Of a stretch of DNA of 64,000 bases, positions 1-64,000 are shown piece by piece. A program made the translations under genes and the position numbers. The DNA is taken from NCBI RefSeq assembly GCF_000190435.1, contig NC_015152.1, positions 2,920,458-2,984,457 of the forward strand, written 5' to 3'. The notes beneath the pieces were generated by a model. That model searched no databases. It was not told the DNA's origin and was given only the letters and a program-made list of their open reading frames with translations. Origin of the DNA: Sphaerochaeta globosa str. Buddy. GTDB lineage: Bacteria; Spirochaetota; Spirochaetia; Sphaerochaetales; Sphaerochaetaceae. The number at the start of each line of letters is the position of its first letter. Within the stretch, counting starts at the first letter, position 1.

Positions 1-788
1 CTCAGGATTCTCGCCTTCGGCGGCTTTACCTTCTTCTCAAACACGATGAAAGGATCCTTGGCTATCTGATGTGCAGTCCAGCAGTACATGTCCGCTGCGG
101 TCATAATGGGTATGCGATAACGCCTTGGGATGAAGCGATAGCCCTTCTGCGCTTCTTTCTGCCAATGTTGGTAGCGCTTGATCTCATCTCTGATGAATGT
201 TTTGAATTGCTCAGGATGCTGCTGAACGTACTCTGAGTCCAAGGAGGTGAGGCCGCTTCCTCCAAGAGGGAGATAGCGCCTTCCAATCTCCAGGTCTTCC
301 TTTATATCGCGGATGAAGTTGATGTACTGCATCGCCCGACCAAGCATCACCGCATAACCGAAAGCCTCTTCACTGAGATCCATGATCCTTGCCATATACA
401 GGCCGATGACTTCGGCCGAGCCATAGATGTAGGTCAATACTTCATCGAGGCTTTCACACGTACGAGCAGACAGATCGTGTTCCATGGAGTCCAGGAACGC
501 TTCGGTCCAGGCAGGATCGAAATGTTTGCGGTTTTGCAGCTCCAAAAAAGCATCGATGATTACATCGCCGCTTGCCTTCCCTGATGTTAATGCCTCGGTA
601 TAGGTTTTCCGAAAAGCATGAAAAGCATCAGGGTCGACCGGTTGGTCGTCCACCAGGTTGTCAGCCACCCTGACAAACCCATACAAAGCATAGACATCCC
701 TGCGAACTACAGGAGGAAAGAAACGGGAACTGAAGTAATACGTCTTGCTCCCGTTTCTGAAAATGTGTTCATGTTTCTCAGCGACCAT
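1..788 (-). CDS. crtB: Phytoene synthase (squalene/phytoene synthase family), 3' end beyond window
   Basis: Translating the minus strand from an ATG at 788 gives 262 residues with no stop before the left edge, so the C-terminus is missing. The family condenses two prenyl diphosphates head to head, the first committed step to carotenoids. Both Asp-rich Mg-diphosphate motifs are visible: DNLVD near residue 40, and DIKED just before EIGRRYLP around residue 165. The late IPRRYRIPI segment is typical of bacterial CrtB. The start overlaps the end of the phytoene desaturase gene by 11 nt, which implies translational coupling. Whether the product is C40 or C30 cannot be decided from the sequence. An abnormal end cannot be excluded because it lies outside the window. 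Confidence 0.93.
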   Translation of the reverse strand, partial: MVAEKHEHIFRNGSKTYYFSSRFFPPVVRRDVYALYGFVRVADNLVDDQPVDPDAFHAFRKTYTEALTSGKASGDVIIDAFLELQNRKHFDPAWTEAFLDSMEHDLSARTCESLDEVLTYIYGSAEVIGLYMARIMDLSEEAFGYAVMLGRAMQYINFIRDIKEDLEIGRRYLPLGGSGLTSLDSEYVQQHPEQFKTFIRDEIKRYQHWQKEAQKGYRFIPRRYRIPIMTAADMYCWTAHQIAKDPFIVFEKKVKPPKARIL

Positions 789-2256
789 AGGTTTCTTGGA
801 TTTCCTTAGCAATCAATTCACTTGCAATGAGCACCATCGGTACTCCTACGCCCGGATGGGTATATTGGCCTGTGTAGTACAGATTCGATAATCGCTTGGC
901 TTGGTGTCTGGGACGGAACACTGCTGTTTGCAAAAGCGTGTGGCTCAGCCCCAACGCCGTGCCTTTGTAGGCATGGTAATCCTGGATGAAATCCCGATGC
1001 GTATACAGCCGTTTGACCAAGACATCCTGACTCAGATCCTCGCCGGTGACGCGCTTCACATGTTCGACCATCAAGGAGAAATATGCTTCCCTTTGTTCGT
1101 CGGTATCGGCAAGTCCGGGGGCTACCGGAACGAGCAGGAAGACGTTCTCACACCCTTGGGGTGCAGAACTTTGATCGGTTTTGGTGATGCAGCTGAGGTA
1201 AAAGCAGGGATCTTCCTGCGGCCATGCGGGGTTCTTGAAAATATCATCGAAATGTTCGTTCCAATCCTTGGCGAAGTAGAGGTTGTGATGCTCAAGACCC
1301 TTCAGCTCACGACCGATGCCCAGGTACGCAATGAACATGGAAGGAGCGACAACCCTCTTTTCCCAATAGGAGTCGGAATACGTCCGTTCCTCCTTCTTGA
1401 CCAAAGCTGTTTCGGTATGGTGATAGTCGGCGGAACTGACGATCACATCGGCTGTAAAATACCCTTTGGTTGTCTGTACGCCGACGGCCTTGCCGTCCTT
1501 GGTCACTATGTTCTTCACCTCTGTATCGGTGAGCAAAGAAACACCCAGTTCCCTACAAAGGTTGGCAAAACCCTCGGCCGCCCCTGCCATGCCTTTCTCA
1601 GGGAAGAATACACCCGGCTTAAGGTCTACATGACTCATGATCGAGTAAATGGCAGGTGCCTGGGCGGGATTGGTACCTAAGAATACCATGGCATACTCAA
1701 GAATCTGCTTGGCCCTGCGGTCCTGCACATAGTGCGAGACAAACGTGTCGAGTTTTCCCAACACTCCGAGCTTGAGGCCTTCAGTCATCAGGCGTCGGTT
1801 GAAAAACTGTCCGATATGCTTGTAGTCACGATAGAGGAAATCCTCCATGGCAACATCATATTTGTATGTCGATTGCTCCATGTAGGCTTTCAGGGCCTGA
1901 CCGCCACCCTTTTCAAAGGATTCGAAAATGGCAATGTCCTTTTCAAAATCCGGGGTAAGCGCTACCGTTCCCTCTTCCCCAAAGAACACCTTATAGTAGG
2001 GGTCCAACGGCTTGAGTTTGTAGTACGACTCCCGTTTCTTTCCAAAGAGGGAGAAGTAGCGTTCGAATACTTCGGGCATGAGGTACCAGGACGGCCCCAT
2101 ATCGAAGGTAAAGCCATCCTTATGCCAGTACCGGGCACGTCCGCCGAGCTCTGCGTTCTTTTCAACCACGGTTACCGTATATCCATCTCGTGCAAGCAAT
2201 GCAGCTGCGCTGAGGCCTCCAAAGCCTCCACCGATGACTAAAGCTTGTTTTCCCAT
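778..2256 (-). CDS. crtI: Phytoene desaturase (CrtI/CrtN family FAD-dependent)
   Basis: This 492-residue flavoprotein desaturates phytoene in the membrane during carotenoid synthesis. The N-terminal dinucleotide-binding motif GGGFGGLSAA (about residues 8-17) is followed by a Glu that ends the second beta strand, then GGRARYW and the GFTFDMGPSW substrate-side motif. The C-terminal signature YYTGQYTHPGVGVPMV is the usual second FAD-binding region of carotenoid desaturases. A reading frame opens at a TTG at 2262, but ATG 2256 lies 7 nt after an AGGA ribosome site and is preferred. It is the first gene of the crtI-crtB pair; the end overlaps crtB by 11 nt. The number of desaturations, and hence pigment colour, cannot be told. 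Confidence 0.93.
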   Translation of the reverse strand: MGKQALVIGGGFGGLSAAALLARDGYTVTVVEKNAELGGRARYWHKDGFTFDMGPSWYLMPEVFERYFSLFGKKRESYYKLKPLDPYYKVFFGEEGTVALTPDFEKDIAIFESFEKGGGQALKAYMEQSTYKYDVAMEDFLYRDYKHIGQFFNRRLMTEGLKLGVLGKLDTFVSHYVQDRRAKQILEYAMVFLGTNPAQAPAIYSIMSHVDLKPGVFFPEKGMAGAAEGFANLCRELGVSLLTDTEVKNIVTKDGKAVGVQTTKGYFTADVIVSSADYHHTETALVKKEERTYSDSYWEKRVVAPSMFIAYLGIGRELKGLEHHNLYFAKDWNEHFDDIFKNPAWPQEDPCFYLSCITKTDQSSAPQGCENVFLLVPVAPGLADTDEQREAYFSLMVEHVKRVTGEDLSQDVLVKRLYTHRDFIQDYHAYKGTALGLSHTLLQTAVFRPRHQAKRLSNLYYTGQYTHPGVGVPMVLIASELIAKEIQETYGR

Positions 2257-2416
2257 AGGCAAATCCTAGGGTGTTTATTGCGTAAAATCAAGGAAATAAT
2301 GCTCATCCATCCTTAAAAAGAAGGCTTCCGAATAAGAGAATGCAAAAGCTTTTCCCATCCTTTCTCCTTTTCCAAATGCGCTGGTTTGGATATGCTGAGG
2401 ACAAGGAGAATCAGAA

Positions 2417-2872
2417 ATGATCATTGACAAACTCAGCGACTTGCGTCGCTATGTGCCGGCTCTTCCAGACTTGGAGAAAGTCTGCTCAATAGTGGAAAGC
2501 GGAGTACTGAAAAACCAGAGCTTTGGAAGCTATAAGACTGAAAATCCGAAGGTTCGCTACAACCTCTTCACCTACCATACAGAAAAGATAGAAAGTGATG
2601 TCTATGAAATCCATCGCAAGGAAGTAGATGTACAGATTCTCCTTTCAGGTTTTGAGCGGATGGATATCGCTTCCAAGGATGGACTACAAACTGTCCGAGA
2701 GTACGACAGTGACAAGGATGCCTTGTTTTCCAAGGGTAAGAAGGCTGTCAGCTACCATGCTGATACCTCAACGTTTGCCCTGTTTTTCCCCGGTGAGCCC
2801 CATGCCCCCAATTTGGTGGATGGTGCTGCAACTGAAGTAGTGAAGGTGGTATTCAAGATTCTGGTATCCTGA
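2417..2872 (+). CDS. YhcH/YjgK/YiaL family cupin-like protein
   Basis: This 151-residue protein belongs to the DUF386 (YhcH/YjgK/YiaL) family, a small cupin-like fold. Family members usually occur with sialic acid or other sugar catabolic genes and include the EbgC beta-galactosidase subunit. Typical features are the start MIIDKLSDLRRY, the VRYNLFTYHTE region, the EIHRKEVDVQILLSG motif with a conserved His and Glu, and the C-terminal FFPGEPHAPN segment with a further His. The ribosome site AAGGAG is 7 nt before the ATG. It is not in a sugar operon here; its neighbours are divergent crtI and a MATE gene 27 nt downstream that seems to have its own promoter. The substrate is unknown. Confidence 0.85.
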   Translation: MIIDKLSDLRRYVPALPDLEKVCSIVESGVLKNQSFGSYKTENPKVRYNLFTYHTEKIESDVYEIHRKEVDVQILLSGFERMDIASKDGLQTVREYDSDKDALFSKGKKAVSYHADTSTFALFFPGEPHAPNLVDGAATEVVKVVFKILVS

Positions 2873-2899
2873 ACAGACAAAGGTCGTGTATCATAAGGC

Positions 2900-4225
2900 A
2901 TGCGTACAAACCTTGCGACCGATGCACTGCCTTCCTTGCTTGCAAAACTGGCCATCCCTTCGCTGGTTGCCTTGTTTGCAAGCTCGCTGTACAGCATTAC
3001 CGATAGCATCTTCTTGGGAAAAGCGGTAGGAGAGCTCGCCCTGGCAGGCCTGGGGTATGCCTCTCCCATCCAATTGTTTCTTGTTGCCTTCGCCCAGATG
3101 TTCGGGGCAGGCAGCGCGTCTGTGATCAGCCGGGCTTTGGGGAAACAGGACGAAAAACGAGCAGGAGCGGCTTTCAGCACTGCTCTTACGGCCCTGGTTT
3201 TGACCGTATGCAGCCTTGCACTCCTCTTTTTCCTACTTCCCTCATTGCTTTTGAAAGGTGATAATCCCGCCATCCAGGGACAAGCCCTTGCCTATCTGAA
3301 AATACTGCTTCCTTTCACCCCGCTTTTTTGTGCTTCCACGTTCCTGTCCGCCATCCTGCGTTCAGAAGGAAAGGCTGATAAAGCGCTGCTTCTTTTATTG
3401 CTGGGAAATGGCTTGAATATCGCCCTCGATGCCCTTTTCATCCTGAAGTTCGGCTGGGGTATCAAGGGCGCGGCCCTTGCTACGGCCCTCGGTCACACCG
3501 GGGCGTGCGCGTATGCCCTATCGCTCATACTGAACAAGAAGTTGCTGCTTAAGCCAAACAAGCCCGATTTCCAGTTGCTTAAGCAGATTGTTCCCCTGGG
3601 ACTTCCCTCACTGGTCAGGCAGTTGGGCACTACCTTGGTCATTGCCACAGTCAATACTCTTTTGATACAAACAGCAGGACAAGCTGCCCTAGCTTCCTAT
3701 ACCATCATCAACCAACTGACCATGCTCGCCTACCTGCCGCTTTCCGCCTTGGTGATGGGCTTCTCACCGATCGCAGGCTTTGCCTACGGGGCTAGCAACA
3801 AGAAGCGCTTAAGAGCCCTGATCAAACTCTCGCTTCTTTTGCAGATAGGTATTGGTTTGTTGCTGCTTGCGGTATTCCAGCTCTTTTCTGAGTCATTGGT
3901 GGGGCTCTTCAGCAGTGACAAAGCACTTGTTGCTTCAACACTGCCATGGGTTCGCATTGTCCTTGCAACCATTCCCTTCATCGGCATCCAAAGCTTGGGA
4001 GCGGCCTACTTTCAGAGTATCGGCAAGAGCATACAATCACTGCTGCTGTGGACGGGCAGGCAGTTTCTCTTCCTGTTGCCACTTGTATTGGCCTTCTCCC
4101 ATCTCTTTGGCTCAAAGGGCTTGTGGTTCTCCTTCCCCCTCTCGGACATGCTGGCGGTAGGCTTGACCATTGGCTTGCTCATCCAAGAGAAGAAACGTGA
4201 ATTTTCCCTCTCTGATGCTCGGTGA
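2900..4225 (+). CDS. MATE family efflux transporter
   Basis: A 441-residue membrane protein of normal MATE length with about 12 hydrophobic segments arranged as two similar halves. The early segment SLVALFASSLYSITDSIFLG and later FGAGSASVISRALG are typical of bacterial MATE proteins, which export cationic drugs or metabolites in exchange for Na+ or H+. The ATG has no ribosome site at normal spacing: aagg ends 1 nt before it. A -10-like TATCAT at 2889-2894 ends 5 nt before the ATG, so a leaderless transcript is possible, though no good -35 is visible. Substrate unknown. Confidence 0.92.
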   Translation: MRTNLATDALPSLLAKLAIPSLVALFASSLYSITDSIFLGKAVGELALAGLGYASPIQLFLVAFAQMFGAGSASVISRALGKQDEKRAGAAFSTALTALVLTVCSLALLFFLLPSLLLKGDNPAIQGQALAYLKILLPFTPLFCASTFLSAILRSEGKADKALLLLLLGNGLNIALDALFILKFGWGIKGAALATALGHTGACAYALSLILNKKLLLKPNKPDFQLLKQIVPLGLPSLVRQLGTTLVIATVNTLLIQTAGQAALASYTIINQLTMLAYLPLSALVMGFSPIAGFAYGASNKKRLRALIKLSLLLQIGIGLLLLAVFQLFSESLVGLFSSDKALVASTLPWVRIVLATIPFIGIQSLGAAYFQSIGKSIQSLLLWTGRQFLFLLPLVLAFSHLFGSKGLWFSFPLSDMLAVGLTIGLLIQEKKREFSLSDAR

Positions 4226-4250
4226 GTTCAAGAAGAATTCTTTCACCTTC

Positions 4251-4279
4251 TTGCACCATGACTATCAGGGTTGTACGCT
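4251..4279 (+). promoter_or_regulatory. Sigma-70-type promoter of acetolactate decarboxylase gene
   Basis: TTGCAC at 4251-4256, a 17-bp spacer and TACGCT at 4274-4279 lie just upstream of the lipoprotein start at 4302. The predicted leader is about 16 nt and includes a weak AGG ribosome site. Assigned by eye. Confidence 0.5.
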
Positions 4280-4301
4280 ACTAGCAAAAGGCAGGTTGTA
4301 C

Positions 4302-5123
4302 ATGAAGTATTGGCGCGTTCGTTCACGTAGGTTTCTTTTGGTCTGCATGCTCGTGGTGGTGTTGGTTCTTTCAGGATGCAGCACGCTTAATCGTCAAAGC
4401 GGTCATTTGTTCCAGGTTTCATTACTTAATGCCTTGCTGCTTGGCGAGTACGATGGCTTTTTGCCTGTTGAGGACTTGAAGAGGTATGGAGACATCGGCA
4501 TCGGCACCTTCGATACCCTCGACGGGGAGATGATCCTGCTCGATGGGACGGTCTATCAAGCCAAGGCAGACGGTACTGTACTGCCTGTGGGGGACTCAAT
4601 AATGATTCCCTTTGCCATGGCCACCCATTTCTCGCCTACACTCGGGGCGAAATCACTGTCCTCTATTTCTGGAATCGAAGCCTTGAAAACAAGCTTGGAC
4701 CGGATGATCAGCAGTACAACCAATGACTTCAACCGCTTCTATGTCGTGAAACTGGAAGGTTCGTTCAGCCATGTACGGATACGCAGCGTTCCTGCCCAGG
4801 AAAAGCCCTACCAGAGGCTTGCAACGATTGCCGCTTCCCAGAAGGAATACGTCTTACAGCAAGTCGACGGCAGTATCGTTGCGTTCCGCTGTCCGGATTA
4901 TGTACAGGGGATCAACATGCCGGGTTGGCATCTCCATTTCCTCTCTTCCGATACCCTCAAGGGCGGCCATCTTTTGGAAGTCGATGTTCAAGAAGCTGAG
5001 TTGGAAATGGGGGATATGAAGGAGTACACGCTTGTGCTTCCTGATAGTGAAAGTTTTGCAGCCATGGATATAGCTCATGACCTGAGCAAGGAGACCCAAG
5101 CCGTTGAAGGAATACGCAAGTAG
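4302..5123 (+). CDS. budA: Alpha-acetolactate decarboxylase, predicted lipoprotein
   Basis: The family converts 2-acetolactate to acetoin. The 273-residue product has an N-terminal hydrophobic segment ending in a classic lipobox LSGC (Cys 26), so it should be lipid-anchored outside the cytoplasm. The mature part begins LFQVSLLNALLLGEYDG and contains GIGTFDTLDGEMILLDG and VQGINMPGWHLHF. Zinc ligands of the family are visible as HLH in GWHLHF and the His in GGHLLEV about ten residues later. A longer frame opens at 4170, but the lipobox spacing and the promoter at 4251-4279 favour ATG 4302. Some Bacillus enzymes are also exported. No acetolactate synthase gene is in the window. Confidence 0.85.
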   Translation: MKYWRVRSRRFLLVCMLVVVLVLSGCSTLNRQSGHLFQVSLLNALLLGEYDGFLPVEDLKRYGDIGIGTFDTLDGEMILLDGTVYQAKADGTVLPVGDSIMIPFAMATHFSPTLGAKSLSSISGIEALKTSLDRMISSTTNDFNRFYVVKLEGSFSHVRIRSVPAQEKPYQRLATIAASQKEYVLQQVDGSIVAFRCPDYVQGINMPGWHLHFLSSDTLKGGHLLEVDVQEAELEMGDMKEYTLVLPDSESFAAMDIAHDLSKETQAVEGIRK

Positions 5124-5184
5124 AACATCAAACTGGTTGTTGGATGGGGAATAGCAGGACTTGTCAGCTCTCGCTGTCGCATAG

Positions 5185-5212
5185 GGAATCCGACCCATTC
5201 GAGTCGGATTCC
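5185..5212. terminator. Hairpin between convergent genes, possible terminator
   Basis: A perfect 10-bp stem (GGAATCCGAC with GTCGGATTCC) and an 8-nt loop lie between the convergent acetolactate decarboxylase and VOC genes. Neither strand has a strong T-run, so termination is plausible rather than certain. Confidence 0.5.
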
Positions 5213-5243
5213 TGAATCTGCAAATCTTTCAGATGTCACGTAT

Positions 5244-5696
5244 TCATGCATGACGCTCGGTTAGTTCAATGACGATTCCTTCCACAGTTGAGAGATACAG
5301 AATCTTGTTCCCCTTGTTGGGACCGGATGAGACAGTAATCAGGCTGCCTAGCTCTTTCAAGCCAAAGGTAGCTGCAGCGCGGCGGATCTTCTCGATATCC
5401 TCGATATTGATCGAAAGATGCCAATGACCGATATCCACAACCTTTGGTTGATAGCGAGCAGTACCTGAAGTCTGCGCATAGCACAAGATTTCCAAGGTAA
5501 ACCCGCCCCCACTGATATATGCAATTTCAACAGTCGCATCGGAATGGCCCGTCACCTGGGATTGCACGCCGATATCCCTAGGGCCGCGATCAAGTACGGT
5601 ATAGTCGAATAACTCAGTCATGATGACAAGGAACCTATCCAGATCCTCCACCACCAAACCTACATGATTGGTGCTTAGAACACGGCATTCACTCAT
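5244..5696 (-). CDS. VOC (glyoxalase/bleomycin-resistance) superfamily protein
   Basis: A 150-residue protein with the two-module vicinal-oxygen-chelate fold. It starts at STNHVGLVVEDLDRFLVIM and has a second module at DIGHWHLSINIEDIEKI. Candidate metal ligands are the His in NHVGLV, a Glu in FTLEILCY, the His in GHWHLS and the late Glu in GIVIELTE. It resembles methylmalonyl-CoA epimerase and lactoylglutathione lyase relatives without clearly being either. Its ATG overlaps the stop of the oxidoreductase gene (ATGA), so it is the last gene of the tricarboxylate-transporter operon and probably acts on the imported compound. Confidence 0.82.
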   Translation of the reverse strand: MSECRVLSTNHVGLVVEDLDRFLVIMTELFDYTVLDRGPRDIGVQSQVTGHSDATVEIAYISGGGFTLEILCYAQTSGTARYQPKVVDIGHWHLSINIEDIEKIRRAAATFGLKELGSLITVSSGPNKGNKILYLSTVEGIVIELTERHA

Positions 5697-7066
5697 ATGT
5701 TCTTACCCTCCCTGTACATCCTTTCTAGCTCAGAGCCTGCAAGGTCGAGCATATCGAGGGTGATAACCTCACCTTTTTGTACATCCTTCGTCAATTTCTT
5801 GCCTGCAATGAGGTAGTAAGGGGCTGCATCAATCGGGGCTTCCTGTGCACTAAGCAGCTCTACATACACGTCATCGAGTAGGCGGTGATGGCCTCGTAAG
5901 TCCATCCGCTCGCCTTGCTTGAAGTCACGTTCTGCGGTTGCGAGCATAATGGACTGATGGGTACATGCGTCGTAGGTGGAAAGACCGAGGCGGAAGGCAT
6001 TCACCACCGACAACGGAGCTTCCACTCCCATGAAGTGATACGGCAGGTACATGCAGGCATATTTGCCATTTTGACTGACGATGTGGCCCTTGGCCTTGAG
6101 CAAGCCCCATACCTTCTCATCGTGGCAGCGCACTATGACAAAGACACCGCCGGCAAAGCTTGCCTCATCGGGTCGGCGCAGGTTGTTGAACACATCCACC
6201 ACCCCTGTTTTGGTAAGCACACCCCCATCTTCGATCGGGATGTAAATATCGGCAAGTTCTTCCACCCGGCACACTGGGTAGTGAAAACGGTCACAGGAGG
6301 GCCGTAAGGCCGTCGCATTGCTGACTACGTTCATCTCACAGTAATCGGGAACGGCGAACTGTGGGAAGTCAGAGAGAATTCTGCTGCGCTCCTTAAGTGT
6401 TTGCATACTCTCCAGGTGCCAACAGGTTGCCAATTCAGGCAAGTCTGCCTTCTGGCCTTGAAATTCAAAGCTTCCGCTTTCGAGGTCATAAACAAAATCG
6501 TATTCGCTGGACTTGCCGCAGGCAATGATTTCCAGGCCCAATGTTTTCACCCAACTCAACAGCTGGATAAGGTTGGCAGGCTGGTCCCCCGCTGCAATGG
6601 CATATACGCACTTGTGGTGTTTTGCAAGGTTGTACAGGTAGGGACCTGAGACACAATCGGCTTCCTTGGAGACCATACAGACATGAATACCTTGTTTCAG
6701 GCACGCTTGAGCCATCACCGAGCTCACCTCAGGAGAGCCGGTAGCCTCAACCAACACATCGATCTTGCAGAATGGCAGAAGTGTTCCATCCTCCAGGATG
6801 ATGATGGGATCGTCGGTCTTCAGAGCCTGTTCGATATCGCGCTGGTTCCTGCAGGGATGAAAGCGCGAGCTGTCATACTTCAGTGACTCCAGCAGCTTTC
6901 TCGATACATCCATATCCAGGTCGCAGATGACCCGCAGCGAAAGGGAGTCCTGCATCCTGGGGACCTGTGCCAGAAATGAATAGCCGAAACCGCCATTAGC
7001 TCCGATGATGCCAACTTGAGCGACTTTTGCATTATCTTTGAATAAGGTTGAATAGTTCATCAGCAT
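5693..7066 (-). CDS. Homoserine dehydrogenase-like NAD(P)-dependent oxidoreductase with C-terminal SAF domain
   Basis: This 457-residue protein matches the COG4091 type. It has an N-terminal Rossmann domain (VGIIGANGGFGYSF near residue 18, then VDVLVEATGSPEV), a central catalytic region, and a C-terminal SAF-like segment (YYLIAGKKLTKDVQKGEVITLDML). The family includes the DRL/DXR-II enzymes that make methylerythritol phosphate in Brucella, so family membership alone does not fix the reaction. Here the gene sits between a tripartite tricarboxylate transporter and a VOC protein, which suggests catabolism of the imported organic acid or polyol. AGAGG lies 5 nt before the ATG. DXR-II activity is an alternative but less likely from context. 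Confidence 0.78.
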   Translation of the reverse strand: MLMNYSTLFKDNAKVAQVGIIGANGGFGYSFLAQVPRMQDSLSLRVICDLDMDVSRKLLESLKYDSSRFHPCRNQRDIEQALKTDDPIIILEDGTLLPFCKIDVLVEATGSPEVSSVMAQACLKQGIHVCMVSKEADCVSGPYLYNLAKHHKCVYAIAAGDQPANLIQLLSWVKTLGLEIIACGKSSEYDFVYDLESGSFEFQGQKADLPELATCWHLESMQTLKERSRILSDFPQFAVPDYCEMNVVSNATALRPSCDRFHYPVCRVEELADIYIPIEDGGVLTKTGVVDVFNNLRRPDEASFAGGVFVIVRCHDEKVWGLLKAKGHIVSQNGKYACMYLPYHFMGVEAPLSVVNAFRLGLSTYDACTHQSIMLATAERDFKQGERMDLRGHHRLLDDVYVELLSAQEAPIDAAPYYLIAGKKLTKDVQKGEVITLDMLDLAGSELERMYREGKNI

Positions 7067-7147
7067 TGTTTCCTCTTGGTAGTTTGATAGACAGAGGCTC
7101 TCCCTTCATACGAAGGGATTCTGAGTCTCAGGTTTTTTCACTCTTTT

Positions 7148-8653
7148 TCAGTTCTTGCGGGCTTTTGAGAAAGCAATCAGTTTCTGTATCACAGGAAAAA
7201 GCAGCAGAGCAAAGGTGCAAATCAGAATCACCGCAGATATCGGTTTCTCGAAGAATACCCAAAGGCTTCCTTGTGAAATACTGAGAGCCTGGCGCATCGA
7301 GACCTCCAGCCGAGGTGCCAATACAAAAGCCAACAACACAGGAGAGGACGGGAATGCCTGTTTCTTCAAATAAAAGGCCACCACCCCTGCAGTCACCATG
7401 ACACCCATGTCAAAGATGCTGTTGCCTACCGCATAGGAACCTACGAGACAGATCACCATAATAATGGGAATCATGACTCGTTTGGAAATCTTGAGGAAAG
7501 ACACCAGAAACGGGAGAACCGCCATACCGGCAACTAGACAGAGTATATTGCCGAAATACATGGAACTGATCAGGCCCCAGACAAAATCCGGATTCGACTC
7601 GAACAACAGCGGGCCGGGCCTCAGCCCCCACATCATCAAACCTCCAAGAAGAACCGCACTGGTGGAGGATCCAGGGATGCCCAATGAAAGCAACGGTGCA
7701 AAAGAACCTACAGCAGCTGCATTGTTTGCAGCTTCGGAAACCGCGACACCGGTAATCTCGCCTGTTCCCAGCGTATGTCGTTTCTTTCCAATGCGCTTCT
7801 CCAGGATATAGGCAAGGAAGGATCCGGTGGTTGCTCCTGCACCGGGAAGAAAACCGATGAAGTTACCCAACACGCCGCTTCGTACCGACGGCCAGAAAAT
7901 TTCCTTGAACTCAGCCCAGCTCAGCATGCTTTCACGAATGGAAAGCTTCTTCACTCCATCGACCTTGAAATCCTTGGAATCGCTGATCATCTCCAGGACT
8001 TGGCTGAAACCGAACATGCCGATCACCAACGGAACGAAGGTGATGCCGCCGATGAGGTTGAGGCTGCCGAAGTTGTAACGGGCGTTGCCTGAAGCCCCGT
8101 CGATGCCGATGGTTGAAAGCAGGATGCCAAGGCATGCTGTCACCAGACCCTTGACCGGATCGTCGCCGAGCAGCCAACCGATTGAGGTCAGAGCAAGGAA
8201 AATCAGGGCGGCTACTTCTGCCGGTCCGAATTTCAGACCGATTTCCGCCAGAAGCGGGCCGAAAATGGTCAAAAAGACAATACCGATGCTCCCACCGATG
8301 AATGAGGCATAGTTGCCGGTAGCCAGGGACTTGCCCGCTTTTCCTTTCAATGTCAGCTGGTATCCATCGAGGGCGGTCACCACTGCTGGAGTATCGCCGG
8401 GGATATTCAACAGGGTGGCACTGTACGCACCGCCATACATATTTCCATAGTAGATGCCGGCAAGCATGATGATTCCTGCCGTTGGACTCATTTTAAATGT
8501 CATAGGCAGCAACATGGAGATACCCGCTGCAGCCCCGATTCCAGGCATCGCACCAACTACAATACCCAGCAGAGATCCAATAAATGCCGCCATCGCATTA
8601 CTGAACGTAAATGCGACTGAGAAGCCTTGCATCAATAATTCCCAATTGTTCAT
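7148..8653 (-). CDS. tctA: Tripartite tricarboxylate transporter, large permease subunit
   Basis: A 501-residue membrane protein with about 12 hydrophobic segments and the characteristic TctA stretches: GAMPGIGAAAGISMLLP, YGGAYSATLLNIPGD near residue 75, and FLPGAGATTGSFLAY in the second half. Together with TctB and the binding protein it imports carboxylates using an ion gradient. The ribosome site AAGGAGG precedes the ATG by about 6 nt. It follows tctB after 18 nt and is followed by the oxidoreductase gene 81 nt later. The ligand is unknown; the family transports citrate, tartrate, terephthalate and other acids. Confidence 0.95.
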   Translation of the reverse strand: MNNWELLMQGFSVAFTFSNAMAAFIGSLLGIVVGAMPGIGAAAGISMLLPMTFKMSPTAGIIMLAGIYYGNMYGGAYSATLLNIPGDTPAVVTALDGYQLTLKGKAGKSLATGNYASFIGGSIGIVFLTIFGPLLAEIGLKFGPAEVAALIFLALTSIGWLLGDDPVKGLVTACLGILLSTIGIDGASGNARYNFGSLNLIGGITFVPLVIGMFGFSQVLEMISDSKDFKVDGVKKLSIRESMLSWAEFKEIFWPSVRSGVLGNFIGFLPGAGATTGSFLAYILEKRIGKKRHTLGTGEITGVAVSEAANNAAAVGSFAPLLSLGIPGSSTSAVLLGGLMMWGLRPGPLLFESNPDFVWGLISSMYFGNILCLVAGMAVLPFLVSFLKISKRVMIPIIMVICLVGSYAVGNSIFDMGVMVTAGVVAFYLKKQAFPSSPVLLAFVLAPRLEVSMRQALSISQGSLWVFFEKPISAVILICTFALLLFPVIQKLIAFSKARKN

Positions 8654-8671
8654 ACCCTTCCTCCTTCTTCT

Positions 8672-9133
8672 CTAGAAACCGAATATGCTGCGAGGAAAGG
8701 GAATCCTCAGCCACACGACAAAGATCAGGTACACCAGCAGCGTCACGATGACCGAGATGATCAGAGATTTGGACAGGCGTACTTTACTGATGAAAAGCAG
8801 CCAGATGAACGATGTAAGGAACATCGAAACCACTACTCCGGCAAAGCGGAACACCACAATGGCAGCAATGGTATACACCACTGGAAGCAGTGGACGAATG
8901 CGGGACAAGGAAAAGGTACTCGCTGTTTGAGATGTTTGACGGTGATTCATGCGAATCCGCTTGATTTCCTTGATTAGGAGAACGCAGGAGAAAATCATCA
9001 ATATTACAGAGAATATGACCGGGATGAATCCGCTGCCCGGCTGATTCTTATTCCAAAACGTATACACCATCAAACCTTGCTGACACCAATATCCCGACAG
9101 CAGAAAGATAATGAGGTTGATTGCTAGTTCCAT
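8672..9133 (-). CDS. tctB: Tripartite tricarboxylate transporter, small permease subunit
   Basis: A 153-residue protein with four hydrophobic segments (about 3-22, 35-52, 78-105 and 110-140), as expected for TctB. It is recognised mainly by size, topology and position between the binding protein and TctA. A ribosome site AAAGGAA lies 6 nt before the ATG. It is separated from the upstream binding-protein gene by a GC-rich hairpin. Confidence 0.85.
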   Translation of the reverse strand: MELAINLIIFLLSGYWCQQGLMVYTFWNKNQPGSGFIPVIFSVILMIFSCVLLIKEIKRIRMNHRQTSQTASTFSLSRIRPLLPVVYTIAAIVVFRFAGVVVSMFLTSFIWLLFISKVRLSKSLIISVIVTLLVYLIFVVWLRIPFPRSIFGF

Positions 9134-9151
9134 ACCCTATTCCTTTTATGA

Positions 9152-9177
9152 ATCAGGGGGCTCTTCGCCCCCCTGAT
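9152..9177 (-). other. Intergenic mRNA hairpin between tctC and tctB
   Basis: A 9-bp stem (ATCAGGGGG with CCCCCTGAT) lies 17 nt after the tctC stop and before tctB, with no T-run. This placement after a binding-protein gene suggests a 3'-end stabiliser or partial terminator that lets tctC be expressed above the permease genes. Confidence 0.65.
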
Positions 9178-9194
9178 CGTTCAGTACTGTATCA

Positions 9195-10169
9195 CTAGAG
9201 AATTCCAAGTTTCTTTGCGAAATCGAGGAGCATTTTCTCGGATTCACCGTAGAATTTGGTAAAGTCATCGGCATTCAGATATTGTCCTTCGAGTACGTTC
9301 TTCTGGATGTATCCAACTTTCCACTCTTCGGTTTCCGATACCTTCTGCAGAATATCACTCCAGAAAAGCTGAGCTTCACGGCTCATGCCGGCAGGTCCGA
9401 TGACCGAACGGGACATCTGCATGACAACATCGGGATGACCAAGAGCTGTAAAGGTCGGAGTCTTCTCAAACGGGGCGGACATGGCTTTTGGAGCAAACGA
9501 ACCGATGGCTGTCAGTCTTCCCCCCTCAACCAATCCTACACACTCAACAGGATTGAGAATGGCAAGGTCCATATGGCCACCAAGCAAAGCGGTCGCTACT
9601 TCACCACTGGAAGCAAAATATGCAGAGTAGTTGAACTTGGTTCCTGTCTTCTCTTCGAGCAATGCAAGAGCCATTGCATCGAGGTCATCGGCAAGCCCGA
9701 CAGTCAGTGAAGAGGGATTTGCCTTGATGGCTTTCTCGACCGATGCCCAATCAGGGAACTTGCCGTCGGTGCGGGAAACCAAAAGAATATCATCCAAGGC
9801 CATGTTGGCGATCGGAGTGAAGGGACCCTTCGGGGACATGCTCTTGTTGACATGCATGGAAAGCTGATTTGCTGAGTTGCAGGTCAAGAGATAGTAATCA
9901 ACATCCGTCTTGGCGTTCACATATCCGTGTGACACGGCACTAGCCCCGCCGCCTTTGTTTACAATCGTGATAGTCTGGTCAACCAGCTTATACTTCTGGA
10001 TGATGTCAGCAATGGTACGACCCAAAATGTCGCTTCCGCCGCCTGCACTACCGGGAATGACAAATTCAATGCCACGATCGGGATACTTTGCAGCTTCAGC
10101 ATTACCTTGCGCCCAAAGCACTCCGGAAAGTGCGAGAACACACACCAATACAACGAACAGTTTCTTCAT
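9195..10169 (-). CDS. tctC: Tripartite tricarboxylate transporter substrate-binding protein
   Basis: A 324-residue secreted binding protein of the Bug/TctC family. A signal peptide of about 20 residues ends near LWAQG. The mature start YPDRGIEFVIPGSAGGGSDILGR is diagnostic: the first ligand-binding loop follows the conserved Pro and Gly residues. Later segments fit the fold (NPVECVGLVEGGRLTAIG and PTFTALGHPDV). It is the first gene of the tctCBA operon. AAAGGAG lies 7 nt before the ATG, and a sigma-54-type promoter is about 60 nt upstream. Confidence 0.95.
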   Translation of the reverse strand: MKKLFVVLVCVLALSGVLWAQGNAEAAKYPDRGIEFVIPGSAGGGSDILGRTIADIIQKYKLVDQTITIVNKGGGASAVSHGYVNAKTDVDYYLLTCNSANQLSMHVNKSMSPKGPFTPIANMALDDILLVSRTDGKFPDWASVEKAIKANPSSLTVGLADDLDAMALALLEEKTGTKFNYSAYFASSGEVATALLGGHMDLAILNPVECVGLVEGGRLTAIGSFAPKAMSAPFEKTPTFTALGHPDVVMQMSRSVIGPAGMSREAQLFWSDILQKVSETEEWKVGYIQKNVLEGQYLNADDFTKFYGESEKMLLDFAKKLGIL

Positions 10170-10230
10170 GAGGTACTCCTTTTCTTGTTTCAGACTGATT
10201 GTTCCTTGTCTGTTTTCTACGCTTTATTCA

Positions 10231-10248
10231 ATGCATATATCATGCCAA
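10231..10248 (-). promoter_or_regulatory. Sigma-54 (-24/-12) promoter of the tct operon
   Basis: On the minus strand TTGGCATGATATATGCAT has the invariant GG (10246-10245) and GC (10234-10233) separated by exactly 10 nt, with TTGGCA at -24 and TGCAT at -12. It lies 62-79 nt upstream of the tctC ATG. The neighbouring gene encodes a sigma-54 activator with the GAFTGA motif, which makes the assignment strong. Confidence 0.85.
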
Positions 10249-10316
10249 CATCACTAAAACGGCTTTTTTCTGGCTTCTTTGTTCCCAAAGCAAGGAAATC
10301 GCACCAACGAAGGCTT

Positions 10317-10330
10317 GGAAAGCGCTTGCC
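10317..10330. promoter_or_regulatory. Candidate upstream activator site
   Basis: GGAAAGCGCTTGCC is a palindrome at 12 of 14 positions, centred near AAGCGCTT. It lies about 70 bp upstream of the -24 element and just past the 3' end of the activator gene, a normal place for a bound sigma-54 activator. No experimental site is known to me for this regulator. Confidence 0.45.
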
Positions 10331-10363
10331 TGTGATGCAATGCAACACCTATGACACACAACA

Positions 10364-12241
10364 CTACATCAAGCCGTACTTTTGCAATTTTCGATACAAG
10401 GTGCTGCGATCGATACCCAACAGGCGTGCCGCTTCCTTCTTGTTGTTATTGGTTTGGCCAAGTATTGCTATGAGTCTGTCCTTCTCATCCAAACCCTCCG
10501 CACACAAGTGCACTTGCTTTTCCTCATCGCTGGATCCCAGACAAGCCAATATATCCTTGGCTGTGATGACCGTCTCGCAGATGACAACCGACAGCCGTTC
10601 GCAGACATTTCGCAGATGCCTGATATTTCCTTCCCAAGGGAGGTTGAGTAATATTGGAAGGACCTCGGGGTCGAGCATGTGCCGTTTTTTGCCATTGGCT
10701 TCATCAAATTGCCTGAGAAAATGCTTGGTGAGCAAGAGCACATCCTCCCCCCGCTTCCTAAGCGGCGGGATGTTCAGGCGCAATACGTCCAACCGATAGA
10801 ACAGGTCCTTCCTAAAGAGGCCTTGGTCGACTAAAGTTTCCAAATTGCGATTCGTTGCTGCAATAATGCGGATATCGACCGGGATTACGGTATCGTGGCC
10901 GATTCGCATGATCTCCCGCTCCTCTATCACCCGAAGCAGGCGGCCTTGCAGGTGAAGGCTCATCTCAGATATCTCATCAAGGAATATGGTACCGGTATGG
11001 GCAAGCTCAAACAGCCCCATTTTTCCGTTCTTTGAAGCTCCGGTGAAGGCACCCCCCACATAGCCGAACAACTCACTTTCCAGGAGTGACTCAGGCAATG
11101 CCGCGCAGTTGACGGCAACAAAGGGTCCGCCTGAACGCTGACTCGAGCGATGGATGCTTTGTGCAAACAGCTCCTTTCCGGTTCCTGTTTCACCGACGAT
11201 CATGACACTTGAGCTCACATTTGCATAACTGAGGGCCAAGCGTTTGGATGCACAGAATGCCTTGCTCTCCCCAAGCATCATTGAGAAATCATAGGAGGCG
11301 ACCAATCCCTTCTGATGCGCTTCTCTTCTGATTCTCGTCTCGATCTTCTGAATCTGCGACACTTCCTGCAACGTGATGATGCCTGCCTGAAACTTTCCAT
11401 CCACAATAATGGGAACCCTGTTTACTACGACCTGATTGCCCTGGATTTCCAAGTAATCACCAAGACCGGGCTGTTGCAGCTGTAGAAGATCGGGTTCGGC
11501 GAGCGATGGAGCAATTTCAGAGAGAGGACGATCAAAGATTTCCTGTGCCTGGTTGTTGAGAAGCCGTTCGGCGAACTGGTTGCAGATGGTGATTCTCTTA
11601 TCCTGGTCGATTGCAATAATACCTTCATGCACATGCTCCACCAAGGCATTCAAGCGTTGTACCCGGACCCGTTCCTCGATGTTTGAGTGCCATAATCGCC
11701 AAGCCTCGTCGATGGCTTGGCGTACACTTTCCTTACCGACTTCAATTCTCTGTGCACACAAACCCATCGCTTTTGCCTTGATGGTCACCGAATTGCCTCC
11801 GATGATCAGATCGGCCCCATCGCTCACAGCCTTGCGGATGATCGGCTCCACCTCGTCCAAGGGTCCGATCTCATACGTTGCAACAGGAGGCAAGAAGATG
11901 GTGGAGAAATTGTCAACCCCGTAGATGGCATTGGAGGTAGCTATCAGGGCGATGCTCTTGGAACCATGGAGACGAACTCCTTCACTCATGGCACGCAGGA
12001 TGTCGTAACCGCTCATCGGCACTTCGATCACGGTTGCATCCTTCCATAATTGATTGAGGTACGATGCGGTCAAGCCGCGTGCGATGAAGATGTCGCCGAC
12101 CAAGGTGCTTCTTCGTATCTCAGGAACACCCTTGAAATTGACGACATGCTTGATCTCTTCGCGCTTGGGATGCTCGGCAAAGGCAGTTTCAACAGTAGCA
12201 ACAAGATTCTTGTATGGTGCAATGAATTCAATGGTAAACAT
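10364..12241 (-). CDS. PrpR-type sigma-54-dependent transcriptional activator
   Basis: A 625-residue enhancer-binding protein. Residues about 1-190 resemble the PrpR N-terminal ligand domain, a periplasmic-binding-like module. A PAS segment follows (about 200-310, [16 protein letters not shown]). The AAA+ domain has Walker A GETGTGKE, the sigma-54 contact motif GAFTGA, Walker B FLDEISEM and an R-finger region. A Fis-type helix-turn-helix ends the protein ([19 protein letters not shown]). It most likely activates the downstream tct operon, which has a matching -24/-12 promoter. The inducer may be the imported acid or a metabolite. GAGGG lies 6 nt before the ATG, with TATACT further upstream. 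Confidence 0.92.
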
Positions 12242-12378
12242 GGATGTCCCTCAATGATGATTGTATACAGTATACCACGAACCGAATAGAAAAGTATGGG
12301 TATGAAGAATAAAATTGACACATAGTGATTACTCTGTAGGAATCAATGGTTTCTTTTTTGACGTATTGAAAATTCTAT

Positions 12379-12430
12379 TTGACAGACGGGAAAACCCATG
12401 CAATCATTAACCTGTAAGACAGCTTTACAG
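12379..12430 (+). promoter_or_regulatory. Putative promoter and operator of the TRAP operon
   Basis: TTGACA (12379-12384), a 17-bp spacer and a weak AATCAT (12402-12407) are followed at the expected start point by an inverted repeat CTGTAA-N7-TTACAG (12412-12430). The leader then holds a strong hairpin (TTCCCGGC/GCCGGGAA, 12446-12465). The repeat is a candidate site for the operon's GntR regulator encoded at 17144. Another TTGACA at 12315 is an alternative promoter. Confidence 0.45.
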
Positions 12431-12511
12431 CTAAGCAGATTTATATTCCCGGCATACGCCGGGAAACGCATCGAACATTGTTAGCCGCTTTGCGGTCCTG
12501 AGGAGGAAACA

Positions 12512-13510
12512 ATGAAGAAAGTAATCGTCACCCTGTTGCTGGCAGCCCTGGTACTTCCCATGGCATTCGCCCAAGCTTCAACTGAAGTCAAGCCCGTTGA
12601 ATTGGTCTATACCATGACCGCAGTCCCCACCGATGCACACGCCGGTGCCATGCGCGTCTTCAAGGAAACCGTCGAACGCGTTTCCAATGGACAGATCAAG
12701 GTTCTTACCTACGATTCGGCATCCTTGTTCAAGCAGGAGCAGGAAGTATCGGCGGTCAAGAGCGGCCAGGCCGACATGACCGCCACTGCAGCTTCGTGGC
12801 TGACCGATGGAAGCCCCTGGGTATCCATGTTTACCGCAGGCTACATCTTCAAGAGCTACGACCACATGACCAGCGTACTCAACGGCCCCATCGGCGCTGA
12901 GGTGTTCGACCGCATCGCCAAGGAGCAGGGAATCCGCCCCCTCGGTGCACAATACCTTGGAACCCGCCAGCTCAACCTGGTTGCAGACAAGGAAATCAAG
13001 ACCCCGGCTGACCTTAAGGGTGTGAACCTGAGAATGCCGAACTCCGACTCCTGGATTTTCCTGGGCAAGGCTCTGGGAGCCAACCCGACCCCGATCTCCT
13101 TCAGCGAACTGTATATGGCACTGCAGACCAAGACCGTCGACGGCCAGGACAACCCGCTTCCGTCCACCAAGAACGCAAAGTTCTATGAAGTAACTAAATC
13201 CATCACCATCACCAACCATCTGGTTGACTCGGTATGGCCTGCCATCAACGAAGCAAAATGGCAGTCCCTGACCGCTCAACAAAAGGCTTGGGTCATGGAA
13301 GGGGTGAAGGCCGGCATCGAGTATTGCGACAGCACCAACCTCAAGGCTGAGGCTGAATTAGTAGCATTCTTCAAGAATGCAGGCCTGAAGGTCTACAATG
13401 CAGACCTGAATGCATTCGCCGACCACGTTCTGGCACAGTATCTGGCAAGCCCTTACGCTCAGAAATGGGACAAGGCGATGTTCGACAAAGTCGTAGCTGC
13501 TGGAAAGTAA
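12512..13510 (+). CDS. TRAP transporter substrate-binding protein, DctP family
   Basis: A 332-residue periplasmic protein. The signal peptide (about 1-20) ends at MAFAQA. The DctP fold is indicated by FKETVERVSNGQIKV, ELYMALQTKTVDGQDNPL and the ligand-contact Arg in LKGVNLRMPNSDSW near residue 174, which pairs with the carboxylate of the ligand in this family. AGGAGG precedes the ATG by 6 nt. It is the first gene of an operon with small and large TRAP permeases and two aldolases, so the ligand is probably an acidic sugar or hydroxy acid. Confidence 0.95.
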   Translation: MKKVIVTLLLAALVLPMAFAQASTEVKPVELVYTMTAVPTDAHAGAMRVFKETVERVSNGQIKVLTYDSASLFKQEQEVSAVKSGQADMTATAASWLTDGSPWVSMFTAGYIFKSYDHMTSVLNGPIGAEVFDRIAKEQGIRPLGAQYLGTRQLNLVADKEIKTPADLKGVNLRMPNSDSWIFLGKALGANPTPISFSELYMALQTKTVDGQDNPLPSTKNAKFYEVTKSITITNHLVDSVWPAINEAKWQSLTAQQKAWVMEGVKAGIEYCDSTNLKAEAELVAFFKNAGLKVYNADLNAFADHVLAQYLASPYAQKWDKAMFDKVVAAGK

Positions 13511-13523
13511 GCAATCACTTACG

Positions 13524-13548
13524 AACCCGGGGCTGCCTGCCCCGGGTT
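13524..13548 (+). other. Intergenic hairpin between TRAP binding protein and permease genes
   Basis: A perfect 10-bp GC-rich stem (AACCCGGGGC with GCCCCGGGTT) with a 5-nt loop is followed by TCTTCTTG. It resembles an attenuating terminator or 3'-stabilising stem that separates the highly needed binding protein from the permease genes. Confidence 0.65.
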
Positions 13549-13579
13549 TCTTCTTGTAATTGAACAGGAGACCAACCAC

Positions 13580-14110
13580 GTGAGAAAACTAGCGTTATTT
13601 ATCAGAGAGGTGCTGGAAGTCTACATTCCTACCGCCGCTTTCATCTTCTTGTTTCTGGCATTCATCCTGCAAGTATTCTTCAGGTATGTGGTCAACCATC
13701 CTCTTACTTGGACCCAGGACGTGATTGTCATCGGATTTTGCTGGTCGGTCATCCTTGGTGCCTGCTACACGATGCGTCGCAAGGGACACGTCCAGTTCAC
13801 CATGCTCTATGAAGCCTATAGCCCCAAGGTTGCAGCTGTTGCACGACTGCTGGGCAATCTGCTGATCATCATCACCTTTGCAGTGATGGTAGTCCCCTCC
13901 TTCAAATACGCCTTCTTTCTGGGTTTCCAGAAAACCCCGGTCCTGCGTGTCTCCTACACCTGGATCTTTCTCCCCTTCACCTACTTCCTCCTGGCCATCA
14001 TCGGCTACAGCATCAAGCCGGTCCTGGAGGACTGGAAGGTCATTACCGGAAAACTTTCCGATAGTTTCGACCACAGCTACGACCCGCTGCTCGGGGAGGT
14101 AAAGAAATGA
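13580..14110 (+). CDS. TRAP transporter small permease, DctQ family
   Basis: A 176-residue protein with four membrane segments. The first is around IPTAAFIFLFLAFILQVFFRYVV, followed by the typical TWTQDVIVIGFCWSVILGA and the loop MRRKGHVQFTML. It starts at a GTG with AGGAG 9 nt upstream. Its stop overlaps the start of the large permease gene (ATGA). DctQ joins DctM to form the membrane unit that takes ligand from the binding protein using a Na+ gradient. Confidence 0.92.
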   Translation: MRKLALFIREVLEVYIPTAAFIFLFLAFILQVFFRYVVNHPLTWTQDVIVIGFCWSVILGACYTMRRKGHVQFTMLYEAYSPKVAAVARLLGNLLIIITFAVMVVPSFKYAFFLGFQKTPVLRVSYTWIFLPFTYFLLAIIGYSIKPVLEDWKVITGKLSDSFDHSYDPLLGEVKK

Positions 14111-15396
14111 GTTTTCCCTTATTCATCACCCTGCTCGTATTCATATTGATTTTCATTCTCAGGATGCCCATCGCCTTGGGCATGCTTGCTTCAGCTGCAT
14201 GTTACCTGCTGGTAAAGGGCGCAGACCTGAGCCTGGTCGTCAACCAGGTCATGAACACCTATTACACCAACTACGTCATCATCGCAGTCCCGCTCTTTAT
14301 CTTTACTGCAAATGTCATGAACTCAGGGAAAGTCACCGAGATGATTTATGATTTCGCCCTTGGGCTTGTGGGAAGAATGCGGGGCGCTTTGGGACAGGTG
14401 AATATTCTCGGATCGCTGATTTTCAGCGGAATGACGGGATCGGCCATTGCCGACGCGGCAGGCCTGGGCAAAATTGAAATTGAAGCTATGACGAAAAGCG
14501 GTTTCGAACCTGAGTTTGCTTGTGCCATCACCGCAGCCTCGGCGACCATCGGCCCGATCTTCCCCCCGTCCATTCCCTTGGTCATCTATGCCATGCTCTC
14601 CTCAACCTCGGTGGGAGCACTGTTCATGGGCGGCATGGTTCCAGGCGTCCTGCTTGCGATTGCCTTGATGATCTATGTAGCAATCGTTTCCAAGAAACGC
14701 AACTACCCACGCGGCGAGAAGATCGTCCTAAAAACTTTTATTTCCGCCACTGTCAAGGCGATTCCCGCCCTGTTGACTCCTGTCATCCTGCTGGTAGGCA
14801 TCTATACCGGAGTCATGACCCCGACCGAGGCAGGAGCAATTGCAGGCCTGTATGCCATCATCATTTCTGTGTTCGCCTATAAGGCATTGGGCTTCAAGGA
14901 TCTCTTGAATGTGGTCAAGGACTCCATCAGGGATGTGGGGGCAACCAGCATCATGATCGGAGCTGCCACCATCATCAGTTACATCGTCGCCCGTGAGCAA
15001 CTAGCCGCCAACATCGGCAACTGGATATTGGGAATTACCAGCAGCAAGTGGACATTCCTCTTCATCGTAAACGTAGTCATCCTGATCCTGGGAATGTTCA
15101 TGGACACCTCCACCATCCAGTTGGTCTTCGTGCCCATCATGATTCCCGTGGCCAACGCCCTGGGCATCGACATGATCCACTTCGGTTTGGTAGTCACCTT
15201 CAACATGATGGTAGGACTTTCCACCCCGCCGTTCGGTATGCTGCTCTTCATCACAAGCGGTATTTCCGGCACTCCGCTGAAGGATATCATGCGTGAAATC
15301 CTTTGGCCGATTATAGTCATGCTGATCGTCCTCATCCTGATCACCTACATCCCCGAGATCACCCTCTTCCTGCCCCGTGCAGCAGGACTTATCTAA
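14107..15396 (+). CDS. TRAP transporter large permease, DctM family
   Basis: A 429-residue protein with about 12 hydrophobic segments. Family marks include RMPIALGMLASAACYLL at the start, SGMTGSAIADAAGLGKIEIEAM near residue 115, ITAASATIGPIFPPSIPLVIYA, and MTPTEAGAIAGLYA in the middle. The second half repeats the pattern with STPPFGMLLFITSGISG. It forms the transport channel of the TRAP system. It is translationally coupled to dctQ, with GAGG 6 nt before the ATG. Confidence 0.95.
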   Translation: MSFPLFITLLVFILIFILRMPIALGMLASAACYLLVKGADLSLVVNQVMNTYYTNYVIIAVPLFIFTANVMNSGKVTEMIYDFALGLVGRMRGALGQVNILGSLIFSGMTGSAIADAAGLGKIEIEAMTKSGFEPEFACAITAASATIGPIFPPSIPLVIYAMLSSTSVGALFMGGMVPGVLLAIALMIYVAIVSKKRNYPRGEKIVLKTFISATVKAIPALLTPVILLVGIYTGVMTPTEAGAIAGLYAIIISVFAYKALGFKDLLNVVKDSIRDVGATSIMIGAATIISYIVAREQLAANIGNWILGITSSKWTFLFIVNVVILILGMFMDTSTIQLVFVPIMIPVANALGIDMIHFGLVVTFNMMVGLSTPPFGMLLFITSGISGTPLKDIMREILWPIIVMLIVLILITYIPEITLFLPRAAGLI

Positions 15397-15408
15397 GGAG
15401 TTATGTCA

Positions 15409-16332
15409 ATGAAAACACCCTATAACGGCTGCTGGCCGACCATGATCACCCCTTTTACCGCTGACAACAAGGTAGATTTCCCTGCAGTCAAGGCAATCAC
15501 CAACTGGTACATCGACCGGGGTGCGGACGGCATCTTCGCCGTCTGCCAGTCCAGCGAGATGTTCTTTCTATCCCAACAAGAGAAACTCGATATCGCCAAG
15601 GCCGTCGTCGAGGCTGCCGGGGGTCGTGTCAAGGTCATTGCAAGCGGACACACCAGCGACGACCATCAAGCCCAAATAGAGGAACTTGGAGCGATGTCCC
15701 AAACGGGAGTCGATGCAGTGGTGCTGGTCTCCAACCGTCTGGCAAAAGCCGATGAAGACAGTGCTGTCTTCAACGCCAACGCCCAGGACATTTTCGACCA
15801 GCTGAGCGATGTCACCTTCGGCCTGTATGAATGTCCTTACCCGTATTTGAGACTGCTTACCGACGACTTTCTCGCCTGGGCTGCAAAGGAAGACAAGCTG
15901 GTCTTCCTCAAGGATGTGTCCTGTTCCCTGGAGATCGAGAAACGCCGTGTCGAGTTGGTCAAGGGAACCAAGCTGGCCCTGTTCAATGCAAACACCGCCA
16001 CTCTTTTGGACTCCTGGATTGCCGGTTACCAAGGGTATAACGGGGTTATGGCGAACTTTCACATCGACATCTACAAGTGGATGTATGAGCACTTCAGGAC
16101 AGAGCCGGTTCTTGCCCGCAAGGTCATGGACTTCCTCACCGTCAGCGGTGTCAGCGAAGCCCGAGCCTATCCGGTCAATGCCAAGTACCACTTCGACCTC
16201 ACCGGCATCCCGATGAGTCTGGTCACCCGCTCCAAGCCGGTTTCCCTGCTGAACGAGAACGCACGACTTGAGATTCAAAGCTTGATCCGCATGGAAGCGG
16301 AAATGCGTACGCTTTTGGGGTTGAAGCAATGA
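15409..16332 (+). CDS. Dihydrodipicolinate synthase/N-acetylneuraminate lyase family aldolase
   Basis: A 307-residue class I aldolase-family protein. The Schiff-base Lys is in LVFLKDVSC near residue 170, and the catalytic Tyr is in GLYECPYPY near residue 140. The loop that normally reads G-T/S-T-G-E is CQSSEM here, which places it in a divergent subgroup rather than DapA proper. ATG 15409 is 8 nt after AAGGAG; an in-frame ATG at 15403 is too close to it. Family enzymes cleave or form 2-keto-3-deoxy acids or dehydrate sugar acids. It follows the TRAP permease by 12 nt and overlaps the next aldolase gene, so it probably works on the imported acid. Confidence 0.85.
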   Translation: MKTPYNGCWPTMITPFTADNKVDFPAVKAITNWYIDRGADGIFAVCQSSEMFFLSQQEKLDIAKAVVEAAGGRVKVIASGHTSDDHQAQIEELGAMSQTGVDAVVLVSNRLAKADEDSAVFNANAQDIFDQLSDVTFGLYECPYPYLRLLTDDFLAWAAKEDKLVFLKDVSCSLEIEKRRVELVKGTKLALFNANTATLLDSWIAGYQGYNGVMANFHIDIYKWMYEHFRTEPVLARKVMDFLTVSGVSEARAYPVNAKYHFDLTGIPMSLVTRSKPVSLLNENARLEIQSLIRMEAEMRTLLGLKQ

Positions 16333-17096
16333 ACAGAGGAGCGGAGTTTCGCACCAAATTGAAATCGGGTTCAGTTTTGGGCGGGCACGTGTTTCTCAAC
16401 GACCCTGCCATCACCGAGGCCCTGGCCCGCTACGGCTACGACTTCATCTGGATCGACGCCGAACACGGGCCGTTTGACAAGCAGAACCTTCTGCTGCATG
16501 TCATGGCGGCCAATGCAGGCGGGGCCGCCGCCTTTGTGCGGGTGCCGGGCCAACAGATGCAAGACCTCAAGTATGTGTTGGAGATGGGCATCGACGGCAT
16601 CATCATTCCCCAGGTAATGGACGAGGTTGAAGCCCGTCAGGTTTTGGAGCTTTGCCTGTATCCACCCGAGGGAACGAGGGGTTTCGGGCCAAGGCGTGCC
16701 ATTGCCTACAACCAGCAGGACCTGAAGACATACCTTCAGCAGAGCAGGGAGAGCTTTGTCAGGATCATCCAGATCGAGCACATCAGTGCGGTACAGCGCA
16801 TTGAGGCAATACTATCCCTGCCCGCCCTCGATGCGGTGATCATCGGACCGAACGACCTGTCGGCCTCCATCGGCCTGCTCGGCGACAGCCTGAACGAGAA
16901 GGTGCTTGAGCTCGCGCAGCACGTCATCGATGCTGCGAAGAAGGCAGGAAAGCCGGTCGGAGTATCGATCGGTCCGGATGAGAGGACGATCAAGACCTAT
17001 CAGAACATGGGTGTGGACTTCATTAGCTGTGGCGATGACATCTCTTTTCTCCAACAAGGAGCGAAACGAACCTTCAGTATGGTAGGAAAAAGCTAG
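16329..17096 (+). CDS. HpcH/HpaI family aldolase
   Basis: A 255-residue class II pyruvate aldolase of normal length. Visible residues are the catalytic His in DAEHGPFD (near 41), the Arg in FVRVPG, and metal ligands Glu in IQIEHI (about 143) and Asp in IIGPNDLS (about 169). The family cleaves 2-keto-3-deoxy sugar acids or 4-hydroxy-2-oxo acids to pyruvate and an aldehyde. Its ATG overlaps the preceding aldolase stop (ATGA). Together they suggest a TRAP-imported acid ending as pyruvate plus a short aldehyde. The precise substrate cannot be read from the sequence. Confidence 0.88.
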   Translation: MNRGAEFRTKLKSGSVLGGHVFLNDPAITEALARYGYDFIWIDAEHGPFDKQNLLLHVMAANAGGAAAFVRVPGQQMQDLKYVLEMGIDGIIIPQVMDEVEARQVLELCLYPPEGTRGFGPRRAIAYNQQDLKTYLQQSRESFVRIIQIEHISAVQRIEAILSLPALDAVIIGPNDLSASIGLLGDSLNEKVLELAQHVIDAAKKAGKPVGVSIGPDERTIKTYQNMGVDFISCGDDISFLQQGAKRTFSMVGKS

Positions 17097-17143
17097 AAGG
17101 AACTGTTTGAATTGGGTATGATGGGCAAACCAAGGAGGTCTGC

Positions 17144-17878
17144 ATGGACATTTCACATTTCTCCCTTTCACGGACAAACCTCAGCCAGCAGATTGCAGAC
17201 CATCTGGAAGAAGTCATTCTCTCCTCTCCTACCAGCAAGGTGACTGAGAAGCTTCCCGGTGAATTGAAGTTGGCCAAACAGTACAACGTCAGCCGGCCCG
17301 TCATCCGAGAAGCGCTCAAGCTCTTGCAGGAACGCGGCTTGATAACCCTGAAGAACGGAAGCGGTGCCTACGTCACCCGGCCCGAGAACGATACAGTCAT
17401 GAATGCAATCAACCGCATCATGCAGGTCGACCGCATCAAAAGCGACGACCTTACGCAGATGCGGGAAATCCTCGAACTCAGTTCGGTGGATTTGGCGGTG
17501 AAATGCATCACCGATGAGCAATTGAAGGAAATGGACTCTATCCTCTCCAAGTTCGAGGACACGAGCCTTCCTTTGAGGGAGCGGGTCAAGCTGGATGAGC
17601 AGTTCCATATCGCCATCGCCCAAGCTACCGGAAATGAGTTGTTAAGCATGTTCGTGGGGGTGCTCACCTCGTTGCTCCGAGACTATATGGGAAAGGGTAT
17701 TCTCATCGAAGGCGGCATCGAGGATGCAATCACGCGCCACCGCGAGATTTTTGAAGCACTGCAATGTCGCGATGCAAAGGCCGTCCACCAAGCAATGGTC
17801 GAACACCTGAAGGTTTCCAGCCTTAATGTCCAGTTCTTTGACAAACAGGGAACTACAGCAAAAAAACCGACGCTCTAA
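17144..17878 (+). CDS. GntR family regulator, FadR subfamily
   Basis: A 244-residue regulator. The winged helix-turn-helix occupies about residues 1-75 (LPGELKLAKQYNVSRPVIREALKLL then GLITLKNGSGAYV). The C-terminal all-helical FCD ligand domain shows the metal/ligand His residues in EQFHIAIAQATGN, ITRHREIFEAL and MVEHLKV. AAGGAGG is 5 nt before the ATG. It lies 47 nt after the aldolase gene and is co-directional, so it probably regulates the TRAP-aldolase operon in response to the substrate. CTGTAA-N7-TTACAG at 12412-12430 is a candidate site. Confidence 0.9.
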   Translation: MDISHFSLSRTNLSQQIADHLEEVILSSPTSKVTEKLPGELKLAKQYNVSRPVIREALKLLQERGLITLKNGSGAYVTRPENDTVMNAINRIMQVDRIKSDDLTQMREILELSSVDLAVKCITDEQLKEMDSILSKFEDTSLPLRERVKLDEQFHIAIAQATGNELLSMFVGVLTSLLRDYMGKGILIEGGIEDAITRHREIFEALQCRDAKAVHQAMVEHLKVSSLNVQFFDKQGTTAKKPTL

Positions 17879-17946
17879 CGATTCAGATATCAAATTTGAC
17901 TGTTTGCTGGTATGCTTTGAGGTGAACTCTCGGTAGGAGGTAAGTC

Positions 17947-19008
17947 ATGAGTCTGCTCCTTTCAGGCATCGACCCTAAGCTCATTACTCTAGCCCAGAAG
18001 ATTTTCGACCGCCAGTTCGAACTCGATTCCAAACTCGTCATCGAAATGGATGAACGGCGCAAGCAGCTGATGTTCCAGGACATCCTGTACAATTTCAGCT
18101 TTCTCACCACGGCGGTGAACCTGCAGGATGAGAAGATCTTTTCCAACTACGCCCTCTGGCTCTTCGAGTTGCTGTGTAATCTCATGAAGGACATCGACCG
18201 GGACCGCATCAAGGACCAGATGGTCGACCACTACCGCATCCTTTCATCCTGTGCCGATGAGCTTTACAAGGATGAGCAGGTCGATTTGGCAAAAAGCTAC
18301 TTGCAGAGGGCCATTGTCGTCACCGAGGATGCGGTGGACAACATCAAGGTGTCCGAACAGTTTCTGCAGGGTCGGCATGTGCCGATCAGGAAGGCCTACC
18401 TGAGTGCGTTGCTGCGCAGCGACACTGCGCAGGCGACCAAAATCATCCGTGATGCAGAGGCTGCCGGTATTCCCATCGAGGAGATTTACGAGGACATCAT
18501 CCGCATGACCATGCTCGAGGTCGGAGAGCTTTGGCACCAGAACAAGATTACCGTGGACAAGGAGCACTACTGCACCTCCACCACCCAGATGATTCTCTCC
18601 CTCTTCTACCCCGTCATTTTCAGCCAGCCATCCAAGGAGAAGAAGATAGTGACCTGCTGCGTGGGCAGTGAACTGCATGAGATGGGAGGCAGGATGGTCA
18701 GCGACCTCTTCGAATACCATGGATGGGAGAGCATTTTCCTCGGCTCGGCAGTTCCTGTTTCCTCCCTGTTGCATGCCATCGACGAACACCAGCCGAACCT
18801 TGTCGCCCTTTCGGTGACCATGCCCCAATACCTGGGACTCTGCCACGAAGCGGTACTTGCTATCAGAAAAGCTTACCCCGCCATCCTGCTCGCAGTCGGG
18901 GGAAGAGCGTTCCAAACGAGTAATAAAATCTATGAGCGGTGGCCGGTGGACATCTATACCGACCTTGCCACCGACCTGATCAGCTGGGCCGAAAAGGCGG
19001 TTAGGTAG
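17947..19008 (+). CDS. Cobalamin-binding protein with CarH-type photoreceptor motifs, no DNA-binding domain
   Basis: A 353-residue protein. Residues about 1-135 are helical and of unknown type. Residues 145-225 match the B12-binding four-helix cap, and 233-350 the B12-binding Rossmann domain. The cap has the W-x9-EH signature of AdoCbl photoreceptors (W196, E206, H207). His197 directly follows the Trp, as does the residue that ligates cobalt after illumination in Thermus CarH. The lower-ligand motif is E-x-H-x-x-G (H244), with Glu replacing the usual Asp. Unlike CarH there is no MerR-type helix-turn-helix. The diguanylate cyclase gene starts 1 nt after its stop, so this probably passes a light or B12 signal to c-di-GMP. 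GGAGG precedes the ATG by 7 nt. Confidence 0.85.
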   Translation: MSLLLSGIDPKLITLAQKIFDRQFELDSKLVIEMDERRKQLMFQDILYNFSFLTTAVNLQDEKIFSNYALWLFELLCNLMKDIDRDRIKDQMVDHYRILSSCADELYKDEQVDLAKSYLQRAIVVTEDAVDNIKVSEQFLQGRHVPIRKAYLSALLRSDTAQATKIIRDAEAAGIPIEEIYEDIIRMTMLEVGELWHQNKITVDKEHYCTSTTQMILSLFYPVIFSQPSKEKKIVTCCVGSELHEMGGRMVSDLFEYHGWESIFLGSAVPVSSLLHAIDEHQPNLVALSVTMPQYLGLCHEAVLAIRKAYPAILLAVGGRAFQTSNKIYERWPVDIYTDLATDLISWAEKAVR

Positions 19009-19009
19009 G

Positions 19010-20044
19010 GTGAGCAACTCCTTTTTTGTCCGTACCACACCACAAGGCCTTGTCCAGGAAGCCTATTGGTCAGACCCCGTCTCTCTGGCGATTCCCTATA
19101 AAACAACGCTTTCGGAGCTGTTTGAAGAGGAAAGTCGTAAAATTTTTGAGCAAACCTTTACCAAAGCGCTCCTAGAAAAACACAAGGTATTCTGCTCGCA
19201 TGTCACCATCATTGAACAACAGCTGGAGCTTTGCTTCTTCATTCTCAGCCTTGAGCAGGATGTCTGGGTACTGGGGGTCGATTACCTGATGCAGCTTCCT
19301 CCTGATTTGCAGGAATTTCAGAAAGCCTTGCTTTTCAAGATGATCGAGCAGGTAGCCTCGATGCATGCCCGCTACTCCTTGCACAACTCCCAAGTGGTCT
19401 ACAGCCACTTTGAGCAGATTCAGAAACTGAACAACCAGCTGGTGAACACCCAGCGTGAACTACAGCGTGCAAACAAGAAACTTGAGGCGCTGAATCTCGA
19501 TCTGAACAACCGCCTCGTCAAGGACCCCCTCACCGGCTTGGTCAGCCGCTATCAATACCGTTCGGAGATGCAGAGCGTCATCAATGCACACCCCCAAGCT
19601 CTCGGTCTGTTCGCTTTCATCGACATCGATGCCTTCAAACAAATCAACGACACCTATGGGCACGCTGTCGGTGACGAGTATTTGGTTGCCTTTGCAAAAC
19701 GCCTTGCATCCCTTCCATTCGAGAAATCCACTATTGCCATGCGCATCGCAGGCGACGAGTTCGGTCTCTATATGCACGAACTTGCATCCGTCGATGATGA
19801 AATCTTCTCATCACTTTACCGGAAGTTTGAAGTATATGTCACCGAGCGTCCACTCTCCACGTCCATAGGGGAGCTTGCAATCAGCTGCAGCGTCGGGTTT
19901 GCCGTCTATAACCGTGATACAACCAACCTGTTCGAGCTGATCGAGTATGCCGACTGGGCCATGTATCAGGCCAAACGCGGCGGGAAGCACGGATACCGGG
20001 TATTTGACAAGCTGCTGTACGACCAGCGATATTCCGAGCAGTAA
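19010..20044 (+). CDS. Diguanylate cyclase (GGDEF domain) with N-terminal sensor and coiled coil
   Basis: A 344-residue cytoplasmic protein. Residues about 1-95 look PAS-like (weak), 130-168 form a heptad-rich coiled coil, and 170-335 are a GGDEF domain (DPLTGLVSRYQY, FIDIDAFKQINDTYGH). The active-site motif is AGDEF (247-251), a variant found in active enzymes. Metal-binding Asp is in DIDAF. No RxxD inhibitory site occurs at the usual place just before AGDEF, so product inhibition may be absent. It starts at a GTG 1 nt after the B12-protein stop, implying coupled translation and a joint signalling function. I expect c-di-GMP synthesis controlled by the partner. Confidence 0.9.
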   Translation: MSNSFFVRTTPQGLVQEAYWSDPVSLAIPYKTTLSELFEEESRKIFEQTFTKALLEKHKVFCSHVTIIEQQLELCFFILSLEQDVWVLGVDYLMQLPPDLQEFQKALLFKMIEQVASMHARYSLHNSQVVYSHFEQIQKLNNQLVNTQRELQRANKKLEALNLDLNNRLVKDPLTGLVSRYQYRSEMQSVINAHPQALGLFAFIDIDAFKQINDTYGHAVGDEYLVAFAKRLASLPFEKSTIAMRIAGDEFGLYMHELASVDDEIFSSLYRKFEVYVTERPLSTSIGELAISCSVGFAVYNRDTTNLFELIEYADWAMYQAKRGGKHGYRVFDKLLYDQRYSEQ

Positions 20045-20061
20045 AAAAAATTGGCTGCCTC

Positions 20062-20092
20062 TTGACCCTCACGTTACGTCAGGGTGTATAGC
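20062..20092 (+). promoter_or_regulatory. MerR-type promoter/operator of the TipA-like regulator gene
   Basis: TTGACC (20062-20067) and TATAGC (20087-20092) are separated by 19 bp, the overlong spacing typical of MerR-family promoters. The spacer region contains a near-perfect dyad, ACCCT-n-ACGTTACGT-n-AGGGT (20065-20085). The ATG is 20 nt after the -10. This indicates autoregulation by the TipA-like protein. Confidence 0.85.
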
Positions 20093-20111
20093 CATATCAG
20101 GAGGTGCAAAC

Positions 20112-20861
20112 ATGGACTACACCATAGGAGAAGTCGCACAGCTTGCCTCGGTTTCCGAGCGTACGTTGCGCTATTACGACGAGCTGGGCCTTGTATGTCC
20201 CAAACGGGACAGGGGGCAGCTCTATCGGCTCTATTCGAAAGAAGATTTGAAACGACTGCAGACGGTTCTCTTCTATCGGGAGCTGGACTTCGACTTGGCA
20301 ACCATCAAGGCAATCATGGAAGATCCCGGGTTTTCCACCTTGCAGGCCTTGGAGGACCAGAGGAAGCGGTTGCTGGCAAGACGCAACCGCTTGGAGAGTC
20401 TGCTTCGCACCTTGGAAACAACCATCGCAGAACAGAGAGGAGAAAGAACCATGACAGACAAAGAACGATTTGAAGGATTAAAGAAAAATTTAATCGAGGA
20501 GAATGAGAAGAAGTTCGGAAAAGAGATTCGAGCGCGCTATGGAGAGGAGACGGTGGCCAAGTCGAATGCACAGATGATGGGTATGGATGAGAAGACCTAC
20601 AATGAGATGAACGAATTGGGCGCCCGGTTGTTGGAAAAGCTTGTCGAGGCGGAAAAAACGGGAGACGTTTACTCGCCCCTTGCCCGGGAGGTGGCCATGA
20701 TGCACAAGCAATGGCTTGCCTACACCTGGCCCTCCTACAACAAGGAGGCGCATGCAAATCTGGTTCGCATGTACGTCGACGATGAGCGTTTCAACGCCTA
20801 CTATCTCGGAAAGGCAGCCTTCCTGCGTGATGCAGTGCTGGCTTATCTGAATGAGGAATAA
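20112..20861 (+). CDS. MerR family regulator with TipAS antibiotic-recognition domain
   Basis: A 249-residue TipAL-like regulator. The N-terminal MerR domain (YTIGEVAQLASVSERTLRYYDELGL) is followed by a dimerisation helix to about residue 115. The C-terminal TipAS domain (about 120-249) has the typical MMHKQWLAYTWPSYNKEAHANLVRMYVDDERF. In Streptomyces TipAL this domain binds thiopeptides; here the ligand is unknown. ATG 20112, with AGGAGG 6 nt upstream, is preferred over an upstream in-frame start within the preceding gene. The 19-bp-spacer promoter with a dyad just upstream suggests it activates itself. No transporter or resistance gene is directly linked. Confidence 0.9.
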   Translation: MDYTIGEVAQLASVSERTLRYYDELGLVCPKRDRGQLYRLYSKEDLKRLQTVLFYRELDFDLATIKAIMEDPGFSTLQALEDQRKRLLARRNRLESLLRTLETTIAEQRGERTMTDKERFEGLKKNLIEENEKKFGKEIRARYGEETVAKSNAQMMGMDEKTYNEMNELGARLLEKLVEAEKTGDVYSPLAREVAMMHKQWLAYTWPSYNKEAHANLVRMYVDDERFNAYYLGKAAFLRDAVLAYLNEE

Positions 20862-20880
20862 GGAAAAATAGTTCAGCCAC

Positions 20881-22746
20881 TCAGCCCTCTGAATTGGAGG
20901 GCTTTTCTTCATCTCGTACAGCGTAGGTCTTGATGAAAGCTTCGGTTGGAGAACCATAGACCGATAAGAAACCGTCGAAAACACTCTGCCGCTCGGCAAT
21001 CAATTGCTCAGCAACACGATTGCTGATGTTCTGTGGCGTGATGAGCAATACCATCTCCCTCTCGGGCTGCAATTCCAAGTTGATGAAGGGAATTCTTGCT
21101 GCTCTCTCTTCAGCACTGCCTCTTCCATGCAGGATGGTGGCACCGGCTGCTCCATGTTTTCGGGCAAGGTCGACTACCTCGGCGGCAAAACCGCGATTGA
21201 CAACCACGAGGATGCATGTGTGGTCAACAGCTTTTTCTTCTGAAGCGGCTGCCATCTTCACCATGGGTATTTCTTGCGCACCATGCCTGGTTTTCTTTTG
21301 CCTGAATATTGTTCCTAACAGCATGATGGAAAAAACTGGAGCCATGGCAACCATGGCAATGACGCCGAATCCATCCACCAACACGTTTGCTGTCGGGATG
21401 GCCGAGGCGGCTCCTTGTGCAAAGGCCAGAACGAAGGTTGCCATCATCGGACCGGAAGCAACCCCTCCTGCATCAAATGCGATGCCGACAAACACGGGAT
21501 TGCACCAAAACGACAAGAACAAAGCGAAAGCAAAACCCGGGAGCAGGAAATACCATAACTTCACTTCAGGAACAGTGATGCGAACCATGGAGAGTGAAAT
21601 AGCGATGGCTGCACCCAAAGAGAGTGTCAGACGGATGAGTCCGAGAGGTATGGTACCTCCAGTGACTTCCTCGATCTGTACGCCCAGGACATGCACTGCC
21701 GGCTCCATGAGGACGACGATCAGGCCGAAGAGGAATCCTACTGCTATAAGGAGTCTCGTATCCATCGAGGCGATCTGCATACCAATCACCCTGCCCATAT
21801 CCATGAAGCCTGCGTGTACACCGGATAGAAACAACACTAGACCGATAAGTACAAGCAATAGGCCTTTGATAATCCCAAGGATTTCCTTTCGCTTCAGTTT
21901 AAATTTGAATCCGTTGTACACAAAAAACAAGAGCGTGATCGGCAGGAGCGCGATCAGGGACTCCCTTAATGTTGCAGGAATACTTTCCAGAATCGGAGCG
22001 ATTACCCCGACGGAAGGAATAAACACACTGGCCTCACCTTGAATGGTATGCTGCCCGGTGATGAAAGAGATGCACATGACTGCGAGGATGGGTCCGGCAC
22101 TCATGATGCCAACCAAGCCAAATGAGTTTTCCTCGGCATGCCTGCCGCCTTTCGCCTGGGATAGCCCAAGTGTTAAAGCCAGTACGAAAGGAGTCGTCAA
22201 AGCTCCAGTGGTTGCTCCTGAAGCATCGAACGATATTGCAAGAAACTCCTCAGAAACTAGAAAGCCCAGTACAAGAATGACCAAGTAGGTCATCAGCAGG
22301 AAGATATTGATCGATGGCTTATCCCTGAGCAGGCGGAGAATGCCCAGTGAAATCAGCAGGCCCACCCCGCCTGACACCATATATACAATGAGCCTGCTTG
22401 AGAGGGTATGGCCCGACGCTTCCTCAATTTGTGAACCCAGGATCAAAAGATCAGGCTCGGCAACCGTAATGAGAAATCCCAACAAAAAACTTAAAATCAC
22501 CACCCCTAGGAAGGTTTTGGAAGTAGCAACCTCATTGGACATGTACACGCCGATGGGGTGCATGGATAGGTCGATTCCCCATAAGAAAAGAGCAAGCCCC
22601 ACCAAGAGCATCGTACTTCCAACCAAGAAGCGAATAAACATATCCGTTTCCACTTCTATGATGGTAAAACATAATGCCACCACAACCAGCACGAGAGGGA
22701 CCAGTGATTGCAGGACTTCCTTGACTTTACCATAGAGAAGATTCAT
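20881..22746 (-). CDS. DUF1538 membrane protein with C-terminal P-II-like domain
   Basis: A 621-residue protein. Two homologous membrane halves each carry the same two motifs: E-P-x4-L-G-x-Q-I-E-E (97-109 and 348-360) and F-D-A-x-G-x6-T-F/P-V-L-A (173-190 and 424-442). These internal repeats are typical of DUF1538 and look like a duplicated transporter fold with paired half-helices. Residues about 508-607 form a P-II-like domain (VVVNRGFAAEVVDLARKHGA, then ATILHGRGSAE) without a uridylylation Tyr loop. It overlaps the preceding P-II gene (ATGA). The substrate is unknown; I infer an ion or small-solute transporter gated by the P-II-like parts. It converges with the TipA-like gene. Confidence 0.82.
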   Translation of the reverse strand: MNLLYGKVKEVLQSLVPLVLVVVALCFTIIEVETDMFIRFLVGSTMLLVGLALFLWGIDLSMHPIGVYMSNEVATSKTFLGVVILSFLLGFLITVAEPDLLILGSQIEEASGHTLSSRLIVYMVSGGVGLLISLGILRLLRDKPSINIFLLMTYLVILVLGFLVSEEFLAISFDASGATTGALTTPFVLALTLGLSQAKGGRHAEENSFGLVGIMSAGPILAVMCISFITGQHTIQGEASVFIPSVGVIAPILESIPATLRESLIALLPITLLFFVYNGFKFKLKRKEILGIIKGLLLVLIGLVLFLSGVHAGFMDMGRVIGMQIASMDTRLLIAVGFLFGLIVVLMEPAVHVLGVQIEEVTGGTIPLGLIRLTLSLGAAIAISLSMVRITVPEVKLWYFLLPGFAFALFLSFWCNPVFVGIAFDAGGVASGPMMATFVLAFAQGAASAIPTANVLVDGFGVIAMVAMAPVFSIMLLGTIFRQKKTRHGAQEIPMVKMAAASEEKAVDHTCILVVVNRGFAAEVVDLARKHGAAGATILHGRGSAEERAARIPFINLELQPEREMVLLITPQNISNRVAEQLIAERQSVFDGFLSVYGSPTEAFIKTYAVRDEEKPSNSEG

Positions 22747-23441
22747 GACCTGACTCCCCTCTGCTCTGCAACTCTGTTCTCAAATAAACCACTGGTCCTG
22801 AGAACCGGAAGGATGAAGAGAATTCCATTACCTGGGTTCGCCAGGCTCAGTGATTCGGTAATACTCTCTTTGATCGCCTGCAGCGTATCTTTTTTGGATA
22901 GGATGATCACAATATCCTTCTGTGGTTCTATGTTCAGAGAAAAAAAGAAGTCCTTTGGTATACCCGCCCCATGTCCATGCACAATGGTGCCACCTCTCGC
23001 ACCTGCTTTTCGTGCTGCGTACACGCATTCTACTCCCCTGCCCCGCTCCACAATAGTAAGAAGGGCAAAATAGTCATCCATAGGTTTTTGGCTGGGATCA
23101 GGCTTCTTTTCCACGGTATCCCAATTCTTGAATGGGATGGAGAATGCAATCCCCTTTCGTCGCTTATAAAATTTGAATGTTTGGAAGACCATCTCATGCA
23201 AGCCGACACACAGCTCATACCCTGCGCTGATGATCACAATTTCCTTGTGAGCTTGGGAAGGTCTGACTGTATTGAAGAATCTTGAGCGTGTGGTTCCTTC
23301 TGCGAGCAGAATGGTTCCCCCGATTGCTCCAAGCTCCTGGGCCTTTTGCAGCAGAATATTTGCCTTTCCTTTGTTGACAACAGCAAAAAATACGGTATCG
23401 ATGGTAAGCTCCCTTGCACCTGATGAATACTCATAACCCAT
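22743..23441 (-). CDS. Tandem P-II-like signalling protein
   Basis: A 232-residue protein made of two P-II-like halves (about 14-105 and 124-215). Each has the N-terminal strand, then V-N/E-x-G-x-G/A, A-x-x-x-G-A-x-G-G-T-I and a Gly-rich turn (LLAEG or VHGHG). The T-loop is short and lacks the modified Tyr of GlnB, so nucleotide or ion sensing is likelier than nitrogen signalling by uridylylation. Its stop overlaps the DUF1538 gene start. There is no ribosome site. TAGTAT (23453-23448) ends 6 nt before the ATG, so the mRNA may be leaderless. Confidence 0.8.
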   Translation of the reverse strand: MGYEYSSGARELTIDTVFFAVVNKGKANILLQKAQELGAIGGTILLAEGTTRSRFFNTVRPSQAHKEIVIISAGYELCVGLHEMVFQTFKFYKRRKGIAFSIPFKNWDTVEKKPDPSQKPMDDYFALLTIVERGRGVECVYAARKAGARGGTIVHGHGAGIPKDFFFSLNIEPQKDIVIILSKKDTLQAIKESITESLSLANPGNGILFILPVLRTSGLFENRVAEQRGVRS

Positions 23442-23574
23442 GTGTGTATACTATTGTTATACCATACTTTTCCTTGAATTCCCAAAAGATGTTCAAGCTC
23501 ATGCATACACTACGCCCAACCAATCCTGTTGAGGTTGGCAAAGTTGTTGCCCTCAGGATTCCAATGGAAATCGG

Positions 23575-23937
23575 TTATTGCTTCTCTTGCAAAAGGTTGA
23601 GTCGATACCCAATAATTATTGCAATCAGCTCCAAGGGCAGCGGAATTTCCAGCGGCAGCTGAATCGCCCCCTTGCTGGTGGGAAACCCTGCCAGTTCGGC
23701 CTTAAGCGCTTGTATTGTATCAGGCTCAGGGTAGAGTCCGATATGGCTCTTGAACGCTGCCATCTGGATGATGTTCCCACCTTCGGCAAGCCTGAAGGTG
23801 GGCATTCTCCACGAAATGCATTCGCTTACAGAAGGGACCATCCGATGCACCAATGCACGAATTGCTTGCAATCGTTGTTGCTTCTCGCCATCGAATTGCT
23901 TGATGTAGTCATCCACCTCTGTTGCATATTCATTCAT
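23575..23937 (-). CDS. DUF1801 (YdhG-like) domain protein
   Basis: A 120-residue protein of the DUF1801 family with typical segments VDDYIKQFDGEKQQRLQAIR, ISWRMPTF, AAFKSHIGLYP and TSKGAIQLP. The family includes Bacillus Fra (frataxin-like iron chaperone) and poorly characterised proteins. ATG 23937 is favoured over an in-frame ATG at 23970 because GGTGGAAG lies about 7 nt upstream. It starts 4 nt after the aldo/keto reductase stop and is probably co-transcribed with it. Function unknown. Confidence 0.8.
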   Translation of the reverse strand: MNEYATEVDDYIKQFDGEKQQRLQAIRALVHRMVPSVSECISWRMPTFRLAEGGNIIQMAAFKSHIGLYPEPDTIQALKAELAGFPTSKGAIQLPLEIPLPLELIAIIIGYRLNLLQEKQ

Positions 23938-23941
23938 TGTT

Positions 23942-24946
23942 TCACTTCCACCTTTTGCACAGTGCATCAATCTCCGAGAGCTCCTTATTGGTAAAGTCGG
24001 ACTTATTCTCTACAGCCTTCAGATTCACCTTCAGTTGCTCGGCACTGCTGGCGCCGATGAGCACGCTGGTGACCCGCTTGTCCACCAGAAGCCAGGAAAT
24101 TGCCATCTCTGACAAGTTCTGCCCACGTTCCCGGGCAATGGCGTTCAAACCGTTGAGAAGCTCCACCCGCTCCTTAGTAATCGTCTCAGGCTTGAGGAAA
24201 TAGCTTTTACTCGCCCGGGAGTCGGGGGGGATGCTGCCATCGAGGTAGCGGTTGGAGAGCAGGCCTTGGGCGAGCGGTGAGAAACAGATGGTTCCCGCCT
24301 CGCCTTTCATGCCATCCAACAGATGGTCGTCCTCGACCCATCGGTCGAGCATAGAGTAACGGACCTGATTGAGTACACAGGGACACCCCATCTCCTTGAG
24401 CAATGCCATGGCCTTAAGTGCATCGGTTCTATGGTAGTTGGAGATCCCTACATACAACGCCTTTCCCTGCCTGACCAACTGGGCGAGGGCTCCCATCGTC
24501 TCCTCAAGGGGCGTGTTGGGGTCGGGGCGGTGGTGGTAGAATATATCCACATACTCAAGCCCCATGCGCTTCAGGCTCGCATCACAACTGCTGATCAGGT
24601 ACTTGCGGCTGCCCCACTCCCCATAGGGACCGGGCCACATGTAATAGCCTGCCTTGGTGGAGATCAGCATTTCGTCGCGATAGGATCCAAACTGATCACA
24701 AAGCATCTTGCCGAACCGGGTTTCTGCACTTCCAGCAGGCGGGCCGTAGTTGTTGGCAAGGTCGAAATGGGTAATTCCCTGGTCGAATGCGGTGCCGATC
24801 ATCTGTCTGCACACAGCATCGTCCACTCCGTCTCCGAAGTTGTGCCAGAGGCCCAAGGAGAGAACGGGAAGTTTCAAACCGCTTTGTCCTGCGTAGCGGT
24901 ACTGCATTGCATCATATCGAGTCTGTGCTGCTGTATAGGTATTCAT
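23942..24946 (-). CDS. Aldo/keto reductase (L-glyceraldehyde 3-phosphate reductase-like)
   Basis: A 334-residue NADPH-dependent aldo/keto reductase similar to the YghZ/Gpr type. The catalytic tetrad is visible: Asp in HFDLANNYG with its Tyr, Lys in ISTKAGYYMWPGPYG, and His in FYHHRPD. The GPYGEWGSRKYL stretch after the Lys is characteristic of YghZ-like enzymes, which reduce methylglyoxal and L-glyceraldehyde 3-phosphate. No ribosome site precedes the start; TTGACC-16-TATAGT ends 6 nt before ATG 24946, so the transcript is probably leaderless. The gene diverges from a peptidase and is followed by a DUF1801 gene. Confidence 0.9.
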   Translation of the reverse strand: MNTYTAAQTRYDAMQYRYAGQSGLKLPVLSLGLWHNFGDGVDDAVCRQMIGTAFDQGITHFDLANNYGPPAGSAETRFGKMLCDQFGSYRDEMLISTKAGYYMWPGPYGEWGSRKYLISSCDASLKRMGLEYVDIFYHHRPDPNTPLEETMGALAQLVRQGKALYVGISNYHRTDALKAMALLKEMGCPCVLNQVRYSMLDRWVEDDHLLDGMKGEAGTICFSPLAQGLLSNRYLDGSIPPDSRASKSYFLKPETITKERVELLNGLNAIARERGQNLSEMAISWLLVDKRVTSVLIGASSAEQLKVNLKAVENKSDFTNKELSEIDALCKRWK

Positions 24947-24952
24947 AGTTAC

Positions 24953-25003
24953 ACTATACAACATCGATAGGTGTGGTCAAAGCAATTTTTCCTGTGCTAT
25001 AGT
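24953..25003. promoter_or_regulatory. Back-to-back promoters of two apparently leaderless genes
   Basis: Minus strand: TTGACC (24980-24975), 16 bp, TATAGT (24958-24953), then 6 nt to the reductase ATG. Plus strand: the same six bases read GGTCAA (24975-24980), 17 bp, TATAGT (24998-25003), then 6 nt to the peptidase ATG. The two -35 elements therefore coincide. The plus-strand -35 is a poor match. Confidence 0.65.
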
Positions 25004-25009
25004 CTGAGC

Positions 25010-26080
25010 ATGCAAACTCTCCTAGACACGTTTTTGGAACTGGTAGCGTTCGACTCCCCGTCCTTCGAGGAGCAACACATTGCGTTGTTGCTCGAGCATG
25101 CACTGCTTGAGGCGGGACTGAGTACCGACTATGACGAAGCGGGAAACCTCTACGCCTACCTGCCCGGAACAGGCCCCACCATCCTCTTCAACGCCCATAT
25201 GGACACCGTTGAGCTGGCCAGGGGTGCGAAGGCTGTCATCCAGGACGGTATCATCAGGACCGACGGAACAACCGCCCTCGGTGCCGATGATAAGGCCGCC
25301 CTCGCTGCCATCCTCTTCGCCTTGAGAACGATCAAGAATGAGAAGCGCGAGCATCCCAACTTGGTCATACTCTTCACTGTTGCCGAAGAGCAGGGACTCC
25401 TAGGTGCCAAACAACTACAAAAAGAGAAGCTTGGTGGTGTCCAGTACGGCTATACCTTCGATGCATCGCAGAGCGTAGGGTTAGCCATCACAGCCGCCCC
25501 ATCCTACGATAAGATCGAGGCTACCTTCCTCGGCAAGGGTGCCCATGCAGGATTCAAGCCTGAAAGCGGAATCAGTGCCATCCAGATGGCAAGTCTTGCG
25601 GTAAGTTCCATGCCGCTATTGCGCATAGACAGCGAAACCACCGCCAATGTAGGGTCCTTCCTTGCCCCGGGAGCAAAGAATATTGTCTGCGACAAGGCCC
25701 ATCTGGTTTTCGAAGCACGCAGCTTGGATAATGCCAAGCTCAAGAAACAGACAGACACCATGGTGCAAGCCCTCAAGGATGCTGCCCAAAGGTATGGCGG
25801 CCAGGTAACGATACAGCACGATCACCTCTATGAGGTCTATCACCATGCACAAGACAGCACCGTGCTGGCAACGTTCAAAAGCGCCTGCACGAAGCTTGGC
25901 CTTCCGTACCGCGAGGAACCCACCTTGGGAGGAAGCGATGCCAACATCCTCAACGAACTGGGCATTCCCACCTTGGTGTGCGGCATCGGCTATGAAGAAG
26001 CTCATACTACACGTGAGTATATTCCCATCAGTGAATTACAGCGTCTGGGCGCCTTGGTATTGGAGTTGGCTAGGCTATGA
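25010..26080 (+). CDS. M20 family metallopeptidase, peptidase T-like
   Basis: A 356-residue di-zinc peptidase. Metal and catalytic residues are visible: His and Asp in FNAHMDTVE (about 62-70), the bridging Asp in LGADDKAAL, the catalytic Glu pair in TVAEEQG, an Asp in YTFDAS and a late His in YEEAHTTREY. A lid/dimerisation domain lies between. The pattern resembles peptidase T (tripeptide aminopeptidase) and YqjE-like proteins. No ribosome site is present and TATAGT ends 6 nt before the ATG. Its stop overlaps the next gene's start (ATGA). Confidence 0.9.
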   Translation: MQTLLDTFLELVAFDSPSFEEQHIALLLEHALLEAGLSTDYDEAGNLYAYLPGTGPTILFNAHMDTVELARGAKAVIQDGIIRTDGTTALGADDKAALAAILFALRTIKNEKREHPNLVILFTVAEEQGLLGAKQLQKEKLGGVQYGYTFDASQSVGLAITAAPSYDKIEATFLGKGAHAGFKPESGISAIQMASLAVSSMPLLRIDSETTANVGSFLAPGAKNIVCDKAHLVFEARSLDNAKLKKQTDTMVQALKDAAQRYGGQVTIQHDHLYEVYHHAQDSTVLATFKSACTKLGLPYREEPTLGGSDANILNELGIPTLVCGIGYEEAHTTREYIPISELQRLGALVLELARL

Positions 26081-27006
26081 AGAAGATTACACTTATCGGC
26101 TGCGGGGCTGTTGGAGCTCTTTACGGACTAAGGCTTCATAATCTGCTGGGCAACCAGCATGTCTGTTTTCTGGTCGATGATGACCGAAAGAAACGCTACG
26201 AGCAGCAGGGCATCCTACTCAACGGCGAACGGGCACCCTTTCGCTACTGTACTGCTGAAGAGGCACAGGTAGCCGACCTGATCATTCTCGCAACGAAGAA
26301 CCATCATTTGGGAGCCGCAATTGAGTTGATGAGGTCCTCAGTCGGTCCAAAAACTGTAATTCTTTCCTTGCTCAACGGCATCGAGAGTGAACAGCTTCTA
26401 GCTTCGGCATTCGGGCAGGAGAAAGTTCTGTACAGCTTTGCCGTCGGACTGAACTCCACCCATATGGGCAATACCATCACCTATACAGCCGAGGGACGTA
26501 TTGTGTTTGGTGAGAAGGACAACGCGATCAGCGAGCGGGTTGTGGCGATCAAGGACCTCTTTGAAAGCGCGGGCATAGCCTACGTGGTTCCAGAGGATAT
26601 CCAGCTGCAGATGTGGAACAAGTTCATGCTCAACACAACCTACAACACGATCAGCAGTCTACTCTACGCAACCTATTCTGAATTCGACCAACCATCGGTA
26701 CTGAACTTGGCCCATCTGATCTGTAAGGAAGTACAACTGGTGGCACAATGCGAAGGAGGGCACCTGCCTGACTCCCTGATAGAACAGAACCATAAAATCG
26801 TCTGCAGCCTCGGAGTTGAGGGCAAGACCTCAATGTGTCAGGATATGGAGGCAGGCAGGAAGACCGAGAACGCCTGGTTCTGCGGGACGGTGATCAAGCT
26901 GGGCAACAAGCATGGTATACCTACCCCCACCTGTCAGGCACTATCGCTTTTGGTGGAGGCCAAGGAGCATATCGTTCTCAGCGGCCAAGCTCAGAAAAGG
27001 CGTTGA
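26077..27006 (+). CDS. Ketopantoate reductase (PanE/ApbA) family protein
   Basis: A 309-residue NADP-dependent reductase. The N-terminal Rossmann motif is GCGAVGALYGLRL, followed by TKNHH and LNGIESEQLL, which carries the family's conserved Asn. The catalytic Lys is probably in QMWNKFMLNTTYNTIS. True PanE makes pantoate for coenzyme A, but many members reduce other 2-oxo acids, and no other pan gene is nearby. It is coupled to the peptidase gene by a 4-nt overlap and its 3' end overlaps the convergent RNase D-like gene by 29 bp. Confidence 0.85.
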   Translation: MKKITLIGCGAVGALYGLRLHNLLGNQHVCFLVDDDRKKRYEQQGILLNGERAPFRYCTAEEAQVADLIILATKNHHLGAAIELMRSSVGPKTVILSLLNGIESEQLLASAFGQEKVLYSFAVGLNSTHMGNTITYTAEGRIVFGEKDNAISERVVAIKDLFESAGIAYVVPEDIQLQMWNKFMLNTTYNTISSLLYATYSEFDQPSVLNLAHLICKEVQLVAQCEGGHLPDSLIEQNHKIVCSLGVEGKTSMCQDMEAGRKTENAWFCGTVIKLGNKHGIPTPTCQALSLLVEAKEHIVLSGQAQKRR

Positions 27007-27862
27007 TTTTTGCGATTTTCAGCTTGGCAGTCAGTTCGGTTAGCTTCTTTGCTGTGCAATTGTTGCAGTACACATGAAAATCTGCATCCGATGAGGGAAC
27101 ATCCTTTGCCATCTCCAGCAAAAGGTGCTTTTCCAGAATCCTGACTGCAGGTACGTTATACTTGCGGGCCAATTCATCGCGGGCAATGAAGAAGTGCTTA
27201 AGAAAGACCTTCTCCTCCCGAGAGAGATATTTCCACGAGGAGAACTTGGTCCAACCCGGTTTGTCCGGTCCCTTGCTCTTTCCAGCCTGCAGCATTTCAA
27301 GGGCGACTTTCTCAGTCAGTCCCTTTTTCTCCACTTCCCCATCCAGGATATCCTTAAGAACAAGCAGGTGCTCAACATCGGAGAGGGCGTATTCAATCTG
27401 GTCGCTCTTCAGCGGACGGATAAGCCAGTTGGTCATCTGGTTTTTCTTTTTGCTGGAGAGGTTGGGCTTTTCCGCCTCAGGTATATAGCGCTCCACCAAC
27501 CCGGTAAGGTTGCCGATATATCCGAGAGCCAGGGCTGCAATGCGAATATCGTACACCCCATCGAGCAAGATATCATATTGCTTGCGCACCAAGGCTGAGT
27601 CGCTGGCACAGTCGAACATCACCTTGAGGAGGGAAGCATCCTCCAAGAAGGCCTTCAGGGCCTCTTTGGAAAGGGTGAATGGGTCGACCAACGCGTAGGC
27701 TGATCCATCAAAAAGTTGGATGAGACAGAGGTGTTCCCCGTAGATATGCAGGTTGAACTCCCCTTCAAAATCCATGGCAACCGTAGTGATGCCCTGCTCT
27801 TTCCATTGTGACTGCAACAGATTCAGTTTTGCATCGGAGTCAATCAAGGTGTATGTATGCAT
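26978..27862 (-). CDS. RNase D-like DEDDy 3'-5' exonuclease
   Basis: A 294-residue protein. The three exonuclease motifs are visible: Asp and Glu in AMDFEGEFNLH, Asp in MFDCASDSALV, and the Tyr-x-x-x-Asp pair in YALSDVEHLLVL. A helical region follows that may contain an HRDC-like domain (SREEKVFLKHFFIARDELARKYNVPAVRIL). RNase D trims the 3' ends of tRNA and other stable RNAs. ATG 27862 has no ribosome site; TATGCT lies 8 nt upstream, so a very short leader is likely. Confidence 0.87.
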   Translation of the reverse strand: MHTYTLIDSDAKLNLLQSQWKEQGITTVAMDFEGEFNLHIYGEHLCLIQLFDGSAYALVDPFTLSKEALKAFLEDASLLKVMFDCASDSALVRKQYDILLDGVYDIRIAALALGYIGNLTGLVERYIPEAEKPNLSSKKKNQMTNWLIRPLKSDQIEYALSDVEHLLVLKDILDGEVEKKGLTEKVALEMLQAGKSKGPDKPGWTKFSSWKYLSREEKVFLKHFFIARDELARKYNVPAVRILEKHLLLEMAKDVPSSDADFHVYCNNCTAKKLTELTAKLKIAKINAFSELGR

Positions 27863-28169
27863 AGGAGGACAGCATATCAAATTGAGAAGAAAGAGAGAAC
27901 CTCTTCTCTGCGTGTATCGGAAGTAATGAAAATTACAAAATATGCTTTTATATCATATTATTCATATTTTTTGTACATTATTGATAATATAACCAGTATA
28001 TAAGTAAGTATAGTCATTTTTTATATGCTAATTTTTATATTATTATGTATTTTGCCTAAAATGGTTTTGCTTTTCTTAGAAATCTTTCTACATTCCACTC
28101 AATCCACTTAACACGATAAATAAATATCGATATCTTTTAGTCATCCATCAGATTCCAAGGAGTTGAGCA
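27863..28169. other. Very AT-rich intergenic region
   Basis: About 300 bp between the divergent RNase D-like and alcohol dehydrogenase genes; 27925-28140 is strikingly AT-rich compared with its surroundings. I see no open frame with a ribosome site and no tRNA-like fold. It probably holds the alcohol dehydrogenase promoter and a curved or regulator-bound segment. Confidence 0.6.
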
Positions 28170-29324
28170 ATGAGTACCATGAGTTTTTCCATTCCCCGAA
28201 CCATCTATTACGGAGAAGGTTCACTTGAAAAACTTTCCACGTTGAAAGGCAAACGCGCCGCTATCGTCACTGGAGGGAGCTCCATGAAAAAATTCGGTTT
28301 TCTCGAGCAGACAGTAGCCCTGCTTCAGAAAGCCGGTATCGAGTCGATCATCATCGACGGGGTTGAACCCAACCCCTCGGTCGAGACCGTCAAAAAGGGT
28401 GCGCAGAGCATGCTCGATTTTGGTCCCGATTGGATCGTAGCCATCGGAGGCGGCTCGGCTCTGGATGCAGCAAAAGTCATGTGGTGCTTCTATGAGCATC
28501 CCGAGCTCAGCTTCGAGGATATCATCACACCCGGAAGCATGCCCGCCCTGCGTACCAAGGCCAAGTTCATTGCCATCCCTTCAACCAGTGGAACTGCAAG
28601 CGAAATTACTGCGTTCAGTGTTATCACCGATACTGCAAAGCACATTAAATACCCGATTGTAGCAGCCGATATGGTTCCCGATATCGCCATCCTCGACCCT
28701 GCACTTCCGATGACCATGCCCAAGCATATCACCGCTAATACCGGGATGGATGTCATGGCCCATGCGGTGGAAGCCCTCGCTTCGACTGCAGCGACGGCTT
28801 TCACCGATCCGTATGCCATCCAGGCGATCAAGATGGTGCTCGAGAGCCTGCCGGTAGCGTACGCAGAGCCGAAGAACATGGCCGCCCGTGAAGCAATGCA
28901 TGAAGCTTCCGCCTTAGCCGGCATGGCCTTTACCAATGCCTCCCTGGGCTTGGTCCATTCGATGGCCCATAAAATCGGAGGGGAATTCGGTGTCACCCAT
29001 GGCCTTGCCAATGCCATTCTGCTTCCCTATGTCATCGCCTACAACCGCAAATTCAGTGACAAGTATGACTATGCTGAAAAAATTCTGGGACTTGGGGACC
29101 TTTGCAAGGCAATCGATGGGATGAACAAGAAAATGGGTATCCCCTCCACGTTCAAGGATTGCACCGAGGTTGACTTCAACGAGGCAAAATTCAAGGAAGT
29201 ACTGGACCGCATGAGCAAGAATGCATGGGAAGATCCTTGTACGCTGACCAATCCCGGAAAGCCTACCATAGCAGATGTAAAAATGCTTTTTGAGGCTGCT
29301 TACTACGGGAAGGCAGTAAAATAA
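28170..29324 (+). CDS. Iron-containing alcohol dehydrogenase
   Basis: A 384-residue group III alcohol dehydrogenase. The NAD-binding GGGSALDAAK (about 91-100) and the metal-binding region are clear: Asp and His in TGMDVMAHAVEA (about 193-204), and His residues in LGLVHSMAHKIGGEFGVTHGLANA (about 252-275). Family members reduce aldehydes such as butanal or acetaldehyde during fermentation. AAGGAG lies 7 nt before the ATG. It stands alone with a strong terminator 21 nt after its stop. The long AT-rich leader region suggests regulated expression. Confidence 0.93.
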   Translation: MSTMSFSIPRTIYYGEGSLEKLSTLKGKRAAIVTGGSSMKKFGFLEQTVALLQKAGIESIIIDGVEPNPSVETVKKGAQSMLDFGPDWIVAIGGGSALDAAKVMWCFYEHPELSFEDIITPGSMPALRTKAKFIAIPSTSGTASEITAFSVITDTAKHIKYPIVAADMVPDIAILDPALPMTMPKHITANTGMDVMAHAVEALASTAATAFTDPYAIQAIKMVLESLPVAYAEPKNMAAREAMHEASALAGMAFTNASLGLVHSMAHKIGGEFGVTHGLANAILLPYVIAYNRKFSDKYDYAEKILGLGDLCKAIDGMNKKMGIPSTFKDCTEVDFNEAKFKEVLDRMSKNAWEDPCTLTNPGKPTIADVKMLFEAAYYGKAVK

Positions 29325-29344
29325 CGAGAAGCTGATTATCAAAG

Positions 29345-29375
29345 GAAGACCGCTCAAATCGAGCGGTCTTCTTAC
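29345..29375. terminator. Bidirectional terminator between alcohol dehydrogenase and uracil permease genes
   Basis: A perfect 11-bp stem (GAAGACCGCTC with GAGCGGTCTTC) with a 5-nt loop is followed by TTACTTTTCT on the plus strand. It lies between convergent genes. Confidence 0.85.
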
Positions 29376-29395
29376 TTTTCTACTACGTGTTCTTG

Positions 29396-30679
29396 TTATA
29401 CCTGGGTCTTGGGCAAGGCAAGGTTCAAGAGAATGCCGACAAGCGTAGCAAGTGCGACGCCGGCAAGCGAGAAGGTCAGGTTCTGGCCCATTGCAAAGGA
29501 AAGGGTTCCCCCACCGATGCCGATGACCAGAATCACGCTGCTGATGGTCAAGTTGCGCTTGTCCTCATAATTCACTCCTGCATCAACCAGCGTTCTGAGT
29601 CCGCTGGAAGCAATGGTGCCGAAGAGCAGCATCGAGATGCCTCCGAGCACTGGATTCGGAATGGTCTGAATAAGTGCTCCGAATTTGGGGAAGAATGACA
29701 GGAGGATTGCAACCACTGCGGCTCCACCGGTTACCCAGACGCTGTAAACGCGGGTAAGTGCCAATACTCCGATGTTCTCACCGTAGGTGGTGTTGGGAGG
29801 TCCACCCCAGAACGATGCCCAAAGCGTTGCAATACCATCACCGGCAAGCGTCCTGTCGAGGCCTGGATCCTTGTAGAAGTCCTTTCCCACTACTTTGGAA
29901 ATGGTCAGGGTATCTCCAAGGTGTTCGCAGATGGTTGCCAGCGATACTATAATAAAGGTTACGGCCGCCACCAAATTGAACTTGGGAAGGGCAAAGGAGG
30001 GAAGCCCGAACCAAGCAGCCTCTTTGACTGCTGCAAAGCTGATCAAGGCATACTGAGGAAAAAGAAGCCCGAGAATGAGGGCGAAGAAGTAGCCCCCGAA
30101 CAGGCCCAGGAGAATCGGGATAATACTGAAAAAGCCCTTGGAGAAAATGTTTGCCACAATGGTAAGAGCCAGTGTGACTGCTGCGATTGACAGGTAGAAG
30201 AGGCTGTAGTTGCCGCTTGCATCGTTCATTGCCATCCCCATTGCGGTGGGAGCAAGGTTCATGCCGATGACTACGATGACCGAGCCGATGACTACCGGTG
30301 GCAGGGCTTTGTTCAACCATGCATACCCGGCTTTCTTGATGATGAAGGCTACCAGGGTATAGAAAAGACCGGAGACGAAGGCACCACCCATGGCATAGGC
30401 CACCCCATAACTACTGCTGATGGCTATAAGGGCAGGGATGAATGCAAACGAAGAACCCAAGAAAGCCGGAACCTTTGCCCCGGTAATCAGGATGTAGAGC
30501 AGGGTTCCCGTACCAGCGGTGAAGAGCGCCGTACTGGGGCTCAATCCGGTGAGGATGGGTACGAGAATGGTCGCACCGAACATCGCGAAGACATGCTGGA
30601 TACTCAAAGGAATCCACTGTCCCAATGGCGGCTTGTCGGCCGGACCATACTTTACAAAGCTGGATGGTTGGTTTGCCAT
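29396..30679 (-). CDS. uraA: NCS2 family uracil/nucleobase permease
   Basis: A 427-residue membrane protein with about 14 hydrophobic segments. It matches UraA: QHVFAMFGATILVPILTG at the start, the ATICEHLGD motif with the substrate-binding Glu, and PNTTYGENIGVLALTRVYS with the second conserved Glu. It imports uracil or a related base with protons. ATG 30679 is 7 nt after AAGGAG and is preferred over a longer frame from 30706. No PyrR-type attenuator is evident upstream. Xanthine or other base specificity is less likely. Confidence 0.9.
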   Translation of the reverse strand: MANQPSSFVKYGPADKPPLGQWIPLSIQHVFAMFGATILVPILTGLSPSTALFTAGTGTLLYILITGAKVPAFLGSSFAFIPALIAISSSYGVAYAMGGAFVSGLFYTLVAFIIKKAGYAWLNKALPPVVIGSVIVVIGMNLAPTAMGMAMNDASGNYSLFYLSIAAVTLALTIVANIFSKGFFSIIPILLGLFGGYFFALILGLLFPQYALISFAAVKEAAWFGLPSFALPKFNLVAAVTFIIVSLATICEHLGDTLTISKVVGKDFYKDPGLDRTLAGDGIATLWASFWGGPPNTTYGENIGVLALTRVYSVWVTGGAAVVAILLSFFPKFGALIQTIPNPVLGGISMLLFGTIASSGLRTLVDAGVNYEDKRNLTISSVILVIGIGGGTLSFAMGQNLTFSLAGVALATLVGILLNLALPKTQV

Positions 30680-30803
30680 CAGAGAGCTCCTTGAACCTGT
30701 GCACACAAAGAACCTGGGCTCTTGGTACAGGAAACAGGCAGAGGGGGATGATGACTTGCAGGAAGTCTCTCCATCCTACCGAGAATTCAAAGAGTGTGGG
30801 AAG

Positions 30804-30857
30804 TGCAAACATGCATGAATATGCAAAATATGTGCAAAATTGGCACCAAATTGCAAC
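30804..30857. repeat. Four TGCAA(A) repeats upstream of the permease
   Basis: TGCAAA occurs at 30804, 30822 and 30833, and TGCAAC at 30852, in an AT-rich stretch ahead of the nucleobase permease and just after the 68-aa gene. Regular repeats at a promoter-like position suggest a protein-binding region. Significance is uncertain. Confidence 0.35.
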
Positions 30858-30858
30858 A

Positions 30859-31065
30859 TCATGCCAATCTGCGCAACGAATCTTCCTGATCGAACACTTT
30901 CTCCTGGATAGGGCAAAGTTCAAGCATTGCAAGCTGAACCGTGCGGTTCAAAGCGGAAAACTGCTCACTTTCATAAAAATCGCGAAGAATCATGCGGGCT
31001 ACCCGCCTGCGCTCAGCACCGATTTTTCTTCCCGGTCTCTCCGATCTCTTCTCTTGTGTGTTCAT
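30859..31065 (-). CDS. Small basic hypothetical protein, 68 aa
   Basis: I do not recognise this protein. ATG 31065 has an excellent AGGAGG 4 nt upstream, and the frame yields 68 residues. The N-terminal third is strongly basic (KRSERPGRKIGAERRRVARM) and the rest is amphipathic helix-like with acidic residues. No cysteine motif or membrane segment is seen. Its ATG comes 1 nt after the stop of a 48-aa membrane peptide gene, whose last codons form its ribosome site, so the two are surely co-translated. A nucleic-acid or membrane-surface partner role is possible but unsupported. Confidence 0.6.
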   Translation of the reverse strand: MNTQEKRSERPGRKIGAERRRVARMILRDFYESEQFSALNRTVQLAMLELCPIQEKVFDQEDSLRRLA

Positions 31066-31066
31066 G

Positions 31067-31213
31067 CTACCTCCTGAAAAGGGGGGAAAGCGCTCCATAC
31101 AGCAGCAGTATGGGTGAAGAGACTAAGACACATACTATAAAGAGCACCATCAAAGGCACTGATGATAGCATCCTGTCATACCACACGGGTAGATTGTTTG
31201 TCTGTTCACGCAT
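31067..31213 (-). CDS. Small single-span membrane protein, 48 aa
   Basis: I do not recognise this peptide; it is below the usual annotation length. It starts MREQTNNLPVWYDRM, has a hydrophobic stretch of roughly 24 residues (about 17-42), and ends with two arginines. The support is good: AAGGAGG lies 7 nt before the ATG, the charge pattern fits a membrane span, and its final Arg-Arg-stop codons serve as the ribosome site of the next gene 1 nt away. The shape resembles small regulatory or holin-like membrane peptides, but no function can be assigned. Confidence 0.6.
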   Translation of the reverse strand: MREQTNNLPVWYDRMLSSVPLMVLFIVCVLVSSPILLLYGALSPLFRR

Positions 31214-31271
31214 ACACTCCCCTCCTTGTTTCTGATTCCAGTTTACGGCAGGTAGTGTGACACAGAATGTC

Positions 31272-32228
31272 TCAGTTAAAAGTTTTTATACGATTTTGCA
31301 TGGACTCGACGGTTTCCGTATAGAGTTTAACAAACTCAGGAGGATCGATGGGCCGTGCTTGGGAGCCGAAGAATAAGAGTGATGAGAGAATTTCTTGCAG
31401 GTTTGCTACGGGGAGTGTCACTTCCAGAGCATCCTGCCCTGCTTCCTTGACCAGCCTCTGCTTTTGCTTTTCATGCCACGTTTGGGTTGCCAGCGTATTG
31501 ATTGCCCAGCCGTAGACACGGAAGGTCACATAGGTAACCGTTTTGCCCATGAAAATACCATAGCCGGAGTGGATGAATGCATCAAGCTCTGCCTCGCTGT
31601 AGCGATCTTTCATTAGGTCCCCTGCAATCGGGGAAAGGGAGATGATTCTGCTGAGGTGGAAGGTCCTGAGCTCCTTGTGCTGCATGTCATAGGAGACAAG
31701 GTACCAGCGAGCGCTGTAATTAATCAGCTTCAGCGGCTCAATGTGCCGCTTGGAGAGCTCTCCGTTGGCATTCTTATAGTGCATGGTCATACGCTCTGCG
31801 CTCTTCATTGCCGCGCAGATCGTATTGAAAACCTCGTAGTCGGGCCAATCCTGAACCGGGGTTATGAACACAATTTTCTCGGCCAAGGGCCGGTAACTTT
31901 TTTCCAATCCACTATCAAGCCCTTCGCTGATCATTTCTGTCAAAGCCCCCATAAGTCCCTGAGACTGTGCAAGGCTTCTAAAAAGGGCGTTCAGCACCAA
32001 CATTCGTTCATTGGAATTGGAAAAGAGGGTGAAGCTTTGGGAATAGCTATACCACCGTTTCTCAGCTTCGTAGCGTATGGGTGCTTTCAGTTGGTCGCGT
32101 AGAAACTCGATGTCCCGCAACACCTGCCTGCGCGAAAGGCAAAACTCGCGCATGATCGCCCTGGTTTGTACACCACCCTCTTGTTCGATGGTTCGATTGA
32201 TGAAAACGATGCGTTCCAATTGGCTCAT
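31272..32228 (-). CDS. WYL-domain transcriptional regulator
   Basis: A 318-residue regulator. It has an N-terminal helix-turn-helix (about 5-55, MREFCLSRRQVLRDIEFLRDQ), a WYL domain with the eponymous motif in SARWYLVSYDMQ (about 180) and a C-terminal WCX-like region. WYL proteins sense nucleic acids or nucleotides and often act on stress or defence genes, but no defence gene is nearby. The start has no ribosome site. TTCACG-16-TATACT ends 6 nt before ATG 32228, and this promoter is embedded in the PEPCK terminator. It could control the two small genes downstream or PEPCK; the sequence does not say. Confidence 0.87.
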   Translation of the reverse strand: MSQLERIVFINRTIEQEGGVQTRAIMREFCLSRRQVLRDIEFLRDQLKAPIRYEAEKRWYSYSQSFTLFSNSNERMLVLNALFRSLAQSQGLMGALTEMISEGLDSGLEKSYRPLAEKIVFITPVQDWPDYEVFNTICAAMKSAERMTMHYKNANGELSKRHIEPLKLINYSARWYLVSYDMQHKELRTFHLSRIISLSPIAGDLMKDRYSEAELDAFIHSGYGIFMGKTVTYVTFRVYGWAINTLATQTWHEKQKQRLVKEAGQDALEVTLPVANLQEILSSLLFFGSQARPIDPPEFVKLYTETVESMQNRIKTFN

Positions 32229-32234
32229 GATGCC

Positions 32235-32270
32235 AGTATACACAAAAAGGCTCTCCCGTGAAGGAGAGCC
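32235..32270 (-). terminator. PEPCK terminator overlapping the WYL gene promoter
   Basis: On the minus strand an 8-bp stem (GGCTCTCC/GGAGAGCC, 32270-32249) is followed by TTTTT, a good intrinsic terminator for the PEPCK gene. The WYL -35 (TTCACG) spans the loop and the right arm of the stem, and TATACT (32240-32235) starts 8 nt after it. Confidence 0.8.
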
Positions 32271-32298
32271 GTAGTACAGAATCCGTAAGAAACGCTAC

Positions 32299-34128
32299 TT
32301 ACTTGGCAGCCTTGAGGTTTGCCTCGAGCTGATCCAGGAAGGTTGCGAGTTCCTTGGGAAGCTTATCACCGAACTTCGGGTAGTGGTTGGCGCGGATGTC
32401 TTCGACTTCATTGATCCAGCCGTCGATATCTACAGCAAGCAGCTCCTTCATATCCTCAACAGTAACGCCTTCAGGACGATCGATGGCGTCTGCAGTGGGC
32501 ATAATGCCGATCGGGGTGTCGATGGTCTTTGCAGTACCTTCACAGGCCTCGAAGACCCACTTCAGGACACGGCTGTTCTCACCATAACCCGGCCAGAGCC
32601 ACTTGCCGTCTTCGGTCTTGCGGAACCAGTTGACATAGAAAATCTTGGGAAGCTTGCTCTGATCCTTGGCAGCCTTACCGACGTTGATCCAGTGCTGGAA
32701 ATACTCACCCATGTTGTAACCACAGAAGGGGAGCATGGCAAACGGGTCACGGCGGACAGTACCGACCTTGAGGTCGAGGGCAGCTGCAGTGATTTCGGAA
32801 CCGACAATTGAACCAAGGAACACACCGTGGTTCCAGTCATGACTCTGGTGTACCAAGGGGATGGTCTTCGGGCGGCGGCCACCGAACAGGATTGCGCTGA
32901 TGGGCACACCCTTCGGGTCTTCCCATTCAGTTGCAATGCTGGGGCACTGCTTCGCAGGAGCGGTGAAACGTGCATTGGGGTGAGCTGCAGGCTTCTGGGT
33001 CTTGTCACCCTTTCTCTGCACCCATTCGTTGCCGTTCCAGTCGATCAACTTGCCAGGAGCATCGTAGCCGATGCCTTCCCACCAAATGTCGTTGTCCTCG
33101 GTGAGGGCACAGTTGGTGTAGATGGTGTTCTTGGAAGCGGCAATCAAAGCATTGTGGTTGGAATCAGAGGAAGTGCCGGGGGCAACACCAAAGAAACCAG
33201 CTTCCGGGTTGATGGCATACAATCTGCCGTCAGAGCCGTACTTCATCCAGGCAATGTCATCACCGACGGTCTCAACCTTCCATCCGGGGATGGTGGGAAT
33301 GAGCATGGCCAGGTTGGTCTTGCCGCAAGCGGAGGGGAAAGCACCGGTGACAAAAATGCTCTTGCCAGCGGGATTGGAAATCTTGAGGATGAGCATGTGC
33401 TCAGCGAGCCAGCCTTCATCGCGGGCAAGGACGGAAGCGATGCGCAGGGCAAGGCACTTCTTTCCAAGCAGGGCGTTTCCACCATAGCCGGAACCATAGG
33501 ACCAAATCTCGCGGGTCTCGGGGAAATGGGAGATATACTTGTCGTCAAGCGGGGCGCAAGGCCAGACGCCATTGTCGCTTTCACCCTCAGCCAGCGGTTT
33601 GCCGACAGAGTGGTAGCAGGGGACATAGGCACCGTCAGTTCCAAGAACATCCAGAACCTTCAAGCCGACACGGGTCATGATCATCATGTTGATGACAACG
33701 TACGCGCTGTCGGTCAGCTCTACACCAATCTTTGCAATGGGGGAACCGATGGGGCCCATGGAGAACGGAATAACATACAGGGTACGACCCTTCATGCAGC
33801 CCTTGTACAGGCCGGTCATGGTCTTCTTCAGCTCAGTGGGATCGATCCAGTTGTTGGTCGGACCTGCTGCTTCCTTGTTTTGGGCAGCGATATACGTTCT
33901 GTTCTCTACACGAGCAACGTCGGAAGGATCAGAATTGTATGCTACACAACCAGGCTTCTTTTCGGGATTCAATGCTACACAATATCCGCCGGCAAGCTGC
34001 TCGGCTACCAATTGGTCATACTGTGCGGAACTTCCGTCTGCAATAACGATCTCATTGGGGGTCGTAAGCGCTGCAAAATCCAAGATCCATTTCTTGAGCC
34101 CAGCATGCTTAATGTCATTGACGTTCAT
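32299..34128 (-). CDS. pckG: Phosphoenolpyruvate carboxykinase (GTP)
   Basis: A 609-residue enzyme of normal length interconverting oxaloacetate + GTP and PEP + CO2 + GDP. The GTP-class P-loop [13 protein letters not shown] (with catalytic Cys) lies near residue 275, followed by [11 protein letters not shown] and [14 protein letters not shown]. The early segment [16 protein letters not shown] and the RRPKTIPLV region match. ATG 34128 is 6 nt after AAGGAG; a frame from 34155 is longer but unsupported. The leader carries a small hairpin (GCAATTCT/AGAATTGC, 34155-34182). In a fermenter it may fix CO2 towards oxaloacetate. Confidence 0.95.
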
Positions 34129-34254
34129 GGACAACTCCTTATCTGTAAGTTTCATGCAATTCTTCTTAAAGTTGAGAATTGCGCCTTTCCACGTTACCTT
34201 TTTTTTAAATCTTTATCAATACAATTGACAATAGCCTTTTCAAAACCTTGCCAA

Positions 34255-34803
34255 CTAAAACATCGTTCCATGGAATCGCGAATTAAAGCTGATATAGAGT
34301 TCAGGGGGAACATCCTGGGGAATATCCAGCAAATAATCCGATATCTTACGAATTCGCTCTTTTAAGGTATCCTTCTTGTTTACCTGAGCTTCCTTGAGAG
34401 CCTCCAGGCATTCCGCAACGATTTGGTGGCTATTCTTTACTTCCTGGATAGCCGACTTGAAGCGTTGGCTCAGATCCAGAATTATATGGGTCGTCTCCTC
34501 GGGATGGGCTGCAATAAAGGCGGGGAAATTTTGTTGGGAAATCTCAACCAAAACACAATCGGAAAGCGCAACAGCGGTAGCATTCCTTGGTTCCTTATCG
34601 AACAGGCCCATCTCTCCCAGACTCGAACCGGGTTTTGAAATCTCAAAAAGTTCGAATTGCTGAGGAGTATGGTAGTTGAGGTACAACCCCACAGAACCGC
34701 TTCTTAGCAGAAACATTGAAGAACAAGGAGCCCCCTGCTCATACACAACCGTCCCCTTGGGGACCTCCAAAACAGGATTTCCGGCATCATGCTGCATAGT
34801 CAT
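34255..34803 (-). CDS. Cyclic nucleotide-binding domain protein without HTH
   Basis: A 182-residue protein. Residues about 10-125 form a cNMP-binding beta-barrel (VVYEQGAPCSSMFLLRSGSVGLYL) with a phosphate-binding cassette-like stretch GEMGLFDKEPRNATAVA. The C-terminal 55 residues are helical and polar, with no recognisable Crp helix-turn-helix, so it is likely a signalling adaptor and not a DNA-binding regulator. AAGGAGG lies 6 nt before the ATG. It sits upstream of the PEPCK gene on the same strand, 126 nt away. The ligand is not determinable. Confidence 0.85.
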   Translation of the reverse strand: MTMQHDAGNPVLEVPKGTVVYEQGAPCSSMFLLRSGSVGLYLNYHTPQQFELFEISKPGSSLGEMGLFDKEPRNATAVALSDCVLVEISQQNFPAFIAAHPEETTHIILDLSQRFKSAIQEVKNSHQIVAECLEALKEAQVNKKDTLKERIRKISDYLLDIPQDVPPELYISFNSRFHGTMF

Positions 34804-34959
34804 AGGCTGCCTCCTTCACTACGTAATTATACCCTGTGAGCAGTATTCAGAACAAGGGTGGGCCTTTATTCTTGATTTCAGGCATTTTTAATAGAGCGGG
34901 CAAGCAAGGATTCTTTGCTCAGGACGTGGTAGAGCCTCCCTCGTGCAAAATCGCCTAGA

Positions 34960-34988
34960 TTGACACTGATGCGGTGCGCGACTACCCT
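34960..34988 (+). promoter_or_regulatory. Promoter of the U32 gene (leaderless configuration)
   Basis: A consensus TTGACA (34960-34965), a 17-bp spacer and TACCCT (34983-34988) end 6 nt before the ATG at 34995. Transcription should start at or within 1-2 nt of the ATG. Confidence 0.75.
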
Positions 34989-34994
34989 AAGGCT

Positions 34995-37223
34995 ATGACA
35001 GAACTCGCTCTCCCTGCAGGGTCCCTGCAAGCTGCCCTTGTGGCCTTCTCAGAAGGCGCTGATGCCGTTTACCTTGGCATGAAAAGTTTCTCAGCCCGAA
35101 AAATGGCAACCAACTTCAGTTTTGAAGACCTTGCAAAACTCAGGCAGGTTGCTCTCACCCAAGATAAGAAAATCTATGTGACGGTCAACACCTTGGTTGA
35201 TGACAGCCAACTTGGCGAAGTTATCAACACCCTCAAGCAGATTGCGTTCATCGGATGCGATGGCGTCATCGTCCAAGACTTGGGAATCGTCGGCATAATC
35301 CGCCAGCAATTCCCTTCCCTGGCGCTGCATGGCAGCACCCAGTTGGCAGTGCATACCATCCAAGGGGTACGCGAGATGGTCCGCCTTGGATTCGAGCGTG
35401 TGGTCCTTGCCCGCGAACTCACCTTCGAGGAGATCAAGCTTATCCGCGAGGCTTGTCCCGATGTACAACTGAAGGTCTTCATCCATGGTGCATTGTGCTA
35501 TAGCTTCTCCGGTCTTTGCATGGCAAGCGAGCAGCTGTGCGGACGCAGTGCAAACTGCGGCGCCTGCGCCCAGATCTGCCGCAACTATTTCTCCGTCTGT
35601 GCCGATCCTGAGGTGAATGCCGCTCTCAGCCCGATTCCCGAAGGCCAACGCGATGGGTGGTTTTTCTCTATGAGCGATCTGAAAGCAGGTCCGGTGGCAA
35701 AAGAGTTGCAGGACCTTGGCATCGAGAGCCTAAAGATTGAAGGAAGAATGAAAAGCCCTGCCTATACGGCACTCGCCGCCCGTTATTACCGTTCGATCCT
35801 GGATGGGAAACAAGACACTGAAGAAATGGATGAGGCTCTGAGCATCGTCTTCTCACGCAGACAGACAGCAGGATGGCTAGCCGGTTACGGAAGAACAAAG
35901 CAAGACTTCTCCATCAGGAAAACCCCGACCCTGGGTAGCACCAGCTACCCTTCCCATCGCGGTTTGAAGGCGGGCACCATCCTGTTGGTCCAGGAAGGCA
36001 AGGCCCAGGTCCGCCTCGAGCGCAAGCTGAGTCTTCGTGACGGATTGATGTATTTCGCCAAGGGCAAGCGAGAGCCGGTTGATGCGGTGAAGTTCGGCCT
36101 TTCCATGATCATCGACCAAAGGGGAAGGAGCATCACCGAAGCCTATCGAGGCGAAACGATACAAATAAACCTACCTTCCTCCACCGTCTTACCCCGAGCC
36201 GGGGAACAGCTTATGGTTATCAGCCGCCACGACCAGAATATCGCACTCCTTTCTGAAAGTCTCAATCCGTCAAAAAAGCCCATCGATATGACCATAACCC
36301 TTGAAAATGAAGGGCTTACTCTCTCATCGGGTCAGGGAACCCAATACTTTGCCCTGCAACTATCACAAGCAAACATGAAGCAGGAAACCAAAGCCAATCT
36401 CACGCAGATTTTCAGTCAGAGTGATACCTCATACTTCACCCTCGGGACGCTGAGCTTGGAAAATCGTACCGCCTTTGCTGTGGATGATCTGTTTTTGCCG
36501 CTCTCTGCACTCAAGGCGATACGAAGGGCGTGGTATGAGAGTCTGGACAGGAATCTGGCCCAGTTCTTCACTGCAGCAGAAACCATCGAGCCGATCACCG
36601 ACAAGCTGGAAACCGAGTGCCTGCCTCCCCGCTCAACTTTACAGACTATTGAGAAACTTCCCTTCCTTGACTTGAAGCTGCTCAGGCAGAAAGCCGAACA
36701 AGGCGAAGCACTTTCACCAATGCTCTTCAGCTTTGAGAACCGCTTGTATCTTCCTCTCAGTCCGGTGATGTTCGACGAAGGGCGGTTCACCGATGACCTC
36801 ACCTTTATAGTTGCAAAACTCCGTGATGAGGGCATACTCGACCAGGTCCTATTCGGTCTGAACAACATCGGTCAGATTTCCTATTTCAGAGAAACCCAAA
36901 TCGCTTGTTTCCTTGACATCTATCTGTACCTCGCAAACAGTGAGGCAGCCAAGCTCGCCCTCACCCTCGGGCTCAACTTCAAGGGGGCTTACTTGTGGAT
37001 GGAGCGGCATGAGGGTGACTTCACCACGTGGCCGTTTGTTCCTACAGTTGTTGAGGCAGCTTACACCCCGCCTCTATTCATCAGCCGCTCGTGCTTCCGC
37101 CATGACTCGCTCATGCTGAGCTGTGAAGGCTGCCCTCACCGGGGCTCCTGGTACGTGAAGGGAGACAAGGATCGTTATAAGGTCTTGGTTGAGGATTGCA
37201 TTACGTATTTGGTAAAAGCCTAG
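34995..37223 (+). CDS. U32 family protein, RlhA-like RNA hydroxylation/peptidase U32
   Basis: A 742-residue protein. The N-terminal U32 barrel begins ELALPAGSLQAALVAFSEGADAVYLG and contains HGALCYSFSGLC and the Cys cluster CGRSANCGACAQICR (about 175-195). Two more Cys near the end (SCEGCPHRG) may complete a metal site. A large C-terminal region follows, as in E. coli RlhA, which is needed for 5-hydroxycytidine in 23S rRNA; TrhP relatives act on tRNA. I infer RNA modification over proteolysis. A frame from 34974 would include the promoter, so ATG 34995 is preferred. It converges with and overlaps the Nudix gene by 4 bp. Confidence 0.85.
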   Translation: MTELALPAGSLQAALVAFSEGADAVYLGMKSFSARKMATNFSFEDLAKLRQVALTQDKKIYVTVNTLVDDSQLGEVINTLKQIAFIGCDGVIVQDLGIVGIIRQQFPSLALHGSTQLAVHTIQGVREMVRLGFERVVLARELTFEEIKLIREACPDVQLKVFIHGALCYSFSGLCMASEQLCGRSANCGACAQICRNYFSVCADPEVNAALSPIPEGQRDGWFFSMSDLKAGPVAKELQDLGIESLKIEGRMKSPAYTALAARYYRSILDGKQDTEEMDEALSIVFSRRQTAGWLAGYGRTKQDFSIRKTPTLGSTSYPSHRGLKAGTILLVQEGKAQVRLERKLSLRDGLMYFAKGKREPVDAVKFGLSMIIDQRGRSITEAYRGETIQINLPSSTVLPRAGEQLMVISRHDQNIALLSESLNPSKKPIDMTITLENEGLTLSSGQGTQYFALQLSQANMKQETKANLTQIFSQSDTSYFTLGTLSLENRTAFAVDDLFLPLSALKAIRRAWYESLDRNLAQFFTAAETIEPITDKLETECLPPRSTLQTIEKLPFLDLKLLRQKAEQGEALSPMLFSFENRLYLPLSPVMFDEGRFTDDLTFIVAKLRDEGILDQVLFGLNNIGQISYFRETQIACFLDIYLYLANSEAAKLALTLGLNFKGAYLWMERHEGDFTTWPFVPTVVEAAYTPPLFISRSCFRHDSLMLSCEGCPHRGSWYVKGDKDRYKVLVEDCITYLVKA

Positions 37224-37729
37224 GAAAGCAGGGTTTCGAATACCGTTCTGAACTGTTCAAACCGATAGGCTACCGGGAAGGCGAGCTCGCCTTGCCGGTG
37301 AATTTCCTCCAGCTCTGAGAGGGTCACCCACTTATATGCGGAAGTTTCGCCCTCCTGCAACCGGATGGCTTGATTCTCCACAGTTTTCCTGACCAGGTAG
37401 ATGTCTACGAAAGAGAACCTCTTGCGTGCAGTACCAAGGAAAACCAACTCATCATCGGTTGCCACAATACCGGTCTCCTCTTTCAGCTCCCTGAGGGCTC
37501 CCTGACGGCTCGTCTCACCGCTGACTACCGAACCGGAGGTGTTTTCCCATAGGTTCGGATACAACTCCTTCTCTTCGGAGCGAAGTGTCACCAACAGCTT
37601 GTTTTCCTGGTTGACTGTCCATATCGAGACCACCACATGGTAGGTATTCTCCGGTAAGGAGAGGCCGCGCAGATGTGTTCTGCCGAGTGCTTTTCGGTCG
37701 GTGTCATAGAGATCCCAATACTCTGCCAT
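37220..37729 (-). CDS. Nudix hydrolase, Idi-like type
   Basis: A 169-residue protein with a perfect Nudix box (G-x5-E-x7-R-E-L-x-E-E-x-G-I, about residues 64-86). The start EYWDLYDTDRKALGRTHLRG resembles YfcD/Idi-type Nudix proteins. These hydrolyse nucleoside diphosphate derivatives or isomerise isopentenyl diphosphate. Isomerase activity would fit a carotenoid maker, but the Cys and Glu residues typical of Idi are not clearly present, so hydrolase is safer. ATG 37729 follows AAGGAG by 6 nt. It overlaps the convergent U32 gene by 4 bp. Confidence 0.85.
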   Translation of the reverse strand: MAEYWDLYDTDRKALGRTHLRGLSLPENTYHVVVSIWTVNQENKLLVTLRSEEKELYPNLWENTSGSVVSGETSRQGALRELKEETGIVATDDELVFLGTARKRFSFVDIYLVRKTVENQAIRLQEGETSAYKWVTLSELEEIHRQGELAFPVAYRFEQFRTVFETLLS

Positions 37730-37781
37730 TGTCTCTCCTTGGTTCGGACAGTCTACGATTATGGATGCACTGTGACAAGAC

Positions 37782-37821
37782 AAAAAGGGCTTCCAATCCC
37801 TGCGAGGAGATGGAAGCCCTT
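37782..37821 (-). terminator. Intrinsic terminator of asd
   Basis: On the minus strand AAGGGCTTCCA pairs with TGGAAGCCCTT around a 15-nt loop and is followed by TTTGTC. It lies 20 nt after the asd stop and ahead of the Nudix gene. Confidence 0.85.
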
Positions 37822-37841
37822 GGAGTGCAAGATGCTTTTGG

Positions 37842-38861
37842 TTAGATGAGGCCGAACCGCTTTACAAAAGCTTCAGCATTCTGGATCGAGCCACCAGCTG
37901 CGCCCTTGACAATATTGTTGACCAACAGAAGGAAACCAATCTTGTTGTTCTTCTTCTTCAAGCGACCAGTGTAGACAACCATGCCGCTCGGATTGCCCCA
38001 GAAGGCATACTTGGGTTGGGGAAAGGTGTTGTCGCTGCCGTACTCAACCGGTAGTTCTGGTGTGGAAGGAAGATCTGCAACTTCCTTGAAGTTGGCCCAA
38101 TCCTGGATAATATCCTCCACCTCTACATCCTGCTCGAAATCGAGCCAGACAGCTTCGAGGTGTCCGAACATGACCGGTACGCGAACGGTATAGCAATATA
38201 CCTCGGGGCTGATGGTAAGAATCTTCTTGATCTCTTTTTCAATCTTCTCTTCCTCACCTTTGATGAAAGGAATGCAGTTGTCGGTGATGTCGAAGGAGGA
38301 AAGGCCGGGATACCCTGCACCGCTGACACTCTGATAGCTGTGGATCATGATGTTCTTGATCCCGTACTTGCGCAGTGGAGCGAGTGCCATGGCCAAGCCG
38401 GTGGTGACACAGTTGGCGTTGGTTACCACAAAACCAGACTGCGGATAGCCCTGGTCCTTGATCAAGTCGAGCTGTTCAACATTGGTTTCGGGAATCAGGA
38501 TGGGGACGTTGCTCTCATAGCGCATGGAAGCAGCATTGGAGAATACGTAGAAACCAAAGTCACGCAGTTGCGGCTCCGCTTCACGGGCAACTTCTGCAGG
38601 AAGGGCTGAGAAAACAATCTGGACACCGGCTTCCTTCATTGCTTCCATATTGAACTCTTTCACTTCCACTTCCCGTACGTTCTTGGGCATTTCAAAGGGC
38701 ATGACCCAGTGTACGGTAGAAGCATATTGCAAGCCAACGCGGGAAGCTGATGCTGTGGCATATGCCAATTCAAACCAAGGATGATCGGCGAGCATCCACA
38801 TAAATACCTGGCCAACTGCACCAGTAGCACCCATTACGGCAACTTTTATTTTCTTGTCCAT
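37842..38861 (-). CDS. asd: Aspartate-semialdehyde dehydrogenase
   Basis: A 339-residue enzyme reducing aspartyl phosphate to aspartate semialdehyde for lysine/peptidoglycan, threonine and methionine synthesis. The NADP motif GATGAVGQVF is near the N-terminus, and the catalytic Cys is in TNANCVTTGLA (about 150). The IMIHSYQSVSGAGYPG and VPVMFGHLEAV segments with the catalytic His match the shorter archaeal/fungal-like subtype. AGGAG lies 8 nt before the ATG. It is monocistronic, with a terminator. No lysine-riboswitch-like leader is recognisable. Confidence 0.94.
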   Translation of the reverse strand: MDKKIKVAVMGATGAVGQVFMWMLADHPWFELAYATASASRVGLQYASTVHWVMPFEMPKNVREVEVKEFNMEAMKEAGVQIVFSALPAEVAREAEPQLRDFGFYVFSNAASMRYESNVPILIPETNVEQLDLIKDQGYPQSGFVVTNANCVTTGLAMALAPLRKYGIKNIMIHSYQSVSGAGYPGLSSFDITDNCIPFIKGEEEKIEKEIKKILTISPEVYCYTVRVPVMFGHLEAVWLDFEQDVEVEDIIQDWANFKEVADLPSTPELPVEYGSDNTFPQPKYAFWGNPSGMVVYTGRLKKKNNKIGFLLLVNNIVKGAAGGSIQNAEAFVKRFGLI

Positions 38862-39069
38862 CTACGGTTCTCCTAAACGGCAAAAGGCCGTTCATGTAAG
38901 CTAAAGTATCCGTACGGTACTGTTTTTTCGTGAGTTTTTCAAGTGTTTGGTAACAAGTAATTGAATTTTTTAACAGATTGTTATTATATTAACACATGAT
39001 TTCAACATAGTGAACAGCCGAACGTTCTCAAAAGCATAGCGAATTTGTACGCTTTTGTACAGAATTCCA

Positions 39070-39675
39070 CTACCTTCCAAGTTTTGCAACTTCTTGCACT
39101 GCGAAGGTAAAGGCGATCCCGCTACCGGGTTTTTGCATGCACGAAAGGCCGGCAATCGCCGCTAAAATATTGTGTGTATCGTCGCGTTTCACGAACATGA
39201 GCAAAAGCTCTTTTTCTGCAACCAATGTCGAGCCGTAAAAAGCAATATCATCAGGCAGTGCAGTACCCCGGCCATCGATGATGGTTCCCCCGCCTGCTCC
39301 AACCTTTCTGGCGGCGCTCATGATGTCATCGCCATACCCATTGGTGCAGATAACATTGATCAGGTCCCACTCACCACCCTTTTGCGGTGTGCTTGGTGTC
39401 CCATCCCATGAAGCAGTGACAGCAGCAAGGATTCCGTGAACATGCCGATCAGAGAGCAGAGCCTCCCATACTGCGGGCTTCACCGCCTCCGAGACCACTG
39501 TCATCAGAATTTCCTTATGAGAGTCTCCTAAGCCTAGAAGGCACAAGAACGAATTGGAAGCCGTACCCCGTCCGGTAAGGATGGTACCACCCGTACTGCC
39601 GGCCCGCTTGGCCGTCAGCATCAGAGCATCGGCCTTCCCTTCCTCAACAATTGCAAATAACAAGGTATTACTCAT
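39070..39675 (-). CDS. Tandem P-II-like signalling protein, second copy
   Basis: A 201-residue protein of two P-II-like halves (about 4-85 and 104-195). Each has the hallmark AxKRAGSTGGTILTGRG-type run, here SAARKVGAGGGTIIDGRG in the second half. As in the other module, the T-loop lacks a uridylylation Tyr context. It is the second gene of its pair: its ATG overlaps the DUF1538 stop (ATGA), and GGAGG lies within the upstream gene. It probably binds the partner's cytosolic side or senses nucleotides or ions. Not GlnB/GlnK, because the standard T-loop and Prosite motifs are missing. Confidence 0.82.
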   Translation of the reverse strand: MSNTLLFAIVEEGKADALMLTAKRAGSTGGTILTGRGTASNSFLCLLGLGDSHKEILMTVVSEAVKPAVWEALLSDRHVHGILAAVTASWDGTPSTPQKGGEWDLINVICTNGYGDDIMSAARKVGAGGGTIIDGRGTALPDDIAFYGSTLVAEKELLLMFVKRDDTHNILAAIAGLSCMQKPGSGIAFTFAVQEVAKLGR

Positions 39676-41138
39676 ATGCCCTTTCCTCCTTTCGCAGCTG
39701 CCATCTTCTTTTGTGTCCGTTTGTACACGAGGCCAAGAAGTTCGACGATGACCACGGGGGTCATGGAAACAAATATGATTACACCGAACGCATCGCTAAC
39801 AGGATTGCCCCCCATTGCCACCGATGAACCGATGGCAAAGGAAAGGATGAATGTCGAGGCCATGGGGCCGGAGGACACGCTGCCGCTGTCAAACGACAGT
39901 CCTACGAACAAGTCGGGGACCCAGAAAGAGAGCAATACGGCCAAGGCATAGGTGGGGAGAACAAAATACCAGATGCTCAGGCCGGTGATCACCCTCACCA
40001 TGGAAAGAAATCCGGAAAGCCCTACTCCGATTGCCAGGGCGCCAAGCATGACTGGTTTCTTCAGATGGCCTTGGGTTATAACCTGCACCTGGTCCACCAG
40101 AACCCAGACTGAGGGTTCACTGAGGACGGTTATGGCCCCGATGACAGAGCCCACCACCAAAAGAAGATAGGGATTGAACATTCCTATGGTGTACCCGATT
40201 TGATAGCCGACGGGAATAAAGCCTCCATTGGACCCCACAAAGAAGAGCGTGAGACCAAGAAAGAGGTAGATGAAACCAATGCCGAGACGAACGAGCTGGC
40301 CCAAGGGCATTTTCAAGAGAAACACTTGATAGAAAAGGCACAGCAGCAAGAGCGGCACGAGTGCCTTGGAAGTCATAATGATGCTTGGTAGGAACAGGGA
40401 GGGAAAATTGCCGTCAATGGCAATACTTACTTCTGACGGTCCCGCTGAACCTCCTCCTTGCGTGAAGAGGGCAAGGATTGCAATGGCAAGCGTAGGCCCG
40501 ATGAGCGCAAGGGAGACATAGCCGAAATTGTCAGCGTCGTTTTGTTTTTTCTGGACACGGGCGATACCTACACCGATGGCGATGATGAAGGGAACGGACA
40601 GGGGACCGGTTGCGGCTCCTCCGCTGTCAAAGGCGATGCCCATCATCTCAGACGGACCGAAGATAAACAGAATAAAAATCAACGTGTAGCTGATCAGGTA
40701 AATCCAGCGAAGCGACAGATGAAATATTACCCGGGCTATACCGATCATAAAATACAAGCCTACACCGAGGGCTATCATGGCTATGAGGCTGGCGGCCGAC
40801 AAAAAGGGATTCACCCCTTTTATCTGTTCCACCAACACTACAATATTTGGTTCTGCCAGTATGATTACCACACCAACAACAAGGCCGGTTCCCAGAAGGA
40901 CAATAAGGTGTTTGGATTGCATTGCAGCCGATCCAATTTTCTCTCCGATGGGCAACAGGCCGATTTCGGTTCCCAGCAAGAAAAGGGAGAGCCCACCAAT
41001 AATGCAAGCACCACCGATAAGGAAGGAGACCAGAGACCCTTCAGGCAAGGGCGTAAGAAAGAAATGCATAAGGGTTACGAGCACAAGGATGGGGATTATG
41101 GACGAGCCAACTTCCTTGAGCTTCTTGAGCAACTCCAT
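39672..41138 (-). CDS. DUF1538 membrane protein, second copy, without fused P-II domain
   Basis: A 488-residue membrane protein. It shows the same internal duplication as the 20.9-kb copy: E-P-N/S-x4-L-V-x-Q-I/V (96-106 and 341-351) and F-D-S-G-x5-G-P (170-180 and 416-426). About 12-14 hydrophobic segments are seen. It ends after the second membrane half, with no fused P-II domain. AAGGAGG lies 6 nt before the ATG. The paired E-P and F-D-S-G motifs in half-helix-like positions suggest a duplicated transport fold. Its ligand is unknown. Confidence 0.82.
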   Translation of the reverse strand: MELLKKLKEVGSSIIPILVLVTLMHFFLTPLPEGSLVSFLIGGACIIGGLSLFLLGTEIGLLPIGEKIGSAAMQSKHLIVLLGTGLVVGVVIILAEPNIVVLVEQIKGVNPFLSAASLIAMIALGVGLYFMIGIARVIFHLSLRWIYLISYTLIFILFIFGPSEMMGIAFDSGGAATGPLSVPFIIAIGVGIARVQKKQNDADNFGYVSLALIGPTLAIAILALFTQGGGSAGPSEVSIAIDGNFPSLFLPSIIMTSKALVPLLLLCLFYQVFLLKMPLGQLVRLGIGFIYLFLGLTLFFVGSNGGFIPVGYQIGYTIGMFNPYLLLVVGSVIGAITVLSEPSVWVLVDQVQVITQGHLKKPVMLGALAIGVGLSGFLSMVRVITGLSIWYFVLPTYALAVLLSFWVPDLFVGLSFDSGSVSSGPMASTFILSFAIGSSVAMGGNPVSDAFGVIIFVSMTPVVIVELLGLVYKRTQKKMAAAKGGKGI

Positions 41139-41273
41139 GCAATCCTCCTTGTGCTGGAAATAGAAACTTTCCTTCGTGGAATGAGATACTTTATGTGTTA
41201 ATTATACAAAGAATTATTACTCTGTAAGTAAAAAAAGGTCAAGCCGGCAAAAATAGAATTCTTTTGAACCTAC

Positions 41274-41302
41274 TTGACTTATTGGTTTTCAATTCGTATG
41301 AT
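41274..41302 (+). promoter_or_regulatory. Promoter of tRNA-Ala
   Basis: TTGACT (41274-41279), a 17-bp spacer and TATGAT (41297-41302) lie 18 nt before the tRNA 5' end. Confidence 0.8.
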
Positions 41303-41320
41303 ACCCTCTGTTATTGCCTT

Positions 41321-41394
41321 GGGGGTGTAGCTCAGTTGGCTAGAGCGTTTGAATGGCATTCAAAAGGTCAGGGGTTCGATTCCCCTTACCTCCA
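41321..41394 (+). tRNA. tRNA-Ala(GGC)
   Basis: A full cloverleaf of 74 nt is readable. The anticodon stem TTTGA/TCAAA encloses ATGGCAT with anticodon GGC, and the T arm is AGGGG-TTCGATT-CCCCT. The acceptor stem has G3 opposite T70, the alanine identity pair, and discriminator A. The 3' CCA is not encoded (CTA... follows). It has its own promoter and terminator, so it is transcribed alone. Confidence 0.95.
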
Positions 41395-41398
41395 CTAA

Positions 41399-41428
41399 GA
41401 AGTCGTTGTGAAAACAACGGCTTTTTTC
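41399..41428 (+). terminator. Terminator of tRNA-Ala
   Basis: AGTCGTTGT and ACAACGGCT form a 9-bp stem (one G-T pair) with a GAAA loop, followed by TTTTT directly after the tRNA. Confidence 0.85.
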
Positions 41429-41665
41429 ATTTTGTGACATCCTCCCTGTTGCATGGACACGGCTAGATAGTCGTATATTCCGTGCAAATGCAACATATAT
41501 CCTTTACTCAATACATTTTAGCACCTAACACAAACAGCGGAAATATGTACTATATACAAGCTTGACCGTATACACGTTGTGAATGTGCATACGGCCAAGG
41601 AGGAGGAATATCACCCCGACACTGGGGGAGCCTGTCTAGCGGGCGAACGTAACCCGAATCAAAGT

Positions 41666-42445
41666 TTAGGGTGCGGGCTGCGTCACCGTAGCCTGATCAA
41701 GGGCAATGGAAGTCTGGGCCAGCAATCTTCCATTCATACTTGCACCGGTTCCCACCTCAACATTGGTTTTACCCAATATAATTCCCTCAAAGTGGGAAGT
41801 TGCTCCAAAGCTCACGGAACCAGCTACCTGCCAGAAAATGTTTTTTGCCAAAGCTCCACCGGCAAGCGTCACCTGCAAGGCGCTGGCCAACGTAAGATCC
41901 CCATCAATCTGAAGAATCCAAGTGTCAGTCGCCGAACCGGTGAGGGTGAGATTAGCCCCACTGATATTCACCGAGCTTGTCCATTTGTAGAGGCCGGGGG
42001 CAAGATTCTGACCACCGATTAAACCAGACATGAGGTTTAGCTCATCCGGAAGAGTTCTGCCGGCTGCAAAGGTATACGCTGTCTCCATATCTGCTACTGC
42101 GGTAGTCAAGTTTGAAGGCGTAGGCGAAGTCATGTCAGCGGCATAGAGCAGGCCGGTGACCTGTGTTGATGTTGCCGATGTTCCATTGAGGGTTTCGGAG
42201 AATCCTGTGTAATAGGATGTTGCCGTCGGGCTTAATCCCAAGTCCCCGGTGATAACAGAAGAAGGGACTGTCGAGACTCCGGATTTTGCCAGTATCACAA
42301 AATCGCCGGCTGATCCCAGATCAACTACTGTAGAGCCGATGCCAGTAGAGGGAATTCCTCCCTCACATCCGATAAACGAGACTGCAAGTATGATAATTGC
42401 AAACATTGCTACGAGAACTCTTCTTACATTTTTGGTTTTTTTCAT
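41666..42445 (-). CDS. Ice-binding-like (DUF3494) predicted lipoprotein
   Basis: A 259-residue surface protein. The signal peptide ends in a lipobox-like FIGC (Cys 27), so it should be lipid-anchored. The rest is the DUF3494 fold: VDLGSAGDFVILAKSGVSTVPSS at the start, GDLGLSP, the Ala/Thr-rich middle with AYTFAAGRTLP, and DTWILQIDGDLTL plus NIFWQVAGSVSFG near the end. Members include ice-binding proteins of polar microbes, but many are adhesins or of unknown role in mesophiles. GGAGG lies 6 nt before the ATG. Upstream is an unusually long non-coding region, downstream a possible hairpin (41565-41597). Confidence 0.85.
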   Translation of the reverse strand: MKKTKNVRRVLVAMFAIIILAVSFIGCEGGIPSTGIGSTVVDLGSAGDFVILAKSGVSTVPSSVITGDLGLSPTATSYYTGFSETLNGTSATSTQVTGLLYAADMTSPTPSNLTTAVADMETAYTFAAGRTLPDELNLMSGLIGGQNLAPGLYKWTSSVNISGANLTLTGSATDTWILQIDGDLTLASALQVTLAGGALAKNIFWQVAGSVSFGATSHFEGIILGKTNVEVGTGASMNGRLLAQTSIALDQATVTQPAP

Positions 42446-42953
42446 GGAAATCCTCCGGATCTCTTGCTTCGATGTACGTACTATTTCCGTACTGTTTTAC
42501 TACTGTGAATGAGATGCATCCTTCTCTGCAGACGCCTAGCTGACAGAAACTGAACTCAAGTGAGAGCACGATTCTGAATACACCGGTACTTGGGTATAGA
42601 GAGGCTAAGAAGAACGATGTTTTATGGAATGTGTGCCAACGAATTCTGTGCAAAGTCCTTGCGTTTACAGAAAATACGGTTGGCGGGACTTACGCTGTGC
42701 TGCGTAAACCTTCTCTAAAAGGAGCCTGATACTTCAAAGACACCTTCTCTACATACATCATCACATAGATAGAACATATTGTCAAACAATATAAATTAAT
42801 TTCTATCAATTAAACTAAATTTTTAACATTAATTGCTTATTTTTATTAATGATTGGCATTAAAATCTAATTTTTGGTACTTTTACTCACTATTTCATAGG
42901 CATGCTTGGATGGAAAAGGGGGACCCAAGCCTTTACATACAAGCTCTTACCGA
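42446..42953 (-). other. Long non-coding region with a possible structured leader of the ice-binding-like gene
   Basis: About 500 bp without a gene. The half nearest the lipoprotein (42446-42730) contains several possible stems, including TTTACGC/GCGTAAG on the minus strand. A competing GTAAAC lies about 30 nt further on and could pair with GTTTAC instead, so alternative folding is conceivable. The half from 42760 to 42905 is very AT-rich and may hold the promoter. I could not match any known riboswitch class. A hairpin GCTTGG/CCAAGC near 42905-42930 may end the transferase transcript. Confidence 0.4.
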
Positions 42954-43511
42954 TTATTCATGCTTTTTCTTATACAGGAAGATGCTTTTTGTATTGCTAT
43001 CAGGATTTTTATAGAAGCACATAATCAGCAGTTCTTCCAGGGCACTGAACATACCCACAACAACAAGTATTGCAGTAAATGTGCCTTTTGCTGTCAATAA
43101 GATCAGGCAGACGGCTCCTACTACCAGTATTCCGGTAAGTTTGTTTCCATACGTATGCAATGAATAGGTGGCATGGTTCTTAATGGTGCAAACAACAAGA
43201 GAGAGGGTTTTGATTACAAAAATTACATAGATGCCCACTATGTATTTCTGGACTATGTTCATCTGGTAGCGCACGACATACAGAACCAAGGCGCTGAAAA
43301 ACACCAAATCACCCAAGGAGTCAAGGCGGGCTCCCAAGTCACTCTCACAGTGCAGTCGACGTGCTAAAAAGCCATCGAGGACATCAGTAAGGCCTGAGGC
43401 GACAATAATCCAGAACAAGACAAGGGGATGCTTCATTGCAAAGAACATTCCGAACGATAAAGCAATTCGAGAAAGAGAGAGCAAATTGGGAATGTTCTTT
43501 ACTACTTGCAT
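42954..43511 (-). CDS. CDP-alcohol phosphatidyltransferase family protein
   Basis: A 185-residue membrane enzyme with about five to six hydrophobic segments. The catalytic motif D-G-x2-A-R-x8-G-x3-D-x3-D is complete (about residues 46-68), including all Asp residues. It starts IPNLLSLSRIALSFGM like PgsA. Members make phosphatidylglycerophosphate, phosphatidylserine, cardiolipin or phosphatidylinositol phosphate; the sequence alone does not decide. It follows the serine hydrolase gene by 33 nt on the same strand and is probably co-transcribed. Confidence 0.88.
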   Translation of the reverse strand: MQVVKNIPNLLSLSRIALSFGMFFAMKHPLVLFWIIVASGLTDVLDGFLARRLHCESDLGARLDSLGDLVFFSALVLYVVRYQMNIVQKYIVGIYVIFVIKTLSLVVCTIKNHATYSLHTYGNKLTGILVVGAVCLILLTAKGTFTAILVVVGMFSALEELLIMCFYKNPDSNTKSIFLYKKKHE

Positions 43512-43544
43512 CTCGTATCCCTCGCAACAAGAGCGTTCAATTTC

Positions 43545-44711
43545 CTATAAGTAATTCAGAATAGCCTGATAGCTCTCCATAATCTTCTTTTCGTCCAGTG
43601 GCTTCTTGCTGGTATTTGCCGTCACCACTACGGTATAGCGGTTCTTCTGCGTGTCCTCCAAATAGGTGGTGAGATTGAGCACGCCTGGTTCACTGCCCCC
43701 TTTAAAGGCTACCCGTTGCCAGCGCTCCTTGGTTGCCAGACCTGCATTGACCGTCATCAAATCCAAGCTCTGCAGCCGCTCTATCAGCGTCGCAAGTTCT
43801 TTGGCAGTCATGAACCACTCCACATCGATGGCAACAGGGTCACCAGAGAATAGACCGGCATTCGGAAGCTCTCTCTCTTTCAATTCCTCGAGAAGAAGGA
43901 GCCGCTGGCTTACCGATGAGGAACGAAACCTTGCCAGAATGTCACTGTTTTTTGGATTCTTCAACTTGAACATTTCAGATGTGGACAACGTCGGCTTGCT
44001 ATGCATCAGGTATCGGTCCACATTCTGTCGACCCACCAAGGACAAGAGGGCATCGGCGGCAGTGTTGTCACTTTGGCTGATCATCAATGTAGCCAACGTT
44101 TCAATGGTAAGTTGAGAACCGACCGGCCAATCCTGCAGAATTCCCGTAGGAAGGCTTTTATACGCCTTCTCCAGCCTGACGCTCTGACCCCATTGCATCC
44201 GATTTGCCTTAACTGCGTCATCAAGGGCAGCCAATACGCCCAACTTGAAAGCAGAGCCCACGGCAAGCGGGACATCAGCCTGATAGGAGGCCAAGGTCTG
44301 CCCATTCCTACGGATGAGCACCGATGTCTGTGCATCCAAATCGGTTATTTGTTTTACGCTGTCCGCAAGGGTAAGCTTCGAGCTGATCACTTCGGTAAAT
44401 TGCAGACCTGCAACACTGCCCTGCCCATCGAGGCTGATATAGGCAGTCACCGTACCTTGCTCAAATACTATGGTATAGGGATTGGAAGTTCCCTCAACCT
44501 GCTTGAAGGTACCCAGCTGCATGGTGAGCTGAACCAGCAATTGCTGCATGCTGCTCAAAGGAACCGCGGCCTCGAATTGCTTGGTATAGGTAACACGGGC
44601 AGGACCTTCATGAAAGATGTCGGTCAAGACCTTTGCCTCATCGGCAAAGACAGCCGTCCCAACTACGAACAGAAGGATGAGTATGAGCGCTAAGCGTTTA
44701 TAGGTATGCAT
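43545..44711 (-). CDS. Exported class A beta-lactamase-like serine hydrolase
   Basis: A 388-residue protein with a signal peptide cleaved near VFA-DE. Residues about 25-125 form an N-terminal domain of DUF3887-like type. The C-terminal two thirds match the Beta-lactamase2 fold: nucleophile S-x-x-K in VGSAFKLG (about 152), S-D-N in ISQSDNTAADALL (about 215), and K-G-G in AFKGGSEPG replacing the usual KTG. It may be a penicillin-binding/peptidoglycan enzyme more than a true beta-lactamase; the Glu166 loop is not evident. No ribosome site is seen: TTTACA-18-CATAGT ends 5 nt before the ATG. Confidence 0.82.
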   Translation of the reverse strand: MHTYKRLALILILLFVVGTAVFADEAKVLTDIFHEGPARVTYTKQFEAAVPLSSMQQLLVQLTMQLGTFKQVEGTSNPYTIVFEQGTVTAYISLDGQGSVAGLQFTEVISSKLTLADSVKQITDLDAQTSVLIRRNGQTLASYQADVPLAVGSAFKLGVLAALDDAVKANRMQWGQSVRLEKAYKSLPTGILQDWPVGSQLTIETLATLMISQSDNTAADALLSLVGRQNVDRYLMHSKPTLSTSEMFKLKNPKNSDILARFRSSSVSQRLLLLEELKERELPNAGLFSGDPVAIDVEWFMTAKELATLIERLQSLDLMTVNAGLATKERWQRVAFKGGSEPGVLNLTTYLEDTQKNRYTVVVTANTSKKPLDEKKIMESYQAILNYL

Positions 44712-44882
44712 GCCATACTATGTACCCATGACAATCTCTTTGTAAAGCAACAATCTGCGTTGAAATACCAAGCAGACAGTATTTTTCCTTGAGCCCCAAG
44801 ACGTACGCACCCGTATACAAGATTTTTCCCAGCAAAGAAACTATCTGTCTCTCTTTGTTATGTATATTAGGTACTTACTGCA

Positions 44883-44934
44883 TTGACAGGCTCCAAAGGC
44901 GTGCTATACTGGTGACAGGTGTTACGTAACACCT
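44883..44934 (+). promoter_or_regulatory. Promoter and LacI-type operator of the sugar ABC operon
   Basis: TTGACA (44883-44888), 16 bp and TATACT (44905-44910) form a strong promoter. From the expected start point, AGGTGTTACGTAACACCT (44917-44934) is a perfect 18-bp palindrome with a central CG, the usual LacI-family form. The LacI gene at 49535 closes this cluster and is the likely repressor. Confidence 0.88.
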
Positions 44935-44987
44935 ACCCAGAATATAGGTAGGTAGTATCACAGATTTACTAAGGAGGAATGAAAAAA

Positions 44988-46265
44988 ATGAGGAAAAAAC
45001 TGTTGAGCATGGTGGCAATAAGCCTCATGGTCGTCCTGGCAGCCGGTTCAGTATTTGGTGCCGGTACCAAGGAAGCGTCGAGCGAAACAACCGTCAACAT
45101 GTTCCAGCTCAAAGTTGAGATCAAGGACGCCATTGATGGATATGCCGCCAAGTACACGGCAGCCACCCCCGGGGTGACGGTGAAGGTCGAGACCCTCGGC
45201 GGCGGTGCCGACTACGGTGGGGCACTTAAGGCAAAGGCACAAGCTGGACAAATGCCCGATATCTTCGTCATTGAAGGCCGCGGCGGCTATGACATTTGGA
45301 AAGACTACATTGCCGACCTAGGTGATCAGAGCTGGGTTGCAGATACCGACCTTGCTTTCAAGGTGGATGGAAAAGTGTATGGTTTCCCGGTTGCAATCGA
45401 AGGCTACGGATTGGCATACAATGCCGACATTCTCGCCAAGGCGGGTATTGATCCGGCAAAGCTGACCACCCGAACAGCATACGAGCAGGCATTCAAGACG
45501 TTGGAAGCCAAGAAAGCCGAACTCGGAATTGATGCACCCGTTGCCATGGCAGCTTCTGTAGCCGGTGGCATGTGGTGGGTAGCCGCACAGCACAACTTGG
45601 CTGCATATTGGGGTGGTGGACTTGATTTCAATGACACCAGCATCATCGATATGGCCCTGCAGGGAAAGCTTGACGATGCCCGTTTCCTGCAATATGCAAA
45701 GTATCTGCAGCTGCTGTTCAAGTATGCCGACCAAAAGATTCTGCTCAACGGCAGTTATGACGACCAGGTCGGAGCATTCGCACAAGGCAAGACTGCATTC
45801 CTGCACCAGGGCAACTGGGTCGATCCCAACCTGAAGCAGCTCGGCGTCACCTTCAAGATCGGGTATGCCCCGCACGCATTCCTGGATGCAGAAGAGAAAG
45901 GTCTGTATCTGTTCGCCCCGAGTTGGTATTGCGTCAATGCAAAGAGCCCCAATGCAGCTGCTGCCAAGGCTTTCCTGACTGCAATGGCAACCACCGCCGA
46001 CGGACATGACTACATGGTCAACAAGGCCGGTATGATTCCTGCGTTCAAGTCAGTGACTTTGAAGCCCGCCGGACAGTTGAGCCAGGCTTTGATGGCTGCA
46101 AACGCCAAGGGCGGCAATTACGGCGTATTCTTCGGCATGCTTCCCGACGGAGCTGGACAGAACGTCTTTGGTCCGATCTTCGACCTGTTTGCACAGAACC
46201 AGAACAATCTCAACCAGTTCATCGCAGACATGAAGAAAGCGGTCGCAAGTCTACCTACCATGTAA
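44988..46265 (+). CDS. Sugar ABC transporter substrate-binding protein
   Basis: A 425-residue extracytoplasmic protein of the family 1 (MalE-like) type. The signal peptide (about 1-24) ends near VFGAG. Typical segments are LKAKAQAGQMPDIFVIEG, the YGFPVAIEGYGLAYN motif around residue 125, and GKTAFLHQGNWV. ATG 44988 is favoured because it sits 9 nt after AAGGAGG, while the first ATG at 44979 is too close. It is the first gene of the operon, controlled by the palindrome at 44917. The GH4 gene suggests the ligand is an alpha-glucoside or similar. Confidence 0.94.
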   Translation: MRKKLLSMVAISLMVVLAAGSVFGAGTKEASSETTVNMFQLKVEIKDAIDGYAAKYTAATPGVTVKVETLGGGADYGGALKAKAQAGQMPDIFVIEGRGGYDIWKDYIADLGDQSWVADTDLAFKVDGKVYGFPVAIEGYGLAYNADILAKAGIDPAKLTTRTAYEQAFKTLEAKKAELGIDAPVAMAASVAGGMWWVAAQHNLAAYWGGGLDFNDTSIIDMALQGKLDDARFLQYAKYLQLLFKYADQKILLNGSYDDQVGAFAQGKTAFLHQGNWVDPNLKQLGVTFKIGYAPHAFLDAEEKGLYLFAPSWYCVNAKSPNAAAAKAFLTAMATTADGHDYMVNKAGMIPAFKSVTLKPAGQLSQALMAANAKGGNYGVFFGMLPDGAGQNVFGPIFDLFAQNQNNLNQFIADMKKAVASLPTM

Positions 46266-46276
46266 TAATCGTCTCG

Positions 46277-46309
46277 GTTCTTGCACAGGAGTATGTCCTG
46301 TGCAAGAAC
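46277..46309 (+). other. Long intergenic hairpin after the sugar-binding-protein gene
   Basis: A perfect 14-bp stem (GTTCTTGCACAGGA with TCCTGTGCAAGAAC) with a GTATG loop lies 11 nt after the stop and ahead of the first permease gene. There is no T-run, so it more likely stabilises the upstream mRNA than terminates it. Confidence 0.75.
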
Positions 46310-46337
46310 TTCTGCAGGTTGATCCGGGGAGCATCAA

Positions 46338-47225
46338 ATGAAACAGAATCGTGCCGTCAATATTTTGTTCGTGGCGCCTTGCGTGCTGACCTTTCTCATG
46401 GTCATCGTCATACCCTTCTTCTTCGGCTTGTACTATTCACTGACGAACTGGAATGGGGTAAGCGACGATGTTATGTTTGTCGGTTTGAAGAATTTTAGCA
46501 ATCTGATGGCATCACCGGATTTCGTCTACTCCTTTCTGATTACCATCGCCTACACACTGATAAACATCGTGTTCATCAATGTCGTGAGCTTCGTTCTCTC
46601 CCTTGTTGTCACCAGCAAAATCAAACGAAGAAATTTCTACCGTTCCGGGTTCTTCGTGCCCTACCTTATCGGGGGAATCGTACTGGGCTATATCTGGCAA
46701 TTCATCCTGAACAATATTCTTGTAGAAATCGGGACGACCTATGCCATACAGTTTTTCCAGACATCGTTTCTCAGCCTTCCCCATACGGTCATATGGACCA
46801 TGGCTGTAGTGAATACCTGGCAGTATGCCGGATACATCATGTTGATTTTCGTAGCTGCCATCCAAAGCATTCCGTCCTCCCTGATGGAGGCGGCCAATGT
46901 CGATGGAGCAAGCTATTTTTCCCGGGTCATCCATATTTTGATGCCCATGATGGCAAATGCTTTTACCATTTCCATTTTCTTGACATTGACCACCTCGTTC
47001 AAGCAATTCGACATGAACCTGACGTTGACCAACGGCGGACCTGCCACCCGCTTTATGGACACCCCGATAAAGGCAAGTCAGTTGTTGGCTATGAATATCT
47101 TCAATACAGCAACGGCAAACCGAATGGCTGAGGCCCAAGCCAAGGCCGTGGTTCTGTTTCTTGCACTCTTGGTAGTCTCCCTGATCCAGGTAACGGTGAA
47201 TAAGCGCAAAGAGGTGGAGATGTGA
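46338..47225 (+). CDS. Sugar ABC transporter permease (MalF-like)
   Basis: A 295-residue protein with six membrane segments of the binding-protein-dependent type. The EAA loop is visible as MEAANVDGASYFSRVIHILMP (about 183-203), the contact site for the ATPase. The N-terminus (NILFVAPCVLTFLMVIVIPFFFGLYYSLTNW) is typical. GGGGAG lies about 6 nt before the ATG. No ATPase gene is in this operon, so a shared MsmK-like ATPase elsewhere must be used. Confidence 0.93.
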   Translation: MKQNRAVNILFVAPCVLTFLMVIVIPFFFGLYYSLTNWNGVSDDVMFVGLKNFSNLMASPDFVYSFLITIAYTLINIVFINVVSFVLSLVVTSKIKRRNFYRSGFFVPYLIGGIVLGYIWQFILNNILVEIGTTYAIQFFQTSFLSLPHTVIWTMAVVNTWQYAGYIMLIFVAAIQSIPSSLMEAANVDGASYFSRVIHILMPMMANAFTISIFLTLTTSFKQFDMNLTLTNGGPATRFMDTPIKASQLLAMNIFNTATANRMAEAQAKAVVLFLALLVVSLIQVTVNKRKEVEM

Positions 47226-48109
47226 TGAAAACGCTATACACAGGCAAAAAACAGAGAATTTTCAAGCCGGAAATGGTCCTGTTGGAAGTACTGACCATTC
47301 TACTCTTCGTGCTTTTCATGTTTCCCTTTTTCATGGTTGTACTGAACTCGGCAAAAACCTCGAAAGAGATCATTTTCAACGCCATTGCTCCTCCTGCCAG
47401 TTGGGCTCAACTGGGAACCAATGTTTTGTTGATTTTCAACAATCCGACGGTGGACTACCTCGGAGCCTTTGTCGATAGCATCCTGATTACGGTCATCTCA
47501 CTGTTGGTAATTGTAATTTGTTCTTCCATGGCTGCTTGGGTCATGGTACGAAACAAGACCCTTTGGTCTACCATTCTCTTCATGGCTTTTGTTTCAGCAA
47601 TGGTCATCCCCTTCCAGGTTCTCATGTATCCTTTGGTCCGCTGGATGCGAATCAGCGGGAACTTTTTGCATATCCGACTCCTAGGAACCATACCGGGTAT
47701 TGTATTTGCCTATTTGGGTTTTGGCAGTCCCCTCTCCATTTTCATCTTTCACGGGTTCATCAAGAACATCCCCTTGGAGATTGAGGAGTCGGCGACCATT
47801 GACGGATGTCCGAGAAGCACGGTTTTCTTCAGGATTGTATTTCCCTTGTTGCAGCCGATTATTGTCACCGTCCTCATTCTCAATGGAATCTGGATATGGA
47901 ACGATTATTTGCTGCCCTTGTTGGTGCTGGGTTCCAATGGAAGTGTACAGACCATACCGATTGCAGTCACGGCTTTTGCTGGTGCATACCTGAAGCAGTG
48001 GGATCTCATTCTTACTTCAACCCTGATCGCCATGCTTCCAATTATAGTATTATACATTTTTGCTCAACGATACATTATCAAGGGTATGGTAGAAGGATCG
48101 ATAAAATAG
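47225..48109 (+). CDS. Sugar ABC transporter permease (MalG-like)
   Basis: A 294-residue six-span permease. The EAA loop is EIEESATIDGCPRSTVFFRIV (about 183-203), and the segment PFFMVVLNSAKTSKEI is typical of the second subunit. It starts at an ATG that overlaps the previous stop as TGATG; a GTG at 47222 is an alternative. It forms the translocation pore with the MalF-like subunit. Confidence 0.93.
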   Translation: MKTLYTGKKQRIFKPEMVLLEVLTILLFVLFMFPFFMVVLNSAKTSKEIIFNAIAPPASWAQLGTNVLLIFNNPTVDYLGAFVDSILITVISLLVIVICSSMAAWVMVRNKTLWSTILFMAFVSAMVIPFQVLMYPLVRWMRISGNFLHIRLLGTIPGIVFAYLGFGSPLSIFIFHGFIKNIPLEIEESATIDGCPRSTVFFRIVFPLLQPIIVTVLILNGIWIWNDYLLPLLVLGSNGSVQTIPIAVTAFAGAYLKQWDLILTSTLIAMLPIIVLYIFAQRYIIKGMVEGSIK

Positions 48110-48123
48110 AGGGGAGACGCGAC

Positions 48124-49479
48124 ATGAAAATTGTTCTGGTTGGCGCTGGGAGTATCCAGTTCGGATTAGGTACACTCGGGGATATTTTCACCAGTACTAC
48201 GCTGAAGGGTAGTGAAATAACCTTGCTCGACATCAATGCAAACGCATTGGACGTAGTGCTGCAAACAACAAAGGATTTTATCCAGGCACACAAACTTGTG
48301 TATACGGTGAATGCCACCACCGACCGCAGAAAGGCTTTCCAAGGGGCCGATTTCATCATCAGCTCAATTGAAGTCGGAAACAGATTCCAGATGTGGGACG
48401 AGGACTGGAAAATACCCCTGCAGTACGGGGTGCATCAGGTGTACGGGGAGAATGGCGGACCGGGCGGCGTTTTCCATTCCCTTCGCATAGGCAGGGTGAT
48501 TCTTGACATTGTCAAGGATGCCATGGAAATCTGCCCCAACGCATGGATTTTCAATTACTCCAATCCGATGACCGCCATATGCACAACGGTCAAGCGGATG
48601 TATCCCGAGGCAAAATTCGTAGGAATGTGCCACGAAATCGGCTGGTTGGGACGTTGGCTGCCCCGCATGCTCAATAGGGATCTAAAGGACCTGCACTATA
48701 GAGCCGCAGGCTTGAACCATTTCAGTTGCATGCTCTCCCTCACCGACCGAAAAACCGGCAAGGACCTGTATCCGGAAGTGTTAGAGAAAGCTGAAGCTTT
48801 CTTCGAACGTGAACCTGGATATAGTGACTTGTACGATGCATACCGGAAAACCGGCACGCTCGATGCGGCTGAGAAATTCGAGAAGGAAGCAGTAAGCCAG
48901 AAGAGTGCCTATGAATGGGCGGATCGTCGCTTGGTGCAGTTCATGCTTAAGAACTACCATTTGCTGCCCATCACAACCGATAGTCATTTCGGTGAGTATC
49001 TGAGCTGGGCTTGGGATATAGTCGACCATAGGGGCATCCTCGATTTCTACGATGTCTACAAAGTCATGCTGTCCCAGGAAGTCCCCCACGAAATCCGTTT
49101 GGAGACTTCCGAACGGGTTATTCCGATCATCGACGGGATTCTCGGTGATGCAAACTATGAGGAAGCTGCTGTCAACATCCAGAACAATGGGCTTATCGCC
49201 GATCTGCCATCCTGGTTGGTTGTTGAGGTTCCTGCCATGATCAACAAGACGGGAGTGAATGGGATCAAAATGGATGGAATGCCCAAAGGCTTTTTGGCAT
49301 TGCTCCGTTCGTACGCCGGTGTGTATGACTTGACCGCCGAGGCGATCATACACAGGAAAAAAGAATATGCCATCCAGGCCTTGCTGGCAAACCCAGTGGT
49401 GAACCAGGCCTCGTCACTAGAGGCATTGCTCGATCGGATGATCAGCAAGCAGGAAAAGTGGTTGGGATATTTGCAGTAA
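48124..49479 (+). CDS. Glycoside hydrolase family 4 (NAD-dependent, alpha-glucosidase-like)
   Basis: A 451-residue cytoplasmic enzyme. It starts with the NAD-binding KIVLVGAGSIQFG, has NYSNPMTAICT (about 144-154) and the metal/catalytic motif MCHEIGW (Cys169, His170), then GLNHF (His199). GH4 enzymes use NAD+ and Mn2+ to break glycosides by oxidation-elimination. The CHE motif is the alpha-glucosidase-like version, unlike CHS in MelA alpha-galactosidases or CN/CD in 6-phospho-glycosidases. GAGGGG lies near the ATG. It follows the permease after 14 nt, so the imported sugar is probably cleaved here. Alpha-galactosidase is the main alternative. Confidence 0.85.
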   Translation: MKIVLVGAGSIQFGLGTLGDIFTSTTLKGSEITLLDINANALDVVLQTTKDFIQAHKLVYTVNATTDRRKAFQGADFIISSIEVGNRFQMWDEDWKIPLQYGVHQVYGENGGPGGVFHSLRIGRVILDIVKDAMEICPNAWIFNYSNPMTAICTTVKRMYPEAKFVGMCHEIGWLGRWLPRMLNRDLKDLHYRAAGLNHFSCMLSLTDRKTGKDLYPEVLEKAEAFFEREPGYSDLYDAYRKTGTLDAAEKFEKEAVSQKSAYEWADRRLVQFMLKNYHLLPITTDSHFGEYLSWAWDIVDHRGILDFYDVYKVMLSQEVPHEIRLETSERVIPIIDGILGDANYEEAAVNIQNNGLIADLPSWLVVEVPAMINKTGVNGIKMDGMPKGFLALLRSYAGVYDLTAEAIIHRKKEYAIQALLANPVVNQASSLEALLDRMISKQEKWLGYLQ

Positions 49480-49486
49480 CAGCGAC

Positions 49487-49528
49487 AGCGGATGGGAGTA
49501 TACTTCCATCCGCTGAATTTTGTATGAT
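49487..49528 (+). terminator. GH4 terminator hairpin directly followed by the LacI promoter
   Basis: A 28-nt inverted repeat (49487-49514; outer arms AGCGGATGG and CCATCCGCT) forms a complete stem with one G-T pair, followed by GAATTTTG. A -10-like TATGAT (49523-49528) begins exactly 8 nt after the stem, and the LacI ATG follows 6 nt later. The -35 would fall inside the stem. Confidence 0.7.
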
Positions 49529-49534
49529 GGCGCC

Positions 49535-50554
49535 ATGTCAACAATCAAGGAAATTTCCCGAAAAGCCGGAGTAAGCCCCACGACCGTTGCAAACGTTGTA
49601 TACGGTCGCACCACCAAGGTATCTCCCGCAATCCGAGAGAAAGTGCAAGCAATACTTGAAGCTGAAAAATATACTCCCAACATGGGAGCCATGATGTTGC
49701 TGCGCAATAATTCCAAAATTATCGGCGTGATCATGTTCACCGAGCCAAGGCATAATGAAACAGTTCTGGAAGATCCGTTTTCTTCAGCCATCCTTGGAGC
49801 AATGGAACGGGAGATACGCAGCAACGGTTATTACATGATGCTGTATATCTCAAGCGATGAAGAGGAAGTTGTCCGTCTCTCGAAAGCTTGGAAAATGGAT
49901 GGACTGGTGTTGGTCTGGGTTCCTGGTACTATTTGCAGAATCATCAATTCCAGTATCGATGTTCCCTTGGTTTACATCGATTGCTTTTTCAATGATGAGG
50001 ATCATGTCTATCACAATATCGGGTTGGAAGACAGGAAAGGGGGCTATGAGGTGACTAAGCATCTCCTCTCGATGGGACACACCAACATAGTATTCCTTCC
50101 TTGCAATCCCATTTTCCCCGGCGGCGACTCTGAACGTTTTTCTGGATGCAAGGATGCCTTTGCAGAACAGGGAATGGTTCTCTCTGATACAGCAAGGGTG
50201 CCCCTGCCGTATGACCGCACAAAGCGTGAGAAAATCTATATGCAGCTCGCCGGCAAAGATGCAGGGTACACCGCTTTGGTGTTCTCCTCGGATTACTATG
50301 CCTCCGAAGCCCTTACCTATCTGCAGGAACATGGATTTCGCATCCCCCAGGACATTTCGATCACCGGCTTCGATGACAATATTTTTTCCCGGCTGGTGAC
50401 TCCGCGGTTGACAACCGTCCATCAGGATTCCAGTAAAAAGGGCTTGCTTGCCATACAGATGCTTATGAGACTCATACAGGGTCAGGACGTAGAGCCTGCC
50501 AGAGTAACCCTCCCGATTTATTTACAGATACGGGATTCAGTGAGAAAACTCTAG
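49535..50554 (+). CDS. LacI family transcriptional regulator
   Basis: A 339-residue repressor-type protein. The N-terminal helix-turn-helix (STIKEISRKAGVSPTTVANVVYG) includes the recognition helix, followed by the hinge helix region VSPAIREKVQAIL. The periplasmic-binding-like core follows (IIGVIMFTEPRHNETVL, GYEVTKHLLSMGHTNIVFLP, ITGFDDNIFSRLVTPRLTTV). No ribosome site is present and TATGAT ends 6 nt before ATG 49535. It probably represses the sugar ABC-GH4 operon at the palindrome 44917-44934 and responds to the sugar. Confidence 0.93.
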   Translation: MSTIKEISRKAGVSPTTVANVVYGRTTKVSPAIREKVQAILEAEKYTPNMGAMMLLRNNSKIIGVIMFTEPRHNETVLEDPFSSAILGAMEREIRSNGYYMMLYISSDEEEVVRLSKAWKMDGLVLVWVPGTICRIINSSIDVPLVYIDCFFNDEDHVYHNIGLEDRKGGYEVTKHLLSMGHTNIVFLPCNPIFPGGDSERFSGCKDAFAEQGMVLSDTARVPLPYDRTKREKIYMQLAGKDAGYTALVFSSDYYASEALTYLQEHGFRIPQDISITGFDDNIFSRLVTPRLTTVHQDSSKKGLLAIQMLMRLIQGQDVEPARVTLPIYLQIRDSVRKL

Positions 50555-50592
50555 TTTCAAATCTCAGCCATCGACTGTTGATTCACTGCTGC

Positions 50593-50613
50593 CCCATCGG
50601 CCTTGGCGATGGG
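50593..50613 (+). terminator. Probable terminator after the LacI gene
   Basis: CCCATCG and CGATGGG form a 7-bp stem with a 7-nt loop, 39 nt after the LacI stop, followed by TGGTTTC. The T-tract is weak. Confidence 0.5.
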
Positions 50614-50662
50614 TGGTTTCGGTATGACTTCACTGCTCATAGTATAGTACATGTTATTTTAA

Positions 50663-50726
50663 TAACAAATAAAAAGATTTTATAACAAATTGACACTAGT
50701 CTGCAATCAATGTATTATTTATAACA
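50663..50726 (+). promoter_or_regulatory. Promoter of the amino-acid ABC operon with TAACA repeats
   Basis: A near-consensus promoter, TTGACA (50690-50695), 17 bp, TATTAT (50713-50718), is flanked by the repeat TAACA at 50663, 50683 and 50722. The first two lie within AATAACAAAT and TATAACAAAT exactly 20 bp apart, two helical turns. They could bind a regulator. Confidence 0.75.
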
Positions 50727-50781
50727 TATACACTGTATTACCAAGGCCATGGTGTCTTGCACAGTCAAAGGAAGGAAATCA

Positions 50782-51627
50782 ATGAAGAAAACTACTGTTC
50801 TGCTCGTAGTCCTGTTGCTTAGCGTATCGGGCTTGCTGATCGCACAAGGCAAGCAGGAAGCACCTGCCGCATCACAGGCCAAGGTGCTGCGTGTTGCCAT
50901 GGAATGCGGATACGCCCCGTACAACTGGACGCAGACTACCAATGCCAATGGAGCAGTTCCCATCGCAAACTCGAAGGACTTTGCCTATGGGTATGATGTC
51001 ATGATGGCCAAGTTGATCGCCGAGCGTCTTGGTTACGCTCTTGAGATAGTGAAGCTTGACTGGGATTCCTTGGTACCGGCAGTACAGTCAGGAACCGTCG
51101 ATTGCGTTATCGCCGGCCAGTCCATCACTTCCGAACGCAAGCAAATGGTTGACTTCACCTCCCCGTACTACTATGCCTCAATCGTCTGCCTGACCAATGG
51201 GGACAGTAAGTACGCCTCAGCTACAGGCATCACCGACCTTGCCGGCGGCTCAGCAACCAGCCAGCTGGGAACCATCTGGTACGACACCTGTCTTCCCCAG
51301 ATTCCCAATGCAAAGATTCTTCCCGCCCAGGAATCTGCTCCGGCGATGCTAGTTGCCCTGAACAGCAAGCGTGTTGATTTCATCTGTACCGATATGCCCA
51401 CAGCAAAGGCTGCCATAATCGCCTACCCAAGCATGAAGATTCTCGACTTCGCAGGCTCAAAGGATGACTTTCAGGTCAGTGAAGAGGAAATCAACATTGG
51501 AATTTCCGTCTCCAAGAAGAATCCCGAGCTGACCAAGGCAATCAACAGCCTGCTGGATACCCTTACCGTCGATGACTTCAATTCCATGATGGAAAGCGCC
51601 ATCTCTGTCCAGCCTTTGTCGAATTAA
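50782..51627 (+). CDS. Amino-acid ABC transporter substrate-binding protein
   Basis: A 281-residue family 3 binding protein. The signal peptide (about 1-22) is followed by VLRVAMECGYAPYNW, the usual ligand-binding start; YGYDVMMAKLIAERLGYALEIVKLDWDSLVPAVQSGTVDCVIAG follows the standard pattern with the conserved Asp. An in-frame start at 50749 is less likely, since GGAAGG precedes ATG 50782 by 6 nt. It is first in an operon with a permease and an ATPase. It binds a polar amino acid such as glutamine or a basic one. Confidence 0.93.
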   Translation: MKKTTVLLVVLLLSVSGLLIAQGKQEAPAASQAKVLRVAMECGYAPYNWTQTTNANGAVPIANSKDFAYGYDVMMAKLIAERLGYALEIVKLDWDSLVPAVQSGTVDCVIAGQSITSERKQMVDFTSPYYYASIVCLTNGDSKYASATGITDLAGGSATSQLGTIWYDTCLPQIPNAKILPAQESAPAMLVALNSKRVDFICTDMPTAKAAIIAYPSMKILDFAGSKDDFQVSEEEINIGISVSKKNPELTKAINSLLDTLTVDDFNSMMESAISVQPLSN

Positions 51628-51642
51628 TCTAAAGGAAACGGA

Positions 51643-52443
51643 ATGTCGATATCTGAAATGAACTTTTTCCAGAGGATGCTCTACATCCTCCAGGAGTACA
51701 GCGGCTCCCTTGCAAAAGGGGCCGCTACCACCATGGTTATAGCCATAATCTGCACAGCCTTGGGCTGTGTCATCGGCTTTGCAGTCGGTATTGTGCAGAC
51801 CTTGGAACCAAAGAAGAAGGACAACCTCGCCTATAAGATTATCCTGAGAATCATCAAGCTGATCCTCACGGCCTACGTCGAGCTCTTCCGCGGGACTCCC
51901 ATGATGCTGCAAGCAGCCTTCATCTACTATGGAGCCAGCCAGGTCTTCGGTCTGAATCTGGGAATGTGGGAGGCAGCCATCCTGATTGTTTCCATCAACA
52001 CCGGTGCCTATATGGCCGAAACCGTCCGTGGAGGCATCCTCTCGGTTGATAACGGGCAGACCGAAGGGGCCAAGGCCATCGGTATGAACCATTTCCAAAC
52101 CATGCTCACAGTAATCCTGCCTCAAGCACTTCGGAACATAATGCCCCAGATCGGCAACAACCTGATCATCAACATCAAGGATACGTGCGTACTGTCCATC
52201 ATCGGCACTGTGGAGCTGTTCTTCACCTTCAAGAGCATCTCAGGTGCCCTGTATACCTACTTCGAGGCGGCAACGGTCATACTCATCATCTATTTCATCC
52301 TCACGTTCGTCTCCTCAAGAATTCTGCTTGCTTGGGAAAACCGGATGGATGGTCCTGCAAACTTCGACCTTGCCACCACGGATACCCTGGCTTTCACCAG
52401 TGGCATGATCAACTTTCCGCGCAAGCAAAAGAGGAGAATCTGA
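51643..52443 (+). CDS. Amino-acid ABC transporter permease
   Basis: A 266-residue HisMQ-type permease with about five membrane spans. The EAA loop GQTEGAKAIGMNHFQTMLTVILPQALRN (about 146-172) and ELFRGTPMMLQAAFIYYG are characteristic of polar amino-acid transporters. AAAGGAA lies 5 nt before the ATG, 15 nt after the binding-protein stop. Its stop overlaps the ATPase start as TGATG. Confidence 0.93.
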   Translation: MSISEMNFFQRMLYILQEYSGSLAKGAATTMVIAIICTALGCVIGFAVGIVQTLEPKKKDNLAYKIILRIIKLILTAYVELFRGTPMMLQAAFIYYGASQVFGLNLGMWEAAILIVSINTGAYMAETVRGGILSVDNGQTEGAKAIGMNHFQTMLTVILPQALRNIMPQIGNNLIINIKDTCVLSIIGTVELFFTFKSISGALYTYFEAATVILIIYFILTFVSSRILLAWENRMDGPANFDLATTDTLAFTSGMINFPRKQKRRI

Positions 52444-53204
52444 TGAGTGAAATCCTGCAGGTAGAACACCTTTCAAAGACCTTTGGGACCAACCAAGTTC
52501 TCAAGGATATCGATTTTCAGGTGCGCTCAGGGGATGTCACCTCAATCATCGGAGCCTCAGGTTCAGGCAAATCCACCTTGCTTCGATGCATCAATCTCCT
52601 GGAAACCGCCACCTCGGGCAAAATTCTCTTTCATGGCCAGAATATTCTAGCCGACCACGTAAACGAGGCAAAATACCGTGCAAAGGTAGGGATGGTTTTC
52701 CAATCCTTCAACCTCTTCAACAATCATACGGTGCTCAGCAATTGTATGGTCGGCCAGCTCAAGGTACTGAGGAAATCGAAGCAAGAGGCCTATCAAGATG
52801 CCCTACGCTACCTGGACAAGGTGGGCATGACCAGCCATATCAATGCCAAGCCACATCAGCTCAGCGGCGGACAAAAACAACGCGTAGCAATTGCACGAGC
52901 CTTGGCCATGCAACCGGAAATCCTTCTGTTTGATGAACCGACTTCTGCATTGGACCCTGAAACGGTGGGAGAAGTGCTCGATGTCATGAAGACTTTGGCA
53001 AAAGAGGGAACCACCATGCTGGTCGTCACCCACGAGATGGCCTTTGCACGGGATGTCTCCAGCCATGTGGTCTACATGCTGGACGGCAAGATTGAGGAGG
53101 AAGGCGAGCCCAGAGAGCTCTTCATCCACCCCAAAAGCCCTCAGCTCAAGGAGTTTCTCAGCCGGTTCACCAGCGACACAGGCCATCAGGGCAGCCAGCC
53201 TTAA
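52443..53204 (+). CDS. Amino-acid ABC transporter ATP-binding protein (GlnQ-like)
   Basis: A 253-residue ATPase. Walker A is GASGSGKST, the signature LSGGQKQRVAIARAL, and Walker B ILLFDEPTSALD, followed by the H-loop TMLVVTHEMAFARDV. It powers the preceding permease. A longer frame from 52185 is an overlapping shadow in the permease gene. The last gene of a three-gene operon. Confidence 0.95.
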   Translation: MSEILQVEHLSKTFGTNQVLKDIDFQVRSGDVTSIIGASGSGKSTLLRCINLLETATSGKILFHGQNILADHVNEAKYRAKVGMVFQSFNLFNNHTVLSNCMVGQLKVLRKSKQEAYQDALRYLDKVGMTSHINAKPHQLSGGQKQRVAIARALAMQPEILLFDEPTSALDPETVGEVLDVMKTLAKEGTTMLVVTHEMAFARDVSSHVVYMLDGKIEEEGEPRELFIHPKSPQLKEFLSRFTSDTGHQGSQP

Positions 53205-53284
53205 TCCAATGGGGCACCCGTTTCAATTCTTGAGCGCAGCCCTTGCATTGCTATAGGATGGACATAAGCAACGGAGGCCAGACC

Positions 53285-53911
53285 ATGCAGATTCATCCAT
53301 GGCAATCGATACAATTATCCGACTATGAAGCACACATGAGCATGGATGACATCAGGCAGCTACAGACACTGAATGACTCCATGCGCGAGCAGCTGCAATG
53401 CTACCGGACAGAGACCATCATAATCTTGGGTGTTTGCGCAGGAAATGGGCTTGAGCATGTCGACACAAGCATAACCCGCATACTCTACGGTGTGGATATC
53501 AACACCGATTACCTGCAGATGGCAAGCCTCCGCCACCATGGATTGTCGGACATCTTCGTCCCCTTGGCTTGCAATGTTGCACAAGAAGCAGAGAAGCTGC
53601 CTCATGCACAGCTAGTCATAGCCAATCTCTTCGTTGAGTACATAGGGTATGAAGCCTTCAAGCATGCCGTTACGTGCATCGACCCTTCCTATGTATCGTT
53701 GATCATCCAACAACAGACGGGAGATGTCTTTGTCTCCACCTCCCCCTACCAGGATGCATTTTCGCATCTCCAGGAGATTCTCCATCCCATCACCGAAGAG
53801 GGAATTATTTCGGCGCTGAAGGCAATTGATTACTGCTACTGCTTTCGAAAGCAGATGGACCTACCCAACCACAAGTATTTTGTAAGGTTGGATTTCAAAC
53901 GGCTCGATTAA
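53285..53911 (+). CDS. SAM-dependent methyltransferase-like protein
   Basis: A 208-residue protein with a class I methyltransferase core. Motif I is ILGVCAGNGLEHVD (about 47-60), motif II ends in YGVDINTDYLQMA, and motif IV-like ANLFVEYIG follows. The C-terminal half has several aromatic residues and no known substrate domain. GGAGG lies 7 nt before ATG 53285, which is preferred over a frame from 53243. It converges with the EAL gene by a 4-bp overlap. Substrate unknown. Confidence 0.78.
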   Translation: MQIHPWQSIQLSDYEAHMSMDDIRQLQTLNDSMREQLQCYRTETIIILGVCAGNGLEHVDTSITRILYGVDINTDYLQMASLRHHGLSDIFVPLACNVAQEAEKLPHAQLVIANLFVEYIGYEAFKHAVTCIDPSYVSLIIQQQTGDVFVSTSPYQDAFSHLQEILHPITEEGIISALKAIDYCYCFRKQMDLPNHKYFVRLDFKRLD

Positions 53912-55812
53912 CCTACCAGCTCCAGAAAAGCTTCCTTCTCCAAAGGCTTGGAGTAGTAGTAGCCCTGTACCCGTTCGATACCTATTTTTTTGATCATCTC
54001 CAACTGCTGTTCAGTCTCCACACCCTCGGCGATAAGTACCTTGCCCAACTTGTGCAACATATCCGACAGCAGGGTGAGCATGGTTGGATTTGACATGGCC
54101 CCTTGTATGACGCTCTTGTCGAATTTCACATAGGCATAGGGAAGGTCCATCAGAGCCTGCAGATTGGAATATCCGGTACCGAAGTCATCGAGGGCGAATT
54201 TGATGTCCTTCAATGAGAGTTCAAGCATCACATCAGCGACCATATCATACGACTGCAAGACCACAGACTCGGTAATCTCAAAGCCGATTTTCCTACTCGG
54301 GATGTTTTCCTGTTGAATGATCGAAAGCAGTGTTTGGCCCATCTGTCTGGACGTAAAATCCTCACCGCTCAGATTCACTGAGATATACTCAAGGGCATTC
54401 TTGGCAAGGTTCTGCCGTATCAGGGTGCAAACCTTGGCAAGCAGGATCTGGGTAAGGTGGACGATCAAACCAGTCTGTTCAGCTAGAAAGATGAACTGTG
54501 AAGGATTCAGAAACCCAAGATGCTCATCGTTGATGCGCATCAGTGCCTCTGCTGAGACGATGCGCCCGGTTTGCACATCATACATTGGTTGATAGTGCAC
54601 CAATACCTGCTCGGGATTGCGGATCGATGCCCGAAGTGCAGAAATAATGTTCATCGTCTGCTGTTGGCTCAGGGCATCCTTCTTTGTGTAGACGAATACC
54701 GCCCGTTTGCGTACCGATCTGATCTCAGACTGCATCTGCTTGTATGCCTGATGGTATTCATCCAGCGTTGCGGCTTGCTTGGGGATGGAGAGTAAACCAA
54801 GATTCATCTGGATGAACGTAGGAGCGCCCTGCACTTCCCAACCCTGCTCCATGCGTTGACGGATTGCCTGGATGACCGAGCCGCCTGATCCGCCCTTGCT
54901 GGAAGGAAGGCAGAGACAGAACTGTTGCTGGTCGATACGAAAGACTTCATTCGAGCCGCCCAGGGTCTTGAGAAACAGTGCAAGCTCGACAAGCAACCGA
55001 TCGGCAGATACCGACCCATTTTTCGCGATGAAGTAGGGAAAATTTTCAATGTCCACCAAAATGATGGTGTAGGGAGTCTGGAAACGGAACAAACGAATCA
55101 ACTTGCGTTGCAGCAAAGCCTCGGTGGGAAGACCGGTCAGACTGTCGAACGTAATGGAGTCCCGCTGGCCGACAAGGTAATAGAGGACGAGCATGAAGGC
55201 ATTGACCATCATGAATAGCAAGGAGGAATGGGTTATTGCCAGAGAGAACAGAGAAACAGCAAACGAGAGCGGCAACAGCAGGGAAATGAAGAGGAAGGAG
55301 CCTTGGAGGTTTTTCCTATGGCCCAGCGTAGGCATAAGCATGGCAAAGCAGTAGAAAGCCGATAATGAGAGCATATAGGTACTTCCTGATGAAGGAAGCA
55401 ACTGTTCAAAAGTTGGATTAAGTGGATAGAACTGTTGTGTGGGGATGTCCCGGATTGTCAGTACTGCCAAGACTACCAACGGAATGTCATGTACGATTGT
55501 AAGGATGGTTACCAGCTTGGGATCATCCATGACATTGATGGCATTGAAATGCATCCACGCAGAAAGCATGAAGGGAAGCGCCAGGGCATGTGCGGCCCAC
55601 ACTACACGATGAACAGTCAGGGGAAAACTAATCACCCCTTGCTTGTCCAGCATCAAGCTCAAGGAGAGCACGACATAGATTGAATATGCAATGGTCAATT
55701 CAGAAAAGAACCAGCTTCCTCTATCTTTTCTCAATAAGGGAAACCTTATGACATCAAAAAGAATTGCGAGCATGAGAATGCTCGAAAGCAAGGTGACCCC
55801 ATAATAGTGCAT
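53908..55812 (-). CDS. Membrane-anchored c-di-GMP phosphodiesterase (degenerate GGDEF + EAL)
   Basis: A 634-residue protein. Residues about 1-215 hold seven or so membrane spans resembling a 7TM sensor. A GGDEF-like domain (about 220-385) has RIDQQQF in place of R-x-GGDEF and cannot be a normal cyclase. The EAL domain (about 390-634) keeps the catalytic set: EALMRIN, ISVNLSGEDF, ITESVV, DDFGTGYSNL and VKFDKSVI. It should therefore hydrolyse c-di-GMP, possibly with the degenerate GGDEF domain as a GTP sensor. GGAG is about 6 nt before the ATG. The 3' end overlaps the convergent methyltransferase gene. Confidence 0.92.
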   Translation of the reverse strand: MHYYGVTLLSSILMLAILFDVIRFPLLRKDRGSWFFSELTIAYSIYVVLSLSLMLDKQGVISFPLTVHRVVWAAHALALPFMLSAWMHFNAINVMDDPKLVTILTIVHDIPLVVLAVLTIRDIPTQQFYPLNPTFEQLLPSSGSTYMLSLSAFYCFAMLMPTLGHRKNLQGSFLFISLLLPLSFAVSLFSLAITHSSLLFMMVNAFMLVLYYLVGQRDSITFDSLTGLPTEALLQRKLIRLFRFQTPYTIILVDIENFPYFIAKNGSVSADRLLVELALFLKTLGGSNEVFRIDQQQFCLCLPSSKGGSGGSVIQAIRQRMEQGWEVQGAPTFIQMNLGLLSIPKQAATLDEYHQAYKQMQSEIRSVRKRAVFVYTKKDALSQQQTMNIISALRASIRNPEQVLVHYQPMYDVQTGRIVSAEALMRINDEHLGFLNPSQFIFLAEQTGLIVHLTQILLAKVCTLIRQNLAKNALEYISVNLSGEDFTSRQMGQTLLSIIQQENIPSRKIGFEITESVVLQSYDMVADVMLELSLKDIKFALDDFGTGYSNLQALMDLPYAYVKFDKSVIQGAMSNPTMLTLLSDMLHKLGKVLIAEGVETEQQLEMIKKIGIERVQGYYYSKPLEKEAFLELVG

Positions 55813-55901
55813 GCTTCACTCCAGAGACGTAGAATACTTCTGCAACGGGGGCAGTATACCATGTTCCGCAACGATTTCAGAACCAAAGTACCAACGCTTC
55901 A

Positions 55902-56753
55902 TCAGAGAAACGGCAAAAATTCCTGTACGGCCAACGAGGGAATGGATCCCTTCCTTTGGGCCAGCACCAAGGTACGGAAAGCACCACCTTCCAGAGTTCG
56001 TGTGGTAATGGTATACGAGCACCGCGTTACAATGAGTGAGGGAAGAATACTGATTCCCAAGCCTTGTTCCACCATTGCCATCACCGCATAGTCATCCCAG
56101 GTCCTGTAGTGTACAGAAAGTGCAAGATGTTTCTGTTGCACAAGAGCAGGAACTTCCGCACTGCCTGTCCGAGAGAGCAAAATGAAAGGATACTCTTCCA
56201 GAGACTTGGGCGGAATTTCCTTGAGCAGGCAGAGCGGATGATTATTTGGCAGAACTACTAGCAGAGGATCTTCAAGGAGCACCCGAACATCCATGTCGTC
56301 ACCCACAGGAAGTCGAAGGAAGCCAAAATCGACCCGCCCTGTTCGTATCCATTGCGCAATCTCCTCGTATTCTCCCATCAGTAGTTCAAAATGGATGTTG
56401 GGAAAACCCTGCTTGAATTTCATAAGAGCGGGGGGCAATAGATGAGTAGCAATGCTAGATACAGTACCGATGCGAATCGATCCCGACTCGAACTGGTGCA
56501 GAGATCCCACCTGCGTTTCCAAGCCGTGTTGCTCATTACAAATCCGCTGGAGTGTGGGATAGAGAGCCTGTCCCTCACTGGTGAGACGAACTCCTTGCTT
56601 GCTTCGCTGAAGTAAACACAAATCCCATTCTTCTTCAAGATCTTTCACCATTCGGCTTATCGCCGATTGTGTACAGTGCAAGGCCTCGGCAGCTTTGGTA
56701 AAATTCCCAAGTTCCACTGCCTTTAATACAGCTTGATATTTAAGTATTTGCAT
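55902..56753 (-). CDS. LysR family transcriptional regulator
   Basis: A 283-residue regulator. The N-terminal winged helix-turn-helix (LKYQAVLKAVELGNFTKAAEALHCTQSAISRMVKDLE) is clear, followed by the two-lobed effector domain (SIRIGTVSSIATHLLPPAL). ATG 56753 is 5 nt after AAGGAGAA; a frame from 56774 is less likely. It is transcribed away from an EamA transporter gene 106 nt upstream, the classic LysR arrangement, and probably controls it. The intergenic region is AT-rich with TATAGT near 56829. Confidence 0.93.
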   Translation of the reverse strand: MQILKYQAVLKAVELGNFTKAAEALHCTQSAISRMVKDLEEEWDLCLLQRSKQGVRLTSEGQALYPTLQRICNEQHGLETQVGSLHQFESGSIRIGTVSSIATHLLPPALMKFKQGFPNIHFELLMGEYEEIAQWIRTGRVDFGFLRLPVGDDMDVRVLLEDPLLVVLPNNHPLCLLKEIPPKSLEEYPFILLSRTGSAEVPALVQQKHLALSVHYRTWDDYAVMAMVEQGLGISILPSLIVTRCSYTITTRTLEGGAFRTLVLAQRKGSIPSLAVQEFLPFL

Positions 56754-56859
56754 GTACTTCTCCTTGTATGCCATTTTAGCATGGTATCCATGTAAAGAAT
56801 TCGTTTTTCAAATATTTAAATACTTGCTATAGTACCAGCCAATACGAGGAACGCTAACC

Positions 56860-57729
56860 ATGCAAACGCCTTTGCTTCAGTACCTTTCCGCCCTGTTGCT
56901 CTTCGGTTCCAACGGGGTTATTGCCAGCCATATCCAAGCCGATAGCCTTACCATAGTATTCTTTCGCACCACCCTTGGCTTTTTTGGTTTGCTTCTGGTC
57001 CATCTCCTTTCCTCAAAGTCCAAGCATGCAGCGACAGAAACAAAGCAAATCGGGCTCCTAGTGCAAAGCGGCGTGTATATGGGCTTGGGTTGGGCATCGC
57101 TGTACAAAGCCTACACCCTGATCGGGGTGGGGGTATCGTCGCTCTTGTACTATACCGGGCCGATCATTGTTCTCGTAGTTTCGATTGTTCGGAAGAAGGA
57201 GCCGTACAATCATCGCATCCTTGTTGCGTGTCTTTTGGTGATCATGGGCATGCTTCTGATACAAGGCGATGCCGATTTGCAAGGCAAGTCGACGCAAGGC
57301 ATGCTCTACGGCTTGTTCTCAGGTTGCATGTATGCCGTCATGGTCCTGACCAACCGCCAAGTCGGCAAAGGATCGGGCTTGGTACACACGCTTTGCCAAC
57401 TAGGTGGAAGCACGTTGGTGGTAACGTTGGTCATATTTCTCTCCCATAGATTCACCTATCCCCAGACTGCCGTCTCCTGGTTGAACATTCTTGTGCTAGG
57501 ACTAGGAAACACCGCTTTGGGTTGTTTTCTCTATTTCAATTCCATTGCGGCCCTTCCGCTCAAATCGGTTGCCATTCTGGGGTATTTGGAGCCAGTTTCA
57601 GCAGTATTCTTTTCCATCCTCTTCCTTAAGGAGTCGTTCGGCCTGGAAAAACTGATCGGATGCGCCTGTATTGTCCTTGCAGCCCTTTGGACCGAGCGAA
57701 TAAAGAGTCCCCGCTACACAGAAGTGTAG
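56860..57729 (+). CDS. EamA/DMT superfamily transporter
   Basis: A 289-residue membrane protein with ten hydrophobic segments in two EamA halves. Typical are LLFGSNGVIASH and VFFRTTLGFFGLLL in the first half, and LGLGNTALGCFLYFNSIAALPLKSVAILGYLEPVSAVFFSILFLKE in the second. DMT proteins often export amino acids or metabolites. GAGGAA lies 8 nt before the ATG. The divergent LysR gene is its likely regulator. A 6-bp hairpin (CTACAC/GTGTAG) covers its stop codon. Confidence 0.9.
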   Translation: MQTPLLQYLSALLLFGSNGVIASHIQADSLTIVFFRTTLGFFGLLLVHLLSSKSKHAATETKQIGLLVQSGVYMGLGWASLYKAYTLIGVGVSSLLYYTGPIIVLVVSIVRKKEPYNHRILVACLLVIMGMLLIQGDADLQGKSTQGMLYGLFSGCMYAVMVLTNRQVGKGSGLVHTLCQLGGSTLVVTLVIFLSHRFTYPQTAVSWLNILVLGLGNTALGCFLYFNSIAALPLKSVAILGYLEPVSAVFFSILFLKESFGLEKLIGCACIVLAALWTERIKSPRYTEV

Positions 57730-57752
57730 TTCTGCCCTATACTCATTCCTAT

Positions 57753-58292
57753 ATGAGAAAGTCAAACCTGTTGCTCATCATCTTGCTTTTCGTTTCGGCG
57801 TTGGGTTCGCTTGGCGGCGCTTCCTTTTCATCGGTGGAGGGAAAGCTCTTCAATGACAAGGCATTCATCTTTCCTGACGACTTGCTTGAACAGGGGCCGG
57901 TGGTTGTTGCCCTTACGCTCAGCTCGTCAAGAAAAAACGGGGAAGAACAGCAAGGTCTATTCATCGATTGGCAGAAGAAATTGAAAGCTGCTTTCTCTCC
58001 CCTACGTTCTGTTTCCATCTACCACGTCTCGGTTATCGACGGGGCCCCTTTCTTTGTGCGGGGAGCGATCAGAGGCGGTATTGCAAAGGAGTATGGGGAC
58101 ATCCTAGAAAGCTCACAAGGCGGGGTGCTCTTTCTCTCCAAGTCAGAACGCTGGGCAGCCGATGCTGCAATTCCTATCGATGGACAACCCACCTTGGTAG
58201 TGCTTTCTGAAAATGGCAGCATTCTTGGTTTTATCAAAGGGGAATACAGCGAGCAGAGAGCAGAACAGTTGCAAACACTCTTGGGCCTCTAG
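57753..58292 (+). CDS. Exported protein of unknown function
   Basis: A 179-residue protein with a signal peptide (about 1-24; KSNLLLIILLFVSALGSLGG). I do not recognise the family. The mature part (VEGKLFNDKAFIFPDDLLEQGPVVVALTL then SVSIYHVSVID and DGQPTLVVLSENGSILGFIKG) has the alternating strand and helix pattern of a thioredoxin-like fold but no CxxC. It starts 23 nt after the EamA gene. No ribosome site is seen; TATACT (57738-57743) lies 9 nt before the ATG, so it seems to have its own promoter and a leader of only about two bases. It converges with the next gene by a 4-bp overlap. Confidence 0.7.
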   Translation: MRKSNLLLIILLFVSALGSLGGASFSSVEGKLFNDKAFIFPDDLLEQGPVVVALTLSSSRKNGEEQQGLFIDWQKKLKAAFSPLRSVSIYHVSVIDGAPFFVRGAIRGGIAKEYGDILESSQGGVLFLSKSERWAADAAIPIDGQPTLVVLSENGSILGFIKGEYSEQRAEQLQTLLGL

Positions 58293-60715
58293 GTTTGTGC
58301 TTTGAGAAACGATAAGGCTGCTTGCTCATCCAACGGTTTACTGAAGAGAAATCCCTGGATTTTGTCACACCCGAATTTTCTCAGGTACTGCAGCTGCCTT
58401 TCATGCTCTATCCCCTCAGCCACGACACAGTGGCCAAGCTTATGGGCAAGGCTGATTATGTCCCCGGTGATAGCTTCTTCTTCGGTGAGTGTCATCAGTT
58501 TATCGATGAAGAACTTGTCGATTTTCAGGCAGTTGATGTTCAGTTCCCGTTCACGGGCGAGTGACGAGTAACCGGTGCCGAAGTCATCGATCGCTATTTG
58601 GATACCCTGACTTTGCAGATGGCCGAGGACCTTGTTGATGTCCTGATAGTTCGAAGCAAATACCGACTCGGTAATCTCCAGGCAGATATTCTGAGGATCG
58701 ACCTGCATCGAACTGATCATCTGAAGCAAATGAGTGATGAAGTCGTGCTTCAGCAACTGAATGGCTGAAATATTGATGGAAATGCCAATATCGGCATACC
58801 CAGAGTTTTGCAACGTGTTGAGAAACCGCAGGGCTTGGAGAATAATGGAATCGCCAAGGGGAATGATGAGTTTGGTTTTTTCCGTAATCGGAATGAACTG
58901 TAGCGGTGAGATAAGGCCCAAAGAGGGAATCTGCAGGCGGGCCAAGGCTTCAAACCCAACAATCTTATTGGTTGCAAGCTCGAGAATCGGCTGGTAGTTC
59001 AGAAACAAAGAGCCGCTGCCTTCGCCTGATGCAATGCGACTGAGCTCAGCGGTGATTTCCTCCTCCTGATAGAGTTGTTCCTCCATTGCAGCATCAAAGA
59101 AGCAGCAGCAAATATCACCTTGCAGTTGCTGCAATGCTTTCTCCGAGGCTACCAGCAAATTACGCAGCAACTGTTCAACATCCTCGGCCGTCTCTTTTTT
59201 GATCTCAACAATGCCGATACCCCAATTGATACCCTCAATGATCAAGAAAGATTCCAAAAGAGAAGATATTCTCTTGCAGAAGTCTATCAAATCCTGTTTC
59301 GTGTGATAGTTTTTTATATAGAAGGAAAACCGATATTCATGGGTCTTACAGAGGAGACACTGCTCACTGGTGAGCACCTGCAAGGCCGATGAGACCTTCT
59401 TTACTACCTCCTGGGTATATTGAAAGCCATAGGTCATGTTCGCAAAATGCAGAGCACTGATATTGACAGCTAGTACGGCCCGCTTAAGACTTGGATGCAG
59501 CTGTGCATCCAAGCGAAGCAGCCTCTCTAGGTACTGGCGGTTGAACAAGCCCGTCCAAATGTCATGCTCGTTGTTATACATCAGCTCTTGCTCAACATTC
59601 TTACGGTTTGAGATATCAAGAATTATCCCTTCAAGCTCCTCTACTTCACCTTGCTTAGTATAGAACCCCTGTCCATTCTCCCACACCCACTTGCGTTTTC
59701 CATCGCGAGTGATGATCTCATACTCGTAGGTGAACATCTGGTGCAACGGCAACACCCGGTCCCATTCTCTACGGATGTCCTCTTGGTAGCATGGCACAAT
59801 GAGATCGTTGAAACTAAGGTCACGATTCCCAAGCAGACTTTCTGAATCATACCCGGTCAGGGCTTTGCACCCCTTAGAAACATAGAGTACGGTCCAGTCA
59901 CGGTCGTACTTGGTGCGATAGGCAAGGCCTGGCAAGTGGGAAAGCAGCACTGATTTGCTGCGTTCGCTTTCAGCAAGCAACTGCTCGGCTTTTTTACGCT
60001 GTGAGATATCCTGCACCAAGCAGATATGACTGTACGAGTGATCACTCTGGATTTTCAATGCGGCCACAACAAGGGAAACCCACACATACGTACCATCGGG
60101 CTTGATATACCGCTTCTCAAGCGAATAGCTTTGGATTTCGCCTGCCTGTAATCGCTTGAACTGGGTAAGGTCGGCCTCTAGGTCATCCGGATGGGTAATA
60201 ACGGCCCATCCGATTGCTTTCAACTCCTGACTTGTTCTTCCGGTAATCGCTTCGAAACGGGGATTGACACTGAATACCTCGTTGATGGGTCCATCGATGG
60301 GCCCGATGCCATGGGAAATGGAAATGCCGATTGGAGCCTGCCAGAAAATGGCATTGAAGAGGAACGATTGCTCATTGAGCAATTTGCTGTGATCCTTACG
60401 CAACACCTGTTGTACCTGCTTGGATACAGCATCAGAGGTGAGCGGTTGGTGAAGAAGCGAAACACCATCACCGGAATCGGTGATCAACATAATGGCATAC
60501 CGGGGATTCTGCTCCAAGGTATGAAGCAACAAGAGCGCATCGAAGGTATTGGCTATTGCATCGATGATGATCAGCACCAAATCTGAAAGTCCGGCTGCCA
60601 ATTCCAAGGCTTGCTTTCCATCCTTGGCAAGAACCACCTCATACCCAGCCATGGCAGTGCCGATGAGTGAAGCATCCTCAGCTGAGGAGCCAACCACCAA
60701 GAGTTTCTTAGCCAA
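58289..60715 (-). CDS. Multidomain c-di-GMP phosphodiesterase (receiver-like, PAS, PAS, degenerate GGDEF, EAL)
   Basis: An 808-residue cytoplasmic protein. Residues about 1-110 resemble a degenerate receiver domain (LLVVGSSAEDASLIGTAMAGYEVVLAKDG) with no clear phospho-Asp context. Two PAS domains follow (about 130-260 and 265-385), each ending in a PAC-type segment. The GGDEF-like domain (about 390-540) has HEYRF instead of GGDEF and should be inactive. The EAL domain (about 550-808) keeps VGFEALARL, ISINISAIQ, ITESVFASN, DDFGTGYSSL and LKIDKFFID, so phosphodiesterase activity is expected. A TTG start at 60715 with GGAGG 5 nt upstream is preferred; the frame's earlier TTG overlaps the ribosome site. 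Confidence 0.9.
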   Translation of the reverse strand: MAKKLLVVGSSAEDASLIGTAMAGYEVVLAKDGKQALELAAGLSDLVLIIIDAIANTFDALLLLHTLEQNPRYAIMLITDSGDGVSLLHQPLTSDAVSKQVQQVLRKDHSKLLNEQSFLFNAIFWQAPIGISISHGIGPIDGPINEVFSVNPRFEAITGRTSQELKAIGWAVITHPDDLEADLTQFKRLQAGEIQSYSLEKRYIKPDGTYVWVSLVVAALKIQSDHSYSHICLVQDISQRKKAEQLLAESERSKSVLLSHLPGLAYRTKYDRDWTVLYVSKGCKALTGYDSESLLGNRDLSFNDLIVPCYQEDIRREWDRVLPLHQMFTYEYEIITRDGKRKWVWENGQGFYTKQGEVEELEGIILDISNRKNVEQELMYNNEHDIWTGLFNRQYLERLLRLDAQLHPSLKRAVLAVNISALHFANMTYGFQYTQEVVKKVSSALQVLTSEQCLLCKTHEYRFSFYIKNYHTKQDLIDFCKRISSLLESFLIIEGINWGIGIVEIKKETAEDVEQLLRNLLVASEKALQQLQGDICCCFFDAAMEEQLYQEEEITAELSRIASGEGSGSLFLNYQPILELATNKIVGFEALARLQIPSLGLISPLQFIPITEKTKLIIPLGDSIILQALRFLNTLQNSGYADIGISINISAIQLLKHDFITHLLQMISSMQVDPQNICLEITESVFASNYQDINKVLGHLQSQGIQIAIDDFGTGYSSLARERELNINCLKIDKFFIDKLMTLTEEEAITGDIISLAHKLGHCVVAEGIEHERQLQYLRKFGCDKIQGFLFSKPLDEQAALSFLKAQT

Positions 60716-60859
60716 TCTATCCTCCAATGTAAGCAGTATACATGATTATGTTCAATATCATAAAAGAAATAAGGTAACAAAAAGATCAAACTAAAACCGT
60801 TGAAACAGAGAGTTGAGATAATGAAAAGCAATGGATGATGCATATGCAACCTACCTTCC

Positions 60860-61780
60860 TTACGAAAGATAGAGAGGATTACTGAAGGCAATACGACCAT
60901 ACTGGTCAATGCACTCAACCCTTACAAACTCCTTGTTGCCCCGAAGGATGGCGCTAAACTCGGTGATATCCTTGCCAAGTTTGCGAACAAAGTTCCTGTT
61001 CTCACCCTTGAAGATGATGCGGTCCACTGGCGAGCAAGTCACTGACACATATTCGCCTGAAACGTGGAAATCGTGGATTATCGGTCCCCCGGTCGCATAG
61101 TATTGCCCGTTGTCGAGAGCAGCAAGAATGTCTTTTTGGCTCTTGGAAGCTGACTTGACCATCACATAACCTCCGAAGCTGTCATTCTCCGGATGCCCAA
61201 ACGGCCAGCCATCACTGTGCACATAGCCGTTGTGATTATCGTCGGTGGCAACCGCAGGCCACCGCTTGCCATGCCTGAGACAGGTATCCCAGAAGTGTGA
61301 ACTCTCCCCCACCCGGTCATACCTTTCAGTGCCGTAGTTGAGAACCTCCAAGGCTGAGAAGCAATTAAAATTCTCAATATCACGATACTCCAGCAAGGAC
61401 CAATCGGGGTGGTTGAGCATGATCCAATACTCATTCTTGAGCTCCTCAATGAGGGCTATAGTTTGTTCAGGTGTGGTGATGTCGAACTGCTGGCCGTAAG
61501 CAAACCGTGTAGAGGATATGCGTTGGATGAAATTGAGATGAACTCTCTTCTGGTTGAGGTAGCAGGTCAGCTCAAAGCCTGGAATCATCAACAGGTTCTG
61601 GTAGTCTTCGTACTGAGTATAGACGTTGTGGTCCGTCAAACTGAGAAAGTCATAGCCTTTATCTGCATATGCCCTGATCACCGACGCCGGATGTAAATTC
61701 CCATCGGAGACCGTTGAATGACTGTGCAGGTTTCCTTTCAGCCAGATTCCTTGCTGTGCCACAAATGCTTTCTCCACCAT
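60860..61780 (-). CDS. PHP-domain metal-dependent phosphoesterase
   Basis: A 306-residue protein whose N-terminal PHP domain shows the metal-binding motifs GNLHSHSTVSDG (about 15-26), SLTDHNVY, GFELTCYL (Glu), LNHPDWSLL (His), and a late Asp and His in VATDDNHN. This is the CehA/TrpH-like group, which includes nucleoside phosphate phosphatases and carboxyl esterases. The C-terminal 70 residues form a beta-rich extension. GGAGG lies about 8 nt before ATG 61780; a frame from 61945 is unsupported. Substrate unknown. Confidence 0.85.
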   Translation of the reverse strand: MVEKAFVAQQGIWLKGNLHSHSTVSDGNLHPASVIRAYADKGYDFLSLTDHNVYTQYEDYQNLLMIPGFELTCYLNQKRVHLNFIQRISSTRFAYGQQFDITTPEQTIALIEELKNEYWIMLNHPDWSLLEYRDIENFNCFSALEVLNYGTERYDRVGESSHFWDTCLRHGKRWPAVATDDNHNGYVHSDGWPFGHPENDSFGGYVMVKSASKSQKDILAALDNGQYYATGGPIIHDFHVSGEYVSVTCSPVDRIIFKGENRNFVRKLGKDITEFSAILRGNKEFVRVECIDQYGRIAFSNPLYLS

Positions 61781-61835
61781 ATTCCACCTCCAACACATGT
61801 CATCATATCCTACTTTGTGCAGTCCTTGTCCTACG

Positions 61836-62573
61836 TTAGGGAAAAAGTATCCAATGCATGCGGATTGCCAGATCAAGGAGGTCATGGTCATCACCCGGAT
61901 GCCTAAAAACCCCGTACCTAGCCATCTGCAGCATTTGCGTATCACCGATGCTATTGCCGAATGCGATAGCAGCAGCCTTCAAGCCTGCTTCGTTAAGGCG
62001 TTCGACCTTGCCCTGTCCATATGGCAGGATGTGCAAGCCATCGGCTGCCAGACAGGTAAGACCTGAAAACGAGAAGAGTTCACAAAAAGAGTTCACCACC
62101 GCCAAGGGACTCGCCGACACAAGAAAGACATCCCTCTTCGCTTGGAGACAGGTTTGGAGGATGGCAAGCATGTGAGCTTCCTTCTTTACATACAGCCGAT
62201 GTGCAACCCCATCGAAGCTGAAAACAACAGGACTTCCACTGAAGGCATCAAAAGCCTGCTTACAAGCATGAAAGACCGTATCATACGGAAGATCCTGCAC
62301 ATAATCGCTGGTGATTTGATATGCCCTGTCCATCCGGCCTTGCTTTACAGCACTACCATAGGAGGCAAGAATCTCAGGTACTCGACCAGTTTGGGCTTGT
62401 GCAAGCAAGGAAATGTCGGCCTCTTTGATAGCCTGAGGCTCCTTTTGCAGTAACTCTGCGGCAAGCAACAGGAAAAATGAAGTCTCCCCAAGGTCCCCGG
62501 CAAACAATGTACCATCCATATCAAAGAGAACAGGTCCCTCGCCTTCACGGCACAACAATTGTACATCCAGCAT
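61836..62573 (-). CDS. HAD superfamily phosphatase, subfamily IB (SerB-like)
   Basis: A 245-residue HAD protein. Motif I is LFDMDGTLFAG with the nucleophile Asp (about 18), motif II SASPLAVV, and motif III/IV FGNSIGDTQML. A helical cap lies after motif I. Such IB proteins include phosphoserine phosphatase and several lipid or sugar phosphatases; the cap is not SerB-like enough to decide. GGGAGG lies about 6 nt before the ATG. It is separated from the PHP gene by 55 nt and may be co-transcribed with it. Confidence 0.87.
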   Translation of the reverse strand: MLDVQLLCREGEGPVLFDMDGTLFAGDLGETSFFLLLAAELLQKEPQAIKEADISLLAQAQTGRVPEILASYGSAVKQGRMDRAYQITSDYVQDLPYDTVFHACKQAFDAFSGSPVVFSFDGVAHRLYVKKEAHMLAILQTCLQAKRDVFLVSASPLAVVNSFCELFSFSGLTCLAADGLHILPYGQGKVERLNEAGLKAAAIAFGNSIGDTQMLQMARYGVFRHPGDDHDLLDLAIRMHWILFP

Positions 62574-62663
62574 CGCATCCTCCCAACCTAGACCATCCTT
62601 GCATACCTTCTCTCAGATTGCAACTTGCATGATTGGCTATGATGGACTAGAGTACTACTCCAT

Positions 62664-64000
62664 ATGGGAACGCATTCAAAACTCATGACCACCGGCTCCA
62701 TTCAAAGGAATCTACTCTCCTTTGCGATCCCCCTCTTTTTGGGAAATCTTTTTCAGCAACTCTACCACACCGCCGATTCCCTGGTGGTGGGGAACTTTGT
62801 CGGTAAGGAGTCGTTGGCTGCCATCTCATCCATCGGTTCACTGACCATGCTCATGATCGGACTCGTTCAGGGTATTTTTGTGGGAGCCGGGGTTGTCATA
62901 TCCAAAGCATTCGGGGAAGGTGATAAGGCTGCTGTGCAAAAAGCCGTCCATACCACCGTCGCACTCGGACTTGCAGGCAGCGTCCTTCTCACGTTGCTCG
63001 GGTACTACTTTGCTCCCCTCATTCTTATTTGGATGCAAACACCTGCCAGTGTTTTTGACGATGCCCAGCTCTATATACGCATCTATTTTTTGGGAGTGAG
63101 CTCGCTCATCCTCTACAACACCGCCAGCGGCATTCTCCAAGCAGTGGGAGATAGCAGGCATCCCCTGTACTTTCTCATCATTTCGGCAATAATCAACATT
63201 GTGCTGGATTTAGTGTTTGTTGCAGTATTTGACATGGGAATTGCAGGAACCGCCTATGCAACAATCATCGCCCAAGGGGTGAGCGCAATGCTCAGTTTCC
63301 GCCTGCTCTTCAACACAAGCGATATCATCAAGGTCAGACTCTCTCATATCCGTTTTCATAAGGGTTTCATTGGTCCCATCCTCAGGTTGGGAGTGCCTTC
63401 AGGTATCCAGAACTCGGTCACAAGCTTTGCAAACGTCATTCTTCAGTCCTCGATCAACCTCTTCGGACCATCGGCCATGGCCGGCAACGGAGCGTTCATG
63501 CGCATCCAAGGCTTTGCATTCATACCCATCACCGCCTTCGCCCTCGCCCTGACCACCTTCACGGGGCAAAACCTAGGAGCAGGTGAATACGAGCGAGTCC
63601 GCAAGGGAGCTCGTTTTGGCGTAGTCTTTGCCATGATCCTTGCTGAAACCATCGGGGCTTTGATGTACTTCGGTTCCGAGCCACTCATAGCCCTTTTCAG
63701 CCGTGATCCGGAGGTCCTCGCCTTCGGGGTGCAGAAATCACAGATTGCGAGTCTGTTCCTTTGGTCTCTCGCCCTCAGCCATGCGATGACAGGAATCTTC
63801 CGGGGGGCGGGCAAGTCCATCGTCCCGATGAGTGTCATGCTTGCTGTGTGGTGTATTTTCCGCATTATCTTCATCCAGGTGGGACTTGCCATCATCATGG
63901 ATATCCGCGTCGTATACTGGGCTTATCCGGTTACCTGGACGATCAGCGCAATACTATTTGTCCTCTATTACTTTCTGGTCGACTGGATGGGCCAAACAAA
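62664..64000 (+). CDS. MATE family efflux transporter, 3' end beyond window
   Basis: Reading from ATG 62664 the frame is open to the right edge, giving 445 residues and nearly the full MATE length. Typical segments are NLLSFAIPLFLGNLFQQLYHTADSLVVGNFVG at the start and FGEGDKAAVQKAVHTTVALG later. The second half repeats them (GVPSGIQNSVTSFANV, LTTFTGQNLGAGE). A later in-frame ATG at 62685 is also possible. No clear ribosome site precedes either. It is not closely similar in motif detail to the MATE protein at 2900. Substrate unknown. Confidence 0.9.
   Translation, partial: MGTHSKLMTTGSIQRNLLSFAIPLFLGNLFQQLYHTADSLVVGNFVGKESLAAISSIGSLTMLMIGLVQGIFVGAGVVISKAFGEGDKAAVQKAVHTTVALGLAGSVLLTLLGYYFAPLILIWMQTPASVFDDAQLYIRIYFLGVSSLILYNTASGILQAVGDSRHPLYFLIISAIINIVLDLVFVAVFDMGIAGTAYATIIAQGVSAMLSFRLLFNTSDIIKVRLSHIRFHKGFIGPILRLGVPSGIQNSVTSFANVILQSSINLFGPSAMAGNGAFMRIQGFAFIPITAFALALTTFTGQNLGAGEYERVRKGARFGVVFAMILAETIGALMYFGSEPLIALFSRDPEVLAFGVQKSQIASLFLWSLALSHAMTGIFRGAGKSIVPMSVMLAVWCIFRIIFIQVGLAIIMDIRVVYWAYPVTWTISAILFVLYYFLVDWMGQT

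Follow-up and report, generated by a model that had tools for sequence, protein, structure and literature searches.

The photocobilins (SasPcob, 8j2w/8j2x; AbDPcob/AbPcob, 8j2y) join a B12 domain with a W/E-H/H pattern to a photoglobin whose Asp and Trp contact biliverdin (BV), and they act on a cyclase in cis or in trans. In the parts of the photocobilin report on which we draw (PMC10979010), the B12 domain lies at either terminus, fusions to cyclases and action on a separate cyclase domain are described, and control of a cyclase by a B12 photoreceptor is demonstrated for AbDPcob. A separate cyclase domain became more active with AdoCbl-bound AbPcob and with two-chromophore SasPcob in their light states, and SasPcob with AdoCbl only had the opposite light effect (same parts of PMC10979010). 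In these proteins and in CarH, the B12 photoreceptor repressor of Thermus and Myxococcus, the W and E-H residues hold the photolabile adenosyl group, as stated in the portions of PMC10979010 and PMC11796333 used here. Other related systems are the BBAG-2 clusters, in which separate genes encode a bilin-type globin and a B12-binding protein, together with heme oxygenase and pre-PcyA (PMC10151467, in the part drawn upon), and the phycobiliproteins, such as allophycocyanin, with smURFP.

Sensors that combine a photoglobin with a B12 domain, and the control of a cyclase by light, are thus already published; the version described below has the globin first, an order that PMC10979010 also mentions, and its cyclase is encoded by a separate gene. 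In the parts available to us, PMC10979010 contains a gene-neighbourhood network and mentions 506 sequences, and PMC11796333 mentions 1561 mined candidates and further BBD-CBD fusions. Neither main text contains “heme oxygenase”, “operon”, or “spirochaet”, and “clostrid” occurs in a single reference; a survey of c-di-GMP sensing from 2022 (PMC8846402) makes no mention of B12 or cobalamin. In a keyword search of the literature, titles and the beginnings of abstracts revealed no description of a two-gene module of this kind. The photoglobin work of Schneider et al. (2022) may already describe such gene neighbourhoods.

The locus lies on the plus strand of a 64,000-nucleotide stretch (“the window”) of the genome of Sphaerochaeta globosa str. 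Buddy, a single contig of 3.3 Mb that is 99.97% complete. The sensor protein, P0001 (353 aa, 17947..19008), consists of a photoglobin followed by a B12-binding domain; its ATG follows, after 6 nt, a ribosome-binding site read from the sequence as AGGAGG (17935..17940), and its stop codon is TAG (19006-19008). The partner, the predicted diguanylate cyclase P0002 (344 aa, 19010..20044), starts with GTG at 19010 on the same strand, 1 nt past that stop, and the tight coupling reported in the initial annotation is therefore as described. Upstream, a GntR/FCD regulator (17144-17878) closes a series of genes for TRAP transporters and aldolase-family proteins, and a MerR-TipAS regulator begins at 20112 downstream (both by Pfam). 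The host genome contains no second full-length copy of P0001; its sole other match, in a 1194-aa frame, shares 24% identity over the B12 part. Among three other genomes of the genus, the gene is present in G325 (77% identity) and absent from two. We propose, with a probability of about 0.6, that P0001 is an adenosyl-B12 light receptor that acts in trans on a PAS/long-helix module of P0002, and that the pair is a split relative of the photocobilins.

In P0001, Pfam recognises a B12 domain in two halves and nothing else: the helical B12-binding_2 (aa 148-218, 18388..18600, E 1.3e-12) and the Rossmann B12-binding (aa 233-326, 18643..18924, E 3.7e-14). The former contains W196-H197 (18532-18537) and E206-H207 (18562-18567), and the latter contains the axial ligand motif E242-x-H244 (18670-18678) and G266-x-x-x-P270. 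The CarH-type signature W196-x9-E206-H207 with H197 directly after the Trp, the cobalt-ligand motif E242-x-H244-x-x-G247, and the lack of a DNA-binding domain, all noticed earlier from the letters alone, stand as reported. In an alignment of 81 sensors (the window and the best 80 of at least 438 relatives), W196, E206, H207, and H244 are invariant wherever a residue is called, and since the pattern is unchanged across the aligned rows it is more than chance.

The comparison with CarH itself was only partly apt. P0001 is indeed of the B12-photoreceptor type, and it shares with CarH the B12 domain, the W-x9-EH signature, the axial His, and the His after the Trp; however, photocobilins are closer (8j2w, E 2.1e-21) than CarH (5c8d, E 6e-7), a globin takes the place of the DNA-binding domain, and the adjoining output gene encodes a cyclase. 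Pfam finds no MerR-type DNA-binding domain, and the NCBIfam CarH model scores 54.8 bits against a cut-off of 400. The closest PDB sequences are SasPcob (8j2w/8j2x, 2.1e-21) and AbPcob (8j2y, 5.8e-15), followed by the light-responsive CtMerR (8jbs, 1.5e-12) and then by MttC and CarH, and this order, with photocobilins and CtMerR in front, lends support to a light receptor. Further support of this kind comes from MttC (7xcn), the trimethylamine corrinoid protein, which in the alignment has F, V, and L at the adenosyl-site positions of W196, E206, and H207.

The photocobilin-family motifs (W-x-EH and E/DxH) are present in P0001. The SignatureFinder signature of light-responsive B12 proteins comprises GxxW, EH, GxxH, and GxxxP; P0001 has GxxW (G193-x-x-W196), EH (E206-H207), and GxxxP (G266-x-x-x-P270), but GxxH is replaced by S241-E-L-H244, and this Ser counts against the light reading. 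In the same 81 rows, Gly occupies position 241 in 2/45 cyclase-coupled and 16/28 kinase-coupled sensors. Applied strictly, the published filter would discard the greater part of the cyclase-coupled branch, which may for that reason have been overlooked. The His after the Trp has the reverse distribution (34/45 cyclase-coupled, 2/28 kinase-coupled rows). In the part of PMC11796333 drawn upon, CarH has His132 at this position, SasPcob a Gln, and AbDPcob a Tyr; H197 stands where CarH has the His of its bis-His light state, so that H197 is a putative cobalt ligand.

The predicted structure of P0001 (pLDDT 94.1) superimposes on SasPcob over residues 142-352 (Z 26.7, rmsd 1.9, 207 residues), and then on CtMerR (Z 23.4), methionine synthase 1bmt (22.3), and the methylamine corrinoid protein 3ezx (21.9), with the best CarH match at Z 20.8. 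When Foldseek matches are ordered by E-value, CtMerR (8jbs) is first and SasPcob only fifth. In the model, the fold alone is no pointer to light, because 1bmt and 3ezx score level with or above CarH; their scores and the fifth place of SasPcob tell against the light reading. They also raise the question of whether P0001 is simply the corrinoid protein of a methyltransferase system, with the cyclase gene a mere neighbour, given that such proteins have the B12 fold in common with P0001 and that the NCBIfam families MtgC, MtaC, and MtbC do match. This we find scarcely credible: all those matches lie far under their cut-offs (TIGR02370, 42.8 bits against 215.3), the Pfam-scanned neighbours include no methyltransferase gene, MttC is devoid of the W, E, and H at the adenosyl site, and P0001 has a globin domain and recurring partner genes.

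That globin was missed by the initial annotation, which recognised the B12 domain but not the photoglobin (phycobilin-type globin) in front of it (about aa 10-129, 17974..18333). The pairwise alignment of residues 34-77 of P0001 to the SasPcob bilin-binding globin scores only 1.1 bits, not significant alone, and that with AbPcob scores 11.6 bits. A profile of 34 N-domains matches AbPcob (4.8e-6), the allophycocyanin beta chain (2.1e-5), SasPcob (9.8e-5), and smURFP (0.0021), and an hhalign comparison of 73 N-domains with C-domains from five B12-first proteins of actinobacteria gives a probability of 97.0 (E 9.1e-11); the E-value of this last comparison, like those of the partner profiles below, comes from a small set, for which bit scores are preferable. 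From these matches to photocobilins, phycobiliproteins, and B12-first C-domains, the N-terminus of P0001 reads as a photoglobin in swapped order, placed before the B12 domain and not after it as in SasPcob and AbDPcob. The assignment is based on sequence profiles and on the helix layout of the model, since the whole-protein fold search is dominated by the B12 domain.

By alignment, the two BV-contacting residues of the photocobilins correspond to D45 (codon 18079-18081) and W71 (18157-18159), equivalent to Asp270 and Trp296 of SasPcob; the offset of +6 between chain and published numbering was derived from W61/E71/H72/H108. Asp270 touches biliverdin rings A-C, Trp296 touches ring D and the corrin, and AbPcob, with a His at the Asp270 position, binds biliverdin poorly (PMC10979010, in the part used). 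Among the window and the best 80 relatives, W71 is kept in 78/78 rows with a residue and D45 in 72/77 (38/43 cyclase-coupled, 27/27 kinase-coupled, and 7/7 others); the five rows in which D45 is missing (L091, L092, L093, L097, L100) also have partners without a GGDEF-like motif. The CxRD region of allophycocyanin aligns with M42-x-x-D45; the N-domain belongs to the sequence family of phycobiliproteins and smURFP but has no Cys at the attachment position, and it is fused to a B12 domain.

What could fill this pocket is the question that the host raises. Heme oxygenase (PF01126) and porphobilinogen deaminase (PF01379) have no match in the host genome, in searches for which 5/14 and 11/14 controls were positive, respectively. 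HutW/ChuW (TIGR04107), which opens heme anaerobically, reaches at best 137.9 of 400 bits in the host, below the cut-off; all 14 controls match and one exceeds it. Heme oxygenase occurs in 7/79 genomes (1/50 plus 6/29) among those of the best 80 relatives and porphobilinogen deaminase in 14 of 51 genomes, the host being one of the 51, and many of these genomes are bins that may be incomplete. The host with no bilin route found and the 7/79 figure together indicate, as far as sequences can tell, a conserved bilin pocket without an obvious home-made ligand, in a cell that seemingly makes neither heme nor bilin. It is here that P0001 departs from the BBAG-2 clusters, with which it shares a bilin-type globin and a B12-binding protein: the two are fused in one protein, and heme oxygenase was not found.

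The retention of D45 and W71 in hosts that so seldom have heme oxygenase might mean that the main signal enters through the globin pocket, from a scavenged bilin or from some other small molecule bound there, with B12 as a helper, and the relationship to phycobiliproteins (by profile; PMC10151467 in part) points the same way. We nevertheless regard such a globin-led sensor as improbable, in that no bilin source was found and the B12 part is better conserved than the globin (mean identities to the window of 52% and 41% in the cyclase-coupled rows). A bilin is perhaps not required for the light response either, since AbDPcob showed about 20% biliverdin occupancy and was activated by light with AdoCbl alone (PMC10979010, in the part drawn upon).

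B12 itself is a different matter. The host has a CobA-type adenosyltransferase (176.7 bits), none of the PduO type being found, and three cobalamin riboswitches, which neighbour a BtuB-like receptor (159 bits against a cut-off of 599.7), a Btu/heme-type ABC importer (every match below cut-off, the substrate being suggested by the adjoining riboswitch), and NrdD. Taken with the lack of a porphobilinogen deaminase match, these host gene searches indicate that AdoCbl is probably available through scavenging only. CobA and the uptake-type genes beside riboswitches support a B12-based light receptor, and they equally suit the main rival, which we consider fairly unlikely: that P0001 senses the supply of AdoCbl without sensing light, and that the adenosylcobalamin status of a B12-auxotrophic cell tunes c-di-GMP. 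B12 supply would matter to such a host; in the part of PMC10979010 drawn upon, binding of AdoCbl in the dark lowers the cyclase activity of AbDPcob relative to the apo protein; and a supply sensor would explain relatives in anaerobes with gut-type names, several of them Clostridia, for which light would be scant, a point that also counts against the light reading. A light-blind AdoCbl sensor would also use the same W/E/H contacts. On the contrary, W196 and E206-H207, which hold the adenosyl group in CarH and the photocobilins, are fully conserved, and the closest solved sequences are photoreceptors. Supply sensing and light sensing could coexist in P0001.

The initial annotation called for a search for the gene pair in other spirochaetes, and the pairing recurs. 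In a first round (E <= 1e-15), the sensor gene was matched in 25/392 genomes of the phylum and in 22/72,556 plasmid records. Across 26 first-round loci (L027-L052), a cyclase or kinase gene is next downstream in 17 (Pfam or phmmer); two have another gene (L034, L044), three have no ORF in range (L040, L041, L046), two from Skermanella have no cyclase or kinase by annotation (L047, L049), and two are unscanned (L052, and L045 with a 147-aa ORF). In the fusobacterium Ilyobacter polytropus, the GGDEF gene even overlaps the sensor gene. A second round, in which genome contigs were searched with 13 full-length proteins picked regardless of their neighbours (alignment A1), yielded at least 438 relatives, and the analyses concern the best 80.

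In these 80, the next same-strand gene encodes a GGDEF protein in 44, a histidine kinase in 28, and something else in seven, with none in one; the classes were assigned with profiles built from the loci of this analysis, and Pfam was run on 17 first-round downstream genes. A cyclase or kinase is thus directly downstream in 72/80 loci, compared with 32/545 other flanking ORFs, and in 71 of these 72 the spacing between sensor and partner (gap or overlap) falls between -110 and +50 nt. Among the eight exceptions, the partner N-domain is in the next ORF in L061, L081, and L116 (contig ends) and in L099 and L101, the frame of L105 is broken and its partner lies farther along, L110 is at a contig end, and L096 is unlinked. 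The coupling of sensor and output is strongly conserved, and the pairing recurs across phyla. Together with the N-domain profile matches and the kept D45 and W71, the conserved downstream cyclase or kinase lends support to the light reading, as does the published precedent of a separate cyclase domain raised by photocobilin light states (PMC10979010, in the part used). A search for a third conserved gene found a membrane protein of about 180 aa in 9/80 loci, the one scanned copy being without a Pfam match; in the window, the pair is followed by a different gene, the MerR-TipAS regulator.

The model of P0002 (pLDDT 88.7, pTM 0.55) comprises a PAS-like domain (aa 4-95, 19019..19294, from its strand/helix order), a single long helix (aa 98-170, 19301..19519, from the model and the alignment of partners), and a GGDEF catalytic domain (aa 171-326, 19520..19987, Pfam E 3.7e-30). 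Pfam finds no PAS in P0002 itself; the L030 and L039 partners do match PAS families above the cut-off. The strongest conservation ahead of the catalytic domain is at the helix end, IQKLNNxLVNxxRxLxxxNxxLxxLN, and we propose that the helix may serve for docking and signalling. As first noted, the partner is a GGDEF protein, above the Pfam cut-off, with AGDEF (aa 247-251, 19748-19762) at its active site. The 45 cyclase-coupled partners (window included, best 80 relatives) comprise 22 AGDEF, six SGDEF, three GGDEF, two GGEEF, three near variants, and nine without a match to the motif pattern, one of which is a 137-aa fragment. By eye, no RxxD is seen at the usual inhibitory-site position before the AGDEF of P0002.

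The replacement of GGDEF by AGDEF, and the eight other partners without the searched motif (L082, L085, L091, L092, L093, L097, L100, L102), could suggest a real sensor pair whose cyclase domain is non-catalytic and works as a GTP- or c-di-GMP-binding switch. This seems highly improbable: AGDEF or SGDEF occurs in 28 of the 45, alignment A3 shows conservation at the remaining catalytic positions, and VCA0965 of Vibrio cholerae, whose likeness to P0002 lies in the AGDEF motif, is an active cyclase (PMC3974145, in the part consulted). P0002 is therefore predicted to produce c-di-GMP through an AGDEF variant of the catalytic domain. No PilZ receptor was found in the host genome, which weighs against the light-to-c-di-GMP reading.

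Cyclase and kinase partners have one PAS-like and long-helix N-terminus in common. A profile of the cyclase-partner N-termini matches 75/79 downstream neighbours of the best 80 relatives, namely 43/44 GGDEF proteins (40 of them the training set), 27/28 kinases, and 5/7 others, so that the kinases and others are the independent matches; the long helix adds a composition bias of up to 11.9 bits. Elsewhere in the flanks the same profile matches 3/545 ORFs, and two of these three are displaced partners, in L099 and L105. Compared profile to profile, the two kinds of N-terminus align over 167 columns (probability 99.45, E 4.8e-22). In a tree of 77 sensors, a mostly cyclase-coupled branch (Spirochaetota, Bacillota, Mycoplasmatota, Fusobacteriota, and Synergistota) is separate from a mostly kinase-coupled branch. 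The tree requires at least three changes of output and its rows bear 13 phylum labels; because many of the rows are metagenome bins, transfer of the pair between phyla is at most suggested. More broadly, these proteins might form a class of detachable photoreceptors of anaerobes, in which a photoglobin-B12 protein plugs into a common PAS/long-helix “socket”, a bilin-type pocket takes a scavenged or unknown ligand in hosts making no tetrapyrrole, and the cyclase-coupled branch has the CarH-like His; we offer this generalization as somewhat doubtful.

Returning to P0001 as a light receptor, we infer the binding and photolysis of AdoCbl, the binding of P0002, and the sign of the effect by analogy with the known systems. 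As a head-to-tail dimer, P0001 would bind adenosylcobalamin derived from scavenged B12, with H244 as the lower ligand and with W196, E206, and H207 surrounding the adenosyl group. On exposure to green light the Co-C bond would break, the adenosyl group would depart, and the helical half of the B12 domain would rearrange, perhaps with H197 as the new cobalt ligand, as in CarH. The globin packed against the B12 domain would relay the change, and sensitivity to red light might be added if a bilin were present. P0001 would then bind the PAS/long-helix part of P0002 and alter its cyclase activity. By analogy with AbDPcob, light would raise c-di-GMP; the sign is unsure because SasPcob with AdoCbl only acts oppositely on the cyclase.

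If this is true, B12 photobiology would extend to anaerobes, and the pair would be a naturally occurring green-light cyclase encoded by two genes, whose exchangeable socket could be put to use in optogenetics. The carotenoid genes mentioned in the initial annotation are present in the window as a CrtI-family desaturase (781-2262) and a squalene/phytoene-synthase-family gene, which crosses the left edge (6892-7770 of L144, where window base 1 is L144 6959) and has a CruF-like gene near it, just beyond that edge. They lie about 16 kb from the sensor/cyclase pair, outside its gene run, and no link between the two was found. Rfam has a single match in the window, to a tRNA at 41321.

Among the cyclase-coupled loci within the best 80 of at least 438 relatives of the sensor gene, a pattern search found no GGDEF-like motif in the partner, encoded directly downstream, at eight loci (L082, L085, L091, L092, L093, L097, L100, and L102). 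All eight belong to Bacillota, and the names of several point to a gut habitat. Five of these loci (L091, L092, L093, L097, and L100) have also lost the bilin-contacting Asp of the sensor. The function of this branch may have changed. At nine of the same 80 loci (L066, L067, L071, L072, L073, L075, L078, L101, and L105), the cyclase gene is followed by a gene for a membrane-type protein of approximately 180 aa, for which a Pfam scan of the L066 copy gave no match; none was found next to the window's own pair.

Three relatives from the first round (L029, L030, and L032) encode proteins of 236–259 aa, which are too short for the globin domain, and a histidine kinase gene lies directly downstream of each. 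The B12 domain alone may be able to use the same kind of partner. Two B12-first photocobilin-like genes of Streptomyces plasmids (L053, 2462–3523; L057, 2432–3526) are flanked by a PP2C phosphatase gene on one side and a STAS gene on the other.

Two GGDEF-EAL proteins are encoded on the minus strand of the window (53911–55812 and 58292–60727), and their presence makes c-di-GMP turnover likely in the host. Despite these genes, no PilZ protein was found in a genome-wide search of the host.

Carotenoid genes lie at and beyond the left end of the window (1–2262; 6278–7770 of the host stretch L144), namely those of a CrtI-family desaturase (CrtID model, 685.6 bits against a cut-off of 640), a phytoene-synthase-family protein, which crosses the left edge, and a CruF-like protein, which lies beyond it. 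Two DUF1538 membrane protein genes each adjoin a P-II-like gene (20881–23441 and 39070–41138), the P-II-like matches being near the cut-off, and an ice-binding-like protein is encoded at 41669–42445 (PF11999, E = 6.6e-73). Elsewhere in the host genome (L146, 286–3319), the genes for the anaerobic ribonucleotide reductase NrdD and its activase are located downstream of a cobalamin riboswitch.

Follow-up and report, generated by a model that had tools for sequence, protein, structure and literature searches.

A DUF1538 membrane protein paired with a tandem P-II protein in Sphaerochaeta globosa: a probable P-II-gated cation/proton antiporter

The window analysed here, a 64,000-nucleotide stretch of Sphaerochaeta globosa str. 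Buddy (NC_015152.1, positions 2,920,458 to 2,984,457), carries two modules in which the gene for a DUF1538 membrane protein overlaps a gene for a P-II-like protein. Few signalling proteins are as widespread as P-II proteins, which are known mostly for nitrogen and carbon control, and the question raised by this locus is what such a protein does beside a DUF1538 protein. The sequence-only reading had described, at 39 kb, a DUF1538 gene followed by a 201-aa tandem P-II gene; its coordinates, lengths and gene order hold, on the minus strand, and the sequence bears out the 4-nt ATGA overlaps that it had reported for both modules. The parts of the 39-kb module are as follows.

39672..41138, minus strand: DUF1538 membrane protein, 488 aa, two repeats, one-chain UmpA-UmpB homologue (Pfam PF07556, NCBIfam, AlphaFold2)
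39070..39675, minus strand: tandem P-II protein, 201 aa, two P-II-fold domains (Pfam, two-domain homologue profile, model, structure superposition)
39412..39675, minus strand: first P-II domain, residues 1-88 (secondary structure elements of the model, column analysis)
39079..39369, minus strand: second P-II domain, residues 103-199, the better conserved of the two (Pfam, model, columns, superposition)
39672..39675, minus strand: ATGA overlap of DUF1538 stop and P-II start (TCAT on the plus strand)
40851..40853, minus strand: codon of invariant Glu96, AEP motif, repeat 1 (52 sequences)
40626..40628, minus strand: codon of invariant Asp171, FDSGG motif, repeat 1 (52 sequences)
40116..40118, minus strand: codon of invariant Glu341, SEP motif, repeat 2 (52 sequences)
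39888..39890, minus strand: codon of invariant Asp417, FDSGS motif, repeat 2 (52 sequences)
41201..41242, minus strand: two overlapping, weak sigma-70-like promoter candidates 5' of the DUF1538 gene (10/12 matches each)

Both genes are preceded by an AGGAGG Shine-Dalgarno sequence (CCTCCT on the plus strand at 41144-41149 and 39685-39690), and the region upstream of the DUF1538 gene contains six sigma-70-like sites against 3.0 expected. The tRNA is the only RNA match in the window, with no riboswitch found at the module; among 28 related loci, T-box, Guanidine-I, 6S and group II intron matches are single cases that are not shared, and riboswitch control was rejected.

The 488-aa protein matches PF07556 (DUF1538) twice, with 376.1 bits against a cut-off of 22.6; this is its sole Pfam match at E values up to 1, and it does not fall into the SbtA family. 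Its NCBIfam scores for UmpA (137.6 bits) and UmpB (100.4 bits) stay below the equivalog cut-offs of 490 and 500, so that it is a homologue of both that could not be called an equivalog, and the ion that it would transport is predicted from this homology. The AlphaFold2 model has a pLDDT of 90.7; DUF1538 has no sequence match among solved structures, and comparison of the model with them gave a best Foldseek E of 0.02 and a best VIA Z of 5.4 over 87 residues, values on which we do not call the fold new. For the 201-aa protein, Pfam recognises P-II in the second domain only (26.6 bits, cut-off 25), and AlphaFold2 returned two P-II-type domains (pLDDT 88.6, pTM 0.82, 62 input sequences). The second domain superposes on the PII structure 1hwu with Z 10.5 and an rmsd of 2.0 over 90 residues, and the first is identified as P-II through the homologue profiles, with two domains per protein, and the model only. 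Foldseek matches of the whole tandem protein to chlorite dismutase (TM under 0.3, rmsd about 17) were discarded as an artefact of two ferredoxin-like domains in a row.

The pairing of the two genes was surveyed in 186 DUF1538 genes. Most belong to Spirochaetota and Clostridia and a few to relatives of Desulfovibrio; 177 were left once near-identical copies had been removed. A P-II gene, nearly always with two domains, lies directly downstream on the same strand in 166 of the 177; in five others P-II lies upstream and a further P-II domain is fused to the C-terminus of the DUF1538 protein, one has P-II upstream only, and five have no neighbouring P-II. One of these last lies at a contig edge, and the four with readable flanks are true exceptions, found in G281 (two genes), G295 and G373, all three of which carry a tandem P-II gene elsewhere. 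The P-II start codon falls between -30 and +20 bases from the DUF1538 stop in 152 of 172 pairs, and an ATG stands exactly at the ATGA position in 56 of the 172 related pairs. The P-II profile was built from the surveyed loci themselves, and its calls agree with two independent sources, Pfam and the annotation deposited for plasmids of Clostridia and Alphaproteobacteria. Across 393 spirochaete genomes, DUF1538 was found in 145, tandem P-II in 122 (E 1e-20) and both in 118 (Fisher p 1e-67, not corrected for shared ancestry); G091, G291, G347 and G325 have tandem P-II and no DUF1538 match. The tandem genes of G091 (L289:4453-5082) and G291 (L290:4292-4948) come from two genomes of one genus. In G224 (L077:3883-7684), one tandem P-II gene sits between two DUF1538 genes. 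We found no published description of the DUF1538/P-II pairing in the open-access literature, and no relatives of the module among viral contigs.

The partners also share their history. Tree distances of 150 DUF1538/P-II pairs correlate with r 0.78 (shuffled maximum 0.11), a value that species history alone could explain. A swap test within the S. globosa genome showed that each P-II protein correlates with the transporter of its own module (r 0.70 and 0.82) but not with that of the other (0.12 and -0.24), and the same was seen in G422 and G324; the test was uninformative in two genomes with closely related paralogues (L038/L039 and L060/L061). In inter-protein mutual information, the top pairs hardly rose above a phylogeny-aware null in which partners were dealt again among near relatives. 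The phylogenetic check proposed in the sequence-only reading thus found paralogue-specific co-evolution, and its view of the pair as a functional unit is strongly supported by near-universal adjacency, translational overlap, fusion in one subtype and this co-evolution. That view was to be weakened if DUF1538 genes in relatives usually lacked P-II neighbours; P-II adjoins nearly all of them.

The second module, the only other place in the 3.32-Mb genome with a DUF1538 gene, has the following parts.

20881..22746, minus strand: paralogous DUF1538 protein, 621 aa, with a fused C-terminal P-II domain (Pfam, P-II homologue profile)
20923..21234, minus strand: fused P-II domain, residues 505-608 (E 1.9e-21 with the P-II homologue profile)
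22743..23441, minus strand: tandem P-II protein, 232 aa, ATGA overlap with the DUF1538 gene (Pfam, homologue profile)

The P-II gene comes first here and the membrane protein has an extra P-II domain, as had been noted from the sequence; identity between the modules is 33% for DUF1538 and 30% for P-II. It is not the 39-kb order that is reversed, as had been proposed: DUF1538 followed by P-II is the rule, and the 20.9-kb order (P-II, then DUF1538-P-II) is a rare variant, seen among the 186 genes in five genomes only, all of one family. The 39-kb module is probably ancestral in the genus, because a tRNA gene adjoins it at the same position in four congeners. The 20.9-kb form is missing from some congeners. 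Positions 21700-24240 of the window (21.7-24.2 kb) are 99.6-100% identical to G422 against a surrounding background of about 76-84%, and in G326 the two flanks of the module are only 83 bases apart and the module is missing; this near-identity and the empty site suggest recent exchange by recombination between species, with presence/absence variation. Different substrates, which had been suggested for the two modules, find no support, as neither has lost the invariant AEP glutamates or FD aspartates; it is possible that the modules differ in signal or wiring.

The number of P-II domains varies on this one transporter family. The 27 spirochaete genomes with DUF1538 but no tandem P-II (G202, at a contig end, and G055, a spurious fragment, were not judged) mostly contain a long DUF1538 subfamily of about 550-750 aa. 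Directly after the long gene comes one whose product measures about 370-500 aa from stop to stop and has three P-II-like domains; the middle domain is clear (E 1e-8 or better), and in some members the outer two give weak matches. This subfamily (L259-L284, L299-L302) has extra stretches between its helices, and its three-domain partner is largely missed by Pfam. Some Clostridia encode the two P-II domains in separate genes that lie side by side, and on Chelativorans and Methylocystis plasmids split, umpA-umpB-like DUF1538 genes are followed by a one-domain P-II. The family thus occurs with a single P-II domain, with two (in separate genes or in tandem), with two and a fused third, and with three in one chain. 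S. globosa also has, as an orphan, one single-domain P-II of the type associated with DUF1538 (L255:3196-3714, about 758695-759213, minus strand, E 5.5e-38), which comes after an HpcH/HpaI-type aldolase-like gene with no DUF1538 nearby, and lone single-domain P-II genes occur in G326 and G359 as well (L296, L297).

The type of P-II was judged from a residue comparison of a 62-sequence set, with E. coli GlnB as one reference and the P-II domain fused to the ammonium transporter (Amt) of S. globosa as the second. T29, G35, K58 and G89 are largely kept in the partner P-II domains, and G87 is also kept in domain 2, so that the K58 position and the domain 2 B-loop glycines persist. On the other hand, Q39, K90, R101 and R103, which serve 2-oxoglutarate and MgATP, are replaced in nearly all (position 101 of domain 1 is R in 23%), the T-loop is about six residues shorter and the uridylylation site Y51 is missing; the classical 2-oxoglutarate, uridylylation and phosphate-binding residues are gone. 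The partners are P-II-fold proteins and not the canonical nitrogen regulators GlnB or GlnK, and classical 2-oxoglutarate sensing and uridylylation are unlikely for them because Q39 and Y51 are missing. We also considered c-di-AMP as a universal ligand and consider it less likely, since most alphaproteobacteria are not known to make c-di-AMP.

On the transporter side, UmpAB of Halomonas zhaodongensis, a DUF1538 pair of two homologous proteins encoded by separate genes, is a Na+(Li+, K+)/H+ antiporter according to complementation and vesicle assays (PMC5484666). The cloned fragment ended with umpB and worked in E. coli, so P-II was not essential there; P-II is not mentioned in that paper (PMC5484666). 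By analogy, antiport of the UmpAB kind is a likely function for the DUF1538/P-II unit. E96, D171, E341 and D417 are invariant in 52 sequences, and the same motifs occur in the 20.9-kb module, the long subfamily and the split pairs; the four residues are candidate ion sites.

Taken together, we read the module as a P-II-gated cation/proton antiporter that would operate in the manner of SbtA-SbtB or AmtB-GlnK, with a probability of about 0.68, and it is very probable that bacteria use P-II sensors to control DUF1538-class ion exchangers. The 488-aa one-chain UmpA-UmpB protein would exchange Na+ (Li+, K+) for H+ via two AEP/FD acidic sites. The P-II domains would dock on its cytosolic face, as judged from SbtA-SbtB, GlnK-Amt, the P-II fusion to the transporter and the Amt-P-II fusion in the same genome, and would insert their short loops, which are conserved as LGLG in the first domain and as KFFG in the second (I Y G in this copy). 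Transport may be switched by a ligand that binds between the P-II domains, with an adenine nucleotide as the likeliest candidate; inhibition would be the likelier sign of control, given that UmpAB is active in E. coli when no P-II gene has been cloned with it. Against this gated-antiporter reading stand the few genomes in which DUF1538 and P-II lie apart, the four that have tandem P-II without a DUF1538 match, the UmpA/UmpB scores under the equivalog cut-offs and the mutual information between the partners, which does not clearly exceed its null.

Could the P-II protein instead serve the transporter constitutively, as a structural subunit or an assembly factor, and not as a ligand-driven switch? 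The near 1:1 co-occurrence with co-evolution, the fused P-II-transporter form and the lost classical ligand residues would all suit such a role. We nevertheless consider it unlikely: UmpAB was active in E. coli from a fragment ending with umpB (PMC5484666), three genomes keep their DUF1538 and P-II genes unlinked, and conservation persists at K58 and at the B-loop glycines of domain 2, which one would expect of a ligand pocket. There is likewise only a small chance that DUF1538 proteins of the present type move another substrate, such as an organic anion or an ammonium-related compound, with cation coupling, while P-II senses the carbon/nitrogen state classically. The acidic motifs shared with the split umpA-umpB-like pairs and P-II domains without Q39 and Y51 speak against this, even though only a single DUF1538 pair has been assayed in the family, the UmpA/UmpB scores are far below the equivalog cut-offs and the predicted DUF1538 fold has no solved relative that we could find. 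It is very improbable that shared ancestry or genome organisation brought the two genes together by chance and that P-II acts elsewhere in the cell. Tandem P-II without a DUF1538 match in four genomes and the orphan P-II of this type in S. globosa would fit such a reading; against it, the pair is found in Spirochaetota, Clostridia, Desulfovibrio and Alphaproteobacteria, the P-II domains numbering one, two or three and being either fused or separate, and it co-evolves paralogue by paralogue.

A P-II-gated antiporter at this locus also invites a wider proposal, which we put forward tentatively and at somewhat less than even odds: DUF1538 antiporters as a whole could be P-II-controlled cation/proton exchangers in which a P-II trimer has progressively been built into fewer chains, from one domain (alphaproteobacteria) through two separate or tandem domains (Clostridia, Spirochaetota) and two plus one fused (the 20.9-kb module) to three in one chain (the long subfamily). 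An energy-type signal would then set internal Na+/K+ and pH, and P-II would regulate ion homeostasis, not nitrogen. Through a co-evolving pairing, present in several phyla, with the family to which a proven cation/proton antiporter belongs, P-II signalling would reach beyond nitrogen and carbon to sodium/potassium and pH balance. The pairing also offers a natural test set, in which a single transporter family carries one, two, three or fused P-II domains, and it hints at what may be the role of many proteins that are annotated 'nitrogen regulator' and lack the nitrogen-sensing residues.

Compared with known systems, the 39-kb module has in common with UmpAB the DUF1538 repeats and two homologous halves acting together; the halves are two genes in Halomonas and one fused chain here, where the equivalog cut-offs are not reached. 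SbtA-SbtB of cyanobacteria is a bicarbonate transporter with a P-II-like regulator, and SbtB acts negatively on SbtA in E. coli (PMC10117731). Like it, the present module has a transporter gene with an adjacent P-II-like gene, in an operon whose P-II-fold regulator is without classical nitrogen-type control; however, the transporter is DUF1538 and not Sbt_1, the predicted substrate differs, and SbtB has one domain where there are two here. AmtB-GlnK is an ammonium channel with a P-II protein (PMC8395244). GlnK senses ATP/ADP and 2-oxoglutarate via Q39, K90, R101 and R103, whereas these are replaced here and the T-loop is shorter and has no Y51. In S. globosa, the best-scoring canonical P-II forms the C-terminal part of a fusion with an ammonium transporter (579 aa; L256:1334-3073, about 1181833-1183572, plus strand; Pfam Ammonium_transp 412 bits, P-II 82 bits). 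What is shared with AmtB-GlnK is a P-II gene beside a transporter, or fused to one as in this Amt, and T-loop plugging is the model for the mechanism that we propose.
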